The notes below the pieces were generated by a model that ran no database searches, was not told where the DNA came from, and saw nothing but the letters and a program-made list of their open reading frames with translations. Positions 1-64,000 of a DNA stretch of 64,000 nt are shown here, one piece after another (the first letter of the stretch is position 1; every line of letters begins with the position of its first letter). The stretch comes from Streptomyces changanensis. GTDB lineage: Bacteria; Actinomycetota; Actinomycetes; Streptomycetales; Streptomycetaceae. The position numbers and the translations under genes are program-made. Where the stretch lies: positions 2,170,001-2,234,000 of the forward strand of contig NZ_CP102332.1 in NCBI RefSeq assembly GCF_024600715.1. The letters are read 5' to 3'.

Positions 1-160
1 AGAGTGATCGACGCGACGCTATGGAGCGGAACGGCACGGAGTCAACGCGTTATCGACGGCGGCGTGGCTCGTGGCGACAAAGCGCGGACGCGCCCCGGGA
101 GGACGCCGCCGAGGGTGTTGACGCCGGATCACACCGGCCCTACCGTCACAGCAAGCGAAC

Positions 161-173
161 AGGAAACTTTCCT
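161..173. promoter_or_regulatory. Putative ROK-regulator operator
   Basis: A perfect inverted repeat, AGGAAACTTTCCT, lies about 55 bases upstream of the ROK gene start and continues into CTAACAG. Streptomyces ROK regulators of sugar operons are known to bind operators of this general kind, so an autoregulatory site is likely. The palindrome is seen; the binding is inferred. The rest of bases 1-226 shows no gene I can support. Confidence 0.5.
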
Positions 174-226
174 AACAGTGGTCGGCCGCAGGTTCCCGGC
201 CGTGGTCGAAGGCAGGTGCGCGTCCC

Positions 227-1567
227 TTGTCCGGAAGCAGTCCCGGTGTCCCCGGTACCCCCCGCGTGCTGCGGGCGATGAACGATCGGGCCGCGCTCGA
301 TCTGCTGTTGGCGCACGGGCCGTTGTCGCGGGCGCGGATCGGGCGGTTGACCGGGCTGTCGAAGCCGACCGCGTCGCAGCTGCTCGCGCGGCTGGAGGCG
401 GCCGGGCTGGTCGTGGCGACCGGGACGAGCGAGGGGCGGCCCGGGCCGAACGCGCAGTTGTACGGGGTGAATCCGCGGGCCGCGTACGCCGCCGGGCTCG
501 ACGTGAACCCGCGGCGCGTCCGCGCGGCCGTCGCCGACGTGACCGGCGCGGTGGTCGGGGAGTTCGAGCTGCGCACCCCGCGGCGCGGCGGGCCCGGGGC
601 GGTGCGGCAGGTGACCGAGGCGCTGGACGGCGCGGTGAAGGCGGCCGGGCTGACCCTCGGCGACGTGCACCGGCTGGTGATCGGCACGCCCGGCGCGTTC
701 GACCCGTCGACCGGCCGGCTGCGGTACGCCTCGCACCTGCCCGGGTGGCACGGGCCGACCCTGCTGGAGGAACTGGCCGCCGCGCTGCCCGCACCGGTCG
801 AGTACGAGAACGACGTCAACCTCGTGGCCGTCGCCGAGCAGCGCCTCGGCGCCGCCGCCGGGTACGGCGACTTCGTCCTGCTGTGGAGCGAGGAGGGGCT
901 CGGCGCGGCCCTCGTGCTGGGCGGGCGGCTGCACCGCGGGTACACCGGCGGCGCCGGCGAGGTCGGGTTCATGCCGGTGCCGGGCGCGCCGCTCGTACGG
1001 AACGTCGCCAAGGCCGGCAGCGGCGGGTTCCAGGAGCTCGCCGGGGGCCAGGTCCTCCCCCGGCTGGCCCGCGAGCTGGGGCTCGCCGTGCCGGCGGGGC
1101 CGTACCCGGAGGTCGCCGTGCGGCTGTTGGAGCGGGCCGCCGCGGCGGTGACCGGGGCAGCGGCGGCCGGGGCGGCGGTGGCCGGCTCGACGGTGACCGG
1201 CTCGGGCGCCGGGGCCGGCGGCGCCGGCAGGAACGCGGAGCCCACCGGGGCCGGCGGCGCCGGGGCCGGGGCCGCCCGCGCCGGGGCGTACGCGCGGTTG
1301 CTCGACGTCTACGCCACCGGGCTGGCCACCGGGCTCGCCTCGCTCGTCGCCGTCCTCGACCCGGAGCTGGTCGTGCTCTCCGGTGACGTGGCCGTCGCGG
1401 GCGGCGAGGCGCTGTGCGAGCGGGTGCGGGCGGAGCTCGGGGAGCTGGCCGCCGCCCTGCCGCGGCTGGTCCTCGGCGGCGTGCGGGAGCACCCGGTGCT
1501 GCGGGGCGCTCTGGAGGTCGCCCTGGCCGCCACCCGCGACGACGTGTTCGACACCTCCGTGCGCTGA
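227..1567 (+). CDS. ROK family transcriptional regulator
   Basis: 446 aa from a TTG start. The N-terminus carries a winged helix-turn-helix (about residues 15-70, LSRARIGRLTGLSKPTASQ), followed by a ROK/ASKHA-fold domain with the acidic DVNLVAVAEQRLG and GGAGEVGFMPV segments. The zinc-binding CxCGxxGC motif usual in ROK kinases and in many ROK repressors is absent; that stretch reads VRNVAKAGSGGFQELAGG. A Gly/Ala/Thr-rich low-complexity insert lies at about 1140-1290. Its position upstream of a sugar transporter remnant, a GH4 glycosidase and a sugar kinase makes it the probable sugar-responsive repressor of that operon. Substrate cannot be told from sequence. Confidence 0.85.
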   Translation: MSGSSPGVPGTPRVLRAMNDRAALDLLLAHGPLSRARIGRLTGLSKPTASQLLARLEAAGLVVATGTSEGRPGPNAQLYGVNPRAAYAAGLDVNPRRVRAAVADVTGAVVGEFELRTPRRGGPGAVRQVTEALDGAVKAAGLTLGDVHRLVIGTPGAFDPSTGRLRYASHLPGWHGPTLLEELAAALPAPVEYENDVNLVAVAEQRLGAAAGYGDFVLLWSEEGLGAALVLGGRLHRGYTGGAGEVGFMPVPGAPLVRNVAKAGSGGFQELAGGQVLPRLARELGLAVPAGPYPEVAVRLLERAAAAVTGAAAAGAAVAGSTVTGSGAGAGGAGRNAEPTGAGGAGAGAARAGAYARLLDVYATGLATGLASLVAVLDPELVVLSGDVAVAGGEALCERVRAELGELAAALPRLVLGGVREHPVLRGALEVALAATRDDVFDTSVR

Positions 1568-1597
1568 CCGTCCGTCCCCGACGACAGGAGACCCGCC

Positions 1598-2040
1598 ATG
1601 CCCCCGCCCGCGCTCCGGCGCCCGCGTCCGCTCGGCGCGGCCGCCGTGTGCATGGCCTTGGCCCTGGCCCGCGTCGGCTGTACCGGCTCGGCGGGCGGCG
1701 GGGCCCACGACGACCCGCACACGAAGGGGACGTTCACCTTCTGGCACCGCTGGTCCGCGCCCAAGGAGGTGGCGGCGGTCGACGCGGGCATCGAGCGTTC
1801 AAGGACGCGCACCCGAACATCACGGTGGAGGCTGTCCCCAACGTCACCGATGGCAAGACCCAGCAGGCGTTGCGCGCCGGCGGGTCCGGCGCCCCGGACG
1901 TGGAACTGCACGCGGACCACACGGGCTGGAACCTGACGATGGCCGCGGCGGTGCTCGTGATGGCACCGGTCGTCGTCGTGTTCTTCTTCGCCCAGAAGGC
2001 TTTCGTCGAGGGCGTCACGCTCACCGGAGTGAAGGGGTAG
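1598..2040 (+). pseudogene. Fused remnant of ABC sugar transporter (SBP N-term + permease C-term)
   Basis: The ATG at 1598 follows a good ribosome site (GACAGGAG) and opens a lipoprotein signal peptide and the start of an extracellular sugar-binding protein (GTFTFWHRWSAPKEV). Near 1793-1798 the frame shifts: the continuation FKDAHPNITVEAVPN is in the +1 frame. After roughly 1917 the same frame abruptly becomes the last 35 or so residues of a MalG-type permease (WNLTMAAAVLVMAPVVVVFF, ending TLTGVKG, stop at 2038-2040). So one deletion removed most of the binding protein, the whole first permease and most of the second, and a frameshift hits the leftover. The product cannot be a working transporter. 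Confidence 0.85.
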
Positions 2041-2050
2041 GGGAAACACC

Positions 2051-3457
2051 TTGAACACGTCCAGCACGGCCGGCACGGCCGGCACGGCCGGCACGGCCGG
2101 CACGGCCAACACGTCCGGAGCATCCGACACGTCCGACGCGGTGAAGACGGTGAACGCGGTGAAGACGGTGAACGCGGTGAACGCGGGTGGCATGAGACTC
2201 GTGGTGGTCGGGGGTGGTTCCACCTACACCCCGGAGCTGGTCGACGGCTTCGCGCGGCTGCGGGACGCGCTGCCCCTCGACGAGCTGGTCCTCGTCGACC
2301 CGGCGGCCGAGCGCCTGGAGGTGGTCGGCGGGGTGGCCCGGCGGATCCTGGCCCGGCAGGGCCATCCGGCGAAGGTCACGACCACCACCGACCTGGACGC
2401 GGCCGCCGATGGCGCGGACGCGGTCCTGCTCCAGCTGCGCGTGGGCGGGCAGGCGGCCCGGCAGCAGGACGAGACGTGGCCGCTGGAGTGCGGCTGCGTG
2501 GGGCAGGAGACGACGGGCGCGGGCGGTCTCGCCAAGGCGCTGCGGACGGTGCCGGTCGTCCTCGACATCGCCGAGCGGGTCCGGCGGGCCGCCCCGGACG
2601 CCTGGATCGTCGACTTCACCAACCCCGTCGGCATCGTCACCCGCGCGCTCCTCGACGCCGGGCACCGGGCGGTCGGGCTGTGCAACGTCGCCATCGGCCT
2701 CCAGCGGAAGTTCGCGGCGCTGCTGGGCGCGGCCCCCGCGGAGGTGCACCTGGAGCACGTCGGGCTCAACCACCTCACGTGGGAGCTGGGCGTACGGCTC
2801 GGCGGGCCGGACGGGCCGGACGTGCTGCCGGCACTGCTCGCGGAGCACGGCGAAGCGGTCGCGGACGACCTGCGGCTGCCGCGCGGCCTGCTGGACCGGC
2901 TCGGCGTCGTCCCCTCGTACTACCTGCGCTATTTCTACGCCCACGACCAGGTCGTGGACGAGCTGCGGGCCGGGCCGTCGCGGGCCGCCGCGGTCGCCGA
3001 CATGGAGCGCCGGCTGCTGCGGATGTACGCCGATCCCGCGCTGGACGAGAAGCCGGCGCTGCTGGCGGAGCGGGGCGGCGCCTTCTACTCGGAGGCCGCC
3101 GTCGACCTGGTGGCGTCGCTGCTCGGCGGCCGGGGCGGCGCGGTGCAGGTGGTGAACGCCCGCAACGCCGGCACGCTGCCGTTCCTGCCGGACGACGCGG
3201 TGGTGGAGGTGCAGGCCGCCGTGGACGGCACGGGCGTGCGGCCGCTGCCGGCGCGCCCGCTGGACCCGCTGTACGCGGGGCTCGTCGCGCACGTCGCCGC
3301 GTACGAGGAGCTGGCGCTGGACGCGGCGCTGCGCGGCGGCCGGGAGCGGGTGTTCCGGGCGCTGCTCGCACACCCGCTGGTCGGCCAGTACGGGTACGCC
3401 GACACGCTCACGGACCGGCTGGTCGCGCACAACCGGGAGCACCTGGCGTGGGCGTGA
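2051..3457 (+). CDS. 6-phospho-beta-glucosidase (glycoside hydrolase family 4)
   Basis: 468 aa from TTG 2051, or 421 aa from ATG 2192. GH4 enzymes cleave 6-phospho-glycosides with NAD+ and Mn2+ through a redox mechanism. Seen: the Rossmann start MRLVVVGGGSTYTPEL, the QETTGAGGLAKALRTVPV segment, FTNPVGIVTRAL, the metal-binding Cys-Asn of GLCNVAIG and the His of GLNHLTW. Family members normally begin at the 2192 methionine, but the better ribosome site (AGGGGA at about 2039-2044) precedes the TTG, and the extra 47 residues are translated tandem repeats. Cytoplasmic. Its stop overlaps the kinase start, so the two are co-translated. With the transporter lost, its substrate must arrive by another route. 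Confidence 0.88.
   Translation: MNTSSTAGTAGTAGTAGTANTSGASDTSDAVKTVNAVKTVNAVNAGGMRLVVVGGGSTYTPELVDGFARLRDALPLDELVLVDPAAERLEVVGGVARRILARQGHPAKVTTTTDLDAAADGADAVLLQLRVGGQAARQQDETWPLECGCVGQETTGAGGLAKALRTVPVVLDIAERVRRAAPDAWIVDFTNPVGIVTRALLDAGHRAVGLCNVAIGLQRKFAALLGAAPAEVHLEHVGLNHLTWELGVRLGGPDGPDVLPALLAEHGEAVADDLRLPRGLLDRLGVVPSYYLRYFYAHDQVVDELRAGPSRAAAVADMERRLLRMYADPALDEKPALLAERGGAFYSEAAVDLVASLLGGRGGAVQVVNARNAGTLPFLPDDAVVEVQAAVDGTGVRPLPARPLDPLYAGLVAHVAAYEELALDAALRGGRERVFRALLAHPLVGQYGYADTLTDRLVAHNREHLAWA
2063..2185. repeat. Two 9-bp minisatellites in the 5' end of the GH4 gene
   Basis: Five tandem copies of a 9-mer (consensus GGCACGGCC) run from 2063 to 2107. Five units of the type GTGAASRCG (alternating GTGAAGACG and GTGAACGCG) run from 2141 to 2185. 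Both arrays keep the reading frame of the downstream gene if it starts at 2051, encoding AGT and VKTVNA repeats. Confidence 0.85.
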
Positions 3458-4488
3458 CCCCGGCCGCGGCCGTGCTCGCGGTCGACGCGGGCAACAGCAA
3501 GACGGACGTGGCGCTCGTCGCCGCCGACGGGACGGTCCTCGGCACCGCGCGCGGCGGCGGCTTCCAACCCCAGGCGGTGGGGGTCGAGGCGGCCGTCGAC
3601 GTGGTGGCGGCGGCGGTGCGGGCGGCCGTGCGGGACGCGGGGCCCCGGTGGGACGCGCCCGGCGGCGGACCGTACGCGGCGCACGTGTCGGCGTGCCTGG
3701 CCAACGCCGACCTGCCGGTGGAGGAGGAACAGCTCACCCGCGCCGTGGGGGCGCGCGCCTGGGGCGCGTCGACCACCGTGCGCAACGACACGTTCGCGGT
3801 GCTGCGGGCCGGGGTCGACGAGCCGCGGGGCGTCGCCGTGGTGTGCGGGGCCGGCATCAACTGCGTCGGCATGCTGCCCGACGGGCGGACGGCCCGCTTC
3901 CTGGCCGTGGGCCGCCTCTCCGGGGACTGGGGCGGCGGTGCCGGCCTGGCGGACGAGGCGCTGTGGCACGCGGCGCGGGCCGAGGACGGGCGGGGCGGGC
4001 CGACGGAACTGGCCCGCGCGCTGCCAGCGCACTTCCACCTGGCGTCGATGCGCGCGCTGATCGAGGCGCTGCACCTGGGCCGTATCCCGGCCCGGCGGCG
4101 GCACGAGCTGGCGCCCGTGCTGTTCGCCGTCGCCGCGGCCGGTGACCCGGTGGCGCGGGGGCTGGTGGAGCGGCTGGCGGGAGAGGTCGTGGCCATGGCG
4201 GGGGTGGCCCTGGAGCGCCTGGGCCTGGCCCAGACGCGGGTCCCGGTGCCGGTGGTGCTGGGCGGGGGCGTCCTGGCGGCCGGGCACCGGGACCTGGACA
4301 CCCGGATCGCCGCCCTGTTGCGGGAACGGGCGCCCGCGGCGGTACCGCGCGTGGTGACCGCGCCGCCGGTGCTGGGCGCGGCGCTGCTGGGGCTGGACCA
4401 CGTGGCGGCGCCGGCGGCGGCCGGGGCGGCGCTGCGCGCGCACTACGCGGCGGCCGCGAACCGGGCGGCGGCGGACCACGTGCGGTGA
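3448..4488 (+). CDS. BadF/BadG/BcrA-type sugar kinase (N-acetylglucosamine kinase-like)
   Basis: 346 aa. ASKHA-fold ATPase of the BadF/BadG family, usually annotated as N-acetylglucosamine kinase when next to GH4 and ABC sugar genes. Seen: the phosphate-1 loop AVLAVDAGNSKTDVALV at the N-terminus, the GVAVVCGAGINCVG phosphate-2 region, GRLSGDWGGGAGLADEA, and the adenosine region VPVVLGGGVL near the C-terminus. GTG 3448 has GGAG 8 bases upstream; GTG 3454, which overlaps the GH4 stop, is the alternative. It would phosphorylate the sugar released or imported by this locus; the exact substrate is unknown. Confidence 0.85.
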   Translation: MGVTPAAAVLAVDAGNSKTDVALVAADGTVLGTARGGGFQPQAVGVEAAVDVVAAAVRAAVRDAGPRWDAPGGGPYAAHVSACLANADLPVEEEQLTRAVGARAWGASTTVRNDTFAVLRAGVDEPRGVAVVCGAGINCVGMLPDGRTARFLAVGRLSGDWGGGAGLADEALWHAARAEDGRGGPTELARALPAHFHLASMRALIEALHLGRIPARRRHELAPVLFAVAAAGDPVARGLVERLAGEVVAMAGVALERLGLAQTRVPVPVVLGGGVLAAGHRDLDTRIAALLRERAPAAVPRVVTAPPVLGAALLGLDHVAAPAAAGAALRAHYAAAANRAAADHVR

Positions 4489-4523
4489 GACGGGGGTCCG
4501 GCCCGCGGGGCCCCGGAGTGACG

Positions 4524-4544
4524 GGGGTCCGGCCTGCCGGCCCC
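4524..4544 (+). terminator. Putative terminator hairpin after sugar operon
   Basis: A GC-only hairpin (GGGG-T-CCGG, loop CCTG, CCGG-CCCC, one bulged T) follows the kinase stop by 36 bases. A similar GGGGTCCGGCC element just upstream makes a near-repeat. No T-tract follows, as is common for Streptomyces terminators. Confidence 0.4.
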
Positions 4545-4845
4545 GGGGGTGAGGGGGACGGGCGGGACGCTGCCGGTCGGGCCACGCGCGGGGATCGCCG
4601 CCGGTGAACCGCACGCGGGAGCGGTCGACGGGCCGGCGCGGGCGCGGACGGCGCGGGCGGGGGCACGGCGGGCGCGGGCGGGGCGCGGGCGGGGCGCGGG
4701 CGCCGGTGGTGGGCACCGGGGCGGGGGCACGATCAGAACAAGATCCAGTCAATACCGGTGTGTGCACGGCCCCTTGCGGCCATACTGCTGGCCGGACCGC
4801 ACCGTGGGGACGGGGGCGGCCGGCCGGCGACGAGGGGGAGGGCAC
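4545..4845. other. Intergenic GC-rich leader before the pknG-type operon
   Basis: About 300 bases without a supportable gene. It is dominated by GCGGGC/GGCGCG tracts up to about 4710, then drops to an AT-containing stretch (about 4733-4765, around CAGAACAAGATCC and CAGTCAATACC) that is the likeliest promoter area for the seven-gene operon starting at 4846. I cannot assign -35/-10 boxes with confidence. Confidence 0.4.
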
Positions 4846-6504
4846 GTGGCAGGCGTACCGCACGTACCGCACGCACGGCCCGCGCGCCCGGACCCGCCGG
4901 CACCCGAACACCCGGCGGACGGCCCGAACGTCGCGGAGGGCGCGTACGTCCGAGGCGCCCCCGAGGCCCCCGAAGCCCCGGAAGAGCCGGAAGAGCCGGA
5001 AGAGCCTGAAGACCCGGAGGTACCGCCCGCCCCGAGCGCCCCGAGCGCCACGGACGTCTCGGGCATCTCGGCGGGCGCGTACGTCCCTGCAGCCCCTTAC
5101 GCCCCCGAAGGCCCGTACGCCCCGGACAGCCCGTACGTCCCGGAGGCGGCGGGAGACCCGCGCGGTGGAGGGTTCGGCGGGCGCGCCGCCGGACCGGTGG
5201 GCGGCCGGGCGCGGTTGCGGGCCGTCGTGGCCACGCCACCCGGTCGGCTGTGCCTGCTCGGCGCAGTCCTGGCCGCGCTCCTCGTCGCGTTCGGCGCGGT
5301 GACGGCCCTGGAGGTGACCGGCCGGTCCTCCGCCGCCGGTGACGTCGTGGGCCGCAGCCAGCCGCTGAGCGCCGACGCCGCGCACCTCTACCGGTCCCTC
5401 GCCGACGCCGACACGGTCGCCGCCGGTGGCTTCCTCGCCGGCGCGCAGGAACCCGCCGACCTGCGCGAGCGGTACGACACGGACGTCGCCACCGCCGCCC
5501 GGCTGCTGGTGAAGGCCGCGGCCGACGCCGGTGCCGGCGGCGCCGGCGGCCCGTCCCGGTCGGCGGACGAGATCGCCACCCTCAACGAGCGGCTTCCCGT
5601 CTACACGGGACTCGTCGAGCGGGCCCGCGCCGCGAACCGCCAGGGCCTGCCGCTCGGCGGCGCCTACCTCCGGTACGCCAACGGGCACATGACGACCGAT
5701 CTGCTCCCCGCGGCGCAGCGCCTGTACGCGGCGGAGACGGCGCGGCTCGCCGAGGACGAGCGCCGGGCGCGCGCCTGGCCGGTGCCCTCCCTCGCCGTGG
5801 GCGCGCTGGCGCTGGCCGTGCTCGCCGCGGCGCAGTGGCGCGACTACCGGCGCACCCACCGCGTGCTGAACCCGGGGCTGGTGGCCGCGGCGGCCGCCAC
5901 CGCGGTGGCGCTGCTGTGGCTGGCGGGCGCCCACACCCTCGCGCGTGCGGGCCTGGACGACGCCCGCGTCCACGGCCTGGATTCGCTCAAGGTGCTGAAC
6001 GAGGCCCGGATCGGTTCCCTGAAGGCCCGGGCGAACGAGAACCTGACCCTCGTGGCACGTGGGGCGGTACTGACCGACGACGGCAGGAGCGACAAGTACG
6101 AGACCGACCACGGCGTGGCCATGGCCGGTCTCGACCGGGCGCTCGCCGGGGCGCGCGGGCTGGCCGACGACGAGGCGGGCCGCGCCGCGGTGGAGGAGGC
6201 CGCCCGGTGGACCGCCGAGTGGCGCGAGCGCCACGCCGCCGCGCGGCGCACCAACGACGAGGGCGACTACGACGGCGCGCTGGCACGGGTGGTGGGCGGT
6301 GGCCCGTCGACGGGCGCCGCCTTCGACCGGGTCGACGCGGCGCTGCGCACGGCCGTCGACCACGAGCAGGGCGAGTTCACCCGGGCGGCGGCCCGCGGCC
6401 GCGACGCCCTGGCGGGGCTCCCGACAGGGGCGGCCGTCCTGGCGGCGGTGGCCGCGGTCGCCGCCGTCGCGGGCGTCAACCGCAGGCTGGCGGAGTACCG
6501 GTGA
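4846..6504 (+). CDS. glnX: GlnX-like four-helix membrane sensor protein
   Basis: 552 aa from GTG 4846, preceded by GAGGGGGAG. A Pro/Glu-rich cytoplasmic N-terminus (about residues 1-130, EAPEEPEEPEEPEDPEV) leads to TM1 (about 135-158), a large helical extracytoplasmic domain, two adjacent helices (about 312-329 and 343-361), a second helical extracytoplasmic domain, and TM4 (about 528-545). Two tandem helical sensor domains between four membrane spans match mycobacterial GlnX, which relays the state of the periplasmic binding protein GlnH to kinase PknG. Gene order here (glnX-glnH-x-pknG) supports that reading. The stop overlaps the next start. Confidence 0.75.
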   Translation: MAGVPHVPHARPARPDPPAPEHPADGPNVAEGAYVRGAPEAPEAPEEPEEPEEPEDPEVPPAPSAPSATDVSGISAGAYVPAAPYAPEGPYAPDSPYVPEAAGDPRGGGFGGRAAGPVGGRARLRAVVATPPGRLCLLGAVLAALLVAFGAVTALEVTGRSSAAGDVVGRSQPLSADAAHLYRSLADADTVAAGGFLAGAQEPADLRERYDTDVATAARLLVKAAADAGAGGAGGPSRSADEIATLNERLPVYTGLVERARAANRQGLPLGGAYLRYANGHMTTDLLPAAQRLYAAETARLAEDERRARAWPVPSLAVGALALAVLAAAQWRDYRRTHRVLNPGLVAAAAATAVALLWLAGAHTLARAGLDDARVHGLDSLKVLNEARIGSLKARANENLTLVARGAVLTDDGRSDKYETDHGVAMAGLDRALAGARGLADDEAGRAAVEEAARWTAEWRERHAAARRTNDEGDYDGALARVVGGGPSTGAAFDRVDAALRTAVDHEQGEFTRAAARGRDALAGLPTGAAVLAAVAAVAAVAGVNRRLAEYR

Positions 6505-7994
6505 ACGGCGCGGGGAGGGACGCGGTGGCAGGCCCGGGAAGAGACGCGGCGGCCGGCGGCGGCACGGGTGCCGTGATCGACGGCGGAACAGCCGTCGCGA
6601 CCGGTGACGGAACGGGCCCGGGGACCGGCGGCGGACGGGACGCGGTGACCGGCGGCGGAACGGGCGCCGTGACCGGCGGCGGAACAGCCGCCGTGACCGG
6701 TGGCGGAACAGCCGCCGTGACCGGTGACGGAACAGCCGCCGTGACCGGTGACGGAGCGGCCGCGGCGGCCGGTAGCGGCACGGGCGCCGTGACCGGTGGC
6801 CGGCCGCGCGGCACGCGGGTACCGCGGGTACGGCGCCGGGGCGCGGTCCTCGCCGTGGGACTGGCGTGCGTGCTGGCGGGCGGGCAGGCCGGCGCACCGT
6901 CGGCGGCGTCGATCGGCGCGCCGGTCGCGGCATCGGGCGGGGCGTCGACCGGCGCCCCCGCCGGCACGTCGGCAATCGCGCCCCCGTCACCCGTACCGCC
7001 CGTACCCCCCGTACCACCGGGGCCGCCCGTCAAGCCCGTACCGCCCGTACCACCGGATCCGCCCGTACCACCCGGGGACGAGCGACCCGGCGCCGTCCGG
7101 CCCGTACCGGAGGCCCGGCCCGCCGCCGAGCCGCCGCTGCCCGCCCGGTCGGGGACCTGCCGGAACCCGGAGGCGTCCCTGCCCCCGTCCCGCGCCGAGG
7201 GGCCGGCGGTCGCCGCGATCAGGGCGCGCGGCAGGCTGGTCGTCGGGGTCGACCAGAACAGCTACCGCTGGGGCTACCGCGACTCGGTCAAGGGCACCTT
7301 GGAGGGGTTCGACATCGACCTCGCCCGGGCCATCGCCGCCGACCTCCTCGGCAGCCCCGACGCGATCGTCTTCCGCACCGTCCCCACCGACCAGCGGATA
7401 GCGGCCCTGGTGAGCGGGAAGGTCGACCTGGTCGTACGGACGATGACGATCAACTGCGCCCGGATCCGGCAGGTCGCCTTCTCCACCGCCTACTTCGAGA
7501 CCGGCCAGCAGGTCCTCGCGCCGAAGGACTCGCCGATCACCGGGTACGACGCCTCGCTCGCCGGCCGGCGCGTCTGCACGGCCGAGGGCTCCACGGCGTA
7601 CGAGGCGCTGGACCGCGCCCCGCTCGGCGCGGTCTACCGCGACGCGTACGACGGCACGGCCCGGGACGCCGACCGCCTCACCGTGCCGAACCAGCTGGAC
7701 TGCCTGGTCCGGTTGCAGACCGGGGAGGTGGACGCGGTCGTCACGGACAGCGCCCTGGCCGCCGGGCAGGCCGCGCAGGACCCGGCCGTCGAGCTGAAGG
7801 GCGAGCCGTTCACGACCGAGTACTACGGTGTCGCGGCCAGGCTCGGCGCCGACGACCTGGTGCGGCGGGTGAACCAGGTGCTCGTCGCGTACCGCGCCGG
7901 GCCCTGGACGAAGGCGTACGAGAAGTGGCTGGAGGCGGACCTCCCCGGCATCACCGGGCCGCCCGCACCCATGTACCGGACGAACCGTTCCTGA
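6501..7994 (+). CDS. glnH: GlnH-like amino-acid-binding protein (SBP_bac_3)
   Basis: 497 aa from GTG 6501, overlapping the glnX stop (GTGA). A Gly/Thr-rich repeat region (about residues 20-100) precedes a single hydrophobic segment (RRGAVLAVGLACVLAG, about 112-130), then a Pro-rich linker with many VPPVPP units, then a family 3 periplasmic binding domain from about 236 (IRARGRLVVGVDQNSYRWGY ... LEGFDIDLARAIA). In M. tuberculosis the homologous GlnH binds Asp/Glu/Gln-type ligands and signals through GlnX to PknG rather than feeding a transporter; no ABC permease gene is present here, which fits. The very long cytoplasmic N-terminus is odd for a lipoprotein-type binding protein: no lipobox Cys follows the helix. 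Confidence 0.82.
   Translation: MNGAGRDAVAGPGRDAAAGGGTGAVIDGGTAVATGDGTGPGTGGGRDAVTGGGTGAVTGGGTAAVTGGGTAAVTGDGTAAVTGDGAAAAAGSGTGAVTGGRPRGTRVPRVRRRGAVLAVGLACVLAGGQAGAPSAASIGAPVAASGGASTGAPAGTSAIAPPSPVPPVPPVPPGPPVKPVPPVPPDPPVPPGDERPGAVRPVPEARPAAEPPLPARSGTCRNPEASLPPSRAEGPAVAAIRARGRLVVGVDQNSYRWGYRDSVKGTLEGFDIDLARAIAADLLGSPDAIVFRTVPTDQRIAALVSGKVDLVVRTMTINCARIRQVAFSTAYFETGQQVLAPKDSPITGYDASLAGRRVCTAEGSTAYEALDRAPLGAVYRDAYDGTARDADRLTVPNQLDCLVRLQTGEVDAVVTDSALAAGQAAQDPAVELKGEPFTTEYYGVAARLGADDLVRRVNQVLVAYRAGPWTKAYEKWLEADLPGITGPPAPMYRTNRS
6603..6794. repeat. Eight 24-bp tandem units inside glnH
   Basis: Eight consecutive 24-base units (ending ...GCCGTGACC in most copies) occupy 6603-6794 exactly; the copies at 6675, 6699 and 6723 differ at one or two bases. 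They encode 8-residue units of the type GGGTAAVT. Because the unit is a multiple of three, copy-number change would keep the frame. Confidence 0.9.
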
Positions 7995-8010
7995 GAGCGA
8001 GAGGTGATCG

Positions 8011-9420
8011 ATGGGCGTCACGGGTCCCCCCGGTCCGGTGATGGACCGGGACGAGGCGGACCGTGCGCTGGCCCGCCTCGGCGCGGAGCACAAGGCGGTC
8101 GAGGACTCGCTGCTCGCGCTGCAGGACCACGCGGGCCGCAGGCTGCTGGAGGGCGCCGCGCTGACCGGGACGACCCGGGAGCGGTGGGCCGCGGCCGAGC
8201 GGACGATCGCGCTGCTGTGGACGTACTTCGACGCGTACACGGACGCGTTGCGCGCGGCCCACGAGGTGCGCTCCCGGCGCCGCACGCCGGGGAGCGGCGA
8301 GCTGGCGGAGCTGAGCGGCTGGCTGCGCGCGGAGTGCGTCACCGTACCGGCGGCCCCCGCCCCCGGGGGCGCGGCGGGGGCGGAGCCCTCCGGCGGCGCG
8401 GACCCGGAACCGGACGGCGCGCCGCCGCAGTTCCCGCCACCGGGCGGCATGACACCGGACGGCGCGGAACCGGACCGCGCGGAACCGGGCGGCGGGGGGG
8501 CCGTGGGCGGGTCGGGCGGGCCGGTCGAGCGGTTCACGTTGGACCGGCTGGTGACGCGGATCAACGAGCTGTACGCGCGCTCGCTCGACGTCGTCGTGAC
8601 GGCCGAGGCGGTCTGGTCGGCGCTGCCCGCCCGCATAGACCTCCTGGCCGCCGAGCTGAACCGCACCCGTTCACTGGCGCGTTCGGTCGGCGTGCGGCCC
8701 GGCGAGCACCCGGCGGGCGACGACCTGGAGGCCATCACGGAGGAGCTGACCGCGCTGCGCGCGCAGGTGATCAGCGACCCGCTGGCGTTCTGGCGGCGCC
8801 CGGCGGGCAGTTCGGCGCCCGGCGGCGGGCGGCCCGACACGGACCGGTACGACCGGGCGGCCCGCGCGCTGGAGGACGTGCGCCGGGAGATCGAGGCGGT
8901 GCTCCAGGTGCGGCAGGACTCGGAGTCGCGGCTGCTGCGGCTGCGGGACCTGCTGTCGCGGGCCGACCGCACCCTCGCGGAGGCGCGGACCGCGCGCGTC
9001 GAGGTCCTCTCGAAGATCGCCGCGACGGAGGTGCCGGTGGTGAGCGGCCCGCCGACCGCGCTGCACGAACGCCTCGCCATGGCCGCCGAGTACCGGCGGC
9101 ACGCCCAGTGGCACCGGTTGTCACCGCTGCTGGAGGCGCTGGAGCGGGAGGCGGAGGACGAACTGCTGCGGGCCCGCGAGTCGCTGACGGCGGTGACGGC
9201 GCCGCTCGCGGTCCGCGCCGAGCTGCGGGGGCGCCTCGACGCGTACCGGGCGCGGGTCGCCCGGCACGGCCTGGCGGACGACGCGTTCCTCGGCGAGCGG
9301 TACGACGCCGCCCGCCGGATGTTGTGGAGCGCCCCCTGCGACCTGCGCGCCGCCGAGCGGGCCGTCCTGCGTTACCAGCGCGCCGCGAGCGAGCTGCTGT
9401 CGACGGGGGGCGGCGCGTGA
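8011..9420 (+). CDS. Conserved coiled-coil protein of the pknG operon
   Basis: 469 aa from ATG 8011 (GAGAGG upstream). I do not recognise a catalytic domain. The sequence is mostly charged helix with heptad-like stretches (about 270-330, DRAARALEDVRREIEAVL and EARTARVEVLSKIAATE), interrupted by a Gly/Pro/Ala-rich linker at about 110-170. No signal peptide or membrane segment. It lies between glnH and pknG with a 4-base overlap to pknG, so it is co-translated with the kinase and may be an adaptor or substrate of it. That role is inferred from position only. Confidence 0.7.
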   Translation: MGVTGPPGPVMDRDEADRALARLGAEHKAVEDSLLALQDHAGRRLLEGAALTGTTRERWAAAERTIALLWTYFDAYTDALRAAHEVRSRRRTPGSGELAELSGWLRAECVTVPAAPAPGGAAGAEPSGGADPEPDGAPPQFPPPGGMTPDGAEPDRAEPGGGGAVGGSGGPVERFTLDRLVTRINELYARSLDVVVTAEAVWSALPARIDLLAAELNRTRSLARSVGVRPGEHPAGDDLEAITEELTALRAQVISDPLAFWRRPAGSSAPGGGRPDTDRYDRAARALEDVRREIEAVLQVRQDSESRLLRLRDLLSRADRTLAEARTARVEVLSKIAATEVPVVSGPPTALHERLAMAAEYRRHAQWHRLSPLLEALEREAEDELLRARESLTAVTAPLAVRAELRGRLDAYRARVARHGLADDAFLGERYDAARRMLWSAPCDLRAAERAVLRYQRAASELLSTGGGA

Positions 9421-12320
9421 GCCGGTGCCCGCGCCCCGGCTGCGGCGGCGCGTACGAGGACGTGGGCGGTGGGCGGCTGTACTGCGACACGTGCGGCCTG
9501 GCCCCGGCCGCCACGGCGGACGGCCCGCACGGGCCCGTACCGAAGCCGCCCGTACCGCGGGGACTCGTGCCAGAGCCGCCCGCGTCCCACGGGCCCGTAC
9601 CGGAGCCGCCCGCGTCCCACGGGCCCGTACCGGAGCCGCCCGCGTCCCACGGGCCCGTACCGGAGCCGCCCGCGTCCCACGGGCCCGTACCGGAGCCGCC
9701 CGCGCCCCACGGTCCCGTGCCCGAGCCGCCCGCGCCTCACGGCCCCGTGCCGGCGCCGTCCCCGGGCGTGCCCGGGCCGGCCGGCCCCTCCTCCGGTTCC
9801 GTCGCCGCGCCGGGGTCCTCCCTCGCCTCGGGCGCGACGGTGCGGTCACTGCCCGCGCGCGGCCCCGGGGCGTCGCCGAGCGGCCGCTCCGCGTCGCGCG
9901 GGCGGCTCGGCGCGGGCCTGGTGACGGTGCCCGCCGTACCGCGCCCGGACCCGCGCACGGCGGTGATGGAGTGCCCCGAGGTACCGGAGCGGCGGCGGTT
10001 CTGCTCCCGCTCCGACTGCGGGGCGCCGGTCGGCCGGGCGCGCGGCGGCCGGGCGGGCCGTACGGAGGGGTTCTGCACGGCGTGCGGCCACCCGTACTCC
10101 TTCGTGCCGAAGCTGCGCGCCGGGGACGTGGTGCACGGCCAGTACGAGGTGGCGGGCTGCCTGGCGCACGGCGGCCTCGGCTGGGTGTACCTGGCGGTGG
10201 ACCGGGCCGTGTCCGACCGGTGGGTGGTGCTCAAGGGGCTGCTGGACACCGGGGACGAGGACGCGATGGCGGCCGCGATATCCGAACGGCGGTTCCTCGC
10301 CGAGATCGAGCACGCCAACATCGTCCGCATCTACAACTTCGTGGAGCACCTGGACCAGCGGACGGGCTCCCTCGACGGCTACATCGTCATGGAGTACGTG
10401 GGCGGCAAGTCCCTCAAGGAGGTGGCCGACGAGCGGCGCGACCCCGACGGGCCGCGCGACCCCTCCACGGGCTCCCGGCTCCGTGCGAGCAGGGGGTACC
10501 CCATCCCGGTGGGGCAGGCGTGCGCGTACGGCATCGAGGCGCTGGAGGCGCTGGGCCACCTGCACGACCGCAACCTGCTGTACTGCGACTTCAAGGTCGA
10601 CAACGCCATCCAGAGCGAGGACCAGCTCAAGCTGATCGACATGGGCGCGGTGCGGCGGATGGACGACCGCGAGTCCGCCGTCTACGGCACGGTCGGCTAC
10701 CAGGCGCCGGAGGTCGCGGAGTCGGGCCCGTCGGTCGCGTCGGACCTGTACACGGTGGCGCGGACGCTGGCGGTGCTGACGTTCGACTTCCACGGGTACA
10801 CCAACGTGTTCGCCGACTCGCTGCCCGATCCGCGGCACATCCCGGTCTTCCGGCGGTACGAGTCGTTCCACCGGCTGCTGGTGCGGGCCACGGACCCCGA
10901 TCCGGCGGGCCGGTTCGGCTCCGCGCAGGAGATGGCGGAGCAGCTGACCGGCGTGCTGCGCGAGGTCGTGGCCCTGGAGACGGGCACGCCGAGGCCCGCC
11001 CTGTCGACGCTGTTCGGCCCGGAGCGGCGCGTCGCGGACACGGTGCTGTTCGCGGAGCCGGCGGGCGAGGTGTCGCGGCTCGGCCTGCGGCCCACGGGCC
11101 GCCGCGCGGGCCGCCCGGGCCGTGGGGGACGCCCGGTACGGGCGGGGCGCTCGGGGGGCTCCGGGCGTCCGGGCCGCCTGGGGTGGCCGGGCCGCGTGGG
11201 GTGGGCCGCCGGGGATGTGGGCGCGGGTACGGGGGCCGCCGGGCCCGGTGGGGCCAACGCGGCCGACGCCGCCACCGGTGCCACCGGGACCGGCGCGGCC
11301 ATCGGGACCGGCGGGATGGCCGAGGCGGTGGAGGCCGTCGAGGCGACCGGGGCCGTCGAGGCGGCCGAGACCGCCGAGGCGGTCGGGGCACCGACGCTCG
11401 CCCCGCTGGACGCGCGGGCCGCCGCGCTCGCGCTGCCCGTACCGCTCCTCGACGCCGACGACCCGAACGCCGCCCTGCTCGCCGGTCTCGCCGCGTCCGC
11501 CCCGGCCGAACTGCTGGCCGCGCTGCGGGCGGCCCCGACCGACTCCCCCGAACTGCGGCTGCGCGAGGTGCGGGCCCTGCTGGAGCTGGGGGACGCCCCG
11601 GCGGCTGTCCGCGCGCTGGACGAGCTGGAGCGGGCCCGCCCGAACGACTGGCGCGTCGTCTGGTGTCGCGGCGTCACCGCGCTCGCCACCGGTGAACACA
11701 CCGCCGCGGCCCGTGACTTCGACGCCGTGTACGCGGCGTTCCCCGGCGAGCCCGCGCCCAAGCTGGCGCTCGCCGTGTGCGCCGAGCTGCTCGGCCGGCC
11801 GGACGACGCCGCCGCCCGCCACCACCTGGTGTGGGCGACGGACCCCGGCCACGTCGGCGCCGCGTTCGGCCTGGCCCGCGTGCGGCTCGCGGCGGGCGAC
11901 CGGGCGGCGGCGGTGCGGACGCTGGAGTCCGTACCGGAGTCGTCCATCCACTACACGGCCGCGCGCGTCGCCGCCGTGCGCGCCCGGCTGCGCCGGCGCG
12001 ACCCGCGGGCGCCACTGCGGGACGACCTGTACGCGGCCGCGCGCCAGATCACCGCGCTCGACGCCCTCGGGCTCGACGCGGTGCGCCGTGAGCGGCTGTC
12101 GGCCGAGGTCCTGGGCCTCGCCCTGGATTGGTGGCTGTCGGGGCGGGCAGGCGGCCTGTCGCCGGACCACCCGCTGCTCGGCAGCGAACTGCACGAGCGC
12201 GGGCTGAGGTTCGGCCTGGAACGCTCGTACCGGGTGCTCGCCCGGCTCGCCCAGCGCGGCGAGGAGAGGATCGAACTGGTGGAACGGGCCAACCGCTTCC
12301 GCCCCCGGACGTGGGTGTGA
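9417..12320 (+). CDS. pknG: PknG-like Ser/Thr protein kinase with zinc ribbons and TPR domain
   Basis: 967 aa from GTG 9417, overlapping the previous stop. Order: a zinc ribbon at the extreme N-terminus (CPRPGCGG ... CDTCG), a repeat-built Pro-rich linker (about 45-115), a second four-Cys ribbon before the kinase (CSRSDCG ... CTACG), the kinase domain from about residue 238, and a C-terminal TPR region (about 660-967). Kinase motifs: AHGGLGWVYLA, Lys in WVVLKG (about 273), YCDFKVDN for the catalytic loop (about 389; HRD replaced by YCD) and IDMG for DFG (about 408), followed by GTVGYQAPE. These substitutions and the rubredoxin-TPR layout are those of actinobacterial PknG, a soluble kinase controlling glutamate and nitrogen metabolism through an FHA protein. 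Confidence 0.9.
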   Translation: MSRCPRPGCGGAYEDVGGGRLYCDTCGLAPAATADGPHGPVPKPPVPRGLVPEPPASHGPVPEPPASHGPVPEPPASHGPVPEPPASHGPVPEPPAPHGPVPEPPAPHGPVPAPSPGVPGPAGPSSGSVAAPGSSLASGATVRSLPARGPGASPSGRSASRGRLGAGLVTVPAVPRPDPRTAVMECPEVPERRRFCSRSDCGAPVGRARGGRAGRTEGFCTACGHPYSFVPKLRAGDVVHGQYEVAGCLAHGGLGWVYLAVDRAVSDRWVVLKGLLDTGDEDAMAAAISERRFLAEIEHANIVRIYNFVEHLDQRTGSLDGYIVMEYVGGKSLKEVADERRDPDGPRDPSTGSRLRASRGYPIPVGQACAYGIEALEALGHLHDRNLLYCDFKVDNAIQSEDQLKLIDMGAVRRMDDRESAVYGTVGYQAPEVAESGPSVASDLYTVARTLAVLTFDFHGYTNVFADSLPDPRHIPVFRRYESFHRLLVRATDPDPAGRFGSAQEMAEQLTGVLREVVALETGTPRPALSTLFGPERRVADTVLFAEPAGEVSRLGLRPTGRRAGRPGRGGRPVRAGRSGGSGRPGRLGWPGRVGWAAGDVGAGTGAAGPGGANAADAATGATGTGAAIGTGGMAEAVEAVEATGAVEAAETAEAVGAPTLAPLDARAAALALPVPLLDADDPNAALLAGLAASAPAELLAALRAAPTDSPELRLREVRALLELGDAPAAVRALDELERARPNDWRVVWCRGVTALATGEHTAAARDFDAVYAAFPGEPAPKLALAVCAELLGRPDDAAARHHLVWATDPGHVGAAFGLARVRLAAGDRAAAVRTLESVPESSIHYTAARVAAVRARLRRRDPRAPLRDDLYAAARQITALDALGLDAVRRERLSAEVLGLALDWWLSGRAGGLSPDHPLLGSELHERGLRFGLERSYRVLARLAQRGEERIELVERANRFRPRTWV
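9571..9750. repeat. Six 30-bp tandem units inside pknG
   Basis: Six phased 30-base units fill 9571-9750; the three at 9601, 9631 and 9661 are identical. They encode the decapeptide VPEPPASHGP (later VPEPPAPHGP). A degenerate unit precedes at 9541. These are coding repeats, not a CRISPR array: there are no spacers. Confidence 0.95.
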
Positions 12321-12323
12321 ACG

Positions 12324-13829
12324 ATGTCGCAGACGCATCAACTGTCGGCCTGCCCGAACTGCTCCGAGCCGCTGGAACCGGGTGACCGGTTCTGCGGCGC
12401 GTGCGGGTACGACCTGTCGGTCGTACCGGAGCCGCCGCAGGACCATCCGGCCGTGGCCCCGGGCGCCCCACCGGCCCCGGCCCCGGCTTCGGATCCCGCC
12501 CTCGGCGCCCCACCGGCGCCACCGGCCACGCCACCGGCCGCGGCTCCGGCGCCGGCTCCCGAGGTGGCGCCGCCCGCCGCGCCGTCGCCTCCGCCACCCC
12601 CACCGGTCCCCGCCCCGGCCGCGGCGCCCGCGCAGGGGCGTGAGCCGGGGCCCCCGGAGCCGCCACAGGCCCCGGCGCCCCCGCAGCCGACGTCGTCGCA
12701 CACCGCGCCGCCCGCCCCGGAGCCCGCCGTGCGGCTCGACGGGCCGGCCGGCGGACCGGCCGGCGTACCTGCCGACACGCCCACCGACGCGCCCGCCGGC
12801 CCGTCCTCCGCCGCGTCCGCCGTCACGCCGGGCGGCGGCCCCGGGTCCGGCGGTGGGGACTTCGAACTCGCCGCGCCCGACCCCCACGCCGCCGGCGGCG
12901 CCCCCTGCGTCGCCTGCCGGACGGGCCGGGTCTCCGCCGACGGGTACTGCGAGAACTGCGGCCACAAGCAGCCGCACGCGCGCGACCACGTCGAGCGGGA
13001 GCTCGGCCCCGTCGCCGCCGTCAGCGACCGGGGACTGCGCCACCACCGCAACGAGGACGCGTTCGCCGTCACCACGGCCGTGCTCCCGGACGGTTCGCCG
13101 GCCGTCGTCGCCATCGTCTGCGACGGCGTGTCCTCCGCGTCCCGCCCCGACGACGCGTCGGCGGCCGCCGCGGCCACCGCGGAGGTCTCCCTGCGCGGCT
13201 CGCTCGCGCGCGGCACGCCGCCGCAGCAGGCCATGCACGAGGCGATCGTCGCCGCGGCCGAAGCGGTCGAGGCCCTCGCCGACGAGCCGTCCGGCGACGG
13301 TCGGGGCGGCCGCGAACACGACGGGCACCGCCAGCGCAACGCCCCCGCCTGCACCCTCGTCGGTGCCGTCGCCGCGGGCGACCTGCTCGTCGTCGGCTGG
13401 GTCGGCGACAGCCGCGTCTACTGGGTGCCCGACGACCGGTCGACCCCGGCGGCCCGGCTCACCGAGGACGACTCGTGGGCCGCGCAGATGGTGGCGGCGG
13501 GCCTGATGAACGAGGAGGAGGCGTACGCCGACGAACGCGCCCACGCCATCACCGGCTGGCTCGGCGCCGACGCGTACGAAGTGGAGCCGCACACCGCCGT
13601 GTTCCGCCCGGAACAGCCGGGCGTGGTCGTGGTGTGCACGGACGGGTTGTGGAACTACGCCGAGGGCGCGCAGGACCTGGCGCGGGTCGTGCCCGGCGAC
13701 GCCGCCGGCCGCCCCCTGCACTGCGCCCGCGTCCTGGTCGGCCACGCCCTCGACGGCGGGGGCCACGACAACGTAACGGTGGCGGTGGTGCCGTTCGCCG
13801 TGGAGCGGCAGGGGGCAGGATCGGCCTGA
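12324..13829 (+). CDS. PP2C-family Ser/Thr phosphatase with zinc ribbons
   Basis: 501 aa from ATG 12324, three bases after the pknG stop. The N-terminus holds a zinc ribbon (CPNCSEPLEPGDRFCGACG, about 10-28), then about 165 residues of Pro/Ala-rich linker, a second ribbon (CVACRTGRVS ... CENCG, about 193-213) and a PP2C catalytic domain from about 230: VSDRGLRHHRNEDAF (metal-binding Asp region), IVCDGVSSASRPDDAS, VGWVGDSRVYWV, and CTDGLWNYAE with the final GGHDNVTVAVVPF. All main metal-ligand aspartates are visible. It is the natural eraser for PknG phosphorylation; the pairing is inferred from operon position and from the matching zinc ribbons. Confidence 0.9.
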   Translation: MSQTHQLSACPNCSEPLEPGDRFCGACGYDLSVVPEPPQDHPAVAPGAPPAPAPASDPALGAPPAPPATPPAAAPAPAPEVAPPAAPSPPPPPPVPAPAAAPAQGREPGPPEPPQAPAPPQPTSSHTAPPAPEPAVRLDGPAGGPAGVPADTPTDAPAGPSSAASAVTPGGGPGSGGGDFELAAPDPHAAGGAPCVACRTGRVSADGYCENCGHKQPHARDHVERELGPVAAVSDRGLRHHRNEDAFAVTTAVLPDGSPAVVAIVCDGVSSASRPDDASAAAAATAEVSLRGSLARGTPPQQAMHEAIVAAAEAVEALADEPSGDGRGGREHDGHRQRNAPACTLVGAVAAGDLLVVGWVGDSRVYWVPDDRSTPAARLTEDDSWAAQMVAAGLMNEEEAYADERAHAITGWLGADAYEVEPHTAVFRPEQPGVVVVCTDGLWNYAEGAQDLARVVPGDAAGRPLHCARVLVGHALDGGGHDNVTVAVVPFAVERQGAGSA

Positions 13830-13887
13830 CCGGGGCGTGACGCCCGCCCGTCGTGCGGAGCACCGAGGGAGCACAGGAGCCGACCAG

Positions 13888-15336
13888 ATGGCGAACTTCT
13901 CGAAGTCCGGCGTGCCGCGGTTCTCGGTGGACGTGTACCAGAACGAGTACCTGCCGGAGGGCGGGCGCGAGGTGCACGCCGTCGTGACGGTCACCGCCAC
14001 CGGCGGTGGCACGACGGGTGGGGCGCCCCTGCCGGCCGCCCGGCCGACCGCGGGCGGCGGCGGGACGCCCGGTGGCGGAGTGGCCGGTGGCGGAGTGGCC
14101 GGTGGCGGAGTGGCCGGTGGCGGGGCACGCGGCGGCGCGGCGGGCGGCACCGTGGCGGGGCCGCGGGCGGCGGTGGTGCTGATGGTCGACTGCTCCGGCT
14201 CGATGGAGTACCCGCCGGCGAAGATGCGCCACGCGCGCGCGGCGACGGCGGCCGCGGTCGACACCCTGCGCGACGGGGTGTCCTTCGCGGTCGTCGCGGG
14301 CACGCACGTCGCCCACGAGGTGTACCCGGGCGGCGGGCGGCTCGCCACCGCCGACGCCCGGACGCGCGCCGAGGCGAAGGAGGCGCTGCGGCGGCTGGCC
14401 GCGGGCGGCGGCACGGCGATCGGCACCTGGCTGCGGCTCGCCGACCGGCTGCTGGCCGGCTCCGGTGCCGGGATCCGGCACGGCGTGCTGCTCACCGACG
14501 GTCGCAACGAGCACGAGTCCCCCGCGGACCTGCGGGCGGCGCTCGACGCCTGCGCCGGCCGGTTCACCTGTGACGCGCGCGGCGTGGGCACCGACTGGGA
14601 GGTGCGGGAGGTCACCGGTGTCGCGTCGGCGCTGCTCGGCACGGCGGACATCGTCGCCGATCCGGCGGGCCTCGCCGCGGACTTCACGCGGATCATGGAG
14701 CACGCCATGGGCAAGGAGGTCGCGGACGTCGCCTTGCGGCTGTGGACCCCGGTGGACGCGGAGGTCGTCTTCGTCAAGCAGGTGGCGCCCACGGTGGAGG
14801 ACCTCACCGACCGCCGCACGGAGGTGGGGCCGCGGCTCGGCGACTACCCGACGGGATCGTGGGGCGACGAGTCGCGCGACTACCACCTGTGCGTCCGGGT
14901 GCCCGCCGCCGGACTCGGCCGGGAGATGCTCGCGGCACGCGTGTCCCCGGTCGTGCCCGACCCGGCCGGCGGGCCGCCCGCGACACCGGCGCAGGGGCTG
15001 GTCCGGGCGGTGTGGACGGACGACCCGGCGGTGCTGACCTCCCTCGACCCGCAGGTCGCGCACTACACCGGGCAGGCCGAACTGGCCCGCGCCATCCGGC
15101 AGGGACTGGACGCCCGCAAGTGCGGTGACCTGCGCGGGGCGACGGCCCGCCTGGGCCGGGCGGTGCAGCTCGCGGCGGCCTCGGGGAACACGGATACGGC
15201 GAAACTGCTTGCGAAGGTGGTGGACGTCGTCGACGCGGCGACGGGTACTGTGCGACTGAAGGCGAAGGTCGCGGACGCGGACGAGATGACGCTCGAGACG
15301 CGCTCCACCAAGACGGTTCGCGTGAAGAAGCCGTGA
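13888..15336 (+). CDS. vWA domain protein
   Basis: 482 aa from ATG 13888, with AGGAG nine bases upstream. A von Willebrand factor A domain starts at about residue 95 after a Gly-rich spacer: VVLMVDCSGSMEY carries the metal-ion-dependent adhesion site DxSxS, with GGGTAIGTW and LLTDGRNEHES supplying the Thr and Asp. No signal peptide, so it is cytoplasmic. Bacterial vWA proteins beside kinases, PP2C and FHA proteins usually act as scaffolds or assembly factors. The C-terminal third (about 360-482) is helical and unassigned. Its stop overlaps a possible GTG of the next gene. Confidence 0.85.
   Translation: MANFSKSGVPRFSVDVYQNEYLPEGGREVHAVVTVTATGGGTTGGAPLPAARPTAGGGGTPGGGVAGGGVAGGGVAGGGARGGAAGGTVAGPRAAVVLMVDCSGSMEYPPAKMRHARAATAAAVDTLRDGVSFAVVAGTHVAHEVYPGGGRLATADARTRAEAKEALRRLAAGGGTAIGTWLRLADRLLAGSGAGIRHGVLLTDGRNEHESPADLRAALDACAGRFTCDARGVGTDWEVREVTGVASALLGTADIVADPAGLAADFTRIMEHAMGKEVADVALRLWTPVDAEVVFVKQVAPTVEDLTDRRTEVGPRLGDYPTGSWGDESRDYHLCVRVPAAGLGREMLAARVSPVVPDPAGGPPATPAQGLVRAVWTDDPAVLTSLDPQVAHYTGQAELARAIRQGLDARKCGDLRGATARLGRAVQLAAASGNTDTAKLLAKVVDVVDAATGTVRLKAKVADADEMTLETRSTKTVRVKKP
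14071..14130. repeat. 15-bp tandem repeat inside the vWA gene
   Basis: Four 15-base units; the first three (from 14071, 14086 and 14101) are identical GGTGGCGGAGTGGCC and the fourth has drifted. They encode GGGVA repeats in the linker before the vWA domain. Confidence 0.9.
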
Positions 15337-15383
15337 CGACGGTCGCAGCGGCGGCCGGCGAGGAGAGAGGGGGAAGGGCCCAC

Positions 15384-17249
15384 ATGCCGACCTGCCCGAA
15401 CGGACACCAGTCGGGCGCCGACGACTGGTGCGAGGTCTGCGGCCACCGCATGGCCGGGCCGGGCGCGCCCACGGGTGCCGTGCCGCCCCCTCCCCCGCCG
15501 CCGGCCCCCGGGTACGGCTACCCCGGCCCCGCGGGCGGTGACCCCAACGCCACGCAGCAGGCGGAGCTGTGCCCGCAGTGCCGCACCCCGCGCGAGGCGA
15601 TGGCGCCGTTCTGCGAGGAATGCCGGTGGAACTTCGTCACGAACACGGCGACGTCGTACACGCCCGTCTCCCCTCCCCCGCCGGCGCGCTCCGGCGGCGG
15701 CCTCAACCTTCCCCCGGGCTTCACCTCCGCGCCGCGCCCGCCGGACCCGTACGAGTACCAGGGCTCCCGCCCCTCGCAGGTGAACCGCCCGGCGGAGCCG
15801 CTCCCGCCGGAGCCCGGCCAGGGCCCCCCGCCCCCGCCGCCGGCCCCCGGCGGCCCGTCGTACGGCGCCGGCGCTCCCGGTACGGGCCGGGGGCCGGCGC
15901 CCGCACCGCCCCACCAGCCCTTCGGCCCGGGCCCGACCGGCCCCGGCACCCCTGACGGCACCGGCCCCGACGGCCGAGGCCCCGGCTTCCCCGGCGGCTT
16001 CGACGGTCGCGGTCCCGGCGGACCCGGACCCAGCGGACCCAGCGGACCCCCCAGCGTTCCCGGCGGACCCGGCGGCTTCGACGGTCCGCGCCCCGGTGGC
16101 TTCGACGGTCGTGGCCCCGGCGGTCCCGGGCCCGGCGGGCACGGCGGCCCGGACGGCCGTGGTGCCGACAACCCCGGCCCTGGCGACCCCGGCCGCGGTG
16201 GCCCCGGCGGGCACGGCGGACCGGCGGCACGGCCCGGTGGTCCCGTCTTCCCGCCGCCCGGCCCCATGCCCGGCTCCGGCGGGGCTCCCGGTCACGAGGG
16301 GCGGCCCGCACCCGGCTCCGGCCCCGACCAGGGCTCCGGCGGTCGGGGCGGCTCCCCGTTCGCCCCGCCCCCGACGCCCGGCACGGGCCCGGCCACCGGG
16401 CAGGGTCCGGCCCACGGCGGCGGCACCGGTCCCGACGGACCGTCCTTCGGCGGCCCTCCGCCCACTCCGGGCAGCGGTCCGGCCTTCGGCCCCGGCCCGG
16501 CTACCCACGGCGCCGGCCCGGGCGGCGGCCCGGCCTTCGGCCCCGGCCCCGGCCCCGGCGGCGACAGCCACAGTGGGCACGGGCCCGCCGGCGCGCAGGC
16601 GGCCCCCGGGCAGACCGGGGCGGCGTCCGCGCCGCCGCAGGCGTTCCGGCAGCCGGGACCGCCCGGGGACGACGACTGGGTGCTGCCCCCGCCGTCCGCC
16701 ACCCAGCCCCCGCAGGGCCCGCCCCCGCACGCCCGGCCCTCCCACGCCCAGCCACCGCAGGCACAGCAGCCCCAGCAGGGCCCGCCACCGCAGGCACAGC
16801 ACCCCCCGCAGGGGCAGCAGCAGCCGCCGCAGGGTACGGCCGGGACCGGCTGGTCCGTGGTGGTCAGGCCCGACCGCGACTACTTCATGGCGATGATGCG
16901 GCGCAGCGGCCCCGAGGCGGCGAGCCTCAACCTGCCCGCGTACGCGCCGGAGCGGCGGGTGTCGCTCACCGGCGACCAGGTGTCCGTCGGCCGCCGCCGG
17001 CAGTCGACTGGCGAGGCGCCGGACATCGACCTGTCGGTACCGCCGGAGGACCCGGGCGTCTCGCACCAGCACGCGCTGTTCGTCCGGCAGCAGGACGGAT
17101 CGTGGGCGGTGATGGACCAGAACTCCACCAACGGCACCACGCTGAACGGCGCCGACGACCCGATCCAGCCCTACGTGCCCGTCCCGCTCGCCGACGGCGA
17201 CCGGGTCCACGTGGGCGCCTGGACGACGCTCACCGTGGTGCGCGGCTAG
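15384..17249 (+). CDS. FHA domain protein with zinc ribbons and Pro/Gly linker
   Basis: 621 aa from ATG 15384, preceded by GAGGGGGAAGGG; the GTG at 15333 overlapping the previous stop is a weaker alternative. Two N-terminal four-ligand ribbons (CPNGHQSGADDWCEVCG; CPQCRTPREAMAPFCEECRW) are followed by about 400 residues of Pro/Gly-rich disorder and a C-terminal forkhead-associated domain from about residue 530 (VSVGRRR, VSHQHALF, NSTNGTTLNG). FHA domains bind phosphothreonine. In mycobacteria PknG acts on the FHA protein GarA; this is the likely phospho-reader of the operon, though the long linker and ribbons differ from GarA. Confidence 0.9.
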   Translation: MPTCPNGHQSGADDWCEVCGHRMAGPGAPTGAVPPPPPPPAPGYGYPGPAGGDPNATQQAELCPQCRTPREAMAPFCEECRWNFVTNTATSYTPVSPPPPARSGGGLNLPPGFTSAPRPPDPYEYQGSRPSQVNRPAEPLPPEPGQGPPPPPPAPGGPSYGAGAPGTGRGPAPAPPHQPFGPGPTGPGTPDGTGPDGRGPGFPGGFDGRGPGGPGPSGPSGPPSVPGGPGGFDGPRPGGFDGRGPGGPGPGGHGGPDGRGADNPGPGDPGRGGPGGHGGPAARPGGPVFPPPGPMPGSGGAPGHEGRPAPGSGPDQGSGGRGGSPFAPPPTPGTGPATGQGPAHGGGTGPDGPSFGGPPPTPGSGPAFGPGPATHGAGPGGGPAFGPGPGPGGDSHSGHGPAGAQAAPGQTGAASAPPQAFRQPGPPGDDDWVLPPPSATQPPQGPPPHARPSHAQPPQAQQPQQGPPPQAQHPPQGQQQPPQGTAGTGWSVVVRPDRDYFMAMMRRSGPEAASLNLPAYAPERRVSLTGDQVSVGRRRQSTGEAPDIDLSVPPEDPGVSHQHALFVRQQDGSWAVMDQNSTNGTTLNGADDPIQPYVPVPLADGDRVHVGAWTTLTVVRG

Positions 17250-17316
17250 CGGCCGGAGCGCACACGACCGCCGCCGGTCGACGTCGGCTCGACGGAGCCC
17301 CGTCGGCCGGCGGCCG

Positions 17317-18309
17317 TCAGCGGCCGGGCCCGCCGAGGGCCCAGCTGTACGGGCCGTCGGGGGTGTCCAGCCACGCCCACTGCCGGGCGCCGCTGATCGT
17401 CACCCCGAACCGCTCGCGCCCGGGCCGCCCCTCGCGCTGCCACAGGGCGTACGCCTCGTACGGGTCGAGGCTGCCGGAGGCGAGGGTCAGCAGGAAGCGG
17501 AACAGCTCGTCGTCGAGCGCCCGCCGGGGCAGCCCGCCGGTGCGGGGTTCGGGCGCGGCCGGGGTGGCGCCGCGCAGTGGCACGAAGTACGCCGGCGTCG
17601 GCAGGAAGCGGCCCTCCGCGCGCCCGGTGTCCTCGACGCGCAGGCGGACGATGCCGGTGGACAGCGGCGCGACGACCCGTGCGCCCGGCCGGCATTGGGC
17701 GGTCCACGCGACCGGTACGGACGGCAGGGCGCAGGTGGCGACGACGACGTCGAAGGGGGCCCGCTCGGGGCAGCCGCGGGCGCCGTCGCCGGTGACGACC
17801 GCCGGGCGGTAGCCGGCCTGCCCGAGGTGGGCGGCGGCAGCGGCGGTGATGTCGCCGTCGAGGTCGACGGTGGTCACGTGCGCGTCGCCCAGGCGGTGGC
17901 ACAGGAGCGCCGCGTTGTACCCGGTGCCGGCGCCGATCTCCAGGGCCGTGTCGCCGTCCCGGGCGTCCAGGGCGTGCAGCATGTCGGCCATGAGGGACGG
18001 CTGGCTGGCGGACGAGACGACGTCGCCGTCGTGCAGCCGGGTGCCGAGGGGGCGGTCCTCGTACGCGCCGGAGAGCCAGCGCAGCCGGGCCTGCGGGTCC
18101 GGGTCGTCGTGGCGCAGCCACTCGTGGCCGCCCGTCACGCCGACGTGGTACTCGGGGACGAACAGGTGGCGCGGTACCTCCGCGAACGCCGCCCGCCAGG
18201 CCGGGTCCGGCAGCGCGCCGGCGGCGTCGAGCACCGCGACGAGCCGGCGCCGCGCCACCGCGGCCGCGTCGGCGACCGGGTCCTGCCACCGCACCCCACC
18301 TGTACCCAT
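17317..18309 (-). CDS. SAM-dependent methyltransferase (PCMT-like)
   Basis: 330 aa from the ATG whose complement is 18307-18309. The N-terminal AFAEVPRHLFVPEY and DGDVVSSASQPSLMADML match the protein-L-isoaspartate O-methyltransferase family, and motif I is TALEIGAGTGYNAALL. The C-terminal 100 residues (ending YSWALGGPGR) are the extension common in actinobacterial homologues that modify peptides or act on unknown substrates, so true isoaspartyl repair is uncertain. Convergent with the FHA gene; the 67 bases between them form only an imperfect long-loop inverted repeat. Confidence 0.82.
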   Translation of the reverse strand: MGTGGVRWQDPVADAAAVARRRLVAVLDAAGALPDPAWRAAFAEVPRHLFVPEYHVGVTGGHEWLRHDDPDPQARLRWLSGAYEDRPLGTRLHDGDVVSSASQPSLMADMLHALDARDGDTALEIGAGTGYNAALLCHRLGDAHVTTVDLDGDITAAAAAHLGQAGYRPAVVTGDGARGCPERAPFDVVVATCALPSVPVAWTAQCRPGARVVAPLSTGIVRLRVEDTGRAEGRFLPTPAYFVPLRGATPAAPEPRTGGLPRRALDDELFRFLLTLASGSLDPYEAYALWQREGRPGRERFGVTISGARQWAWLDTPDGPYSWALGGPGR

Positions 18310-18392
18310 ACATCCACTATGTCCGCTCGGACCCGCCGGCGGGACGGCCTAGGTCCGGGGTCCTCCGTCGGCGTGTCTGAGACGATGGACGG

Positions 18393-18797
18393 GTGAATGA
18401 GATTCCGCGCGGCACTCTCCAGGAGCAGACCTTCTACGAGCAGGTGGGCGGCGAGCAGACCTTCCGGCGCCTCGTCCACCGTTTCTACCAGGGTGTCGCC
18501 GAGGACCCGCTGCTGCGGCCGATGTACCCGGAGGAGGACCTCGGGCCGGCCGAGGAGCGGCTCGTGCTCTTCCTGATGCAGTACTGGGGCGGCCCCCGCA
18601 CCTACAGCGACCACCGCGGGCACCCGCGGCTGCGGATGCGGCACGCGCCGTTCGTGGTGGACAGGGCGGCGCACGACGCGTGGCTGCGGCACATGCGGGC
18701 CGCCGTGGACGAGCTGGGACTGTCCGAGGAACACGAGCGGCAGCTGTGGAACTACCTCACGTACGCCGCCGCGTCGATGGTGAACGCCCCCGACTGA
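18393..18797 (+). CDS. glbO: Truncated hemoglobin (group II, GlbO-like)
   Basis: 134 aa from GTG 18393. The compact 2-on-2 globin pattern is visible: [20 protein letters not shown] with the B10 Tyr, [19 protein letters not shown], and the proximal His in RMRHAPFVV. Members bind oxygen or peroxide at a heme. Divergent from the methyltransferase gene across an 83-base gap that must hold both promoters. Start chosen because the protein begins at the usual position for the family. Confidence 0.93.
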
Positions 18798-18924
18798 CCG
18801 GCGGACCGGCCGTCCGCCCCGGCCTGCCGCCCGGCCGACCCGACCGCCCGATCGGCGTGCCGTCCGACCGGCCTGCCGTCCGACCGACCGCCCCGACCCG
18901 TGCGCGGCGGGTGTGCGGGTCGTC

Positions 18925-19611
18925 TCAAAGGGTGGTGCGCAGGGGCGTGACGCCCAGCTCGCCGAGGCCCGTCGCGGTGCGCACGGCGACGGAGCCGAAG
19001 GGGGTGCGCAGCCGCAGCCAGGGGCCGGCCGACAGCAGCGTCACCGGCACGTCGTGGGCGACGGCCCCCGCCGGGGGCAGGAAGCCCAGTGAGTGGGCGG
19101 CGTGCGCGGCGCGCAGCGGCAGCCCGGTCGTGGCGACGGTGCGCGACCATATCTCGCGCCCGATCCGGTCGCGTTCCGCGCGGGTGCGCCGCTCCTGCGG
19201 CAGTTCCTCGTCGCGCGTGCGGAACTCGGTGACGGCGGCGGCCACGGCGCCGCGCAGCCCGCCGGCGTCCGGCAGCCCGGCCACCTCGTGCCAGCCGCCG
19301 CGCGGCGGCAGCACCCCGCTCCACGGGGGTCCGGTGACCTGCGCCGGCACGATCGCCTTGCCGGTCGACTCCTCCACGCCGTCGAGGAGCTCCCCGGCGG
19401 AGACGGTCACGTCGAGCACCGCCTCGTCGCGCAGCGCCGCCGTGCGGACGGCGAGCACCTCGAAGGACGGCGGCCGTCCGAAGACGGCCAGGGCGCCGCC
19501 GTCCGCCCGGAGGCGCACGGCGGCGGCCCGGTCGTACCGGACGAGCCGGGCCAGGAAGGCGGCGACGCCCGCCGCCTGCCCGGCGTCGGCGAAGTGCAGC
19601 GGCGCCGTCAT
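18925..19611 (-). CDS. Conserved hypothetical protein
   Basis: 228 aa from ATG (complement of 19609-19611), overlapping the thioesterase stop by four bases (ATGA). I recognise no catalytic motif, signal peptide or membrane helix. The sequence is a mixed alpha/beta protein with DVTVSAGELLDGVE and PPWSGVLPPRGGWHEVAGLPD segments. Position downstream of a thioesterase and EttA on the same strand suggests one operon. Function unknown. Confidence 0.75.
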   Translation of the reverse strand: MTAPLHFADAGQAAGVAAFLARLVRYDRAAAVRLRADGGALAVFGRPPSFEVLAVRTAALRDEAVLDVTVSAGELLDGVEESTGKAIVPAQVTGPPWSGVLPPRGGWHEVAGLPDAGGLRGAVAAAVTEFRTRDEELPQERRTRAERDRIGREIWSRTVATTGLPLRAAHAAHSLGFLPPAGAVAHDVPVTLLSAGPWLRLRTPFGSVAVRTATGLGELGVTPLRTTL

Positions 19612-20042
19612 GCGGCGGCACCCTCCGAGCGCATCCCGTCGTCCACGTACTCCTGGAGGAACGACCGCTCCTCGGCGGTGATCCGCCGGGGGCGCTGCGC
19701 CTCCAGGTCGAAGGGGACGACGACCGTGGAGGCCCGGACGTACACCTGGTCCGGGTCCTTGATCTCGTACGCGATGGTCAGCGACGCGGCGCCGATCTTC
19801 GTGACCCACGACTCGACGGTCACCGGCTCGTGCCGGTGGACCAGCGGCCGTAGGTAGTCGATCTCGTGCCGGGCCACGACGGACCCGCCGGAGAACGAGG
19901 GGGAGCCGTCCCCCGGCGCGAGGCGGAACATGAAGTCGATGCGCGCCTCCTCCAGGTAGCGGAGGAAGACGACGTTGTTGACGTGCCCGAAGGCGTCCAT
20001 GTCCGACCAGCGCAGGGGACAGCTGTAGAGGTGACGAGCCAC
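19608..20042 (-). CDS. Acyl-CoA thioesterase (hotdog fold, 4HBT)
   Basis: 144 aa from GTG at the complement of 20040-20042, with GAGGAAG upstream. The hallmark of the 4-hydroxybenzoyl-CoA thioesterase-like family is clear: WSDMDAFGHVNNVVFLRYLEEAR, with the catalytic Asp in SDMDAFGH. Length is typical. Such enzymes hydrolyse acyl-CoA thioesters in the cytoplasm; substrate unknown. Co-directional with ettA, ten bases downstream of it. Confidence 0.9.
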   Translation of the reverse strand: MARHLYSCPLRWSDMDAFGHVNNVVFLRYLEEARIDFMFRLAPGDGSPSFSGGSVVARHEIDYLRPLVHRHEPVTVESWVTKIGAASLTIAYEIKDPDQVYVRASTVVVPFDLEAQRPRRITAEERSFLQEYVDDGMRSEGAAA

Positions 20043-20052
20043 GGCCGCTTCC

Positions 20053-21717
<1,665 letters not shown>

Positions 21718-22635
21718 GAGAAACCGTCCGGCAATCAGTAGGGGTCGATTCGCGGCTCCGCCGTGAGGGCAGATACACCCCATCTTGCCGTACCGCCACC
21801 CCAGGGCGAAAACGAGTACGCGCCCGCCCCCGCCCGAACCCACCCCGTCCGTCCACCGGCCCCCACCCACCTCCACGAACCCACCCCCGCCCCCGCCGTC
21901 CGGCCCCACGGGCGCGCAGCCCGCCCGAGCCGATCGGCTCGCGCTCAGCCTGGCGGCTCCGGCTCCGGCTGCGGCTGCGGCTCGGCCTGGCGACGTCAGC
22001 CCCGGCTCCGGCTCCGGCTGCGGCTTCGGCTTCGGCTTCGGCTTCGGCTTCGGGCGAGCGTGTCCACCGACGCAGGGGTCTGCGATCACCTGACGGTCCG
22101 GCCCCATGACCTTCCCGGGCCGCTGGGCGCGGGCTCCGGGCCGCCATGCCCGGACTGCGGAAGGAGGCGTGGGCCCCTGACTCCGGCCCCGGCTCCGGGC
22201 GCCGGGGCGCCGGGCAGGCGAAGCCGCCGGTACGGGCGTGCGGTCGCCTGCGCGTTCGGGCGCGGAGACCTCCGGGCCGATCGGTACGGCTTCGGGTGGT
22301 CGCGCCCGGGATCCGGGCGGCGCCTCCCGTGCCGGTACGCAGGCGGGCTCGCGGCCCCGCAGGGCGGGCCGGCCCCGGCGGCCCGGCGGGGCAACCGTAC
22401 GGAGGGCGCGGGCGACCCGCGCCGACGGACACCGGGCGGACGCCTCCCGGCGGTCGCCCGGAGGCGAGGCCCGGGGCGGCCCAGGCGCGGCCCAGGCCCG
22501 ACCCGGGTACAGCACAGGGGACAGCCCGGGCCCGGCCCGGCGATGACCCAGGTGCGGCTCGGCCCCGGCCCGGGGCGGGAGCCCGGCGGCCTCGGGGCCG
22601 AGGCGCCCGCCGGCACCCGGCGCCGGGAAAGGGTG
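21718..22635. other. Long intergenic region with simple repeats, no supportable gene
   Basis: About 920 bases upstream of ettA and downstream of the thioester-domain gene. Open frames exist on both strands but are compositionally driven, overlap each other and show no ribosome sites or recognisable motifs. Contents: a GGCTCC/GGCTGC hexamer tract ending near 22020, the (GGCTTC)5 tract at 22022-22051, and dense CCGGGCC runs after 22140. The part next to 21718 should hold the ettA promoter. Confidence 0.5.
22022..22051. repeat. Hexanucleotide tract (GGCTTC)5
   Basis: Five exact tandem GGCTTC hexamers, preceded by a diverged GGCTCC/GGCTGC tract from about 21950. Non-coding as far as can be judged. 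Confidence 0.9.
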
Positions 22636-22664
22636 CGGCCCCCGGCGCGGGGCGCCGGGGGCCG
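22636..22664 (-). terminator. Terminator of the thioester-domain protein gene
   Basis: Perfect inverted repeat with 13-bp arms (22636-22648 and 22652-22664) and a 3-base GGG loop, all G/C. It lies 21 bases beyond the stop codon of the minus-strand gene at 22685, as expected of an intrinsic terminator lacking a U-tract. Confidence 0.8.
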
Positions 22665-22684
22665 TGGTGCGGGGTGCCGCCGGG

Positions 22685-24142
22685 TCAGTGACCGGCCGCC
22701 GCGCCCTTCTTCTTGCGGAGGAAGAACACCGCGCCGCCGCCGACCAGGAGGAACGCCGCGGCGATGCCGGCGATCATCGGGGTGGCGTTGGAGGCGCCGG
22801 TCTCGGCGAGGTCACCGGTGGTGTCGCCGCCACCGGTCGTACCGGCCGTGTCGCCGCCGCCGGTCGTACCGGCCGAGGTGCCGCCGGACTGCGGGCTCGG
22901 CTGCGAGCCGGGCTCGTCGCCACCGGTGGCCGGGGGCTCGGTGTCGCTGGTGGTCTTGCAGTCCAGGACGCCCTTGAAGGTCTTCTTCTCGCCGCCGGGC
23001 AGCTCGATGGTGAAGTCGTACGCCTGGTCCTCGGTGACCGGGACGGTCACCGTCTTGGACTCGCCGGCGCCGACGGTGTGCGTGGTCTTCAGCAGCTCGA
23101 AGGTGAAGGGCTCGTCGCCCTCGTTCTTCGCGGTGACGTCGACGCCGCCCTTGGCGCAGTTCTTCTCGGCGGTGAGCGCCGGGATCGCGCCCTTCTTCGC
23201 CCAGGTGGCGGTGGCGCTCGCGGCGACCGTCGACTCGCTGGAGCCGGCGAGGATCTGCGTCTGGCTCTTGGAGAGGCTGGCGAACGCGCGGCCCACGGAG
23301 ACGGAGGTGCCCGCCTGGAGGCCGAACGAGGCGGTGCCGTCGGCGGTGCCGGCCGGGACGTCGACGTACAGCTCGGTGCCGTCGGTCACCTCGGTGACCG
23401 GCTTGCCGTCCTTGTCGGTGACCTTGACGCCGGGGGCGTCGGGGGCGGCCACGGACGCGCGCTCGGCGTTGGTGCGGACGGTGAGCGGGCCCAGCTTGCT
23501 GCCGGCCTTGCCGGAGACGGCGTTGGGCTCCAGGCTCAGGGACGCCTTCGGCTCCTGGAGCTTCTCGGCCTTCGACTGCAGCCAGTCGGCGAGCTTCTCG
23601 GCGGCCGGGTCGAGGGCCTCGACGTCCACGCCGTCCGAGTAGCGCCAGATGGCGACCTGCGTGCCCGCGGCGGCGGTCTCCTTGGTCAGGGTGCCCGCGC
23701 CGGCCTTCTGGGCCAGACCCGCGAGGTCGTCGACCTGCGGGTAGGAGTTCTTCAGGATCCAGAGGATCTTGCCGGCCTCCTCGTTGTGACCGAGGGAGGT
23801 CTGGTCCCAGGAGGTCTCGAGGTACTTGGCCTTCTGCTGGGTCGGGTTGTGGATGTCGATGCAGTACGTCTTGAGCGTGCCGCCGCCGTCGACGGCCATC
23901 TCGAAGAGGCCCGCGGGCAGCTCCTTGTCCTTGCCGCCGGCGTGGAGCACGGCGCGGTCGTGGATGGTCAGACCGTTGAGGGTGGCGGAGGCGCCGCCCT
24001 GGTGCTGGGGGTTGCCCTCGTCGGCGACGGCCACGGCCGTCCCGGCTATGGAGGCTCCCGCGATCAGACCGGAGGTCAGGACCGCGGTGGCGAGCCGGCG
24101 GCCGAGCCGCTCGCGCCCGTTCACAGAAAACGCAGCAAACAC
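22685..24142 (-). CDS. Thioester-domain, sortase-anchored surface protein
   Basis: 485 aa from GTG (complement of 24140-24142) with GAGGGGA six bases upstream. A signal peptide (about 1-40, ending AVAVADEG) is followed by a thioester (TIE/TQXA) domain: Cys94 in KTYCIDIHNP and Gln162 in GTQVAIWRYSDG are the pair that forms the internal Cys-Gln thioester. Ig-like segments follow, then a Gly/Thr linker, the sortase signal LAETG (about 445), a hydrophobic helix and an RKKK tail. LAxTG is the class E sortase motif of actinobacteria. Such proteins are displayed on the wall of aerial or vegetative hyphae and may bind surfaces covalently. Confidence 0.92.
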   Translation of the reverse strand: MFAAFSVNGRERLGRRLATAVLTSGLIAGASIAGTAVAVADEGNPQHQGGASATLNGLTIHDRAVLHAGGKDKELPAGLFEMAVDGGGTLKTYCIDIHNPTQQKAKYLETSWDQTSLGHNEEAGKILWILKNSYPQVDDLAGLAQKAGAGTLTKETAAAGTQVAIWRYSDGVDVEALDPAAEKLADWLQSKAEKLQEPKASLSLEPNAVSGKAGSKLGPLTVRTNAERASVAAPDAPGVKVTDKDGKPVTEVTDGTELYVDVPAGTADGTASFGLQAGTSVSVGRAFASLSKSQTQILAGSSESTVAASATATWAKKGAIPALTAEKNCAKGGVDVTAKNEGDEPFTFELLKTTHTVGAGESKTVTVPVTEDQAYDFTIELPGGEKKTFKGVLDCKTTSDTEPPATGGDEPGSQPSPQSGGTSAGTTGGGDTAGTTGGGDTTGDLAETGASNATPMIAGIAAAFLLVGGGAVFFLRKKKGAAAGH

Positions 24143-24426
24143 AGATTTCCCCTCTGGGCGAGACCCCTCGGTGTGGCCGCGGCGTGAGGCACGGCGCGGG
24201 ACACGTGGGAGGTGAGACTCGCCTGATGACTCAAGTGCCCCGTGAGTACCGGAATCCTAGAGAGGTGGCATCCGCGAGTCCCCCCTGAGGTCCCCCCTCA
24301 ACCATTCCGACTCTGAATCGTTATCAGAAACCACCCATCCGAGGGGTGCTTTTCAGCCGCCGTTCCCCTAAGTGCCCCTACGCTACGTCCCGTTCAGGCT
24401 GGTATGGGCAGGCTCCTGAGGCCACC

Positions 24427-24873
24427 TCAACTCCGCACCAGCCGTGGATCCTCCGCCGGGGCCGGTTCGCTCCGTCCCGCCATGGCCTGTTCAGGCCCCC
24501 GTTTCCCGCCGCGGCGGAACGCGGCCGTCCCCCGCGCGAGGTCGTGACCCACCGCGACGGCGTCGATGTCCACGAACGTCCTGCGCTGCCCCTGCCCCTC
24601 CCCGGCGCCCGCGGTCTCCTCCCGCACCCGCAACCGGCCGTGCACCACGAGGGGCTCACCGACCGTCACGGACGCGGCGAGGTTCACGCCGAGCTGCCGC
24701 CAGGCGCTCACCGTGTAGAAGCTGGTGGGGCCGTCCGCCCACGCGGACCGCTCCCGGTCCCACCGGCGGGTCGTGGCGGCGAAGCGGAACCTCGCGACCC
24801 CGCCGCCCGCGGTCTCCCGGTACTCGACGTTCGTCGCGACGTTCCCCACGACCGTCACCAGGGTGTCGTGCAT
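24427..24873 (-). CDS. ssb: Single-stranded DNA-binding protein
   Basis: 148 aa from ATG (complement of 24871-24873), preceded by an exceptionally strong AGGAGGGAGGAGG. The OB fold is recognisable: MHDTLVTVVGNVATNVEYRE, VARFRFAATTRRWDRE, TSFYTVSAWRQLGVNLAASV and GEPLVVHGRLRVRE. The C-terminus (PAEDPRLVRS) lacks the acidic DDDIPF tip, so this is a secondary SSB (SsbB/competence type) rather than the essential SsbA. The 284-base gap to the thioester protein gene carries the promoter of the latter. Confidence 0.88.
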   Translation of the reverse strand: MHDTLVTVVGNVATNVEYRETAGGGVARFRFAATTRRWDRERSAWADGPTSFYTVSAWRQLGVNLAASVTVGEPLVVHGRLRVREETAGAGEGQGQRRTFVDIDAVAVGHDLARGTAAFRRGGKRGPEQAMAGRSEPAPAEDPRLVRS

Positions 24874-25032
24874 GACGCCTCCTCCCTCCTGGGCCGCGCT
24901 CCCCCGCGCCGCCTCCCGCTCCATCCTGGCCGCCCGGCACGGATCCCGCCGCGCCCTGTGGACAAAGCCCCGCCGGATGCCCGCCGGATCCCCGCCGGGG
25001 TCGCGCCCTGGCGGGAATTGGGGAGAACTCCG

Positions 25033-26802
25033 TCACCCGCCCGTGGCGCGGCCGCCGGAGACGGTCGCGTACTGCTCGCGCACCTCCCGGTAGCGCATCA
25101 GCTCGGCGGCGATCGGGTCGAGGACCTTCGCCCGGCCGCAGGACGCGGCCGCCTCGCGGAGCCGCCGCTCCGTGTCGTTCCCGTACCGGCGCGCCGGACC
25201 GCGGGCCGCCGCCGCGCAGGCCCACTCGACGAGCGGACCGCCGACGATCCCGCCGAGCATGACCAGCACCGGCCGGGTGAGACCGGGCTCCACCAGGCCG
25301 GCGATCTGCCCGGCCAGCCACAGCGCGCCGAAGATCTGGAGCAGCGTCATCGACGCCTGGACCAGCACGGCCACCGGCCACCAGGCGGGGCGGGGCGGAC
25401 GCCCGCCGCCGCGCGTCTCGCGTTCCCGGGCGGCCAGGTCGTCCAGCACCTCGGGCAGGTCCCGAGCCCCGCGCACCGCCGCCTCCCGCACCGCCTGCGC
25501 CCAGGGCGCGGGCAGCCCGTGCGCGGCCTCCTCCGCGACGACGCGGACGGCCTGCTCGACGCGCTGACGTGCCGTCGGCTCCTCCTCCGGCGGCTCCGCC
25601 TCGCCCGGCTCGCCCGTGTGGGCGGCGGGCGTGCGCAGCCGTTCGTACCAGCGCCACAGGCGCAGCCAGGGGGTGCCGCAGGCACGTGAGGCGTTGCGCC
25701 GCCACTCGCGTTCCGCGGCCTCGCCGGCGGCGGTGGCGCCGACCGCGACGGCGAGCCGGGCGCCGAAGTCCTCCTGGGACCGCTCGCCGAGGCCCGGCCG
25801 CCCCTCGCCGACGTACACGGGGTGGAGGCGGGCGGCCGCCGCGTCGACGTCGGCGGAGAGGCGCCGTTCGGCGGCGGTGCGGGCCTGCACGAAGGCGCCG
25901 AGCATCTCGCGCAGTTCGGTGACGCCCTCGCCGGTCAGCGCGGACAGGGCGAGCACCGTGGCGCCGGGTTCCCCGTGCTCGCCGAGGGCCACGCCGTCCT
26001 CGTCGAGGAGGCGGCGCAGGTCGTCGAGGACCTGGTGGGCGGCGTCGCCGGGGAGCCGGTCGACCTGGTTGAGCACGACGAAGGTGACCTCGGCGTGCCC
26101 GGCCAGCGGCCGCAGGTACCGCTCGTGGAGGGCGGCGTCCGCGTACTTCTCGGGGTCGACGACCCAGATCACCGCGTCGACGAGGCCGAGGATCCGGTCG
26201 ACCTGGTCGCGGTGGGCGGTGAGCGCGGAGTCGTGGTCCGGCAGGTCGACGAGGACCAGGCCCTGGAGGGCCTCGTCGCCGTCGCCGCCCGCCAGGGGGC
26301 GGCGCCGCAGCCGGCCGGGGATGGCGAGCCGGTCCAGCAGGCCGGCCGCGCCCTCCGACCAGGCGCAGGCGATGGGCGCGGCGGTGGTGGGGCGCCTGAG
26401 GCCGCTCTCGGAGATCGGCACCCCGGCCAGCGCGTTGATCAGGGTCGACTTGCCGCTGCCGGTGGCACCGGCGATGGCGACGACGGTGTGGCTGGCGGAG
26501 AGTCGCCGGCGGGCGGCGGCCTCGTCGAGGACCCGGCCGGCTTCGGCGAGGTCCTCGGGGTCGAGGCGGGTGGCGGACAGGCCGAGCAGTTCGCGCAGGG
26601 CGGCGAGGCGCTCGCGCAGGGGGCCCGGGTAGCCGCCACCGACGGGCGGGTACCCGTTCGACCCGGGTGGTGCGCCGACACCCATGCCGACACCCATTCC
26701 GACGCCCATGCCGACGCCCATGCCGGGGTCCTCGTACACGGCCCGGTCACTGGCGCGCCGGGCGATCAGCCCGTCGTCCCACGTCTGGTCCACGGCGCTC
26801 AC
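25033..26802 (-). CDS. YfjP-type GTPase with C-terminal membrane helices
   Basis: 589 aa from GTG (complement of 26800-26802). G-domain: Walker A GATGSGKST (112-120), an LRRPTTAAPIA switch I, DLPDHDS for the G3 Asp, and NQVD for G4. Two hydrophobic segments near the C-terminus (VAVLVQASMTLLQIFGALWLAG and a VLVMLGGIVGGPLVEW stretch) suggest membrane attachment. It sits directly downstream of a second GTPase of similar build on the same strand. Paired dynamin-like GTPases of this type remodel membranes in Streptomyces sporulation septa; the identity with those proteins is plausible but not proven. A GMGV repeat occupies residues 27-43. Confidence 0.8.
   Translation of the reverse strand: MSAVDQTWDDGLIARRASDRAVYEDPGMGVGMGVGMGVGMGVGAPPGSNGYPPVGGGYPGPLRERLAALRELLGLSATRLDPEDLAEAGRVLDEAAARRRLSASHTVVAIAGATGSGKSTLINALAGVPISESGLRRPTTAAPIACAWSEGAAGLLDRLAIPGRLRRRPLAGGDGDEALQGLVLVDLPDHDSALTAHRDQVDRILGLVDAVIWVVDPEKYADAALHERYLRPLAGHAEVTFVVLNQVDRLPGDAAHQVLDDLRRLLDEDGVALGEHGEPGATVLALSALTGEGVTELREMLGAFVQARTAAERRLSADVDAAAARLHPVYVGEGRPGLGERSQEDFGARLAVAVGATAAGEAAEREWRRNASRACGTPWLRLWRWYERLRTPAAHTGEPGEAEPPEEEPTARQRVEQAVRVVAEEAAHGLPAPWAQAVREAAVRGARDLPEVLDDLAARERETRGGGRPPRPAWWPVAVLVQASMTLLQIFGALWLAGQIAGLVEPGLTRPVLVMLGGIVGGPLVEWACAAAARGPARRYGNDTERRLREAAASCGRAKVLDPIAAELMRYREVREQYATVSGGRATGG
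26675..26722. repeat. 12-bp tandem repeat in the GTPase 5' region
   Basis: Four 12-base units of the type CCGACRCCCATK, encoding (GMGV)4 on the minus strand. Confidence 0.9.
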
Positions 26803-26808
26803 CCGCCG

Positions 26809-28404
26809 TCACCTCTCCTTCTGCAGTAGGGACAACGCGGCGATGAGCTCGGCCTGCGGTTGCGGGGTGACGCCGAGCGCGTCCAGCGGTGCCAGGCGGC
26901 GGTCCCGCTCCTCGTGCAGGACGCGGTCGATGTAGGTGGTGATCAGGTCGTCGGCCCGGTCGCGGAGGCGGAGGGTGCCCTGGGCACCGAGGAGCTCCGC
27001 GAGCTGCTCGCCCGCGCCGCGCGCCCGGCGCCCGCCGAGGAGCGCGGCGGCGAGCAGGGCGCCGACGGTGTCGGGGTCGGGCACGGTGGGGCGGTCGGTG
27101 CGCCGCACCTCGTCCTCGGCGAGCTCCTCCAGGACGCGCCGCCAGCGGCGGACGGCCATGCCGACCCGTTCCGCGGCCTCGCGGTCGAGGCCGGCGGGGA
27201 GGGGGTCGCCGAGCGCCGCGGCGGCCGGTTCGCGCCGCCACGCCTCCCGTACCCGCTCGTCGGCTGCGGCGACGGCGCAGTGGAGGAGGGCGCCGAAGGA
27301 GCCGGTCAGGGCGTCGAGCAGCTCGGTGGCGGTGCAGTCCTTGGGGTGGGCGCGCCAGCGGGTGCGGGCGTCGCCGGCGAGGACGGCGCCGCGCGCCAGC
27401 TCGCCGCGGACCCGCTCGCCTTCGCGGGCGTACGCCGTCTCGACGGCGCCGGCCAGCCGGACGGCGGCGGCGCACTGGGCGGCGACGGCGCCGGCGAGCT
27501 CCGGCACGCGCATGCGCAGCGACGCGACGACGCCGCCGGCGGTGCGGCCGACGGTCTGCTGGCGGGCGGCCGGGTCCTGCGCCCGGTGGGCGAGCCAGGC
27601 GCGCAGGGGGGCCACGGCGGTGTCGGGCAGCAGGCCGCTGCCGCCGCCGGCGGACTCGGGGAGCTCGGGGACGGTGAAGCGGGGTACGGCGCCGAGGCCG
27701 GCGCGCACGAGGAGCGCCTCGTACTGGCGGGAGACCTCGCCGATGACCTGGTGCGGTACCCGGTCCAGGACGGTGACGAGGGTGGCGTCGTACTCCTTGG
27801 CGGTGCGGAGCAGGTGCCAGGGGACCGCGTCGGCGTAGCGGGACGCGGTCGTGACCATCACCCAGATGTCGGCGGCGCACATCAGCTCGGCGGCGAGTTC
27901 GCGGCCCTCGACGACGAGGGAGTCGATGTCGGGCGCGTCGAGCAGGGCCAGTCCGCGGGGGAGGGTGTCGGCGGTCTCCACGCGCAGGGCGGGGCCGCCG
28001 TCGTCCTCGTCGTCGTCCTCGGTACCGGCGCCCCAGACGCGGGTCAGCCGGGGCAGGACGCGCGGCCCGGAGAACCAGTGGTGGTCGTCCGGGTGGCAGA
28101 CCAGGACGGGGGTGCGGGTGGTGGGTCTGAGCACGCCGGCCTCGCTGAGGCGGCGCCCCACAAGGGAGTTGAGGAGCGTGGACTTGCCGGCTCCCGTCGA
28201 TCCGCCGATGACGGCGAGCAGCGGTGCTTCGGGCTCTCTCAACCGTGGCACCAGGTAGTCGTCGAGCTGCGCGAGCAGCTCGGTCCTCGTCTGCCGGGCC
28301 CGGGGAGCTCCTGGGATCGGCAGCGGGAGACGCACGGCGGCGACACTGTCGCGCAGAGCGGAGAGTGCGTCGAGGAGCTGAGGCCGTACATCCAAGGTCA
28401 CCAC
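26809..28404 (-). CDS. Dynamin-like GTPase (first of the pair)
   Basis: 531 aa taking GTG at the complement of 28402-28404 ([19 protein letters not shown]); the adjacent GTG is equally possible and neither has a clear ribosome site. Walker A is GSTGAGKST at about 67-75, followed by [18 protein letters not shown] (G3) and VLDRVPH in place of a standard G4. The rest is helical with no strong membrane segment. It is encoded just upstream of, and probably co-transcribed with, the second GTPase, with a 6-base gap. Heteromeric membrane-binding action with its neighbour is the natural hypothesis. Confidence 0.82.
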
Positions 28405-28713
28405 ATGTGAAGAATGCCCAATTTCAGCATCTTTTTGAAGCGTATGCCCCTCCCTGCGCGCCGATCGGACAGAAGGGACAGAGGGGATGAGTGGGACGCA
28501 GGCATAACGAGTGCACAACACCCGGGGCGCGGGGCGCGAAAAGCGCTGCGGGAATCGCACCTGCCTGCGATTATCAGGGTCGCTTCACTGAACCTCCACA
28601 TCGTGCCACGCAGGTGAAGCGACCGGGCCAAGGTGATCGGAGCCCTATCCTTGACCCCGGCAAGGTCACGGACCACCCACCCACGGGCTCCAACGGCCAC
28701 CAGGCCACCACCG
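28405..28713. other. Intergenic region between GTPase pair and tRNA-Arg
   Basis: About 310 bases with no gene. It includes an 11-bp perfect inverted repeat (28578-28588 and 28614-28624, 25-base loop). The tRNA promoter must lie in the last 80 or so bases (TATCCT near 28643 is a candidate -10), and the GTPase promoter on the opposite strand next to 28405. Confidence 0.5.
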
Positions 28714-28786
28714 GCCCCCGTAGCTCAGTGGATAGAGCAGGTGCCTTCTAAGCACTTGGCCGCAGGTTCGAGTCCTGCCGGGGGCG
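28714..28786 (+). tRNA. tRNA-Arg (UCU)
   Basis: A full cloverleaf can be folded: acceptor GCCCCCG/CGGGGGC, D-arm GCTC/GAGC, anticodon stem GGTGC/GCACT with loop CTTCTAA (anticodon TCT), T-arm GCAGG-TTCGAGT-CCTGC. CCA is not encoded, as usual in Streptomyces. The 3' part from 28741 belongs to the integrated element's attachment repeat and restores the gene after insertion. Confidence 0.97.
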
Positions 28787-28787
28787 C
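28741..28787 (+). repeat. attL core (47-bp direct repeat with attR)
   Basis: These 47 bases, from the anticodon stem to just past the tRNA 3' end, recur exactly at 48139-48185. This is the hallmark of site-specific insertion by a tyrosine integrase into a tRNA 3' end, and the integrase gene lies immediately inside. Confidence 0.95.
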
Positions 28788-28796
28788 ACCGGGACA

Positions 28797-28821
28797 GACC
28801 CTCCTTCGGGAGGGTCTTTTT
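28797..28821 (+). terminator. Terminator after tRNA-Arg (carried by the element)
   Basis: GACCCTCC, loop TTCG, GGAGGGTC, then TTTTT: a classic intrinsic terminator. A near-identical terminator follows the attR copy at 48195-48219 with a CGCG loop, so the element brought its own version. Confidence 0.93.
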
Positions 28822-28932
28822 GCTGGTCGGGGCCGGCCTCGGGTGTCACGGCGAAGCCCCGGGCGCCCTCTTGTCGATCAAGGGCGGGCTCCGGGGCCGT
28901 CCGGCTGTCACCGGGTCCTGGCGGGTGGCCGT

Positions 28933-28951
28933 GTCGAATACGTGTCGAAGT
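28933..28951. promoter_or_regulatory. Candidate integrase arm-type site, left end
   Basis: The 19-mer GTCGAATACGTGTCGAAGT recurs with one change at 48052-48070, just inside attR. Itself it contains two GTCGAA motifs. Paired sites flanking the core inside the element are where tyrosine integrases and excisionases bind their arm sequences. Binding is inferred. Confidence 0.5.
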
Positions 28952-28966
28952 TTCCGCGCCGGAGAG

Positions 28967-30361
28967 TCAGCCGGCGCCGGACGCCTCGGGCAGGTCGCCC
29001 GCGGCTTCGAGCCGCCGCTTCAGATCGGGAAGCTGACCGTCGACGCACCGGGCGTACGTGGCGAGGAGCACGGCCACGCTGTTCCCGGCCCACTCCGCCA
29101 CCTGGGCGGGTGGGATGCCGTCGTTGAGCCACTTGGTCAGGCGCGTGTGCCGGTTGTCGTACACGCGCCGCCCGGTCGGCGACGCGAAGACGTGGGGCGG
29201 CAGCACGGCCTTGCGCGCAGCGCGCCACGCCCGGCGGATGACCGACCCGGCGAGGATGCCGCCCGACTCCCCCTGGAACAGCAGATCCCCCGGCCGCAGC
29301 CGCTCGTCCCGGAGATGCTGCCCCAGGATGCGGGTGAGGGCCGGGTGCCCCGGCACGGTGCGCGTCTCGCCCTGCGCACGGCCCTTCAGGTCACGCCGTT
29401 CGTGGGCCTCCCCCGTGTCCGTCCACTGCTTCCCGACCTCCGGGGTCGCCGCATGGATCAGCAGTTCGCACCACTGGTCCTCGGCGTCGGGCCCGGGCAG
29501 CGTGACGTCCTCCACCCGCATGGCCACGGCTTCTTCAGGTCGCAGACCGCAGTAGTACAGCGTCGCGAAGAAGGCGTGGAGCCGCCTGCCACCGCGCGGC
29601 CGGTGCCGTATCCAGTCAAGGATCGCCGCCGCCTGCTCGGGGTTCAGCAGGGACCGCTTGTCGACGGTGTTCGTGGTCCTCATGGCGGTCGTCGACTCCT
29701 TGCCCTTGGGCAGGGGGTTGACCCGAAGGACGCGCCGCCGGACGGCGTACTTCATGACGACGTTGAGGATCCGGCGGTTGCGCTTACGGGACCAGGCCGC
29801 CGCCTGCGTGCCGTCGAGGCGGGTGTCGACGGCACGCAGGACCTGGTCCAGCCTCTCCGGCTCCTCCCAGGCCGAGACGGGCAGGGAGTTCCGCTCGACC
29901 CACCTGAGGACGGCCACCACGTCCCGCGGCGCGTCCGGACGCCGGTTGGTGTTGAACGCCCATTCCCTCAGGGCGGTGCGCACGGCCGCAGGCGTGAACT
30001 GGGTGGGCTTGGCCCGCAGCAGTGCGATGGTCGTCGCGGTCAGGGTCTTGGCGACGCTCTTGCGGCTGTTGCCGCCGAGCTGGTGCCAGCGGGCGTCCAC
30101 GTACTCGACGGCGAAGCTGTACCAGCTCATGGCAGCCGACTTGGAGCTGTGGGACACCGGGAGACCGGTGGCGACGACGAACGCCTCGCCCTTGCCCGTG
30201 GCCCGGATGAGCTCGGAGCGGAAACCTTCGGCGAGGGCGACCGTGCCAAAGGGCTCACGCCAGCGCTTCCCCGCGACCACCCAGCGCACCGTGTAGGTGT
30301 TCTTCCGGGCGCCCTTGTACGTGAGGATCTTGTAGACCTTGACGTCGTACGTCGTCTCCAT
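28967..30361 (-). CDS. int: Tyrosine-type site-specific integrase
   Basis: 464 aa from ATG (complement of 30359-30361). Catalytic region: Arg in YYCGLRPEEAVAMR (about 270), the YDNRHTRLTKWLNDG box supplying His-x-x-Arg (about 400), AEWAGNSV where the second His/Trp position falls, and the nucleophile Tyr in LLATYARCVDG near 430. The N-terminal half carries the SAM-like DNA-binding domain. It would catalyse integration at and excision from tRNA-Arg. It lies about 180 bases from attL, oriented toward it, and overlaps the xis stop by one base, as in pSAM2. Confidence 0.95.
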   Translation of the reverse strand: METTYDVKVYKILTYKGARKNTYTVRWVVAGKRWREPFGTVALAEGFRSELIRATGKGEAFVVATGLPVSHSSKSAAMSWYSFAVEYVDARWHQLGGNSRKSVAKTLTATTIALLRAKPTQFTPAAVRTALREWAFNTNRRPDAPRDVVAVLRWVERNSLPVSAWEEPERLDQVLRAVDTRLDGTQAAAWSRKRNRRILNVVMKYAVRRRVLRVNPLPKGKESTTAMRTTNTVDKRSLLNPEQAAAILDWIRHRPRGGRRLHAFFATLYYCGLRPEEAVAMRVEDVTLPGPDAEDQWCELLIHAATPEVGKQWTDTGEAHERRDLKGRAQGETRTVPGHPALTRILGQHLRDERLRPGDLLFQGESGGILAGSVIRRAWRAARKAVLPPHVFASPTGRRVYDNRHTRLTKWLNDGIPPAQVAEWAGNSVAVLLATYARCVDGQLPDLKRRLEAAGDLPEASGAG

Positions 30362-30558
30362 CAGACGGCGTCCTCACGGTCGTCGAGCCAGTGTTCGAGG
30401 TCGCTCCGCCGGATCCGGAGGTCCCCGTTCGGGAGCTTGATGCAGCGCGGCGCACGGCGCTTGGCCCGCCAGTCGTAGAAGGTCGAGCGCGAGATGGCCA
30501 GTTCCTCGCAGACCTCCGCGAGGGTGAGCATGCCGCGTGAGCGGACGGCCGTGGTCAT
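30361..30558 (-). CDS. xis: Excisionase (MerR/Xis-type helix-turn-helix)
   Basis: 65 aa. A small winged helix-turn-helix: MLTLAEVCEELAISRSTFYD and KLPNGDLRIRRSDLEHWLDD, the pattern of AICE excisionases such as pSAM2 Xis. Sits between int and rep with overlaps on both sides (stop shared with the int start, start within the rep stop region), indicating one transcript. Required with Int for excision. Confidence 0.92.
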   Translation of the reverse strand: MTTAVRSRGMLTLAEVCEELAISRSTFYDWRAKRRAPRCIKLPNGDLRIRRSDLEHWLDDREDAV

Positions 30559-31961
30559 GCCCTGCTCCCCTCGTCCAGGAGGGCTTCGCGGGTGGTCTCG
30601 CGGTTGGTCCGGAGGCTGCGGGCGATGGTGGCGGCGAGGGCGGCTTCACCCGGCGTGTGGCCGTGGCCGGCGTACTGCCAGTCAGCCAGGACCAGGACGG
30701 TGTCCGGCTCGCGGTCGCCGAGGCCGAGGGCGGAGGCTTCCTGGGCGGCGCGGTGGTCCGCGCGTGCCTGGCGGAGGACGCCGAGGGTGGTGGAGTAGGC
30801 GCGCGACTTGGACGAGAAGTGACCGCGGAATCCGAGCATGTGCGCCCAGGCCCAGAGGCGCCGGTCGGGGTAGAGGCGGTCCAGGTCGCGGCACGCCGTG
30901 ATCAGGCAGCGGGCGTGGTCGGGGACTTGGTGCCGGTCGAGTTCGGCGAGTTCCCCGATGCGGCGGTCCAGGGTGCCGGTGTTCTCGGCGGCCTTGGTGG
31001 CGTACTTGGCGACATACGAGGCGACGGCCTGTTCGGTGATGTCGGAGCCGTCACCGAAGGCCTTGACCGGTCGGACGTCGAGTTGCCGCCCCCAGCGGAA
31101 GGTCCGCGTCGGCTGGTCGCCTGCGGCCGGGACGGAGACCGACGTGTACCCGTGCGCGGCGGCGGCGCGTAGCGCGTCCGTGAGGAGGCCGGCCGTGGCC
31201 CAGGCGGGCGGCGGCGTTGCGGGCCCCGCCGGTCCGTCGAGGCGTACGACGGCGTGGAAGTGCAGGGCCCCGCGCTTCTGGAACTCGGCGACCTTGCCGT
31301 ACGAGACCCGCAGGTGTGCGGCGAGTCCCCGGCGGGTCAGCCCGGCGCGGGCGGCGAGTTCGCGGCGGAGCCGCGTGGTGAAGCGCTGCCAGAGCTGCCC
31401 GGCGTGGTTGTTGAACAGGACGGCGCCCGCGTAGTCATAGGTTTCCGGGTCGAGGGCGGTGCCCAGCTCCGAGGCGTCGGGCGCGTGCCGGACGCCGCAG
31501 CGGCAGGTGCCGTGGGCCGGCCGATTGTGGACCCGGCCGAACGACGGGGCCGTGAGAGTGGCGAAGACGCGCGGGTGGTCCCGGACGGTGTCGGGGACAT
31601 CTCGGCGGGCGTCCCCGACCAGACCGGCGCGGATCAGGTGGTAGGTGTCGCCCGCGTAGGTCCAGGCGCAGGACGGGCAGCGGGACGCGCGGCGGTTCCC
31701 GCAGGCGAGACGGAGGCGTCCACCCGGCTCGTGCGCGGTGGAGTAGTGGTGCAGGGTCTCGCCGCTGGTCTTGTCCTTGTGGAGGACCCAGCCGGTGAGG
31801 TGGATCGGGTCGGAGCATCCGCCGGTGCGGCGGATCTGGTCCTCCCAGCGTGCGTAGTCGGGGGCAGAGGCCACCCGGAGCACGTCTCCGAGGGTGATCG
31901 GGTCGAGCAGTGCCTGTGGCGCGGGCGCACTCGGTGTCGCGGATGAGGCGCGGTGGGCCAT
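30555..31961 (-). CDS. repSA: RepSA-type replication initiator
   Basis: 468 aa. N-terminal Cys-rich zinc-binding region (CGNRRASRCPSCAWTYAGDT, and GTCRCGVRH), FATLTAPSFG, and the HUH-like metal motif in KRGALHFHAVVRLDG (about 230-238), followed by VASYVAKYATKAAENTG holding the candidate catalytic Tyr. These are the features of the pSAM2/pIJ101-related rolling-circle initiators that let AICEs replicate after excision. In operon with xis and int. Confidence 0.9.
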   Translation of the reverse strand: MAHRASSATPSAPAPQALLDPITLGDVLRVASAPDYARWEDQIRRTGGCSDPIHLTGWVLHKDKTSGETLHHYSTAHEPGGRLRLACGNRRASRCPSCAWTYAGDTYHLIRAGLVGDARRDVPDTVRDHPRVFATLTAPSFGRVHNRPAHGTCRCGVRHAPDASELGTALDPETYDYAGAVLFNNHAGQLWQRFTTRLRRELAARAGLTRRGLAAHLRVSYGKVAEFQKRGALHFHAVVRLDGPAGPATPPPAWATAGLLTDALRAAAAHGYTSVSVPAAGDQPTRTFRWGRQLDVRPVKAFGDGSDITEQAVASYVAKYATKAAENTGTLDRRIGELAELDRHQVPDHARCLITACRDLDRLYPDRRLWAWAHMLGFRGHFSSKSRAYSTTLGVLRQARADHRAAQEASALGLGDREPDTVLVLADWQYAGHGHTPGEAALAATIARSLRTNRETTREALLDEGSRA

Positions 31962-32049
31962 GCTGGATGTTCCTTCCGGTTGCGAGATCGGACAGGGACG
32001 GCGCCCGGGCGGCGGATGCTTGGCGGTATCGAGGCCGCCCGGGGGCCGG

Positions 32050-32355
32050 TCAACGGCGGTGCTGCGAGAGCAGCGAGCGCAGGACGACGGCGCAGACGGC
32101 GACCGAGGCCGCAGTGACGGCCACGGCCAGGAGCATGGAGACCAGGACGGTGCCGACGATCAGGACCACGGCGGTGCCGCCGCCGACCAGGGCGAGCGCG
32201 GTGCCGGGGGTGAGCTGAACCGCCGGCCGGGTCGAGGCCGGGACAGCGGGGGTGGGTGGGGGCTGGGTGCCAGGGGTGATGGTGGTCGGCTGGATGACCG
32301 CGGGCGGGGCGGTGCCGGTGGGGTGGGGCATGGTCGGGAGCTTGGGCCGGAACAT
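32050..32355 (-). CDS. spdD: SpdD-like small membrane protein
   Basis: 101 aa. N-terminal Pro/Thr-rich stretch after MFRPKLPTMPHP, then VQLTPGTALALVGGGTAVVL and a long hydrophobic region to about residue 92 forming two helices, with a basic tail (SQHRR). This matches the Spd proteins that help plasmid DNA spread between mycelial compartments. ATG complement at 32353-32355. Confidence 0.8.
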   Translation of the reverse strand: MFRPKLPTMPHPTGTAPPAVIQPTTITPGTQPPPTPAVPASTRPAVQLTPGTALALVGGGTAVVLIVGTVLVSMLLAVAVTAASVAVCAVVLRSLLSQHRR

Positions 32356-32376
32356 GAGCGGATCTCCTTTCGCGGG

Positions 32377-32532
32377 TTACTTCACGGCGGTGTCGATGAC
32401 CGGGGCGAGGAGGCTGTCGGCGAGGAGGTAGCCGCCCAGCAGGAGCACGGCGACGAGCCACCAGGGCGGGCGGACGAGCTTGACGCCGAGGACTCCGACG
32501 CACAGCAGGGCGAACCAGAGCGGAACGTCCAC
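32377..32532 (-). CDS. Small two-helix membrane protein of the transfer region
   Basis: 51 aa from GTG (complement of 32530-32532), with a perfect AGGAGG upstream. Almost all hydrophobic: LWFALLCVGVLGVKLV and WWLVAVLLLGGYLLADSLL, then IDTAVK. Small proteins like this occur between spd genes in AICEs. Spread-related role inferred from position. Confidence 0.75.
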   Translation of the reverse strand: MDVPLWFALLCVGVLGVKLVRPPWWLVAVLLLGGYLLADSLLAPVIDTAVK

Positions 32533-32540
32533 GGGGCCTC

Positions 32541-32732
32541 CTAGCGGACCTTGCAGCGGTGGGTGCGGGCGGCGAGCTGGGCGGCGGACCGGCTGGAGTA
32601 GTCGGCGGACCAGCCGCAGCCGTCGGAGCCGCACACGGCGGCGTGCTTGGTCTGGCCGTTGCGGTCGCGGTGGGTGCCGATCTGCACGGGGCCGATCCGC
32701 ATCAGGGAGTGGAAGAAGTCACGGGCGGGCAT
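32541..32732 (-). CDS. Mobile element transfer protein (small zinc-finger-like)
   Basis: 63 aa. MRIGPVQIGTHRDRNGQTKH followed by C-x4-C-G and a late Cys (THRC) gives a possible Cys-His metal site: AAVCGSDGCGWSAD ... ARTHRCKVR. Proteins with this pattern are repeatedly annotated as mobile element transfer proteins next to spd genes. Biochemical role not established. Confidence 0.82.
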   Translation of the reverse strand: MPARDFFHSLMRIGPVQIGTHRDRNGQTKHAAVCGSDGCGWSADYSSRSAAQLAARTHRCKVR

Positions 32733-32753
32733 GTCAGTCGGTCTCCTCTTGTG

Positions 32754-33446
32754 TCAGGCGAGTCGGGCGGCGATGGCGTGGGCCAGCTGGGGCGGGACGC
32801 CGAGGCGGGCGCGCAGGGTCTCGACGTCGATGGGAGCGCCGGTCCTTTCCTCGTGGTCGGTGGCGACCTTCCGCGCGTGGTCGACCAACGCGGCCGGCAC
32901 CGGCACCGCCGGGGAAGCCGGGAGCGGCGCGGCGGCGGGCAGGAGGGGCAGTTCCTCGGGGCCTAGGGCCGCGGACTCGGGTGCCGGGGCCGGCTCGGCG
33001 GTGGCGGGTTGGTCGGCGGCCGGCTCGGAGTTGCCCGCGGGCGCCGGGTCCGGGGTTGACGGTGTCGGCTTAACCGAGGCCCGGTCCGCGGGTGCGTGGG
33101 CGAGGAGGGTGCCGCCCATGAAGGCCAGGGCGGGCCAGGCCGCGACGAGGATGCGCAGCCAGGCCGGGACGTCGCCCAGGTCGAGGAGCCCGGCGGTGGC
33201 GACATTGGCGCCGAGGGAGGCGACCAGGGCGATGAGGAACCAGCACCAGGCCAGCCGGGACGGCCCGTCGGTGCGCAGCCGACGCCAGGCGGCGACCAGG
33301 AGCAGGTCCACCGAGACGGGATACGCCCAGGCCTTCCAGCCGTCCTGTCCGGCAGCGGCGGCGAGGTCGTGCAGGTGGGCGAAGGACAGCGCTCCGGCGA
33401 TGACCGCCTGGACGAGCACGGCGTCCACGCGGGAGCGGGTCGTCAC
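32754..33446 (-). CDS. SpdB2-like DUF2637 protein
   Basis: 230 aa. The first 125 residues hold four membrane helices (VLVQAVIAGALSFAHLHDLA; WAYPVSVDLLLVAAW; WCWFLIALVASLGANVATAG; ILVAAWPALAFMGGTLLA), the DUF2637 core. A Pro/Ala-rich linker and a small helical C-terminus (VDHARKVATDHEERTG ... ARLGVPPQLAHAIA) that resembles a helix-turn-helix follow. SpdB proteins form membrane complexes with TraB-type translocases during intramycelial spreading. Confidence 0.87.
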   Translation of the reverse strand: MTTRSRVDAVLVQAVIAGALSFAHLHDLAAAAGQDGWKAWAYPVSVDLLLVAAWRRLRTDGPSRLAWCWFLIALVASLGANVATAGLLDLGDVPAWLRILVAAWPALAFMGGTLLAHAPADRASVKPTPSTPDPAPAGNSEPAADQPATAEPAPAPESAALGPEELPLLPAAAPLPASPAVPVPAALVDHARKVATDHEERTGAPIDVETLRARLGVPPQLAHAIAARLA

Positions 33447-33670
33447 GGCCGCCCACCGGGGTGCTGGGGGCCGTCATGGGGGTCGCAGCCGGGCGGGAAG
33501 GCGCCGGGCGGCAGCTCGGGCAGGGAGACGGCCAGGGAGGGGCCGACGGCGTCGACGAAGTCAGGGTCGGCGCCGAAGGTGTGGGCGTACAGGGCCAGGG
33601 CGCTGAGCAGCTGAACCGTGCGGTGGAAGTCCTCACGGGCGTCCACGGGTTCACCTCCGGTTTCCGGCAT
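33443..33670 (-). CDS. Small hypothetical AICE protein
   Basis: 75 aa from ATG (complement of 33668-33670), stop overlapping the spdB2-like start (ATGA). Hydrophilic, with TVQLLSALALYAHTFG as its only helix-like stretch and a Pro/Gly-rich end. No known domain. Kept because of the coupling and position within the transfer operon. Confidence 0.65.
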   Translation of the reverse strand: MPETGGEPVDAREDFHRTVQLLSALALYAHTFGADPDFVDAVGPSLAVSLPELPPGAFPPGCDPHDGPQHPGGRP

Positions 33671-33727
33671 GGAAGGCGTAGTTAGCTGGCGCGAAGCGGT
33701 CGCGCCGACCGAGGCGGTGGGTGTGGG

Positions 33728-35092
33728 TCAGGCGGTGGCGGTGGCGGTAGCCGTCTTGGACAGCGGCACCCGCGCCGACGACAGCGAGGCGACCGCAGGC
33801 CGGAAGGGCGCGAGGGCGGGCACGTCGGGGGTGCGGTCGGCGTACTTGTTGCAGAGGTTCACGGCCTGGCGCAGTGAGGTGTGCGGGGCGCGGATGCGGT
33901 GCCAGCCGCCGGAGGAGTCCCCGGAGATGGCGAGCCCGCGGGTCTCGGCGGGGATCTGGATGGCGGCCAGGACGGCGTCCGGGGCGATGTCGCCGAAGGC
34001 CATGTTCGCGCTGGTCTCGTCGTTGACGCGGTGGGCGGTGCGGCCGGTGAGCTGGGCGCGGAGCATGGTGATGCCCTTGCCGAGTTCGGAGCCGAAGCGC
34101 TGCCCGCAGATCTCCAGGTAGATGCCGGCGGCACGGCCGAGCTGGGCGAGGCGGACCAGGGCGGTGATGATGCGGTCCCGGCGCTTCTCTTCCTCCTTGG
34201 AGGCGTACAGGGCGAGTTCGGCGACCTCGTCGACCAGGACCACCACCGGCACCGGACGGCGGTCTTCGGGCAGGTCCCAGATGTCGGCGGCGATTTCCGC
34301 ATCAGGCACAGCGACACTGATCCGCTGCTCGGCACGGATGAGCTGGTACACCTCCTGCATGTGCGTGACGAGCACTTCCAACAGTTCCAGGGCGGTGTCC
34401 GGGTTGTCGGCGAGCGCGGAGAACCGGCGTGCCAGCGGGAACAGCTCCACGCCTTGCTTGCAGTCGATGCCGACCAGGGCGACATGCTGAGGGGCGAGGC
34501 CGGCGACGAGGTTCCGCTGGTAGACGGACTTGCCGGACTCGGTCGCCCCCAGGGTCAGGCCGTGCGGAACGGCGCGGTAGTCGCGGTAGTGGACGGAGCC
34601 GTCCGCCCGGAGGGCGACCGGGACGCGCATCGGGCGGGGTTCGAGCCGGGCGGGCATCTGCACCCGCTTGAGCACGTCGTAGCCGGTCATCCGCAGCTCG
34701 ACCACGCCGGAACGCAGCTCGCGGGAGGTCACGCCGTACATGCCGAACGAGTGACGCAGCCGGTCCGAGGCGGCGGCGACATCGAAGGCGTCCTGCCCCG
34801 GACGGAGCCTGAGCCGGAGGACCAGCCCGGTGCGGGTGGGCCGCAGCCGCAGGATGCGCGGCGGGCGTGAGTCCGGCGCGATCCGGTTCGTCATCCGGGC
34901 CAGGGCCAAGCGCCAGCGGGGCGGCGGGACCGTCAGACCGCAGGAGTCCATGACCGAGGCGTAACGGAAGAGAACCCGCAGGACGGCGAGGGTGACCCCG
35001 AAGGTCAGCCAGTACCAGGCGGGACGCCGCCACCGCAGGAGACCCGCGGTAGCGACGACCACCAGCAGTAACAACACCGTCGGCCACGTCAC
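33728..35092 (-). CDS. tra: FtsK/SpoIIIE-like conjugal DNA translocase (TraSA-type)
   Basis: 454 aa. Two N-terminal membrane helices (PTVLLLLVVVATAGLL; WYWLTFGVTLAVLRVLF), a Walker A GATESGKS near residue 180, a Walker B region VPVVVLVDEVAELALY, and GRAAGIYLEICGQRFGS characteristic of the FtsK motor. Streptomyces Tra proteins form hexamers that move double-stranded plasmid DNA to the recipient after binding repeats in a clt locus. Upstream gene at 35096 is four bases away, so they are co-transcribed. Confidence 0.93.
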   Translation of the reverse strand: MTWPTVLLLLVVVATAGLLRWRRPAWYWLTFGVTLAVLRVLFRYASVMDSCGLTVPPPRWRLALARMTNRIAPDSRPPRILRLRPTRTGLVLRLRLRPGQDAFDVAAASDRLRHSFGMYGVTSRELRSGVVELRMTGYDVLKRVQMPARLEPRPMRVPVALRADGSVHYRDYRAVPHGLTLGATESGKSVYQRNLVAGLAPQHVALVGIDCKQGVELFPLARRFSALADNPDTALELLEVLVTHMQEVYQLIRAEQRISVAVPDAEIAADIWDLPEDRRPVPVVVLVDEVAELALYASKEEEKRRDRIITALVRLAQLGRAAGIYLEICGQRFGSELGKGITMLRAQLTGRTAHRVNDETSANMAFGDIAPDAVLAAIQIPAETRGLAISGDSSGGWHRIRAPHTSLRQAVNLCNKYADRTPDVPALAPFRPAVASLSSARVPLSKTATATATA

Positions 35093-35095
35093 GGC

Positions 35096-35452
35096 TCAGG
35101 CCGCCTTCGAGGCCGCGCCCGTGGCGGCCAGCGAGGTCACCGCGACCGCGCGGAAGGCGATCCCGTGCCGCTTCTGGCCGTTGAACTCGTTCTCCCACGG
35201 CCGCGCGATCAGGCCCGTGAGCGCGACCGGGATACCCATGGCCAGCTCCTCGGAGACGCCGGTCTCGGGAACGGTGAGGGAGAGGATCTCCACCTCGTTG
35301 TTCGCCGCGAACATCACGTCCACGGTCATCAGCTTCGCGCCGGTCTCGGCGTCCAAGGCGATCTCGCCGGTCCGGCGGTCCTTCACCTTGGGCTGCGGGG
35401 CCTTGGCGACCATCACGACGGCGTTGGAGGTGTCGACGGGGATCTGACGCAT
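35096..35452 (-). CDS. Conserved AICE protein upstream of tra
   Basis: 118 aa. Begins MRQIPVDTSNAVVMVAKAPQ, then a predicted beta-rich body (LMTVDVMFAANNEVEILSLT, GIPVALTGLIARPWENE, RHGIAFRAVAVTSL). The shape resembles a small OB-fold-like protein, but I cannot assign it. It is the first gene after the KorSA-type operators, so it leads the transfer operon. Same-position homologues are common in AICEs. Confidence 0.75.
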   Translation of the reverse strand: MRQIPVDTSNAVVMVAKAPQPKVKDRRTGEIALDAETGAKLMTVDVMFAANNEVEILSLTVPETGVSEELAMGIPVALTGLIARPWENEFNGQKRHGIAFRAVAVTSLAATGAASKAA

Positions 35453-35484
35453 GACAGAGCACTCCTCTATAGGTGCGGATCTCC

Positions 35485-35539
35485 GTCACTCATGTACATG
35501 AGTGACATGAAGAAGAGTGCAGAACTCCTGTACATGAGT
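35485..35539. promoter_or_regulatory. KorSA-type operators in the transfer promoter
   Basis: A perfect 22-bp palindrome occupies 35485-35506 (core ACTCATGTACATGAGT). A second copy with one mismatch, ACTCCTGTACATGAGT, lies at 35524-35539. They sit between the divergently placed transfer operon (35452) and the end of the GntR gene. pSAM2 KorSA represses through a conserved site of about this size in front of pra and korSA, so repression of transfer is the likely role. Confidence 0.8.
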
Positions 35540-35591
35540 CAACCCACCGCGACTCGGAAGTCTCGGCGGGTTGCGGTGAGTTGATGTCGCG

Positions 35592-36371
35592 TCAGTCGAC
35601 GGCGGGGATGCGGTACTCGAAAACGAACTGGTCAGCAGCCATGAGCGTGTCGCAGACCTCGACCACACGCCCCTCGGTCGTGCGAGCCTCACGGACCAGA
35701 TGGACCACCGCGGAACCGGGGCTGAGTGCGAGCTCGGACGCCTCCGCCTTGGAGGCCGGACGCGCCTGGAGCGTCTCGACGAACTCCGCGAACTCATGCC
35801 CCTGGTCTTCGAGTCGGGCGTAGATGCCACCGCCGCCAGGGTTCTCGGCGAACAGCTCCGGGATCTCCTTCACCACGTCCCACGGGAGGTAGGAAGTTGC
35901 GGTCTCCACCGGAGTGCCGTTGCGGAAGTAGAGGCGACGCCGGGCGAGAACCTGAGCGCCGACGTCGACGCCCAGACGCCGGGCGGCGTCCTCGGGCGCC
36001 TCCATGGGCCCGATGAACAGGACACTGACCTTGGCGGTGGCGCCGGACTGCGCCGACTCTGCGAGATAGGCGGCCTTGCCGCCACGCCGGTGCGAGCGGC
36101 GGAAGCGGTCGGAGGAGCGGTGCCGCACCGGCGGCCGGTCCTTCACGATCGAGCCCTTGCCGTGCCGGGTCTCCACCAGCCCGCTCGCGCGCACCTCGGC
36201 CATTGCCTTGCGGATCGTGCCGCCCGAGACCCCGTAGCGGTCGACCAGCTCGGACTCACTCGGCACCATGTCACCGGGCTTGAGGACCCCGGCCCGGATT
36301 TGCTGCACGATCTCGTCGGCGATCTGCACGTACCGAGGTACGGCCCTCTCACCTCCTACTGCGGTTCCCAT
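35592..36371 (-). CDS. korSA: GntR-family transfer repressor (KorSA-like)
   Basis: 259 aa. N-terminal GntR wHTH (PRYVQIADEIVQQIRAGVLK, MVPSESELVDRYGVSGGTIR, LVETRHGKGSIV) and a C-terminal UTRA effector domain (about 100-259, ending QFVFEYRIPAVD). In pSAM2 KorSA keeps replication, transfer and pif-linked genes silent. Its own upstream region contains the third TGTACATGAG operator (36392-36407), which also overlaps the start of the divergent Nudix gene, so autoregulation and co-regulation are likely. Confidence 0.88.
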   Translation of the reverse strand: MGTAVGGERAVPRYVQIADEIVQQIRAGVLKPGDMVPSESELVDRYGVSGGTIRKAMAEVRASGLVETRHGKGSIVKDRPPVRHRSSDRFRRSHRRGGKAAYLAESAQSGATAKVSVLFIGPMEAPEDAARRLGVDVGAQVLARRRLYFRNGTPVETATSYLPWDVVKEIPELFAENPGGGGIYARLEDQGHEFAEFVETLQARPASKAEASELALSPGSAVVHLVREARTTEGRVVEVCDTLMAADQFVFEYRIPAVD

Positions 36372-36391
36372 CGTCCTTCTCAGCCTCCTAT

Positions 36392-36407
36392 GCTCCTGTA
36401 CATGAGT
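36392..36407. promoter_or_regulatory. Third KorSA-type operator, overlapping the Nudix start codon
   Basis: GCTCCTGTACATGAGT matches the 35524 site at 15 of 16 positions. The ATG of the Nudix gene (36402) lies inside it, so bound repressor would block that gene directly and probably korSA as well. Confidence 0.75.
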
Positions 36408-36854
36408 GAATCACAGGGAGCCACGTCCGTACCGTTGCACTCGGTGTCCGTAGCCGGGGTCGTCGTACGCGAGGACGGGCGACTCCTGGCGATTCGCCGC
36501 GCCGACAACGGCACCTGGGAACTCCCCGGCGGAGTGCTGGAACTCGACGAGACCCCCGAGGCCGGCGTGGTCCGCGAGGTCCTGGAGGAGACGGGCATCC
36601 ACGTCGAGGTGGACGAGCTGACCGGCGTCTACAAGAACACGACGCGAGGCATCGTGGCCCTGGTCTTCCGCTGCAAGCCCTCCGGCGGCACCGAGCGCAC
36701 ATCGAGCGAGTCGACAGCCGTCGACTGGCTCACCCCGGACGAGGTCAGCGAGCGCATGGCCGAGGTCTACGCCATCAGGCTCCTGGACGCCTTGGACGGC
36801 AACGGCCCCCACGTACGGAGCCACGATGGAAAGCAGCTCATCACAGCGGGATAA
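36402..36854 (+). CDS. pif: Nudix hydrolase, probable Pif-like conjugal immunity protein
   Basis: 150 aa. The Nudix box is complete: GGVLELDETPEAGVVREVLEETGI (fits GX5EX7REUXEEXGU). N-terminus SVAGVVVREDGRLLAIRRAD is the usual first strand. In pSAM2 the pif gene, which encodes a Nudix-motif protein, prevents redundant conjugal exchange between element-bearing cells. Position next to korSA under a shared operator supports that role; a general housekeeping Nudix function is the alternative. The start has no clear ribosome site and may be nearly leaderless. Confidence 0.78.
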   Translation: MSESQGATSVPLHSVSVAGVVVREDGRLLAIRRADNGTWELPGGVLELDETPEAGVVREVLEETGIHVEVDELTGVYKNTTRGIVALVFRCKPSGGTERTSSESTAVDWLTPDEVSERMAEVYAIRLLDALDGNGPHVRSHDGKQLITAG

Positions 36855-37277
36855 GACTTTCCCTACTTCATCAAGGCGGCTCGCTGCGCTCACCGCGCGC
36901 GGCCCGACCCCCGGCCGGGCCTGCGCTCCTGTCTCCGCCCCGCTCCAGCCCGACCGGCGCCCGTGCCGCGAGTACAGCAATCAGCCACCAGAGAAGGGGT
37001 ACGTCGTGGCTGGGACGGTCGGCTCCACGGCTTTAGCCACCTCCCCGGTCAGGGTCCCGCATCGAGCAAGACCAGGGGGCCACTCGTGCTCATTGCGGTC
37101 AGGCCCAAAGCCTGCCCGAGTTGCCAACCAGCGTACGGCCCCCTGGCCATGCTCGACCCCAGACCGGGCAGGACACCGGCCAAACCCGCTCCGCCTTAAG
37201 TAGGCTTGCCTACGCCGCAACTGTGGCAGCATCAGGTCTGATGGGTATGGCCTGTCGCGACAGACAGGGGGACTGTA
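36855..37277. other. Intergenic stretch between backbone and low-GC cargo
   Basis: About 420 bases without a gene I can support; short frames on both strands look random. It marks the compositional step: GC-rich up to about 37195, then lower. A GTAGGC-TT-GCCTAC hairpin lies at 37200-37213 upstream of the cargo operon, and the promoter for 37278 is probably here. Confidence 0.45.
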
Positions 37278-37478
37278 GTGTCAGATGTCGGCCAACAAAT
37301 GATGACAGTGATTCGGGAAATAGACTCAGCGATTCGAGCGCCTGAGAACTCCCGTTCGACTGCCGACCAGAGCACCGCGCACGGGGTAGATCTTTCACTT
37401 TTGACCCTGCTCGCATCAGAACCCTTCGGCCCTCACTTGGTCCTCGAAAGGTTGATCGCAGATGCACATCAGGATTGA
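37278..37478 (+). CDS. Small protein, first gene of the cargo operon
   Basis: 66 aa from GTG 37278, with GGGGG seven bases upstream. Acidic, no known domain: MSDVGQQMMTVIREIDSAIR, then GVDLSLLTLLASEPFGPHLV which looks like one amphipathic helix-turn. It overlaps the start of the ATPase gene by 17 bases, so it is translationally linked to it. A small partner or regulatory subunit of the ATPase is a reasonable guess; nothing in the sequence proves it. Confidence 0.6.
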   Translation: MSDVGQQMMTVIREIDSAIRAPENSRSTADQSTAHGVDLSLLTLLASEPFGPHLVLERLIADAHQD

Positions 37479-39846
37479 AGCTGAAACCCGCCGCGGCCTC
37501 CGAATCATCGGCGAGATTCCCAGCATTCCACTCTGCAGAATCGAAGGCTACAACGGCATCGGTAAAACAAATGCCATTAAGCTTCTCAGGCTGTGCACGG
37601 GAGACCAACCTTTTACAGGGAACGATCATTCCTGGAGAACCTTCCGAAATCAGCTGAAGAGCGCGCGGGTTTCAGTTACCGACCTGCACGGGGCGCAGAA
37701 ATTGGAGTGGGCACTCGATCCAAGTCGCTGGCCTCAAGTTGCCGAACCACTAGGCGATCTAATCGGTGAGATTAGAATCGACGGACGATCCGCTCGACCA
37801 CGAGACATCACACCCCTTCTGAGCGTGCACCACGTCATGGCGGCCGATACACCCGTAAGCGTCCTATCTGAAAGACTCAGCACTGCACAAAAGCGAATCC
37901 AGGAGTGGGACGCCGAAGTTGGAAGGCAGCGCCAAGAAGAGGTAGAGCTCGCCCTGGGAGACCTGCAAAACAAGATCACTGATTGCGCACCATCACAGTT
38001 GTCACGCGAGCTCACGATCACATCCGAGACCGAAAAAATCGCGATTAGCCTGGCTAATCAATTGAAACTCGCACGTGAACGCGTCGAGCGGCTGGATAGA
38101 GCTGTCGAGATCTCCGCGCAGCTAACGCAGGTTCGAGGGCGCGGACCTGAAATGGATGAGAAAATTGAGGAGCTAGCGGCACACCTTGCTGATCTCGATC
38201 AACAGCGCCAGAAGCTCGACAGGCAGATCAAGAATGCGAGCGCTCAAAAGCATCAGAATGAGAAAGCCGAGAACGAGTTCGAGAACGCCCAAAAGCATCT
38301 AGTTCGTCGAGACAAGGCGCTGCGAACCATACAAAGCCATCTCCAGAACCTCGCGGCAGTTGTAGGAGTGGAGCCGACTGAGGATGCTCTCGCAGCAGCA
38401 CGCCGTGACACCAGTCAGCATCTGAATAGACTGCTCGAGCGACAACCTCGCGTTAACGCCACTCCGATGTTGTTGAGTCTGATCAGCAGCCTAACTTTTA
38501 GCTTGGAGAACGCAGAGGGAGCAGAGCATCTAGGCAACGAGCTCCTGATCTCTTCTAGTCAGGGGGGCACTGATTGGACTGTCACTGCTTTGAGGGAGGC
38601 GCTTCAGCATCGTGAGGCTGTCCTCCGCGAAGAAGCACCTTCAGCTGACGCCGAACAGTTGACGCAGGAGATCGAGGAAACGCGAGGCCGGCTCGGAGCA
38701 ATCGCGCAAACAGAAGCTGCATTGCGAGAGGTAGAAGCCGCCCAGACAGCCCTCGAAAAGGCCGAGGGCCGCCTACTAAAGGCGACGAAGGGGCTGCCTG
38801 AGCAAACAGCGCGCAACCTTGAAGACCTGATGTCAAACCGCGCAAGACTGGACCAAGAGGCTCGTGCTGTTCAAGCAGATCACGCCAGGCTGACTCATGC
38901 CCGAGAAGTACTCGGTGGTGGAAAAACTGAGGATGCTCTAGTGGCGGAGTTGGTGCAGCTATGCCGCGAGGCCAATGTAGAGGTTGCGCGCCTTAGAAAG
39001 CATCGCGAGAAGGAGCAGGCTGAGTTCGAGGAGCTGACTCGCCGAGAAGCCCAGGCCGCCCAGCAAGCAACTCTTGCTCACCGCAATTCCGAGAACCGCA
39101 TTTCCAGGGTCACAGCGACTGCGCGCTTCCTGAGTCAGAATCATGGACTCTCTTGGCTAAGGAGGGCATTCCCGAAGATCTCCTCCCTGCCCGGGCTCAA
39201 CGTTGCCGACCAAGCGCAAGCGTTGACAGAGGTGGCCTCTGCAATCGACAAGGCTCGTGACTCCCTAGGGTCCACCTATTCATCACTGCGCGGCATGGAA
39301 ACAGCACTCGGCCGACTGGAGTCGCGCATTCGCCAAAACAGCGGAGAAACAGGCACCGAGACTGCGTCCGATAGGGCAGCCAAGCGCTGGCTAGCGGATG
39401 AGGTTCGTCAGTGGTTCGAGAGCGAAGTCGTAAGAACGGCGCTGTTTAACGGAGGTAACAACGTCGAATTGGATCCCGACAGTCTGCAGCTTTCATGGAC
39501 AGCTGCGGACGGGCAGACTAACGAACGTCCACTCGCGGCATTCTCCAGTGGAGAGCAAGCGTTCGCCTACACGCAGGCGCAGGTCGCTCGTCTGGACCGG
39601 GACGATAACGCCGCTACCAACCGGCTTATCGCCCTCGATGAGTTTGGCTCATTCATTGACGCCAAAAACATGTCAGCCCTAGCCTCATACCTTCGGGGAC
39701 GACAGGCACAAGCACCCCACGATCAAGTCCTAGTGGTCCTTCCGCTTGAAGTTTCTCCGGCGATAGCGTCATCAAACGGAACTACGAACGAGCGAGTTAA
39801 CGCGCTTAGGCAGCGCGGATACTTCGCAGAGGCCTTTCAACTATGA
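37462..39846 (+). CDS. SMC/Rad50-like ATPase with long coiled coil
   Basis: 794 aa. N-terminal Walker A GYNGIGKT (29-36); the central 500 residues are charged coiled coil (e.g. EKIEELAAHLADLDQQRQKL, 225-245), with no CxxC zinc hook; the C-terminal half-site has the ABC signature FSSGEQAFAY (about 693) and Walker B RLIALDEFGSFID (about 720-733). This split-ATPase build is that of SMC/Rad50/RecF-type proteins, as found in Lamassu, Wadjet, AbpAB-like and ABC-three-component defence systems, though length and partner set do not match any I know. GC is low: 61 of 120 bases at 37501-37620 by hand count, against 50 of 60 at 2401-2460. Linked to both neighbours by overlaps. Confidence 0.85.
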   Translation: MHIRIEAETRRGLRIIGEIPSIPLCRIEGYNGIGKTNAIKLLRLCTGDQPFTGNDHSWRTFRNQLKSARVSVTDLHGAQKLEWALDPSRWPQVAEPLGDLIGEIRIDGRSARPRDITPLLSVHHVMAADTPVSVLSERLSTAQKRIQEWDAEVGRQRQEEVELALGDLQNKITDCAPSQLSRELTITSETEKIAISLANQLKLARERVERLDRAVEISAQLTQVRGRGPEMDEKIEELAAHLADLDQQRQKLDRQIKNASAQKHQNEKAENEFENAQKHLVRRDKALRTIQSHLQNLAAVVGVEPTEDALAAARRDTSQHLNRLLERQPRVNATPMLLSLISSLTFSLENAEGAEHLGNELLISSSQGGTDWTVTALREALQHREAVLREEAPSADAEQLTQEIEETRGRLGAIAQTEAALREVEAAQTALEKAEGRLLKATKGLPEQTARNLEDLMSNRARLDQEARAVQADHARLTHAREVLGGGKTEDALVAELVQLCREANVEVARLRKHREKEQAEFEELTRREAQAAQQATLAHRNSENRISRVTATARFLSQNHGLSWLRRAFPKISSLPGLNVADQAQALTEVASAIDKARDSLGSTYSSLRGMETALGRLESRIRQNSGETGTETASDRAAKRWLADEVRQWFESEVVRTALFNGGNNVELDPDSLQLSWTAADGQTNERPLAAFSSGEQAFAYTQAQVARLDRDDNAATNRLIALDEFGSFIDAKNMSALASYLRGRQAQAPHDQVLVVLPLEVSPAIASSNGTTNERVNALRQRGYFAEAFQL

Positions 39847-40841
39847 GTACGACCGTGCAGCGAGTGTTCGGGGTTCCCGCCATCTTGACGGGTGACGAGT
39901 GCGTAGCACTGATTCGCGACCTCACTCAGCTCTGGCATCTTTCGTATGACAAGGCGCCGGGCGCATTGGAAGCCGACCTAGCCATGTGTAAACGCTTTTT
40001 CGATCCTGTTGCACGTGGCCATTCCCTGCGTGATCGATTGGGCAAGCTTCCACCCACCCCAGCTGACTTGTTGCGTCGCGCCGGCCAGTACGGGGAACCG
40101 CTGGTAACTCAAGTGGGCGACAATGTATCGCTCGTGGGTATCGAGGCGCGACTCATGCTGGAATTGCTGGAGGAGCAGTACGCGGGTGATGACCACCTGG
40201 TGCTGACGCTGGCTGACATCGAATCAGCAGAACGCCATGCTATGGAACTCTACAGGGCATGGTCGATGGCGCGGCTAAACCAGGTAGTCGCCCTCAGAAG
40301 AGGGCAAGGAAGCGAGGTGATGCAGGCGATCGCTGTAGGGGTCGTAATCGCACTACTCGTCAACAGGTCGGATACTGAGGATAGAGCCGTAGTCAGGTGG
40401 CATCACTCGACAGCGAATGGTCAACAGGTGGACAGTGCCATCTTCGCCGGAGCTGAGGCATTCGCTGCTGAAGTGTCTCGGAACCGAAGCAGCCGCGCTG
40501 CCGGAGAACAACGCCTGAAAGGCGGCTACGCCCTTAGTGAGGCGCGTCGGCGTTTGGCTAACCAGCTCGTCGTAGCCCCTAACGGAAAAGATGGCGGCGA
40601 GCTCCTGTATATCCCCGCTCGACACAGGACGGAAGTTATCGCATTCCTTGGTCGAGATCTCGCCAGGCGCCCAAGGCTTACACAGGCTGTCCTTGCCTCA
40701 GCTTTTGATGCGCTGGTAAGCGCGTATCGCGGCGCCGCTGGCCAGCTAGCTCATCGCGGCATGGTCTTTGAGCGATCTACGGACACTCGCTCCCTTAAGG
40801 AAGAACTACTGCGAGAGTTCTCAACGGCGCAGCATCCATGA
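39843..40841 (+). CDS. Unrecognised 332-aa protein paired with the SMC-like ATPase
   Basis: 332 aa, start ATG overlapping the ATPase stop (ATGA). No nuclease, transmembrane or other motif is visible. The sequence looks all-helical at the start (LTGDECVALIRDLTQLWHLS; ADIESAERHAMELYRAWSMA) and ends with a helical region (TQAVLASAFDALVSAYRGAA). Position and coupling suggest a dedicated partner, effector or kleisin-like subunit of the ATPase. Convergent with the methyltransferase gene 90 bases on. Confidence 0.75.
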   Translation: MSTTVQRVFGVPAILTGDECVALIRDLTQLWHLSYDKAPGALEADLAMCKRFFDPVARGHSLRDRLGKLPPTPADLLRRAGQYGEPLVTQVGDNVSLVGIEARLMLELLEEQYAGDDHLVLTLADIESAERHAMELYRAWSMARLNQVVALRRGQGSEVMQAIAVGVVIALLVNRSDTEDRAVVRWHHSTANGQQVDSAIFAGAEAFAAEVSRNRSSRAAGEQRLKGGYALSEARRRLANQLVVAPNGKDGGELLYIPARHRTEVIAFLGRDLARRPRLTQAVLASAFDALVSAYRGAAGQLAHRGMVFERSTDTRSLKEELLREFSTAQHP

Positions 40842-40930
40842 ATTTGTGGTTCTGCGCCTTGATTCGTGAGGCCGGCGTTCTTCCTCGCGGGCTCATAAGA
40901 GATTGTGCTCAAGGAAGACGCCGGACCATT

Positions 40931-42265
40931 TCAATCACGGCGAAGCAATACCAACCGCTCTGCGAGTTGCACATTATGCCGGGTCGCATTGCTTGCCCAT
41001 CGCTGCCCACGGTGACGAAGGATTACATCCTCCTCCAGAGTGAATCCTTGACATTTCGCCAGCTTGGCAATCAATCCGGGTGTGTCAACGTAAACCCCAT
41101 ATGGCGCGCTGTCACCAACTAGCAAGACCGCGGGCGCTCCCGAGGCCAGTACTGTGGAAAGATTTTCCATAATTCGTGCGATCGCTACAAAGTAGTCGGG
41201 AACTACACGATCATACTCTTTTCCCCTCGATCGATTTCCTCTTTCTTTCTGAAGTCGATCGGCAATTTCACTGACCTCTGTTCCGACCGTCCCGTATGTC
41301 TGCAAAAGCGTCCTGGCATCGCTTGCAGCGCCTACGCTGCTCTGCTGAGTGGTAGCCGTAAGCATGTCAGAACGCACCTCGGCACACATTTGCGACCAGC
41401 TGGTAACGTCACCCCAGAAGTAGAGTTCCAGCCGCGTCGCGTCAGCGTAATCGAAATTGTTTAGATATGGCGGTGAGGTGACACACCCGTGCGCAGTGCC
41501 ATGCCCCAGTTCACTCCAGTTCATAGCCTCCCGGGAGTCGCCCTGTCTTACCCGGCATGCCGGCGAGGAAGAATAGTTGGCCTCAAACTCCCGCATATCC
41601 TCGACCATCCACCCGATACGCTGAAGGAAGCGAGTCAAGGGGTCGGCGAATGTCGGCTGCCGTTGACTTCCGGGTCTTTGGTATGGCCAACCAACACGCA
41701 CTGATGCGACATCTCTTAGTGTCGCTAGCAATGCCCATTTCAAATGCAAGTGCCATTCATGCGCTTGCATTTCTCGGATCAAATCGCGCAAGCTCACCAA
41801 AATGGCGAGCGTTTCGGGATCAAAACTGCGAAGTGTCAGGTCGGCTTCGCCGCTGATGTCGATGTCTGCCCTCGTCGTTATAACTTGTAGCGTGAGCTCA
41901 CGGGCAGTCGCGAGGAGCCCATTCGGGTCCTCTGAGGTGCGATCGAGTTTCAGAGCTGCAAGCTCAGCTATGAGCGGATGGGCCTCAACTCCGTAGAAGG
42001 CGTGACCAGCTCGCCTAGCCGCGGTACCTGCAACGCCTGACCCGGTGAAGGGATCAACTACAAGTCCTGCGGTGGGCAGCTGCAACTGCTGCAGGAGCAG
42101 GGAGGCATAGTCGGACGCGAAGCCTGCTGGGTAGCGAAACCATCGATCGAACGGCTCACTTCGGCTGGTGCCGTGCCGGCGTCCTCGTCCTGAGCTGGGC
42201 TCAAACACTGGTGACTCTTCCTGGAGGACCGCGCCCTCCGGCATCGGCCTGTGGTTATCGCTCAT
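40931..42265 (-). CDS. DNA modification methyltransferase (N4/N6 type)
   Basis: 444 aa from ATG (complement of 42263-42265); GTG 42271 is the alternative. Motif I VVDPFTGSGVAGTAARRAGH (about 70-89) and motif IV CVTSPPYLNNFDYA (about 262) identify an N6-adenine or N4-cytosine exocyclic amino methyltransferase. A region of about 150 residues between them may recognise the target, and SWSQMCAEVRSDMLTATTQQ is unusual. No restriction endonuclease gene is next to it; instead a kinase lies upstream on the same strand and the ATPase module opposite. It could mark self DNA for that module. Confidence 0.87.
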   Translation of the reverse strand: MSDNHRPMPEGAVLQEESPVFEPSSGRGRRHGTSRSEPFDRWFRYPAGFASDYASLLLQQLQLPTAGLVVDPFTGSGVAGTAARRAGHAFYGVEAHPLIAELAALKLDRTSEDPNGLLATARELTLQVITTRADIDISGEADLTLRSFDPETLAILVSLRDLIREMQAHEWHLHLKWALLATLRDVASVRVGWPYQRPGSQRQPTFADPLTRFLQRIGWMVEDMREFEANYSSSPACRVRQGDSREAMNWSELGHGTAHGCVTSPPYLNNFDYADATRLELYFWGDVTSWSQMCAEVRSDMLTATTQQSSVGAASDARTLLQTYGTVGTEVSEIADRLQKERGNRSRGKEYDRVVPDYFVAIARIMENLSTVLASGAPAVLLVGDSAPYGVYVDTPGLIAKLAKCQGFTLEEDVILRHRGQRWASNATRHNVQLAERLVLLRRD

Positions 42266-42326
42266 CAACACTCGCCCATTGGACCACGGTGACAGCCGTC
42301 ACCACCACGGTGATGCGGGATCGGAT

Positions 42327-43736
42327 TCAGCTGGCGCCGAGGATGGTGGCCAGCACGACACTGCGCGCTCGCCAACCAGGCTCTCTGTAGTACTCCACGA
42401 CGTCCTGTCGCGCGCCCAAGACCGGTGCGAGCGCACGGTCAAACGGCGCCTGGAGGTCGCCCAACCACTCTAGAGTCCGTCTGCGTTGGTCTTGATCCTG
42501 CCAGTGGAGTTCGGCGGCGAAGAAGTCTGGCGCGAGATCTTGCGCGTGTCCGAGGTTGTTGTTACCGACCAACGCCTGGAGGACCGTGAGTAGGAAGGCC
42601 AGCGGTGTACTTACATATTCCCTATCTCGATCATCCCAGGAGCCAGCAACAAGGTGCTTTGCCAGAACACCTGCCAGCAAAGCGGCTCGCTCGGGGTCAG
42701 AGTGGCACCAAGCACGTGTATGCCCAGTGGGTATCTGCGCGAAGTAATCGAAGTACAGGCTAGCGTCGTCTTGATGAGCGTCAACCAGCCGGACTAGCGC
42801 CTCTAGGCTTCCCTCCTGTCCGAGCGTGATCCCTTCCACCAGCCTGCGGGCCTTCGTTAGTACAGGCTCATCACGGTCGTTAAGTACCACCTGTACCATG
42901 TCCCGCAACTCAGACATGGTCTGCGTCCTCAACGAAGTCTCTTGCCGCGTGCATGCGTTGACAAATAGTCGCCAATGCAGGAACTCGCCGTCAGGGAGCA
43001 GCCGTACTCCGCTTGCAGGGGACGTCCCGGTGAGGTACCAAGCAGCAACGCGTCCGAGGCTGTACACATCCGCCGCTGGCGTGGCTTTACGGGGGTCCAC
43101 ACTCAGTTCAGGGGCATCGTATCCTGGCGTGCCCATCCCCTGACCGGTACGGGTGAGAATTCGGGAAGCCTCTTCAGGCGGACGACGAACCATGCCCCAA
43201 TCCGCTACCACCCACCGGTATCTTGCACCGCTGTCGCCAGAGAGAGCGAGGATATTTTGGGGAGAGATATCACGATGAACCAGCCCGAGTTGATGGGCCA
43301 CATCCAGGGCTTCACCGATAGCAAGGAGGATGGACGCCAGCTCCTCTTCGTCCGGCCCTTGGCGAAGGTCTTTGAGATTGCCGACCGCGCGAGGCATCGT
43401 GTACCACGTGAAGCCTGGATCGTGATCCAAAATCGGCATGATGTTAGGGTGGGCTAGCCGCTTCTGGTCCTGAATCTCCCGCTTGATCCTGTCCTGAGCA
43501 TCCTGGCGGTTGTAGGCGCGTTTGAGCGCTACCTCTTCACCCGTTTTCTTGTGCACGGCAGGGAATACCTGGGCATAGCTCCCGTGCCCCAGTGTTCGAG
43601 CGCCGAGACGATACCGCTCCTGTGCCTTGATGCTGCTGTCCGACGCACCTGCCATGGGACCCATCCCCCCCTCAGCCGGGTCAACTAGGCGCATATTACT
43701 GGACCTTGGCAGGAGTGACTGTTCATCTGGCCTCAT
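42327..43736 (-). CDS. Eukaryote-like Ser/Thr protein kinase with unknown C-terminal domain
   Basis: 469 aa from ATG 43736 (GGGGAC upstream); ATG 43664 after GAGGGG gives a start nearer the kinase domain. Kinase motifs: LGHGSYAQVFPAVHK, VALK (Lys72), HRDISPQN (153-160), ADWGMVRR (DWG in place of DFG, 178-180), GYDAPELS and ADVYSLGRVAAWYL. All catalytic residues are present, so it should be active. Residues about 300-469 form a helical domain I do not recognise; no transmembrane or PASTA segments. It is 61 bases upstream of the methyltransferase gene and likely co-transcribed. Kinases paired with methyltransferases occur in phage-defence systems such as Pgl and BREX type 2. Confidence 0.88.
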   Translation of the reverse strand: MRPDEQSLLPRSSNMRLVDPAEGGMGPMAGASDSSIKAQERYRLGARTLGHGSYAQVFPAVHKKTGEEVALKRAYNRQDAQDRIKREIQDQKRLAHPNIMPILDHDPGFTWYTMPRAVGNLKDLRQGPDEEELASILLAIGEALDVAHQLGLVHRDISPQNILALSGDSGARYRWVVADWGMVRRPPEEASRILTRTGQGMGTPGYDAPELSVDPRKATPAADVYSLGRVAAWYLTGTSPASGVRLLPDGEFLHWRLFVNACTRQETSLRTQTMSELRDMVQVVLNDRDEPVLTKARRLVEGITLGQEGSLEALVRLVDAHQDDASLYFDYFAQIPTGHTRAWCHSDPERAALLAGVLAKHLVAGSWDDRDREYVSTPLAFLLTVLQALVGNNNLGHAQDLAPDFFAAELHWQDQDQRRRTLEWLGDLQAPFDRALAPVLGARQDVVEYYREPGWRARSVVLATILGAS

Positions 43737-44404
43737 GTCCCCAATCCGCGGTCACTGGATGCGAGGGTGAGGTCGCCTAGGCTAGAGGGCGTGCTACGGC
43801 TGACCAATTAAGGAGTCGCGGCAGCCAGGCACAAGAACCGTCCGTGAGGCGCACGCCGAAGCTGTCGTACCAGCCAGATGACTGGTGCACGAGTTGACGC
43901 CAGGGTTCCCACCGAGCGCTGCGTCGGCGTATGTGTTCGTGCTGATTCTGCGGCTTGTACTGTCGAGTGGAGGGCGTTGGGCTTCGCATCCTGGCCCCAA
44001 CGAGTCTTCCCATGGGAGCTGAAGAGCCGTGGACGACCCGTGGACGACTCGTGCCCCACCGGTCTCAGCCACGCTGCGGCATGTTGCCGGCCAGCCCTTC
44101 CGCGGACCGCGGAGTGGCACACGGCTCCGGAGGGGCTGTGAGAACCGTCGAATGTTGCTGGTCACAGTAACGTTAGCCACCCCTGAGATGTTGCCGGTCC
44201 ACGAGTCGTCCACGAGTCGTCCACGAGTCGTCCGTACAGCGAGGCACACGCGCGCCTGATCGGTCGACGCGCCCGCCATCGTGGCTGACTGTCGTCGGCT
44301 GAGGTTCGTGCCACAACCGTGCCGGATGCAGCGGCCAGTCACGGTCCACCCCGGAGCCCTGTGGTCGACGTCCGGAGCGCTGCTCCTCCGTAAGGAGACG
44401 CGAA
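43737..44404. other. Intergenic region with iterated and inverted repeats
   Basis: About 670 bases with no supportable gene on either strand. It contains three tandem 11-mers CCACGAGTCGT (44199-44231), an inverted near-copy at 44028-44053 (26 bp, one mismatch to 44200-44225), and ATGTTGCCGG at two places (about 44081 and 44188). Such an arrangement could be a cis-acting transfer locus, replication origin or operator cluster. Confidence 0.55.
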
Positions 44405-44438
44405 GAGAGGCACCCAGCCCATGGCTTGGGTGCCTCTC
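44405..44438 (-). terminator. Terminator of the accessory small-protein operon
   Basis: Perfect 12-bp arms (44405-44416 and 44427-44438) with a 10-base loop that itself can pair GCC/GGC. It stands 52 bases past the stop of the last gene in the minus-strand operon. No U-tract. Confidence 0.65.
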
Positions 44439-44489
44439 CCATTGAGGTGGAACGGAAGTGGGCTCTCAGTTGTCGCCGCGCGCCGACCG

Positions 44490-44792
44490 TCAGAGGCGGT
44501 GGGGCTCGCTCGCAGTCAGGCGGTGACCTCGGCTGATTGCGATGCGGAGTACGTCTCGGAGGGCTCCGGTCAGTTCCTGTGCCACGTGGCGCAGGGCTTC
44601 CGTGTCGGCGTCCCCTGCGCCGAGGGTTTCCTCGGCCTCGACCAGTAGGTCGGCTGCCGTGCCCAGCTGAACAGCTTCGATGTTGTCGGCCAGGCGGGAC
44701 ATGTAGCTGTCCTTGTCGTCGGTGCTCAGGTAGCAGGGCTTGCCGTCCGGGCCGGACCACGGGAGGAGGCGTAGCTCGTTCGCTGTGGTCAT
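44490..44792 (-). CDS. Hypothetical protein, last gene of accessory operon
   Basis: 100 aa from ATG (complement of 44790-44792), overlapping the GntR stop (ATGA). Starts MTTANELRLLPWSGPDGKPC and continues as an acidic helical protein (DSYMSRLADNIEAVQLGTAA, LRHVAQELTGALRDVLRIAI). Proteins of this kind travel with GntR genes in Streptomyces mobile regions. Function unknown. Confidence 0.72.
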   Translation of the reverse strand: MTTANELRLLPWSGPDGKPCYLSTDDKDSYMSRLADNIEAVQLGTAADLLVEAEETLGAGDADTEALRHVAQELTGALRDVLRIAISRGHRLTASEPHRL

Positions 44793-45532
44793 GCTCGCGT
44801 CTGCCTCTCGTCGGTCATGGCGTGGGTGGTGAAGACGGCATCGACGCGGTCCCCCGGGAACACCAGGAACGCGGCTTCGACGACCCTCCCGGTGGAGTCG
44901 GTGGCCACACGCGTGATCGCGAGGACCGGCGCGGTGGAGTTGGTCCGGAGGGTCGATGCTTCGTCCGGTGTCGGTGGGCGGGCACAGGCCGTCTCCCGGA
45001 CAATGGCCGGCGGCAGGCTGAGGACAGCGAATCTCGTGACCGCCTCACGGCACAGTGGCTCGTCGCCGAGTACACCGTCCGGTGCCAGGTCCCGGGGGAT
45101 GTAAATGCGTGCCAGGCCATGCGGTGCGTCCCCCTCGTGGCTGACGCAGAAGAACTCTGCAAGGGGGCTTCCCGCCGGCACCTTCAGTAGTTCCGCCAAG
45201 TGCCCGTGCGCCCGGACCGTGGCGCAGCGCACTGTGATGTGCAGGGCCGCTTCAGCGGCCGTCCACGGGTCCAGCATCCCCCATCCGCCGACGTACATGA
45301 TCTTGCGGAGTGGACGGCGGACGAAGTTGCCCTTGCCGTGGATCTTCTCGACGAGTCCTTCGCCTTGGAGGACCGCGAGAGCGCGGCGCAGGGTCACCGT
45401 GCTCACTCTGTACCCGCTCGCCAGGACGGCCTCGGACGGTAGGCGTTCACCGGGCTTGATGCGGCTGGTCGCGATCTGGTTCCGGAGGTCGTCGGCGATC
45501 TCGTGATGGCGCGAGGCCACGGGCCCGGTCAC
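44789..45532 (-). CDS. GntR-family regulator with UTRA domain
   Basis: 247 aa from GTG (complement of 45530-45532). wHTH: HHEIADDLRNQIATSRIKPG, LPSEAVLASGYRVSTVTLRR, LVEKIHGKGNFV; UTRA effector domain from about 90 (AALHITVRCATVRAHGHLAE ... AFLVFPGDRVDAVFTTH). Second GntR protein of the element, distinct from the KorSA-like one. Embedded in a chain of overlapping small genes, so it probably regulates its own operon. Confidence 0.85.
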   Translation of the reverse strand: MTGPVASRHHEIADDLRNQIATSRIKPGERLPSEAVLASGYRVSTVTLRRALAVLQGEGLVEKIHGKGNFVRRPLRKIMYVGGWGMLDPWTAAEAALHITVRCATVRAHGHLAELLKVPAGSPLAEFFCVSHEGDAPHGLARIYIPRDLAPDGVLGDEPLCREAVTRFAVLSLPPAIVRETACARPPTPDEASTLRTNSTAPVLAITRVATDSTGRVVEAAFLVFPGDRVDAVFTTHAMTDERQTRA

Positions 45533-45753
45533 CGCCTTCCCATCATCCTGACGGCGACGAGCCGGGTACGGGCGTGCATCGTCAGCAGCTCGCCGGACTC
45601 GAAGATCAGTTGCTTGGCACCGTGGGGCAGTTGGAAGAGGTCCTGCACTCGGCAGAACAGTCCCCCGAGTTCTATGACATCGCCGCGCCGGACCGTGGCC
45701 GCCGTCACCTCGATGCTGGCGGCCGGCATCCTCCTGGGCGTGCGGTCGATCAC
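45529..45753 (-). CDS. Small conserved hypothetical protein
   Basis: 74 aa from GTG (complement of 45751-45753), with GGGAG eight bases upstream. Body: IEVTAATVRRGDVIELGGLF, then CRVQDLFQLPHGAKQLIFES, HARTRLVAVRMMGRR, a small beta-barrel-like pattern. Overlaps the GntR start by four bases. Function unknown. Confidence 0.7.
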   Translation of the reverse strand: MIDRTPRRMPAASIEVTAATVRRGDVIELGGLFCRVQDLFQLPHGAKQLIFESGELLTMHARTRLVAVRMMGRR

Positions 45754-45950
45754 TGTTCCACTCCCGCGCACGCGAACCGGTCGGGCGTCGAGTGGCACAG
45801 GCAGTCGCACCTCTCGTAGACCACGGGGATGTCGACCGGCGGCGACAGCGGCGAGGCCTCCGCGCACGTGGGGTGCGTGCCGATCCGGCATGCGGTGGAT
45901 CGGTAGGGGATGGCGGCGACGGTGGTGTGAGGCTGTCGGCGAGGCTTCAT
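45750..45950 (-). CDS. Small Cys-rich hypothetical protein
   Basis: 66 aa from ATG (complement of 45948-45950). Cys pattern ACRIGTHPTCAEAS ... YERCDCLCHS gives a possible metal site (C-x7-C ... CxCxCH). Stop and start overlap with both neighbours, typical of the operon. Similar short Cys-rich proteins are common beside GntR genes in Streptomyces. Unknown role. Confidence 0.65.
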   Translation of the reverse strand: MKPRRQPHTTVAAIPYRSTACRIGTHPTCAEASPLSPPVDIPVVYERCDCLCHSTPDRFACAGVEQ

Positions 45951-46258
45951 CCATGGGCTCCCAGAAGGGTCGAGCAGGCGTCAGCCGGCAGACGGGGGGC
46001 GACGATCACGGAACGGGTCCGTACGCGCTCCTCCCAGGCCAGCAGGTACGGACGTACGAGCGCGACGTCCTCACCGGCGAGTGGGTGCCGGTGGCCCTGG
46101 TCGCCGGCCCGGCCTGGAGGGGTTGTCGACTCGCCGGCGGACTCCGGGGGCACGGTCGCCGTCGACGGCCGGTAGGGCGCTAAGGATCGGCGGTGCCTGC
46201 CCTTGGGGAAGTACCGCGCTCTGGTGAGCGAGGCGGCACGGCGGATACGGTTGAACAC
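45947..46258 (-). CDS. Hypothetical basic protein
   Basis: 103 aa. Starts MFNRIRRAASLTRARYFPKG, strongly basic, then a Pro-rich middle and a C-terminus VALVRPYLLAWEERVRTRSV with VVAP-type ending, which resembles short proteins found repeatedly in actinobacterial integrative elements. Overlaps the start of the Cys-rich gene by four bases. No known domain. Confidence 0.65.
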   Translation of the reverse strand: MFNRIRRAASLTRARYFPKGRHRRSLAPYRPSTATVPPESAGESTTPPGRAGDQGHRHPLAGEDVALVRPYLLAWEERVRTRSVIVAPRLPADACSTLLGAHG

Positions 46259-46270
46259 GCTGCTCAGCTC

Positions 46271-46576
46271 CTATCGCTGATGGCTCGGTCCCCCGACATC
46301 GCCCGTCGTGGGGACCGCTTTGCGTACGACCGCCCAGAGGGTGCGGTCGTTCAGGCTGGTGGCCAGAAGCCCGAACCGGTCGGCCTCGGCCACCACTTGG
46401 AGGACCCCCCGCCATAAGTCCGCGGAGAGCGATCCCGGCACTTCCGCTTCGACCGTCGTGTGCCGGTCGTGCTCCTGCACACGTGCGGGAAGCCCGAGGG
46501 CGGACAACCGGGCGGCGATGCCCGCCGCGCTAACTCCCGAAGCGGGCACAGGGCAGCCTCCGTCACCGGCAATCAC
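46271..46576 (-). CDS. Hypothetical protein, first gene of accessory operon
   Basis: 101 aa from GTG (complement of 46574-46576). ASGVSAAGIAARLSALGLPA, HTTVEAEVPGSLSADLWRGV and ADRFGLLATSLNDRTLWAVV suggest a small alpha/beta fold. It is transcribed away from the CTAG operators and the GntR pseudogene, 12 bases from the following gene. Function unknown. Confidence 0.68.
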   Translation of the reverse strand: MIAGDGGCPVPASGVSAAGIAARLSALGLPARVQEHDRHTTVEAEVPGSLSADLWRGVLQVVAEADRFGLLATSLNDRTLWAVVRKAVPTTGDVGGPSHQR

Positions 46577-46587
46577 TTTCAGTGAAG

Positions 46588-46618
46588 CTAGTTAACTAGG
46601 TTAGAGCTAGTGGACTAG
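46588..46618. promoter_or_regulatory. Twin CTAGTNNACTAG operators
   Basis: Two 12-bp palindromes, CTAGTTAACTAG (46588-46599) and CTAGTGGACTAG (46607-46618), lie 19 bp apart centre to centre in the 51-base gap between the accessory operon and the divergent GntR gene. CTAG is rare in Streptomyces DNA, which makes the pair stand out. Likely binding sites for the GntR protein whose gene adjoins them. Confidence 0.75.
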
Positions 46619-46627
46619 ATTTTCCAT

Positions 46628-47249
46628 ATGCCTGAGCAGCCGCCCTATCTCCGCGTCGCTGACGAGCTTCGGCGGCGGATCGCGGAGCACGTATGGGAGC
46701 CGGGAGATCGTCTGCCGTCCCGCGCCCAGATCGGTCAGGAGTGCGGGGTCGGTGAGAACGTGGTCCGGCGGGCTCAGGAGCTGCTGATCTCCCAGGGCGT
46801 GCTGGAGGGCCGCGCCGGTTCGGGCACGTACGTCGCCGAGCCCCGACAGCGTGTGCGCATGGTGCGGTCGGCCGCGCGTGAGCGGCCCGACGGGTCGCCG
46901 TTCCGGGTGGACATGAAGGCCTTGGGCAAGCGAGGGGACTGGGAGAGCCGGACCGACGCCAAGGTGCCGGCGCCCGCGGACATCGCGGTCCGGCTCGGCA
47001 TCGCCGAGGGAGACCCGTGCGTCCGCACGGTGGTACGAGTTCCTGGCCGACGGCAGGCCGATGCAACCGGAGCCGAGGCAGGCGACCGCCGAGGAGGCGT
47101 CACTTCTGGGCATCCAGAAGTCCGCGCTCGTCACCCACATCCGCCGGACCTACTACAGCGACGAGGGGCGGCCGGTGGAGACGGCGGACATCGTGGTGCC
47201 GGCCGCCCACTGCGAGATCGTCTACGAGATCCCGATCATTCGTCCCTAG
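46628..47249 (+). pseudogene. GntR regulator broken by frameshift and UTRA deletion
   Basis: The wHTH is intact (PYLRVADELRRRIAEHVWEP, LPSRAQIGQECGVGENVVRR, VLEGRAGSGTYVAEP). After CVRT at about 47027 the reading moves to another frame, where WYEFLADGRPMQPEPRQATA and then the UTRA end (SALVTHIRRTYYSDEGRPVE ... EIVYEIPIIRP, stop 47247-47249) continue. In addition some 50-60 residues normally found between ADGRP and the PEPRQ segment are missing. An uninterrupted but wrong-frame product would reach 47257. The effector domain is destroyed; a DNA-binding fragment could still be made. Confidence 0.75.
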
Positions 47250-47299
47250 TGCTGTGACCGCATAGGTGGACGGGTCGGCGGTCGTAGCGGTTGGATGTC

Positions 47300-47932
47300 C
47301 TACTTGACCAGCCGGAAGGCGGGGTGCCCGGCCCAGGCCCGCAGGAACTCCGCCGTTCCCAGCGCCATCCAGTCGTCGTCCGCGATCCCCAACACCCCCG
47401 GAAGGCCGGCGACGACCGGCGCCTGTCCGTCCAGCAGCTCGGCTTTGGCCACGCCCCCGATGACGTCCATGACAGCGGCGGTCAGCAGGGCCGTGGCCAC
47501 GTGGTCGATCTCGCGATTGCAGCCGGCGCTGACATTGACGGCATGGGTCGGCCTGAAGCCGAGGACGGCCTCTACCTCGGGCTCGTCCGCGTGCTCAGCC
47601 TCGAAAATGCTCTCATCGCCGACACCCGGCCCCATCAAGTAGACCAGGAACGGCCGACGCCAATCCTCGCGCTGCGGATTGAATCCCACCAGGGCCCTCA
47701 GCCCCTCGTCCGCGGAGGTGTCGTCGAGGAGTGGAAGCGGGAACGGCTTTCGCCAGTCCTCCCCCCGCCTGTCCTCGACGCCCAGTCGCTCTGCGGGCAC
47801 GTTGACGTCGAAGCACCCGGGCCGCTCCTCGTCAAAGTGCGAGGAGACCCCCACCATCAACGCGCGAAACTCCCGCAGCGCAACCGGGGAGAGCGGCTCC
47901 GCCAACTCGATCACCAACGTCGGTCCAGACAT
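47300..47932 (-). CDS. DUF6368-like protein
   Basis: 210 aa, ATG at the complement of 47930-47932. MSGPTLVIELAEPLSPVALR, DVNVPAERLGVED and THAVNVSAGCNREIDHVATA match the actinobacterial family I know as DUF6368 (immunity-like in size and context), with the C-terminal DDWMALGTAEFLRAWAGHPA. Stand-alone gene near attR. Function unknown; family assignment from memory. Confidence 0.78.
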   Translation of the reverse strand: MSGPTLVIELAEPLSPVALREFRALMVGVSSHFDEERPGCFDVNVPAERLGVEDRRGEDWRKPFPLPLLDDTSADEGLRALVGFNPQREDWRRPFLVYLMGPGVGDESIFEAEHADEPEVEAVLGFRPTHAVNVSAGCNREIDHVATALLTAAVMDVIGGVAKAELLDGQAPVVAGLPGVLGIADDDWMALGTAEFLRAWAGHPAFRLVK

Positions 47933-48051
47933 GCTGGGAGCCTACGTTGATCGGCTCCCCGACCTCCTCAGATTGTTCCCACACCGAGTACAGCCGGTCC
48001 GAGCACCGACGCCACCAACCCAGCGAACCTATGCGGTCAGAACACTAGCCC

Positions 48052-48070
48052 GTCGAATGCGTGTCGAAGT
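48052..48070. promoter_or_regulatory. Candidate integrase arm-type site, right end
   Basis: GTCGAATGCGTGTCGAAGT, one base different from the left-end copy at 28933-28951 and in the same orientation, 69 bases inside attR. Binding by Int or Xis is inferred. Confidence 0.5.
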
Positions 48071-48138
48071 CGGGCCGACGGGATACCGAGAGCGAGAGGC
48101 GAGCCAGGTCAGCGGGGGTATGGCGTTGGAGTCGCCGA

Positions 48139-48185
48139 GTGCCTTCTAAGCACTTGGCCGCAGGTTCGAGTCCTGCCGGGGGCGC
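48139..48185 (+). repeat. attR core (tRNA-Arg 3' fragment)
   Basis: Exact 47-base copy of 28741-28787. This is the original chromosomal 3' half of tRNA-Arg displaced by the insertion; lacking the 5' half, it is not a functional tRNA. Confidence 0.95.
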
Positions 48186-48194
48186 TTTGGACAC

Positions 48195-48219
48195 GACCCT
48201 CCCGCGGGAGGGTCTTTTT
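48195..48219 (+). terminator. Original chromosomal terminator of tRNA-Arg
   Basis: GACCCTCC, loop CGCG, GGAGGGTC, then TTTTT. Same stem as the terminator at 28797 with a different loop; now separated from an intact tRNA by the element. Confidence 0.92.
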
Positions 48220-48320
48220 GCTGGTCGGGGTCGGTTTTCGACCAAGGGCCCGGGGCGGCTTCCGGGGCGGTGGGGTGGGTGGTTTCGGGGGGTGGGTGCC
48301 GGTGGTGGGGTCGGTGCGGC

Positions 48321-48962
48321 ATGATCGGCCGCCGTGGGGGCCGGCGGGACGGCAGCCGGGGCATCCGCCCCCGGCGGGCTTCCGGTCTGGCGGCCGCACC
48401 GGACGGCAGCTGGCTGGCCAGCGCGGGGGACGACGGCACGGTACGGCTCTGGGACCTCCGGTCGGGGGCGCCGCGGGCCGTGCTGACCTGCGGCGGCACG
48501 GTGCGTTCCGTGGCGGTCTCCCCGGACGCGACCTGGCTGGCGAGCGGCGGCGCCGACGGCGTGGTCACCGTCTGGGACCTGGCCACCCGTACCCGGAGGA
48601 ACCAGCTGACCGGCGGGAGCGGCGCGGTGCCGGCACTGTCGGTCTCACCGGACGGACGCCGGCTGTTCGGAGGCGGCCACGACGGGACCCTGCGCCTGTG
48701 GGACCCGCGGACCGGTGCCTACCGGGGCCTGCGCACCGGCGGCGGGGAACCGCTGCACGCGGTGGCCGCCTCCCCGGACGGCCGCTGGATCGCCTCGGCG
48801 GGCCAGGACGCCACGGTACGGGTGTGGGACCGCGCGGGCGGACGGGTGCTGGCCGCCCAGCGGACCGAGGGGGCGCTGCGGTCCTGTAGTTGGCACCCCG
48901 ACAGCAGGGGTCTCGCCGTCGGGGGCGACCGGGGTCTCTACGTCTACCGCCTGCTGGTGTGA
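48321..48962 (+). pseudogene. Truncated WD40-repeat protein (C-terminal remnant)
   Basis: Up to 213 aa from ATG 48321, though no ribosome site precedes it and the first 25 residues are Arg/Gly-rich without repeat character. From about residue 24 five WD40 blades follow (LAAAPDGSWLASAGDDGTVR-LWD, VAVSPDATWLASGGADGVVT-VWD, and so on) to YVYRLLV. WD40 tails of this kind normally end large STAND NTPase/regulator proteins of Streptomyces; here the nucleotide-binding part is absent. Most likely a deletion remnant, although a small independent beta-propeller cannot be ruled out. Confidence 0.6.
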
Positions 48963-49256
48963 GGCCGGCCTCCGCCCCGCCCCGGAGACGGGCGGGCGCC
49001 GGGCACCGGGCACCGGACGGGCGCCGCGGACGGCACCCGCGCCCCGAGAGCACGACCCCCCGCTTGACCGACGCCCGCCCGGCGGTGGTCCCGACCGGAC
49101 GACGCCGCGGCGCTGCCGGGTCCGGGCGTGTCCGGTGGGTCGGACCGTGGGGCGTCGGACCGTGAGCGATTCATGGATGGTGCATGAACTCGTGGCTGTC
49201 GCGGGTGCGGGCGGCGCTCTCATGCTGGAGGCCCAGGGGTACGGCGAGGAGTGCGG

Positions 49257-49955
49257 ATGGTGGGCTCGGCTGATGTGGCGGAGCGGGCCGGTGGGCGGTT
49301 GCGGCACCTCTGGTCGTTCCGGGAGGACGTGGCGGTGGCGGCCGGGGCGCGGCGCGACGCGGTGGTCGTCACGTGGGAGTCCGGGACCGTGGCGGTCGAG
49401 CCGGCCGGGCCGACCGTGCGGGAGGTGCTGCGGCGGATGCAGCTGGGGCCCGTGCTGCTGGGCAACGCCGTCGTCGCCGGGGCCGCCGGGGAGCAGGACC
49501 CGCACGTGTACGCGTACCTGTTGATGCGTCCGGTCTTCGCGCGCTTCCCGCAACTGCTGCGCCGCACCGTCGGCTTCGACGACCTGCGCGGGGCGCTGCT
49601 GTCGATCGGGCCCCTCGCGGAGGGCGCGGCGCTGTGCGTGCCGCCGCTGCACGCGGGGGCCGTCCTGCAGCTGGTGGTCGGGGTGTCGGTGGTGTTCGAC
49701 CGCCCGTCGGCCACGGTGGAGATGCGGTCGGCCTCGCACCGGGTGGTCCTCCACCGGTACGAGGCCCTGCTCGTGGTCGCCCGCCTGGCGTGGCCGGCCA
49801 CGCCCGAGGCCGTGGCCGCCACGCTGCCGATACCCGCGCACGTCACGACGGGCATCCTCGACTACCTGGTGGCCGCCGGGGTCGTCGGGCCGGTCACACC
49901 AGCCAGTCCGCCTCCGTCGCGATCCGGATCGCGTCCACGCGGTTGCGGGCGTTGA
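49257..49955 (+). CDS. Isolated SagB N-terminal-like protein, lacking nitroreductase domain
   Basis: 232 aa from ATG 49257 (GAGGAG upstream; GTG 49251 alternative). LRHLWSFREDVAVAAG, REVLRRMQLGPVLLGN, LLRRTVGFDD, LLSIGPLAEGA, HRVVLHRYEALLVVARLA and ILDYLVAAGVV match what I recall of the N-terminal half of actinobacterial SagB-type azoline dehydrogenases. The FMN-binding nitroreductase half that should follow is missing; the last 20 residues (PPSRSGSRPRGCGR) lie antisense to the convergent response regulator gene, a 62-base overlap. It may be a truncated gene or a stand-alone leader-binding partner of the YcaO enzyme at 52018. Confidence 0.6.
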   Translation: MVGSADVAERAGGRLRHLWSFREDVAVAAGARRDAVVVTWESGTVAVEPAGPTVREVLRRMQLGPVLLGNAVVAGAAGEQDPHVYAYLLMRPVFARFPQLLRRTVGFDDLRGALLSIGPLAEGAALCVPPLHAGAVLQLVVGVSVVFDRPSATVEMRSASHRVVLHRYEALLVVARLAWPATPEAVAATLPIPAHVTTGILDYLVAAGVVGPVTPASPPPSRSGSRPRGCGR

Positions 49956-50502
49956 GCTTCGTGACGACGGTGGTGAGGTAGTTGCGGACGGTGCCCGTGG
50001 ACAGCCGCAGCCGCTTGCCGATGTCCGTCGCGTCCAGGCCCTCCGCCGCCAGCCGCAGCACCTCGGTCTCGCGGGCGGTCAGCGGGCTCTCCGCGCCGCC
50101 CCACGCGGCCAGCGCCAGTTCGGGGTCGATCACCCGCTGGCCGGCCGCCACCTTGCGGATGGCGTGCGCCAGTTCCTGCGGCGGCGCGTCCTTGAGCAGG
50201 TACCCCGACACCTTGGCGGCCATCGCGCGGCGCAGGGTGCCTGGGCGGCCGAGGCTGGTCAGGATGAGCGTCCGGCACGACGGCAGCCGCTCGTGGAGCT
50301 GCGCGGCGGCGCTGATCCCGTCGAGGCCCGGCAGGTCGATGTCGATGATGGCGACGTCCGGCGCGAACGCGCGGGCGGACGGCAGGATCTCGTCACCGCG
50401 TTCCACGCTCGCCACGATCGTCAGGTCCCGTTCGAGACCGAGGAGGGCCTCCAACGCCCCCCGCACCATGTGCATGTCCTCGGCCAGCAGGACACGGATC
50501 AT
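49894..50502 (-). CDS. NarL/FixJ-type response regulator
   Basis: 202 aa from ATG (complement of 50500-50502), with GGGGGAG upstream. Receiver: MIRVLLAEDMHMVRGALEAL, phospho-acceptor Asp in VAIIDIDLPGLDG, conserved Thr and Lys in TLILTSLGRPG and GYLLKDAP. Output: LuxR HTH (LTARETEVLRLAAEGLDATD ... TVRNYLTTVVTKLNARNRVD). Encoded 54 bases downstream of its histidine kinase partner. Probably controls the adjacent YcaO cluster. Confidence 0.93.
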   Translation of the reverse strand: MIRVLLAEDMHMVRGALEALLGLERDLTIVASVERGDEILPSARAFAPDVAIIDIDLPGLDGISAAAQLHERLPSCRTLILTSLGRPGTLRRAMAAKVSGYLLKDAPPQELAHAIRKVAAGQRVIDPELALAAWGGAESPLTARETEVLRLAAEGLDATDIGKRLRLSTGTVRNYLTTVVTKLNARNRVDAIRIATEADWLV

Positions 50503-50556
50503 CGGAGCTCCCCCTTGCTCTCCAGACGTGGACGGACACTTTAGCAACCGGCCCGA

Positions 50557-51834
50557 TCAAGCCGCCGTGACGCGATCCGGGCCCTCCTGCGCAGGCTCCA
50601 CGCCGTCTTCCGGGCCCCCCTCCACGGCCTCCCCGGCCTGCGCGGGCTCCTCGTCGGCGGGCGTGGCGGGCGCCTCCGCGACGAGACGGAACCAGCCGTC
50701 CCGCCCCGCCGTGTCCGGCGGTTCACGGTCCACGACGAGCCGGCCGCCGACGCCGGACAGCCGGCGCCGGAGGTTGCCCAGGCCGTCCCCGCCGTGCGGG
50801 GACGGGTCGTGGTAGTCCGCCGCCACCCCGTCGTTGACGATGGTGAGGCGGGCCGTCCCCTCGTCGACGACGGCCGTGATGCAGCACCGCGTCGCCTTGC
50901 TGTGGCGCAGCAGGTTCGTCACCGCCTCCCGCAGGACCGTCGCGAGGACCGTGCCCGTCCGCGGCCCGAGGGACCCGACCGACGGGTCGACCACCACCGT
51001 CGCCTCCACCTCCGCCGCCTCCAGCACGGACTGCGCTGACGACACCTCGGAGACGAGCGACATCTGCCGGTAGCCGCGCGAGACGCGGCGCACGTCGGCG
51101 AGGGCCTGCCGGGATATCGCGAGGACCTCCTCCACCTCCTGTTCGACCCGCTCGTGGCGCAGCCGCACCAGCCGCTGGAGCAGCTCGCTCTTGAGGACGA
51201 TCGCGGACAGGCTGTAACCGAGCAGGTCGTGCAGGTCGCGGGCGAGCCGCAGCCGTTCGTGCGCCACGGCCATGCGGGCGATCTCGGCGCGCGCCGCGAA
51301 CACCTCGTCGACGAGGGCGGACAGCCGCGAGACGCCGTACACCACCAGACCGGTCAGGAGCGTGGTCTGGCACATGTAGACGAGGTCGATGACGGACATG
51401 TCGAGGGCCAGGCCCGGCACGAGCAGGCTCGCGCCCGTCAGCCCGTACAGCGGCCAGGCGGCCCGCGGCGGGAGCAGCAGGAGCAGGGAGCCGCCGAGGA
51501 AACCGGCCATCGCGCCCCAGGCCACGCCGAACCAGACGAGCGGCAGGTAGGTGAGGACGGCCTGGAGGGTGAGCGTGGCCGCCCTGGCCGGGGCCGGAGC
51601 GCGGTCGGCGCCGCGGCGCGAGTGGAACAGCTGCAGGCCGAACACGCACGAGAGCGTGATCAGACCGGTCACGAACACCTCGGTGTCCGGTCGGCGGCTC
51701 AGGAGGTTGATGACGGTGATCACGAAGTAGCAGGTCATCACCGCGAGCGGGATGACGCGGGCCAGCCGGGGCGCCGGGCTGGTGCTCGTCCTCACCCCGG
51801 CAGCGACGGGCTCGTGCTCCTCGTAGCTGGGCAT
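50557..51834 (-). CDS. Sensor histidine kinase (HisKA_3)
   Basis: 425 aa. Five or six membrane helices in the first 170 residues (VIPLAVMTCYFVITVINLLS; TGLITLSCVFGLQLF; YLPLVWFGVAWGAMAGFLGG; LDMSVIDLVYMCQTTLLTGL), then the dimerisation/phospho-acceptor helix ARDLHDLLGYSLSAIVLKSE with the His, and an HATPase_c domain (REAVTNLLRHSKATRC; GGDGLGNLRRRLSGVGGRL). No large external sensor domain, so it likely senses through the membrane. The acidic tail (EEPAQAGEAVEGGPEDGVEP) is unusual. Confidence 0.93.
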   Translation of the reverse strand: MPSYEEHEPVAAGVRTSTSPAPRLARVIPLAVMTCYFVITVINLLSRRPDTEVFVTGLITLSCVFGLQLFHSRRGADRAPAPARAATLTLQAVLTYLPLVWFGVAWGAMAGFLGGSLLLLLPPRAAWPLYGLTGASLLVPGLALDMSVIDLVYMCQTTLLTGLVVYGVSRLSALVDEVFAARAEIARMAVAHERLRLARDLHDLLGYSLSAIVLKSELLQRLVRLRHERVEQEVEEVLAISRQALADVRRVSRGYRQMSLVSEVSSAQSVLEAAEVEATVVVDPSVGSLGPRTGTVLATVLREAVTNLLRHSKATRCCITAVVDEGTARLTIVNDGVAADYHDPSPHGGDGLGNLRRRLSGVGGRLVVDREPPDTAGRDGWFRLVAEAPATPADEEPAQAGEAVEGGPEDGVEPAQEGPDRVTAA

Positions 51835-52017
51835 TCGGGTGCTCCTCGTCCGCGCGTGGCAGAGTCCGGGGCGCCCTGCTCCACGGGCACCCCGCGACTG
51901 GAGGGGCCAGTGTGACCCCAGACACTCTTTCGGGTGACTCTACGTCGAGCGGCCGTCAGGTCCGCACTTTTCAGTTGAACCCCTCGAACACCCGGTCGCG
52001 GCGGTCACCGGGGGCGC

Positions 52018-54504
52018 TCAGACGAACAGCGGGACCGGGTTGAGCCGTTCGTACGGGGTCGGTTCGGCCAGGCGGCCCAAGGCCACGGGGACGTCGTAGA
52101 GCCGGCCGGGGGCGTACCGCGGCCAGAAGTGGCGCAGCCCGGGGACGACGGCCTTCACCACGGGGATGCCGGTGTCCGGCCGGGTCTGGTCCAGCACCAG
52201 CAGCTCCATCCCGCGGGCCACCAGCAGGCCGGTGACGGCGGTCAGGTCGTCGCGCAGGTCGGCGCGGTGGGTGTGCGTCCAGGAGCCGGGGCCGCGCGGC
52301 GCGGCGTGCGGATCGGGCGTCAGGTACGGGCAGTTCGCGGTGGTGGCGCCGCGCCACCAGCGGGCCGCGGCGTCGTGGCCGGTGTCCCGGCCGGACGCCA
52401 CCGCCGCCACGGCGGGGAGCAGTTGGCCCATCTCGGTCAGCGCGCGGCGCAGCGCGATCCGCGGGTCGAGGTGGGCGCCGAAGCCGAAGACGATCTCCTC
52501 GGCCGGGCCCGCGCCCGCACCGGTGCCGGGGCCGGCCGGATGCGGGCCGGCCTCCGGGCCGGCCGGATGCGGGCCGGCCTCCGGGCCGGTCGGGTGCGGG
52601 CCGGCCTCCGGGCCGGCCGGGTGCGGGCCGGCCGGGCGTGCGGCGGGCGTGCGGCGGGAGAGCGCCGCGAACACCGGGATCCCGAGGTCCGCCGTCAGGT
52701 CCAGGGCCCAGACCTCCCGGCCCAGCGCGCGGTACCCGGCACGCAGCCGCTCGACGTACGGCTCGTCGAACGCGGCGAGGTCCACGGCCGGTTGGCGGGT
52801 GCGGTTGTACCACCACAGGGCCACCGCGTCCCGCTCCACCAGCTCCAGCACGCCTTGGAGCAGGGCGTCCTCCGGACTGCTGCCCGCGGCGCCGCCGTTG
52901 GAGTCGGCGACCGGCTCGCGCGGGTGGGGCGGGTCGGCGGAGAAGTACAGCATGCTCGTGGGCAGCAGCCGGCGCGCGCCCGTGGCCGGCGACCACAGGG
53001 GCGTCCAGTCGACGGGCCGGTCCTCGTCGAACGGCTCGGGTACGGCGGTGAACGGTGACCGCGCGGCGTTCCACCGGTCCCGCTCGCGGAACTGCCGCTC
53101 GTGGAAGAGCTGGACGGCGTTGGGGTGGAGGGCCTCGTCGCCGAGGGCCCGGTAGGTGTCGCGGATGACGGGTTCGTCGCCGTGGCGGGAGCCGCTGTAC
53201 CGTTCCACGGCCTCGCACAGGGCGCTCACCCGCGCCTCGGTGGCCGTCAGGCCCTTGCCGCCGCTGAGCGCGCGCGGCCCGGCCCGCAGCCCGGTGGGTC
53301 CGGCGGGCCGCACGGCGAGGTTCTCGCCGGAGACGTACGCCTCGGTGAAGGCGGGCGCGCCGGGGGCCCGCCGGAGCTCCTTGACCACACCGGTGACCGG
53401 CCCGACGAGGTGGCCGTGGCGCTCCAGCATCTGCTCGGCGGTGAGCGCGCGGTGGCCGCCGCCCGTGCCGTCGGCGGCCTTGGGCCGGCTGCGGACGGTG
53501 AAGGGGCGCAGGCCCCGCGCGGCGACGATCCCCGGGTCCCCGCAGACCGGGCACTGCGGCAGCCGCGGCACCGGGTGGGCGTCGACGCGCAGGGTCCGCG
53601 TGTCCAGGGCGCGCAGCCGCCCGGCCTCGGGGCCGCGCAGCCCGGCGACCCACTTGGCCGCCTCCAGGGCCATGGCCTGCGCCGCCAGGGCGCGGCCGGC
53701 CGGGAGGGCGGCCTCCGGCCGGCCCAGCGGGCGGTCCGGGCCCAGGGCGCGCATCACGGCCAGTTCGGCGGCGCGGTGGCCCCGCAGCCGCGCCGCGAGA
53801 CATGCCCAGCAAGGCCCGTCGTCCGGGCGGAAGACGGGCCCGACCCACGGCTCGGGTCCGGCCGGTCGGGCCGGCAGCCACGGTCGGCCGGCCCGCCGGT
53901 GCCGGGCGTCCACCTCGGCGAGGCCGGGCGCGAGGTAGTCGTCGCACAGGACGACGGTCAGCTCCGCCTCCCCCCGGTCCCCGTCCCCTTCCGCCACGCG
54001 CAGCCCGGAGGCGGCGCAGGCGGCCCGTACCGGGGCGGGGTCCGTGCCCGGCAGGGCGACGATCCGCACGGCCGCCCGCGCCATCCGCGCGGTGGCGCGG
54101 GCACCGTCCAGGCCGGCGAGGTCGAAGAACGCCTCGGCGGCCCGGTCGTACGGCGGTGCGGGCACGGCGGCCCGCGCGCCGCCGTGCCCGGCGCCCGGTG
54201 GCGCCCCGGGCGATGCCGGCGCGGGCACGGGACGTCCGCGGTACCGCAGCAGCCCCGTCCGGTCGAGCAGCCGCAGCGCCTCGGCGACCTCCTCCCGGCT
54301 CAGCGCAGGCGCGGCGGCGTCCGCCAGGCCGGCCGGGGTGCGGGTCCCGTCCAGCAACGGGACCAGGACCTCGGCGGGGGCCCCGCGCAGCGCCGTGATC
54401 CCCCCGTGCGAGACGAGGTAGGCGGCGTCCCCCGGGACCACGGCGGGCCGCAGGTGGCTCTTCAGTTCGACGTAGACGGTCTCGTTCCCCCGGGTGACCG
54501 TCAT
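52018..54504 (-). CDS. Fused ThiF-like/YcaO azoline cyclodehydratase (TOMM-type)
   Basis: 828 aa from ATG (complement of 54502-54504). N-terminus (about 1-390): leader-binding E1-like domain with the zinc pair CWACLAAR (about 230) and CPVCGDPG (about 319). C-terminus: YcaO domain with ATP-binding segments GGKGLTATEARVSALCEAVE and SSPEDALLQGVLELVERDAV, and the terminal proline-rich NPVPLFV close to the PxPxP end of TOMM cyclodehydratases. These enzymes convert Cys/Ser/Thr in a precursor peptide into azolines using ATP. A four-base overlap couples it to the 59-aa gene upstream. A Pro/Gly 9-residue repeat lies at about 625-655. Confidence 0.9.
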   Translation of the reverse strand: MTVTRGNETVYVELKSHLRPAVVPGDAAYLVSHGGITALRGAPAEVLVPLLDGTRTPAGLADAAAPALSREEVAEALRLLDRTGLLRYRGRPVPAPASPGAPPGAGHGGARAAVPAPPYDRAAEAFFDLAGLDGARATARMARAAVRIVALPGTDPAPVRAACAASGLRVAEGDGDRGEAELTVVLCDDYLAPGLAEVDARHRRAGRPWLPARPAGPEPWVGPVFRPDDGPCWACLAARLRGHRAAELAVMRALGPDRPLGRPEAALPAGRALAAQAMALEAAKWVAGLRGPEAGRLRALDTRTLRVDAHPVPRLPQCPVCGDPGIVAARGLRPFTVRSRPKAADGTGGGHRALTAEQMLERHGHLVGPVTGVVKELRRAPGAPAFTEAYVSGENLAVRPAGPTGLRAGPRALSGGKGLTATEARVSALCEAVERYSGSRHGDEPVIRDTYRALGDEALHPNAVQLFHERQFRERDRWNAARSPFTAVPEPFDEDRPVDWTPLWSPATGARRLLPTSMLYFSADPPHPREPVADSNGGAAGSSPEDALLQGVLELVERDAVALWWYNRTRQPAVDLAAFDEPYVERLRAGYRALGREVWALDLTADLGIPVFAALSRRTPAARPAGPHPAGPEAGPHPTGPEAGPHPAGPEAGPHPAGPGTGAGAGPAEEIVFGFGAHLDPRIALRRALTEMGQLLPAVAAVASGRDTGHDAAARWWRGATTANCPYLTPDPHAAPRGPGSWTHTHRADLRDDLTAVTGLLVARGMELLVLDQTRPDTGIPVVKAVVPGLRHFWPRYAPGRLYDVPVALGRLAEPTPYERLNPVPLFV
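52539..52632. repeat. 27-bp tandem repeat in the YcaO gene
   Basis: Three full 27-base units (52539, 52566, 52593) and a partial fourth, encoding AGPEAGPHP on the minus strand. They lie in a surface loop between conserved YcaO segments. Confidence 0.9.
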
Positions 54505-54680
54505 GCGCCGGCGGGCTCGCCCTCGACCGCGGACGACACGGCGCAGAAGGTGAACAGCGCGACCCCGTCGTCCGGGCCGCCCTCCAGGTGGTCCACGACG
54601 ATGCGGCGCGGCTGCGGGCCCCGGCCCGACTCGGTGGTGGACCCGGCGGCCGCGGTGGCCCGGGCGATGACGTCCCCCAT
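54501..54680 (-). CDS. Candidate RiPP precursor peptide coupled to YcaO gene
   Basis: 59 aa from ATG (complement of 54678-54680) with GAGGAG eight bases upstream; its TGA overlaps the YcaO ATG. N-terminus MGDVIARATAAAGSTTESGR, an acidic/hydrophobic middle (RRIVVDHLEGGPDDG) and a C-terminus VALFTFCAVSSAVEGEPAGA that holds one Cys, two Ser and one Thr able to be cyclised. Size, position and strong ribosome site fit a precursor whose leader binds the E1-like domain. A PqqD-like or unrelated accessory protein is the alternative. Too short and low in similarity for a family call. Confidence 0.6.
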   Translation of the reverse strand: MGDVIARATAAAGSTTESGRGPQPRRIVVDHLEGGPDDGVALFTFCAVSSAVEGEPAGA

Positions 54681-55104
54681 GTGCGTACTCCTCGGTTCCT
54701 CGGGTGGTCCCCGACTCTTCGGCTGGTCCGGCTCTTCGGCTGGGTCGGACCGCTCGGCTGGTCCGGCTCTTCGGACGGTCCGGCCGCGACCCGCACCGCG
54801 GGTGTCCGCGTCCGCCGTGCGGTCACCCGGATCCTGCTACCGGGGCGGCGGGCGCAGACAGTGACGGCGTCACCCGTGGGGCGTGACGATCTCCCGTCGC
54901 CCGGCCGCCCCCGCCCACTCCCCCACAGGCGCCGCCTCCGTGACCCCGGCCGGGTATGACGGCTTCACGTCCGGTCCGAGAGGAACACATCCCGCGCACC
55001 GGGAGGAGGCCACTGTCCCGCCGCCCGGGGCCGTTGCAGGCTTCGACGGGTACGGGCCGGGTCGCCGCACGCCCCGGCCGGCAACGGGGAGAAGAGGTAC
55101 GCGG
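54681..55104. promoter_or_regulatory. Divergent promoter region of the biosynthetic cluster with 21-bp repeats
   Basis: About 420 bases between the precursor gene (minus) and the SnoaL-like gene (plus), with no gene I can support. A 21-mer beginning TCGGCTGGTCCGGCTCTTCG occurs at 54719-54739 and exactly again at 54754-54774, 35 bases apart, with a degenerate form starting at 54699. They are plausible binding sites for the pathway regulator. Confidence 0.5.
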
Positions 55105-55548
55105 ATGCACGACGTGCAGCAGGGGGTCGGCGCGGAGCTGCGGAGGCGGCGCGAGGACACGGTCATCAGGAACACCCTCGCCACGGTGGCGGAGCCGCCC
55201 GCCGACGGGCCGGGCACGGCGGGCGGGCCGGCCGGCGGCGTGTGCCGCGTCGTGCCGTTCGAGGAGCAGCCGCTGGTCGGCGACGACGCGGTCCGCCGCC
55301 ACTTCGACGCGATGCTCGCCGCCTTCCCGGACCTGGCGCACGAGGTGCTGTCGATCCACCACTCGGCCGACGTGGTGATCCTGGAGGGCCGGATCAACGG
55401 CACGCAGGCCGCGGACTGGCAGGGCATACCGAACCGGGGCAAGCGGATGGAGCTGCCCGTGGCGGTGCTCTCCCAGTTCGACGGGGAGCTGCTGGTCGAC
55501 GGGACGCTGTACTACGACCGCGCGGTCGCCGCCCGGCAGCTGGTCTGA
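55105..55548 (+). CDS. SnoaL-like (NTF2 fold) protein
   Basis: 147 aa from ATG 55105 (GGGGAGAAGAGG upstream). FEEQPLVGDDAVRRHFDAML, AAFPDLAHEVLSIHHSADVV, GRINGTQAADWQGIPNRGKR and DGTLYYDRAVAARQLV follow the SnoaL/ester-cyclase pattern. Such proteins cyclise or hydrolyse polyketide intermediates, or act as small-molecule isomerases or immunity proteins. First gene of the plus-strand operon with the thioesterase. Confidence 0.8.
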   Translation: MHDVQQGVGAELRRRREDTVIRNTLATVAEPPADGPGTAGGPAGGVCRVVPFEEQPLVGDDAVRRHFDAMLAAFPDLAHEVLSIHHSADVVILEGRINGTQAADWQGIPNRGKRMELPVAVLSQFDGELLVDGTLYYDRAVAARQLV

Positions 55549-55572
55549 GGCGCGGCGGGGAGCACGTACGCC

Positions 55573-56343
55573 ATGACGCCCCACCTGAGGACCCCGCCGT
55601 CCGGGCCGTGGTCCGGGCTGGACCTGTTCTGCCTGCCCTGCGCCGGGGGCGGGGCCTCCGCCTACGCCCGCTGGCAGGAGCGGCTCGACGCCTTCGGCGC
55701 CCGCGTGCGGGTCCTGCCGGTCCAGCTGCCGGGCCGGGAGGACCGCGCGGGCGAGCCGCGCTTCACCGACCTCGACGCGCTCGTCGCGGACCTGGACGAG
55801 CGGCTCGACACGGCGTTCGCCCGGCCGCACCTGCTGTACGGGCACAGCATGGGCGCGTTCGTCGCGCACGCCCTGACGCTCGCGCGGCAGCGGCGGGGCG
55901 CGCCGCTGCCGCGGGCGCTGGTGCTGAGCTCGCACCGGGCCCCGCACGTACGCCCCGACCGGATCCTCGACCCGGACGCCGACGACGAGGCGCTCGCCAC
56001 GAGCCTGGCCGAACTGGGCGGCATCCCCTGGGAGCTGGCCCGCCGGCCCCGCTTCCGGGCGGCGTACATGCCGCTGGTCCGCGACGACCTGCGGCTGTGC
56101 TCGGGCTGGGTGGAGCCGGCCGACGTCGAACCGCTCCACGTGCCGCTGCACCTGTTCACCGGGGTGGACGACCACCTCGTGCCGCTGCCGAAGATGGCGG
56201 CGTGGCGGGCGCACGGGGCGCGCGGCAGCGAGCTGCGGACCATGCCCGGCGGGCACTTCTTCGTCCGTGCCCACGAGGACGAGCTGCTGCGCGCGGTCGC
56301 CGCGCTCACCACCCGGTACGGCTCCGCCGTGCCGGCGGTCTGA
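55573..56343 (+). CDS. Type II thioesterase
   Basis: 256 aa. LFCLPCAGGGASAYARW, VLPVQLPGREDRAGEPRFTD, the nucleophile Ser in LLYGHSMGAFVAHALTLARQ, the Asp in LFTGVDDHLVPLP, and the His in PGGHFFVRAHEDELLRAVAA: a complete Ser-Asp-His triad. Type II thioesterases remove aberrant acyl groups from PKS/NRPS carrier proteins; its presence implies carrier-protein chemistry in the pathway although no carrier is in this window. Twenty-four bases after the SnoaL-like gene. Confidence 0.92.
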   Translation: MTPHLRTPPSGPWSGLDLFCLPCAGGGASAYARWQERLDAFGARVRVLPVQLPGREDRAGEPRFTDLDALVADLDERLDTAFARPHLLYGHSMGAFVAHALTLARQRRGAPLPRALVLSSHRAPHVRPDRILDPDADDEALATSLAELGGIPWELARRPRFRAAYMPLVRDDLRLCSGWVEPADVEPLHVPLHLFTGVDDHLVPLPKMAAWRAHGARGSELRTMPGGHFFVRAHEDELLRAVAALTTRYGSAVPAV

Positions 56344-56380
56344 CGGGGGCCGGACGGTGAGGAGCGAGGAGGTGGCGCCC

Positions 56381-58747
56381 GTGCCGGCCACCGCGCGGCG
56401 CGGCGGCGCGGCCCCGCCCCGCGCCGGCGGCCCCGTCGACCTGGGGTTCGGCGAGCTGTACGGGCGCGAACGCGAACTGGGCCGGGTCCGCGACTGGCTG
56501 GAGCTGGGGGCGCCGGCGCGCCAGCTCACCCTGACCGGCCCCGCGGGCGTCGGCAAGAGCCACCTGGCGCACGCGGCGGTCGGCGCGCACGCCCGTGCCC
56601 ACGGCACCGCGCTGCTGTGGGCGGACCTCGCCGACGCGCCGGACGGCGGGGCCGTGTGGGCGCTGCTCGGCGCCCGCTCCGCACGGGAGGCTGCCGACCG
56701 GGTCGGCGGCTCAGAGCTGCTGCTGGTGCTGGACGACTGCGACCGGCTGGTCGCCGACATCGCCCTGGACGTGGCGGGGCTGCTGCGGGCCTGCCCGCTG
56801 CTGCGGGTCCTGGTGACCAGCCGGGTCGCGCTGGACATCCGCGCGGAGCGGATCCTGCCGGTCGGGCCGCTGCCCACCGGGGCCGGCTCGCCGGCCGAGG
56901 CGGTCTTCGCGGACCGGGTGCGCCCGTACTACCGGGCCGGTGTCGACGGCGGGGCGGGGCAGCTCGCGGTGGCGGAGATCTGCCGGACGCTGGACGGGAT
57001 TCCGCTCGCCGTCGAGATGGCCGCCGAGGCGGTCGGCACCGAGGGGCCGCGCGCCCTGCTGGAGCGGCTGGCGCGCGGCGAGTGCCCCGGCCGGAGCCGG
57101 CCGCGCGACACCCACGAGCGGCACCGCAGCGTCGCCGCCGCACTGGGCTGGGCGGCCGGGACGCTGGACGCGGGCGACGTGGCGCTGCTGCGGGACCTGT
57201 CCGTGTGCGAGACGCACGTCGACCTGGCCGCGGTGCGCGGTGTGAGCGGGCTCGACCACGCGGCGGCGGTCGCCGGGGTGGAGTCGCTGGTCCACAAGAG
57301 CCTGCTGCTGAGCGCGAACGGGCCGGACGGCGAACCGGAGTTCCGGCTGACGCACATGGCGCGCTGCCACCACCGGGCGGCGCTCGCCCGCGACGGCGAC
57401 GCGCTGCGCCGCACCCTCGACCGGCACGCCGCGCACTGGTGCGCCTTCGCCGGGGCGACCGCCGCGGCGCTCGCCTCGGGGCGGCACGTCGACCAGGTCC
57501 TCCAGACGGTCACGGCCCGCCTGCCGGACCTCCTCAAAGCCGTACGGCACCTGACGGCGCGCGGTGACCACCTCGCCGCGCTGCGGCTGCTGACCGCGTT
57601 GGAGGGGCCCCTGCTCCGGCACCGGCTGGCCCCGTCGGCGGCGGACCTCGTCGAGGAGGCCGCGGCGGCGTGGGCGGCCGGGCGGGGACGGGACGACCAC
57701 GGGAACCACGGTGAGCGCGGGGAGCACGGCGACCGCGGGGGTGCCGGGAACGTGCCCGGGGAGCCGGCGGACGCGGCCGGGGAGGTCGCCGGGGCGCTGG
57801 CCGCGGTGGGCTGGTGGGCCGTGGCGTGCGGGGACTTCCGGCGCGCCGAGCGGGTGTTGGACCGGGCGGCGTCCCTCGCGGCGGAGCTGCCCGCGGTGCG
57901 GGCGCGCGTCGCCGCGGTCACCGGGGAGCTGCTGCGGCGCCGGGGCGAGGCGGCGGCCGCGGCCGTGCTGCTCGACTCGGCGGTACGGCGCCTCGACGCG
58001 CTCGGGGAAGGCCGCGGCGCCGCGCCGGCCCGCCGCGGCCAGGCGCTGCTGCTGGCCGCGCACGGCGACCCGGACGCGGAACGACCGCTGCTGCGCGCGC
58101 TGGACGACGTGGCGGACGACGTCGCGACGCGGGCGTCCCTGCTGACGGCGCTGGCCCGGGTGCGGCGGGTGCTCGGGCGGAACCAGGAGGCGTACGGCAG
58201 CGCGCGGGAGGCCGCGCGGCTGCTCATGGGGACCGGGGACCCGGTGCAGGTCGCCGAGGCGCTGGAGACGATGGCGGTCACGTCCGTCGGCGGGGGCGGG
58301 GACCAGGAGCAGCGGCACGCGGTGGCCCGGGTGCTGGCGTACGCGGAGGCCATCCGCAGGCGGTACGGCGCCGGCCCGGGCGACGGGGGCACGGTGGGCG
58401 CGCTGACCGAGCGGCTCGCCGGCAGCGTGGACGCCGCGCTGCTGCGGCGGCTGCGCCGGGACGCCGAGCAGGTGTCGCTGCACGACGCGCTGGTCGCCGC
58501 GCTGTTCGCGCCGCCGCCCGCGCCGGAGCCGCCGCGCGCGGTGGCGGGGGCGGCGCCCCACGGGCTGACGCCGCGCCAGCACGAGATCGCCCTGCTGGTC
58601 GCCGAGGGGCTCACGAACCGGCAGATCGCCCGTCGGCTCGGCATATCGGAGTGGACGGTGACCAACCACCTGCGGGTGGTGATGCAGAAACTCGACTGCG
58701 CCTCCCGGGTGCACGTCGTCCGCGCGGTCCAGGGGAGCACGGCCTGA
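56381..58747 (+). CDS. Large LuxR-family regulator with ATPase domain (LAL type)
   Basis: 788 aa from GTG 56381, which has AGGAGGT seven bases upstream; GTG 56357 and 56372 are alternatives. N-terminal GRERELGRVRDWLELG and Walker A GPAGVGKS mark the STAND-type ATPase, with LLLVLDDCDRLVADIA as Walker B. The middle is a helical TPR-like region interrupted by a Gly/His-rich linker (about 450). The C-terminus is a LuxR HTH (LTPRQHEIALLVAEGLTNRQ ... WTVTNHLRVVMQKLDCASRV). Such regulators commonly activate specialised-metabolite clusters, here in operon with the thioesterase. Confidence 0.9.
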   Translation: MPATARRGGAAPPRAGGPVDLGFGELYGRERELGRVRDWLELGAPARQLTLTGPAGVGKSHLAHAAVGAHARAHGTALLWADLADAPDGGAVWALLGARSAREAADRVGGSELLLVLDDCDRLVADIALDVAGLLRACPLLRVLVTSRVALDIRAERILPVGPLPTGAGSPAEAVFADRVRPYYRAGVDGGAGQLAVAEICRTLDGIPLAVEMAAEAVGTEGPRALLERLARGECPGRSRPRDTHERHRSVAAALGWAAGTLDAGDVALLRDLSVCETHVDLAAVRGVSGLDHAAAVAGVESLVHKSLLLSANGPDGEPEFRLTHMARCHHRAALARDGDALRRTLDRHAAHWCAFAGATAAALASGRHVDQVLQTVTARLPDLLKAVRHLTARGDHLAALRLLTALEGPLLRHRLAPSAADLVEEAAAAWAAGRGRDDHGNHGERGEHGDRGGAGNVPGEPADAAGEVAGALAAVGWWAVACGDFRRAERVLDRAASLAAELPAVRARVAAVTGELLRRRGEAAAAAVLLDSAVRRLDALGEGRGAAPARRGQALLLAAHGDPDAERPLLRALDDVADDVATRASLLTALARVRRVLGRNQEAYGSAREAARLLMGTGDPVQVAEALETMAVTSVGGGGDQEQRHAVARVLAYAEAIRRRYGAGPGDGGTVGALTERLAGSVDAALLRRLRRDAEQVSLHDALVAALFAPPPAPEPPRAVAGAAPHGLTPRQHEIALLVAEGLTNRQIARRLGISEWTVTNHLRVVMQKLDCASRVHVVRAVQGSTA

Positions 58748-58800
58748 AGGGGACAGGTCGTGCCCGCCGAAGCCCGCCGGAGCCTGCCGAGCCCGCCGAA

Positions 58801-58970
58801 GCCTGCCCAACAGGGCGTGCGGGCCGAACCCTGCCGGCCAGGGCGTGCCGGGTCCGCGCGTGCGGACCGGAGCCTGCCGAACAGGGCGTGCGGACCGGAG
58901 CCTGCCGAACAGGGCGTGCGGGCCGGAGCGTCGCCCGCCAGGGCGTGCCGGGTCCGCGTGTGCGGACCGG
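58801..58970. repeat. Non-coding nested tandem repeats
   Basis: A 28-base unit is perfectly duplicated (58861-58888 and 58889-58916). A longer element of about 34 bases (58837-58870) recurs at 58937-58970 with one change. The block sits between convergent genes and contains GCC/GCG palindrome-rich sequence. Confidence 0.85.
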
Positions 58971-59011
58971 CCGGGCCCACCGCACCAGGGGCCCGGCCGG
59001 CCGTTCCCGGG

Positions 59012-59039
59012 GGCCCGGCCGTCCGGGGACGGCCGGGCC
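59012..59039. terminator. Bidirectional terminator between convergent genes
   Basis: Perfect 13-bp arms (59012-59024 and 59027-59039) with a 2-base loop, rich in GC. It lies between the stop of the LuxR gene (58747) and of the secreted-protein gene (59063) and could end transcription from both sides. Confidence 0.75.
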
Positions 59040-59062
59040 GGTGAAGGGGGTTCGGCGCCGGA

Positions 59063-59566
59063 TCAGAAGACGATCGGACCGGGCGTCTGCTTGCCGACCG
59101 CGTTGCACGAGTTGACGATGCCGAGGACGTTCAGGCTCAGCGACACGTCGGTGGCCCCGGCGGCCGGGACGTACGAGTCGAGGCTGTCACCCGCCGACAC
59201 GGCGCCCGTCAGGGGACCGATGGTGACCGGCTGGCCGGCCGCCGCAGCGTCGTTGGCGGTGCCGCTGAACGCGACGGTGCCACCGGCGGCACGCTCCAGG
59301 CGCAGCGTGGCGCTGATGGAGTCGGCCGGGATGTCGAACGGGGCGAGTCCGCCGCTGGTGGAGATGCGCACCGAGCCGGCACCGCCCGAGGCGGACGCCT
59401 CGATGGTGAGGTCGGTGACGCCGTACGCGCCGCAGTCGTAGCGGGCCGTCACCGTCTGGGAGGCGGCCGCGGACTGGACGGCGGTGGCCGGGGCGGCCGT
59501 GGCGATGCCGCCGAGGAGGAGCCCGGCGGTGGCGACGGCGGTGGTGGACAATATCTGACGCATCAT
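59063..59566 (-). CDS. Secreted beta-rich protein of unknown function
   Basis: 167 aa from ATG (complement of 59564-59566; the next ATG three bases on is also possible), with GGAAAGG upstream. Signal peptide (about 1-29, MMRQILSTTAVATAGLLLGG ... ATAAPATAV). The mature part has two Cys (YDCGAYG and VNSCNAV) likely forming a disulphide and reads as strands (GSVRISTSGGLAPFDIPADS; ISATLRLERAAGGTVAFSGT). No known domain. Why it sits in a biosynthetic cluster is unclear. Confidence 0.8.
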   Translation of the reverse strand: MMRQILSTTAVATAGLLLGGIATAAPATAVQSAAASQTVTARYDCGAYGVTDLTIEASASGGAGSVRISTSGGLAPFDIPADSISATLRLERAAGGTVAFSGTANDAAAAGQPVTIGPLTGAVSAGDSLDSYVPAAGATDVSLSLNVLGIVNSCNAVGKQTPGPIVF

Positions 59567-59633
59567 CAAAACCTTTCCACTGACTACGGGTGGTGTGCGT
59601 GGAAACGTCCGGGCGGCGCGTGCGCCGCCGCGG

Positions 59634-60836
59634 TTACCCGGTCGCGTGGGTGTCACGCGGCCGGGAGCCTGGTGGGGTGACCGGCGGCTGCCAGTCGGCG
59701 ACCCCGTCGAAGCCGCGCAGCAGCAGTCCGGGGACGACCTTCGCCATCGCCCGGATCGCGCCGTCGCGCAGGGCGAGCGCGGCCGGGGAGCGGAGCGCCA
59801 TGATCCGGGACGCGCGTTCGGCGCGGCGGATGAGGGCCGTGGTGCGGGGCCGGCGCTCCTGGTCGTACCGGGCGAGGGCGGCCGGCACGTCGGCGTCGGG
59901 CGCCGCGTGGTGGGCGAGCACGACGCTGTCCTCGATCGCCATGTTGGCGCCCTGCCCGAGGGTGGGCACCATGGCGTGCGCGGCGTCGCCGAGGAGGACG
60001 GACCGGCCGCGCTGGTAGCGCTCCAGCGGCTGCGCCATGTGGAACACGTCGTGGCGCAGGACGTCCTCCTCCCCGATCGAGTCGAGCAGGGCGGGCACCG
60101 GGTGGTGCCAGTGCCCGAAGCGGCGGCGCAGCTCGGCCTTCTCCCCGTCCGGTGAGCGGCCCCCGCGCTCGGTGACGGCGCAGGCGTAGATGAAGACGCT
60201 CTCCGGGTCGCGGACGAGGCTGCCCCACACCTGCCCGCCGCCCCAGGTCTCGTGGGGGACGAACCGCTGCGGGGTGGGCGCCAGGATCCGCCACACCGTC
60301 CAGCCGCCGTACGCCGGTCCGGGGTGGTGGGGGAAGAGGACGCGGCGGCTCGCGGAGTTGACGCCGTCGGCGCACACGACGAGGTCCGCCTCGTACACCT
60401 CGCCCGTCGTCGACACCTTCGCCGGCCGTCCGGGCGCGCCCGCGTCGGCGAGGAAGGCGGCCTCGCCGGTGCGGACGGTGCCCTCCGGGAGCCGGTCGAC
60501 GACGAGGTCGACGAGGTCGCTGCGGCGCAGCACGACCAGCGGTCCGCCGAAGCGGGTGACGACGGACGCGCTGGTCGTCCTGGCGAGCGGCCGGCCGCGG
60601 GGGTCCCGCAGCAGGCCGTCGCCGTCCCAGGCGGCGAGCCGGCTGACCTCCTCGTCGAGGGAGAGGGCGGCCAGCGCGCGCTGGGCGTTGGGGGCCAGGG
60701 TGAGCGCCGCGCCGACCGGGGCGAGGCCGGCGGCGCGCTCCAGCACCGTCACCCGCCAGCCGCGCCGGTGCAGCGCCAGCGCTGCCGTGAGACCGCCGAT
60801 TCCCGCGCCGATGACGACTGCTCGTGGAGGGGACAT
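59634..60836 (-). CDS. FAD-dependent monooxygenase
   Basis: 400 aa, ATG at the complement of 60834-60836. Rossmann motif VIGAGIGGLTAALALHRRGW, the DG motif VVCADGVNSASRR, and the GD motif SVLLGDAAHAMVPTLGQGAN place it in the group A aromatic hydroxylase family (PHBH-like). It would hydroxylate or rearrange an aromatic or polyketide intermediate in this cluster. Separate from the KAS III gene by 79 bases, same strand. Confidence 0.92.
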   Translation of the reverse strand: MSPPRAVVIGAGIGGLTAALALHRRGWRVTVLERAAGLAPVGAALTLAPNAQRALAALSLDEEVSRLAAWDGDGLLRDPRGRPLARTTSASVVTRFGGPLVVLRRSDLVDLVVDRLPEGTVRTGEAAFLADAGAPGRPAKVSTTGEVYEADLVVCADGVNSASRRVLFPHHPGPAYGGWTVWRILAPTPQRFVPHETWGGGQVWGSLVRDPESVFIYACAVTERGGRSPDGEKAELRRRFGHWHHPVPALLDSIGEEDVLRHDVFHMAQPLERYQRGRSVLLGDAAHAMVPTLGQGANMAIEDSVVLAHHAAPDADVPAALARYDQERRPRTTALIRRAERASRIMALRSPAALALRDGAIRAMAKVVPGLLLRGFDGVADWQPPVTPPGSRPRDTHATG

Positions 60837-60915
60837 GAACTCTCCTTGGGGGTGTCCGGTCAGGTGGGTCGCGGTGCCCGCCGGGGGGTGTCCTGCCTGA
60901 TCGGCACGACGCCCC

Positions 60916-61941
60916 CTACGTCCGGGCGCCCCCGGACCGCCAGTGCACCGCCGCGGCGCCCGCGAAGTCCCCCGCGTGGGCGAAGCCGGCCAGCATGAGC
61001 AGGCTGTCGTCCTCGATCCTTCCTTCGCGTACGCCGTGGTCCAGTGTGATGGGCACGGCGGCGCCGAAGAGGTTGCCGAACCGGTCGAAGGTGTCCAGGT
61101 GCCGGTCGGGGCCGATGGACAGGCGCCGCCGCCACTGCTCCAGGAACATCCGGTTCGGCTGGTTGGTGATGAGGACGTCCAGGTCGGCGGTGCCCAGGCC
61201 GAGTTCCGCGCACAGGCCGAGGACGACGTCGGGCACGAGGCGGTTGCCGCGCTCGACGATGTCCTTGACGCGGCCGGGGGTGAACCCGACGTGCATCTGG
61301 CTGGTGCCCGGCTCCCAGTACTTGCGGCCGTCGTCGAGGGTCAGGCCGCAGTCCCGGGTGTACTCGCCGTGGTGAGCGACCTTGACGCCGAGGACGGGCG
61401 ACTCCGAGGACGCCGCGACGAAAGCGGCGCCGCAGCCGTCGCCGGGGATGACCGCCTCGGCGAGCCGGCGCACCTCGGTCTGGGTCATCACCGGGCCCGC
61501 GCTGTTCTGCACGTTGAGCAGGAGCGCGGAGCGGGCCTGGCCGGTGCCGATGAGGACGCGGGCCAGACGCAGCAGGTGGACGAAGGAGGCGCAGCCGCCG
61601 TTGTGCGCGTCGAGCACCCAGTCGGCGCGGATGCCGAGCCGGTGGGCGACCTCCGCGCCGGGCCCGGTGAAGGGGACCTCCGGCAGCAGGGTGTTGGTGA
61701 TGACCACGTCGACGCCGCGCAGCGCGTCCCGGCCGACGCGGTCGGCGAGGGTGTGCGCGGCCTTCTCCATCATGTCGGCGGGCGTCTCGTCCCGGGACAC
61801 CTGGTGCCGGAAGCGCGGCGCCTTGAACATGGTGTGGCCGGCGAGGGCCGCGTCCTGCGTCTGGTACGGCAGGAAGTACTCCGTGCCGACCGGTTCGCCC
61901 GGCATGTAGGAGGCGACCTCCAGGAGGCTCACGTCCCGCAT
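60916..61941 (-). CDS. KAS III-like ketosynthase/acyltransferase with altered catalytic triad
   Basis: 341 aa from ATG (complement of 61939-61941), with GGGGAGA upstream; ATG 61971, overlapping the SRPBCC stop, adds ten residues. The nucleophile Cys is in DAHNGGCASFVHLLRLA. In place of the FabH His-Gln-Ala-Asn the sequence reads LITNQPNRMF, so the catalytic His is Asn. The third residue is in RFGNLFGAAVP. Loss of His is seen in KAS III relatives that transfer acyl groups rather than decarboxylatively condense. Likely a starter-loading or acyl/ester-forming enzyme. Confidence 0.87.
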   Translation of the reverse strand: MRDVSLLEVASYMPGEPVGTEYFLPYQTQDAALAGHTMFKAPRFRHQVSRDETPADMMEKAAHTLADRVGRDALRGVDVVITNTLLPEVPFTGPGAEVAHRLGIRADWVLDAHNGGCASFVHLLRLARVLIGTGQARSALLLNVQNSAGPVMTQTEVRRLAEAVIPGDGCGAAFVAASSESPVLGVKVAHHGEYTRDCGLTLDDGRKYWEPGTSQMHVGFTPGRVKDIVERGNRLVPDVVLGLCAELGLGTADLDVLITNQPNRMFLEQWRRRLSIGPDRHLDTFDRFGNLFGAAVPITLDHGVREGRIEDDSLLMLAGFAHAGDFAGAAAVHWRSGGART

Positions 61942-61967
61942 GCCGGTCTCCCCGCCGGTGGCGCCCC

Positions 61968-62642
61968 TCATGCGGGGGCGCCGCTTCCGTGCCGGTGCTC
62001 CAGGATCTTCTTCAGGTTGTCGATCTCCGCCTGGTGGCCCGCGTAGAACAGCGGCCACATGTCGCCGACCCAGGGGCGATCGGGGGTGGTGGCGAGCTCC
62101 GGGTGCGGGTTCTCGTCGTAGTACGGGTGGCGGCAGTTGGTCCAGATGACCACGGAGCCGGGCCTGTTCAGGACGATCTCCGCCGGGACGATCCGGTGGA
62201 GGTAGTTCATCCACAGCTCCTCGCCCTGGTCCCAGGCGCAGCGCATGTCGACGGTGAGGGCGTTCGGGTCGCCGTCGATCCGCATGAAGATCTTGGTGTT
62301 GTCGTCGAGGAGGACGTCGCGGCCCTGGTAGACGCCGGGGACGTCGGTGGGGGCGAAGTCGCGGGTGCTGTAGGTGTACTCGTTGAGGTTGCGGACGTCG
62401 GTGAGGTAGTCGTAGACCGCCTGCGGGGGCGCGTCGATGTACTGGTGGACGGTGACGAACCGGCCGTACACCTCGTCGTAGGTGAAGCTGTCCTTCGTCA
62501 TCTGCGCGGCGACGGCCATGGCCTCCTCACGCGGCGTGGTCTCCCAGCGCAGCAGGCCGGGGACGTCCTTGACGCCGGCCGGGATCGGCTCCGGGGCGAC
62601 GTAGCCGGGCAGGGGGGTCGGGTTGGTGACGGAGGTGGTCAT
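61968..62642 (-). CDS. SRPBCC (START/cyclase-like) protein
   Basis: 224 aa from ATG (complement of 62640-62642), with AAGGAG upstream. FVTVHQYIDAPPQAVYDYLT is the family's first strand and helix, with YQGRDVLLDDNTKIFMRID, WDQGEELWMNYLHRIVPAEI and a C-terminal helix (FYAGHQAEIDNLKKILEHRH). Members include polyketide aromatases/cyclases and lipid carriers. It overlaps both neighbours (ATGA with the TPP gene, and the KAS III start region), so all three are one transcript. Confidence 0.85.
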   Translation of the reverse strand: MTTSVTNPTPLPGYVAPEPIPAGVKDVPGLLRWETTPREEAMAVAAQMTKDSFTYDEVYGRFVTVHQYIDAPPQAVYDYLTDVRNLNEYTYSTRDFAPTDVPGVYQGRDVLLDDNTKIFMRIDGDPNALTVDMRCAWDQGEELWMNYLHRIVPAEIVLNRPGSVVIWTNCRHPYYDENPHPELATTPDRPWVGDMWPLFYAGHQAEIDNLKKILEHRHGSGAPA

Positions 62643-64000
62643 CCTGGTACGGCTCCTTCTCGGACGGGCCGTCCGCGGCCGGTGAGCAGCACGTGCTGCC
62701 GGAACGGCCGGAACGGTGGCATTTCGGTGGGGTCGACGTCCACGCAGACCAGCGCGGGCGACGAGGTGGCGTGGGCGCGGTCCAGGGCCGCGCCCAGCTC
62801 TCCCGCGGTGCGGACGGTGTCGGCGGCCAGGCCGGGGAACATCGCGGCGGCGCCGTCGCCGATCCGGGCCGGCCGGAAGAGGTTGTAGGAGTAGTCGCCG
62901 GAGAAGAACAGCTGCTCCCGGGTGGCGCACATGCCGTGGGCGTTGTTGTTCAGCACGACGAAGGTGACGGGCAGGTCGTGTTCGACGGCCGTGTGCACCT
63001 CCATGCCGTGCATGAAGAACGCCCCGTCGCCGGCGATGACGCAGGTGCGCCGGCCGGTGGCGAACGCCGCGCCCACCCCCGCGCCGAAGCTGTGGCCCAT
63101 GCCGCCCATGCCGAGGGCGGCGATGAACCGGCCGCCGGGGGGCACGTCGACGTGGTGGATGGCGGCGGCCCCGGTGTTGCCGGCGTCGGCCACGACGGTG
63201 GCGCCCTCGGGAAGGTGGGCCGCGACGGTCAGGGCGGCCGTGCGCAGGTCCAGCGAAGTCGCCGGGTCGGGTACGGCGGCGGCCGGGCGCACGGGCCGCG
63301 GCGCGGGCCCCGGCTGCCGGGCGGTCCGACCGGGCGCCGGGTGCTCGGCGGCCGGGCCGGACGTCGGGCGGTCCGCGGCGGGGCCGGACGCGGTGGTGAC
63401 CTCCCGCTCCAGCAGCTCCAGCTCGGCGGCGACCGGCCCGGTGAGGCGGACCAGCTCCTCGTGGGCGCCGAGGAACGGCTCGCGCGGGTCGACGCAGACC
63501 ACCGGCACGCCCTTGAGGTGCTCGTGCAGTCCGGCGCCGGCCATCTGCGGCAGTCGCGTGCCGGCGAGCAGCACGGCGGACGCCCGCTCCAGGGCCTCCT
63601 GCACCTCGGCCGTGCCGATCGCGCCGGCGATGCCGAGGTGGCCGGGGTCGCGCGGGTCGGCGACGTCCTTGGCGTCGGGGACGACCGCGACCGCCGCGCC
63701 CAGCGCCGCGGTGAGCCGGGCCAGCTGGGGACGGGCGTCGGCGCGGGCGACGGCCTCGCCGGCGATGACGGCGACACCGCCGCGCCGGGCCGCCGCGCGC
63801 AGCAGCCCGGCGGCGCGGCTCCGCTCGGCCGCGTCGGACAGCGGCAGCGCGGCCGGGGCCACCGCGGCGGGCGGGTCCCACGACGGGATGACGGCCTGCT
63901 GCACGTCCTTGGGGAGGAGCAGCACGGCGGGCCCGGGCGCCGCCGGGTCGGTCGCCGCGGCCAGGGCGCGCGGCAGTTCCCGGACGATCGACTCGGGGTC
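62639..64000 (-). CDS. Thiamine-diphosphate-dependent enzyme (partial, runs off window)
   Basis: At least 453 aa; the 5' end lies beyond base 64000. C-terminal ThDP fold: DAGNTGAAAIHHVDVPPGGR, GMGGMGHSFGAGVGAAFATG, and the ThDP motif GDGAFFMHGMEVHTAVEHDL with ...VVLNNN. The middle domain (DUF-like AALGAAVAVVPDAKDVADPR ... LLAGTRLPQM) is that of acetolactate synthase/benzoylformate decarboxylase-type enzymes. Such enzymes decarboxylate 2-oxo acids and join acyl units. With the KAS III-like and SRPBCC genes it probably builds an unusual starter or acyloin. Substrate unknown. Confidence 0.88.
   Translation of the reverse strand, partial: DPESIVRELPRALAAATDPAAPGPAVLLLPKDVQQAVIPSWDPPAAVAPAALPLSDAAERSRAAGLLRAAARRGGVAVIAGEAVARADARPQLARLTAALGAAVAVVPDAKDVADPRDPGHLGIAGAIGTAEVQEALERASAVLLAGTRLPQMAGAGLHEHLKGVPVVCVDPREPFLGAHEELVRLTGPVAAELELLEREVTTASGPAADRPTSGPAAEHPAPGRTARQPGPAPRPVRPAAAVPDPATSLDLRTAALTVAAHLPEGATVVADAGNTGAAAIHHVDVPPGGRFIAALGMGGMGHSFGAGVGAAFATGRRTCVIAGDGAFFMHGMEVHTAVEHDLPVTFVVLNNNAHGMCATREQLFFSGDYSYNLFRPARIGDGAAAMFPGLAADTVRTAGELGAALDRAHATSSPALVCVDVDPTEMPPFRPFRQHVLLTGRGRPVREGAVPG

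Follow-up and report, generated by a model that had tools for sequence, protein, structure and literature searches.

What is the function of a block of five genes that lies within a mobile element of Streptomyces changanensis, and do its two operons belong together? The block was studied in a stretch of 64,000 nt (GCF_024600715.1, NZ_CP102332.1, positions 2,170,001-2,234,000, forward strand), which is termed the window. It comprises five intact ORFs in two convergent operons (37278-43736, Table 1) and is referred to as the cassette. An initial annotation had described a coupled operon for proteins of 66, 794 and 332 aa facing a kinase-methyltransferase operon, both being cargo of an AICE and of much lower GC content than their surroundings. 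This description holds in all parts. The five ORFs are present as listed, with overlaps of 17 nt between the genes of the 66-aa protein and the ATPase and of 4 nt between those of the ATPase and the 332-aa protein. The GC content of the cassette is 0.578, compared to 0.703 in the remaining AICE and 0.766 in the window outside the AICE.

Table 1. Positions of the cassette genes, the intervening repeat and the surrounding AICE in the window
Feature	Position	Strand	Evidence
66-aa small protein	37278..37478	+	ORF; ATPase partner, translationally coupled
SMC/Rad50-like split ABC ATPase, 794 aa, long coiled coil	37462..39846	+	Motifs and profiles
332-aa orphan protein	39843..40841	+	ORF; steady ATPase partner, 15 loci compared
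Inverted repeat between convergent operons, possible bidirectional terminator	40870..40927	.	RNA fold
Amino-DNA-methyltransferase, 446 aa, motif order DPFTGSG then TSPPY	40931..42271	-	N6_N4_Mtase match
Ser/Thr protein kinase, 469 aa, helical-looking C-terminal domain	42327..43736	-	Pkinase match
AICE, cassette as cargo	28741..48185	.	47-bp att repeats in tRNA-Arg

The two att repeats that border the AICE (28741-28787 and 48139-48185) are identical, and ARAGORN places a tRNA-Arg(TCT) at 28714-28787 and a second one at 48108-48185. We take four further genes of the element, all on the minus strand, to be integrase-like (28967-30361), Rep-like (30555-31961), Tra/FtsK-like (33728-35092) and GntR-like (44789-45532). 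The inverted repeat between the operons has a folding energy of -32.7 kcal/mol (z -3.6), which none of 200 shuffled sequences equalled; a terminator scan made no call at this site. Between the window copy and four relatives (L003-L006), dN/dS is 0.22-0.32 for the 66-aa gene, whereas each of the four large genes has values of 0.07-0.13. Because these values are low, all five ORFs are judged to be real genes that are kept by purifying selection.

Conservation of the five genes as one unit

The order and orientation of the five genes are the same in all 14 kinase-type loci, i.e. the window and 13 related loci, and the arrangement of both operons holds down to about 37-55% identity. A tblastn search detected the genes of the ATPase, the 332-aa protein, the methyltransferase and the kinase in each of the 13 related loci, always in the same convergent arrangement. 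The small gene was found in 11 of these by tblastn and in two by position (position was used in L011, L036 and the SIR2-type locus L012, which is described below). In 14 of 15 loci, L012 included, the last 17 nt of an ORF of 61-80 aa overlap the ATPase gene; the overlap in L007 is 11 nt. The 332-aa protein accompanies the ATPase in all 15 loci compared. The gap between the methyltransferase and kinase genes measures 54-73 nt in 11 of the 14 loci and 3, 3 and 114 nt in the remaining three. L035 and L037 were dropped as duplicates of L011 and L007, and L013, L014, L016-L024 and L026-L031 as short repeat matches to loci already in the set. The short matches L015, L025 and L032 are marginal (E 5.6e-4 to 8.4e-4) and stayed outside the count, and L038, which surrounds L032, did not enter the analysis.

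The distance matrices of the proteins from 13 loci correlate with r values of 0.86-0.98 across all 10 protein pairs; L002, which is 98-99% identical to the window, was omitted here. In a label permutation, which leaves shared phylogeny in, none of 2000 values reached the observed correlation for any of these pairs. Furthermore, the presence of the genes was determined in 101 genomes of the same genus, where the 332-aa gene is carried by G000 and G056. The methyltransferase (E <= 1e-30) occurs in these two genomes (78% in G056), and G028 contains a decayed fragment of it. For the kinase (E <= 1e-50), the match in G056 amounts to 82%, and five further matches outside G000 reach 33-38% and lie within open frames of 730-1008 codons. 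Full-length methyltransferases and close kinase orthologues are thus confined to the two genomes that contain the 332-aa gene.

Given the common layout, the correlated protein distances and the purifying selection, the five genes form one unit. The operons are convergent with a hairpin between them, as might be the case for two unrelated operons that became neighbours by chance. This explanation is contradicted by the neighbourhood analysis and has practically no probability, since both operons are held alike in all kinase-type loci down to the identities given above, and since two AICE loci keep the whole cassette, reversed relative to the AICE Tra gene. The initial annotation had proposed to look for co-occurrence in conserved order and had considered that the kinase-methyltransferase pair might never travel with the ATPase operon; the pair does travel with it.

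Protein families and comparison with described systems

The ATPase matches Pfam SMC_N with an E-value of 1.2e-4 (22 bits; cut-off 40), and its family profile matches SMC6 over 515-774 (8.7e-5). In 60 of 60 aligned ATPases, the Walker A motif G-x-N-G-x-G-K-[TS], the signature F-S-S-G-[EQ]-Q and the D-E of Walker B are invariant. Judged by these split motifs and the coiled coil between them, the enzyme is a member of the SMC/Rad50-type ABC superfamily. For the 66-aa protein, profile searches of Pfam, PADLOC and NCBIfam found no family above cut-off, and neither this protein nor the 332-aa protein matched a PADLOC or NCBIfam family. Both represent orphan families that are unnamed in any library used. 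The 332-aa protein is mostly helical by prediction, and its C-terminal half is possibly winged-helix-like; the model of this half resembles MukF, ScpB and JetABC chains at noise level.

The methyltransferase matches Pfam N6_N4_Mtase (2.1e-7, 31.6 bits, above the cut-off of 26.7) and, among the best 25 of 30 PADLOC matches, MTase_II PDLC03306 (1.1e-45). The motifs D-[PC]-F-[TA]-G-[ST] and [ST]SPPY are present in 14 of 14 methyltransferases; with the SAM-binding D-x-F-x-G motif and [DNS]PPY, the protein has the sequence features of an amino-DNA-methyltransferase. The kinase matches Pfam Pkinase (9.4e-28). Its HRD, D-W-G (for DFG) and A-P-E motifs and a VAIK-type lysine are conserved in the alignment of 14 loci. 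With the catalytic Lys, HRD and DFG-like motifs, it has the features of an active Ser/Thr kinase, and activity is predicted.

The initial annotation had been unable to name a matching system and had seen neither a nuclease nor PglZ or JetA, JetB or JetD homologues. Likewise, the Pfam, PADLOC and NCBIfam searches of the five proteins gave no confident match to a known system, and the core proteins matched no nuclease family. A literature search of titles and abstracts, with bioRxiv outside its scope, found no description of this gene set.

MADS consists of eight genes, and a DNA methyltransferase, a Ser/Thr kinase and an ATPase are among its proteins. The cassette contains these three as well, and mad6 is the best defence model for its kinase (PADLOC 7.2e-36, among the best 25 of 33 matches). 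In contrast, the kinase scores only 91.5 bits against MAD6 (NF047741; cut-off 460) with a best stretch limited to 132-245, and the list of 10 PADLOC families that the ATPase matched (E <= 0.1) does not include mad3. Moreover, the cassette has five genes, two of which lack a PADLOC or NCBIfam model. Pgl/type 2 BREX is methylation-based. According to PMC12839542, it is a Streptomyces system with a methyltransferase, a kinase and an ATPase, which are also found in the cassette in this genus. However, the cassette ATPase is SMC-like, the kinase remains far below the NCBIfam cut-off of 990 for PglW (56.6 bits), and no PglZ occurs among the Pfam and NCBIfam matches of the five proteins (E <= 0.1) or in PADLOC, where the best 25 of 30 methyltransferase and the best 25 of 33 kinase matches were covered. 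Wadjet (JetABCD) and MukBEF share with the cassette an SMC-like ATPase and an accessory protein. Unlike Wadjet, the cassette has a methyltransferase and a kinase, no JetA, JetB or JetD sequence match was obtained, and the 794 aa of the ATPase fall short of the JetC profiles (1068-1472).

The cassette might instead belong, as a divergent member, to an SMC/ABC defence family that is already described, either Lamassu/ABC-3C/DdmABC or the CxC-ABC/DndE/methylase systems; the 332-aa and 66-aa proteins would then be accessory subunits that have gone unrecognised. We regard this as rather unlikely. Lamassu, in passages of PMC10586767, combines an SMC-like coiled-coil ATPase with varied effectors, and the cassette ATPase, besides other SMC-like PADLOC matches, does match LmuB (1.2e-6). 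A confident Lamassu match, which the initial annotation had named as a possible counterargument to novelty, did not emerge, as the LmuB match is weak (26 bits) and its stretch (138-703) consists mostly of coiled coil; LmuA and LmuC matched neither the 66-aa nor the 332-aa protein (0 families), and for the kinase and the methyltransferase the comparison took in the best 25 PADLOC matches of each. The methyltransferase is a further difference from Lamassu, ABC-3C and DdmABC. With regard to ABC-3C, no Pfam middle-component (MC) match was found in the cassette (E <= 0.1), and hhalign probabilities with single-sequence templates were 10% for one ABC-3C-type ATPase and 0.4% for one MC2 protein. Closer in composition are the CxC-ABC/DndE systems (PbeABCD and methylase-bearing relatives). 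According to PMC10853773, these contain a coiled-coil ABC ATPase, a DNA-binding partner and a small protein that evolves fast, and some of them also have an N4-cytosine methylase; the cassette likewise has such an ATPase, a partner, a small protein and an amino-methylase. Nevertheless, a CxC or CxxC motif, which those systems carry as a hook at the coiled-coil apex, is found in 0 of 60 aligned ATPases, the PbeC match reaches only 11.5 bits (PADLOC), and a kinase or SIR2 protein takes the place of the helicase-nuclease.

Proposed function and alternatives

The distant locus L012 is a single overlapping operon coding for a methyltransferase, a 64-aa protein, an ATPase (26-27%), a protein similar to the 332-aa protein (36%) and a SIR2_2 protein (PF13289, 2.8e-7). 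In this one locus, the small protein, the ATPase and the 332-aa protein are kept, the methyltransferase is another one, and the kinase is absent. This composition suggests that the effector is exchangeable, with a SIR2 protein, a predicted NADase, replacing the kinase (n=1), and it favours the kinase as the executor. Such a natural difference between kinase and SIR2 would allow sensor and effector to be separated.

A defence function of the cassette is quite likely. There is about an even chance that it is a five-gene, methylation-linked anti-invader cassette of SMC type that operates as follows. The methyltransferase, going by its family and motifs, would modify an amino group within a specific sequence of the host chromosome and in this way mark self. 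A dimer of the SMC-like ATPase would scan DNA together with the 332-aa protein, a putative accessory of the DNA-binding or kleisin/KITE type, and the 66-aa protein, a putative coupled small regulatory subunit; the ABC/SMC motifs, the gene overlap, the joint inheritance and the noise-level fold resemblance point to such a complex. On meeting invader DNA that is unmodified or topologically abnormal, the complex would switch its state and activate the kinase. The kinase, whose catalytic residues are conserved, would then phosphorylate host or phage proteins and stop the infection. The output module might be exchangeable, the SIR2-domain protein acting where the kinase is missing. The cassette is a rare unit on a mobile element of a soil bacterium and looks as though it recognizes unmarked foreign DNA in a new way and answers with a kinase response. 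It would link marks set by DNA methylation with DNA scanning of the SMC type, two principles of self/non-self distinction that are usually treated apart, and its layout is compact and testable.

Within the same type of defence cassette, the kinase could be a Pgl-like regulatory switch that turns restriction on by phosphorylating the methyltransferase, the ATPase or the 332-aa protein, while the SMC-like complex arrests or degrades DNA as the effector. The co-directional adjacency of kinase and methyltransferase, as is often seen for a regulator and its target, and the kinase's matches to the kinase domains of PglW (PADLOC 4.2e-17; NCBIfam score as above) and MAD6, both from methylation-linked systems, agree with this role. 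It is unlikely nonetheless, as the searches of the core proteins yielded no nuclease match and as an effector swap is the easier reading of L012, which keeps the core and has SIR2 in the absence of a kinase.

It is conceivable, although the balance tilts against it, that the cassette represents a new class of innate immunity. An SMC-like scanner, whose kleisin-like and small subunits are orphans, would read the methylation state of DNA and act through an exchangeable output. In Streptomyces and Micromonosporaceae, this output would be a Ser/Thr kinase, and in a distant branch it would be a SIR2 NADase; AICEs would account for part of the spread. If this is true, the SMC principle of Lamassu and Wadjet and the methylation principle of BREX and MADS would be joined in a five-gene unit.

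The proposal of a defence system made in the initial annotation is in line with what other AICEs carry in the same cargo slot. Recognisable defence genes were found in six of the 12 scanned slots with both borders seen, namely DRT UG23 with Sa_NUDIX (L081), DRT UG23 (L092), PARIS-like AriA/AriB (L083), GmrSD_N with HEPN and a C5 methylase (L077), GmrSD_N with an N6_N4 methylase (L087) and TIR (L082). In a PADLOC control, 0 of 10 non-slot proteins matched. The survey covered part of the slot ORFs, 30 from 18 of 20 loci: 20 ORFs (11 loci) were scanned with PADLOC and Pfam, and 10 ORFs (7 loci) with PADLOC only; the slots L093, with an ORF layout as in L092, and L088 were left out.

As cargo, the cassette could also serve the AICE itself by maintenance, exclusion of rival plasmids or AICEs, or epigenetic addiction, phage defence being secondary or absent. 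SMC-type Wadjet systems act on plasmids, as stated in part of PMC12904381, and an AICE Tra homologue lies within the fetched flank of 6 of the 13 related kinase-type loci. Such a role is nevertheless quite improbable, given the anti-phage-type genes that occupy the same slot in some other AICEs and the seven of 13 loci whose fetched flanks of only about 7-10 kb contain no visible Tra homologue. The slot is a place to mine for more defence systems of Streptomyces.

Five relatives of the kinase on Streptomyces plasmids were examined. One of them (L040) is fused to a Cap4 nuclease domain, and another (L042) is located beside an ABC-3C MC2 protein and a RecN-like ATPase.

Conservation and distribution of the five-gene cassette

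The cassette is real, conserved and mobile. The five genes that the initial annotation had proposed as a candidate system were all found in the window at exactly the positions described. Scanning an alignment of the 332-aa protein against genomes of GTDB species yielded 11 loci, 10 of which contain the genes for the ATPase, the 332-aa protein, the methyltransferase and the kinase in the order and orientation of the window; the eleventh is a variant (L012). The same four genes occur in three loci (L033, L034, L036) from the family of genome G779, Micromonosporaceae. The co-occurrence and gene order that the initial annotation had asked to be examined were thus borne out: the four large genes are kept together in all 14 kinase-type loci (the window and 13 relatives), and the small ORF was recognized by tblastn or position. 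In L011 and L036 it escaped tblastn, but a suitably sized ORF with the matching overlap is there. In 14 of 15 loci, including L012, the small gene runs 17 nt into the ATPase gene before its stop, and in L007 11 nt; an overlap of 4 nt joins the ATPase and 332-aa genes in 13 of the 14 kinase-type loci. The distance matrices of the five proteins from 13 loci are correlated (r 0.86–0.98), which shows joint inheritance and not physical contact. Between the window copy and four relatives, dN/dS is 0.07–0.13 for the large genes and 0.22–0.32 for the small gene.

The cassette is rare: we found its 332-aa gene in 3 of 392 same-genus genomes (including the window's own; one more marginal short match was not counted), in 6 of 350 genomes from the family of G779 (including this central genome and G778; one more is marginal), in 2 of 396 phylum-wide genomes (both from the window's genus, one being the window's own) and in 1 of 395 genomes from the class of L012 (the genome of L012 itself; one more is marginal). 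Among 101 same-genus genomes, G056 is the only one apart from the window's own in which an orthologue of the methyltransferase (78%, E <= 1e-30) or of the kinase (82%, E <= 1e-50) was seen; it has both, and the 332-aa gene too. The numbers behind all these distributions are small. Another of the 101, G028, contains a kinase-methyltransferase remnant (L104, on the 5.4-kb contig C210), which resembles a degenerated copy of the two genes.

Coordinates of features in the window and in related loci
Feature	Sequence	Position	Remark
tRNA copies at AICE ends	window	28714-28787; 48108-48185	ARAGORN
Inverted repeat	window	40870-40927	between the convergent operons; strong, z -3.6, 0/200 shuffles as stable
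gtggacgac/gtcgtccac-type short repeats	window	44029-44060; 44195-44230	opposite orientations, near GntR-like gene; read by eye
Slot border gene	window	44490-44792
Kinase-methyltransferase remnant	L104	4432-5049	kinase residues 43-85 run straight into methyltransferase 60-219; internal stop
Kinase relative with Cap4	L040	5975-8293	fused, Cap4 nuclease domain in front
Kinase relative with ABC-3C neighbour	L042	2472-8248	adjoins middle component (MC2) and RecN-like ATPase
Genes beside SIR2-type cassette	L012	12785-14004	second N6_N4-type methylase-like gene; small gene on opposite strand, UPF0102 match sub-threshold (0.053)

Protein families and proposed mechanism

The motifs of the ATPase are SMC-like: Walker A, the FSSG[EQ]Q signature and the DE Walker B are invariant in 60 of 60 aligned rows. 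Its family profile matches SMC6 (8.7e-5), and no curated family cut-off of Pfam or NCBIfam was passed. The methyltransferase scores above the N6_N4_Mtase cut-off and has the motif order DPFTGSG, TSPPY; the kinase passes Pkinase (9.4e-28) and keeps its catalytic residues in the 14-locus alignment. At E <= 0.1 in Pfam, PADLOC, NCBIfam and PHROGs, the 332-aa protein has zero matches and the 66-aa protein just IFT43 (0.086, far under cut-off); these two of the five proteins belong to families unnamed by the libraries used. With the best 8000 candidates scored, the 332-aa family has at least 96 members by phmmer and at least 173 by the profile of a distant clade (best 120 of 173 listed). Where the listed relatives name an organism, it mostly belongs to the Actinomycetota; Chloroflexi and Gammaproteobacteria contribute single MAG records. 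Where the proteins are named, they are called 'hypothetical protein'.

A defence function of the cassette is likely, and it probably represents a defence cassette undescribed so far. The methyltransferase would most likely protect self DNA, the complex of ATPase, 332-aa and 66-aa protein would most likely be the sensor, and the kinase most likely the effector. We give this mechanism in full, of which the conservation of catalytic sites is the observed part, an even chance. Its main rival regards the kinase as a Pgl-like switch. Pgl and MADS likewise pair a methyltransferase with a kinase and an ATPase. The defining features tested for Pgl/BREX, MADS, Wadjet, ABC-3C and CxC systems were not found in the cassette. 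A relation to Lamassu is possible; the ATPase's best LmuB match scores 26 bits (1.2e-6), mostly over coiled coil. The strongest hint at the kinase being an output module comes from one locus, L012 of an Acidimicrobiia MAG. Here, a single run of overlapping genes codes, in this order, for a methyltransferase (316 aa), a small protein (64 aa), an ATPase (26–27% identity), a 332-like protein (36%) and a SIR2_2 protein (523 aa) with a predicted NAD-consuming domain; a search of the 21 kb turned up no kinase relative. L012 retains the core triad and still encodes a methyltransferase, which, judged by its opposite motif order (TSPPY, then DPFSGSG), is not an orthologue of the window's.

Since its principles are each known separately, we place the cassette within a kind of system already known, methylation-linked multi-gene defence with an SMC-type ATPase. 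According to excerpts of one report, Lamassu has an SMC-like sensor and varies in its effectors (PMC10586767); excerpts of another describe CxC-ABC/DndE systems, in which a coiled-coil ABC ATPase occurs together with a DNA-binding partner and a small protein and sometimes with amino-methylases (PMC10853773).

Relatives of the kinase occur in 385 plasmid records. Five that were inspected, all on Streptomyces plasmids (L039–L043), are 31–39% identical and form the C-terminal part of 656–929 aa proteins. Two have defence-related partners (L040, L042; see table); the annotation shows no clear defence neighbour in L039, L041 and L043.

Host element and cargo slot

The cassette occupies the cargo slot of an AICE of about 19.4 kb (window 28741-48185), which adjoins a tRNA-Arg(TCT) gene and whose backbone genes we take, by eye, to be integrase-, Rep-, Spd-, Tra- and GntR-like. 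The 3' parts of the two tRNA copies share 47 identical bp, as att sites would. The reported drop in GC was reproduced: the content is 0.578 in the cassette, 0.703 in the AICE and 0.766 outside. The S. tricolor locus L002 matches the window at 98–99%. AICE Tra homologues lie in the fetched flank of 6 of the 13 related kinase-type loci. Relative to Tra, the cassettes of L008 and L009 point the opposite way from those of the window and the remaining four loci, a difference suggestive of more than one entry or of an inversion in situ. The inverted repeat, not called by a simple terminator scan, may be the end of both convergent transcripts. The short repeats could serve the AICE as operator or origin repeats.

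A homologue of the slot border gene is found in 162 of 256 same-genus genomes. Around it, 20 loci (L074–L093) were fetched, and 30 slot ORFs from 18 of them were scanned; these were picked for size, are mostly of low GC and do not represent a random sample. For ten (from L074, L075, L076, L084, L086, L089 and L091), the scan used PADLOC alone. Both borders are visible in 12 scanned loci, 6 of which contain recognisable defence genes: GmrSD_N, HEPN and a C5 methylase (L077), DRT UG23 with Sa_NUDIX (L081), DRT UG23 (L092), a PARIS-like system (L083), GmrSD_N with an N6_N4 methylase (L087) and TIR (L082). L091 gave a weak DzbB match, and the scanned ORFs of L074, L076, L085, L086 and L090 gave no match at all. 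Six more scanned loci show one border only: L079 and L078 match the PADLOC candidates PDC-M28B/C, L084 gave a weak DzbB match, and scanned ORFs of L075, L080 and L089 no match. None of 10 non-slot proteins from the same stretches, not GC-matched to the slot ORFs, matched PADLOC at 1e-5. None of the 20 slots had an ORF labelled as a cassette gene. The eight slots without a PADLOC match in scanned ORFs (L074, L075, L076, L080, L085, L086, L089, L090) could be mined for new systems. Between the GntR-like and border (g44490) genes and the Tra region, the cargo differs among same-genus genomes, is mostly of low GC and consists partly of known defence genes.
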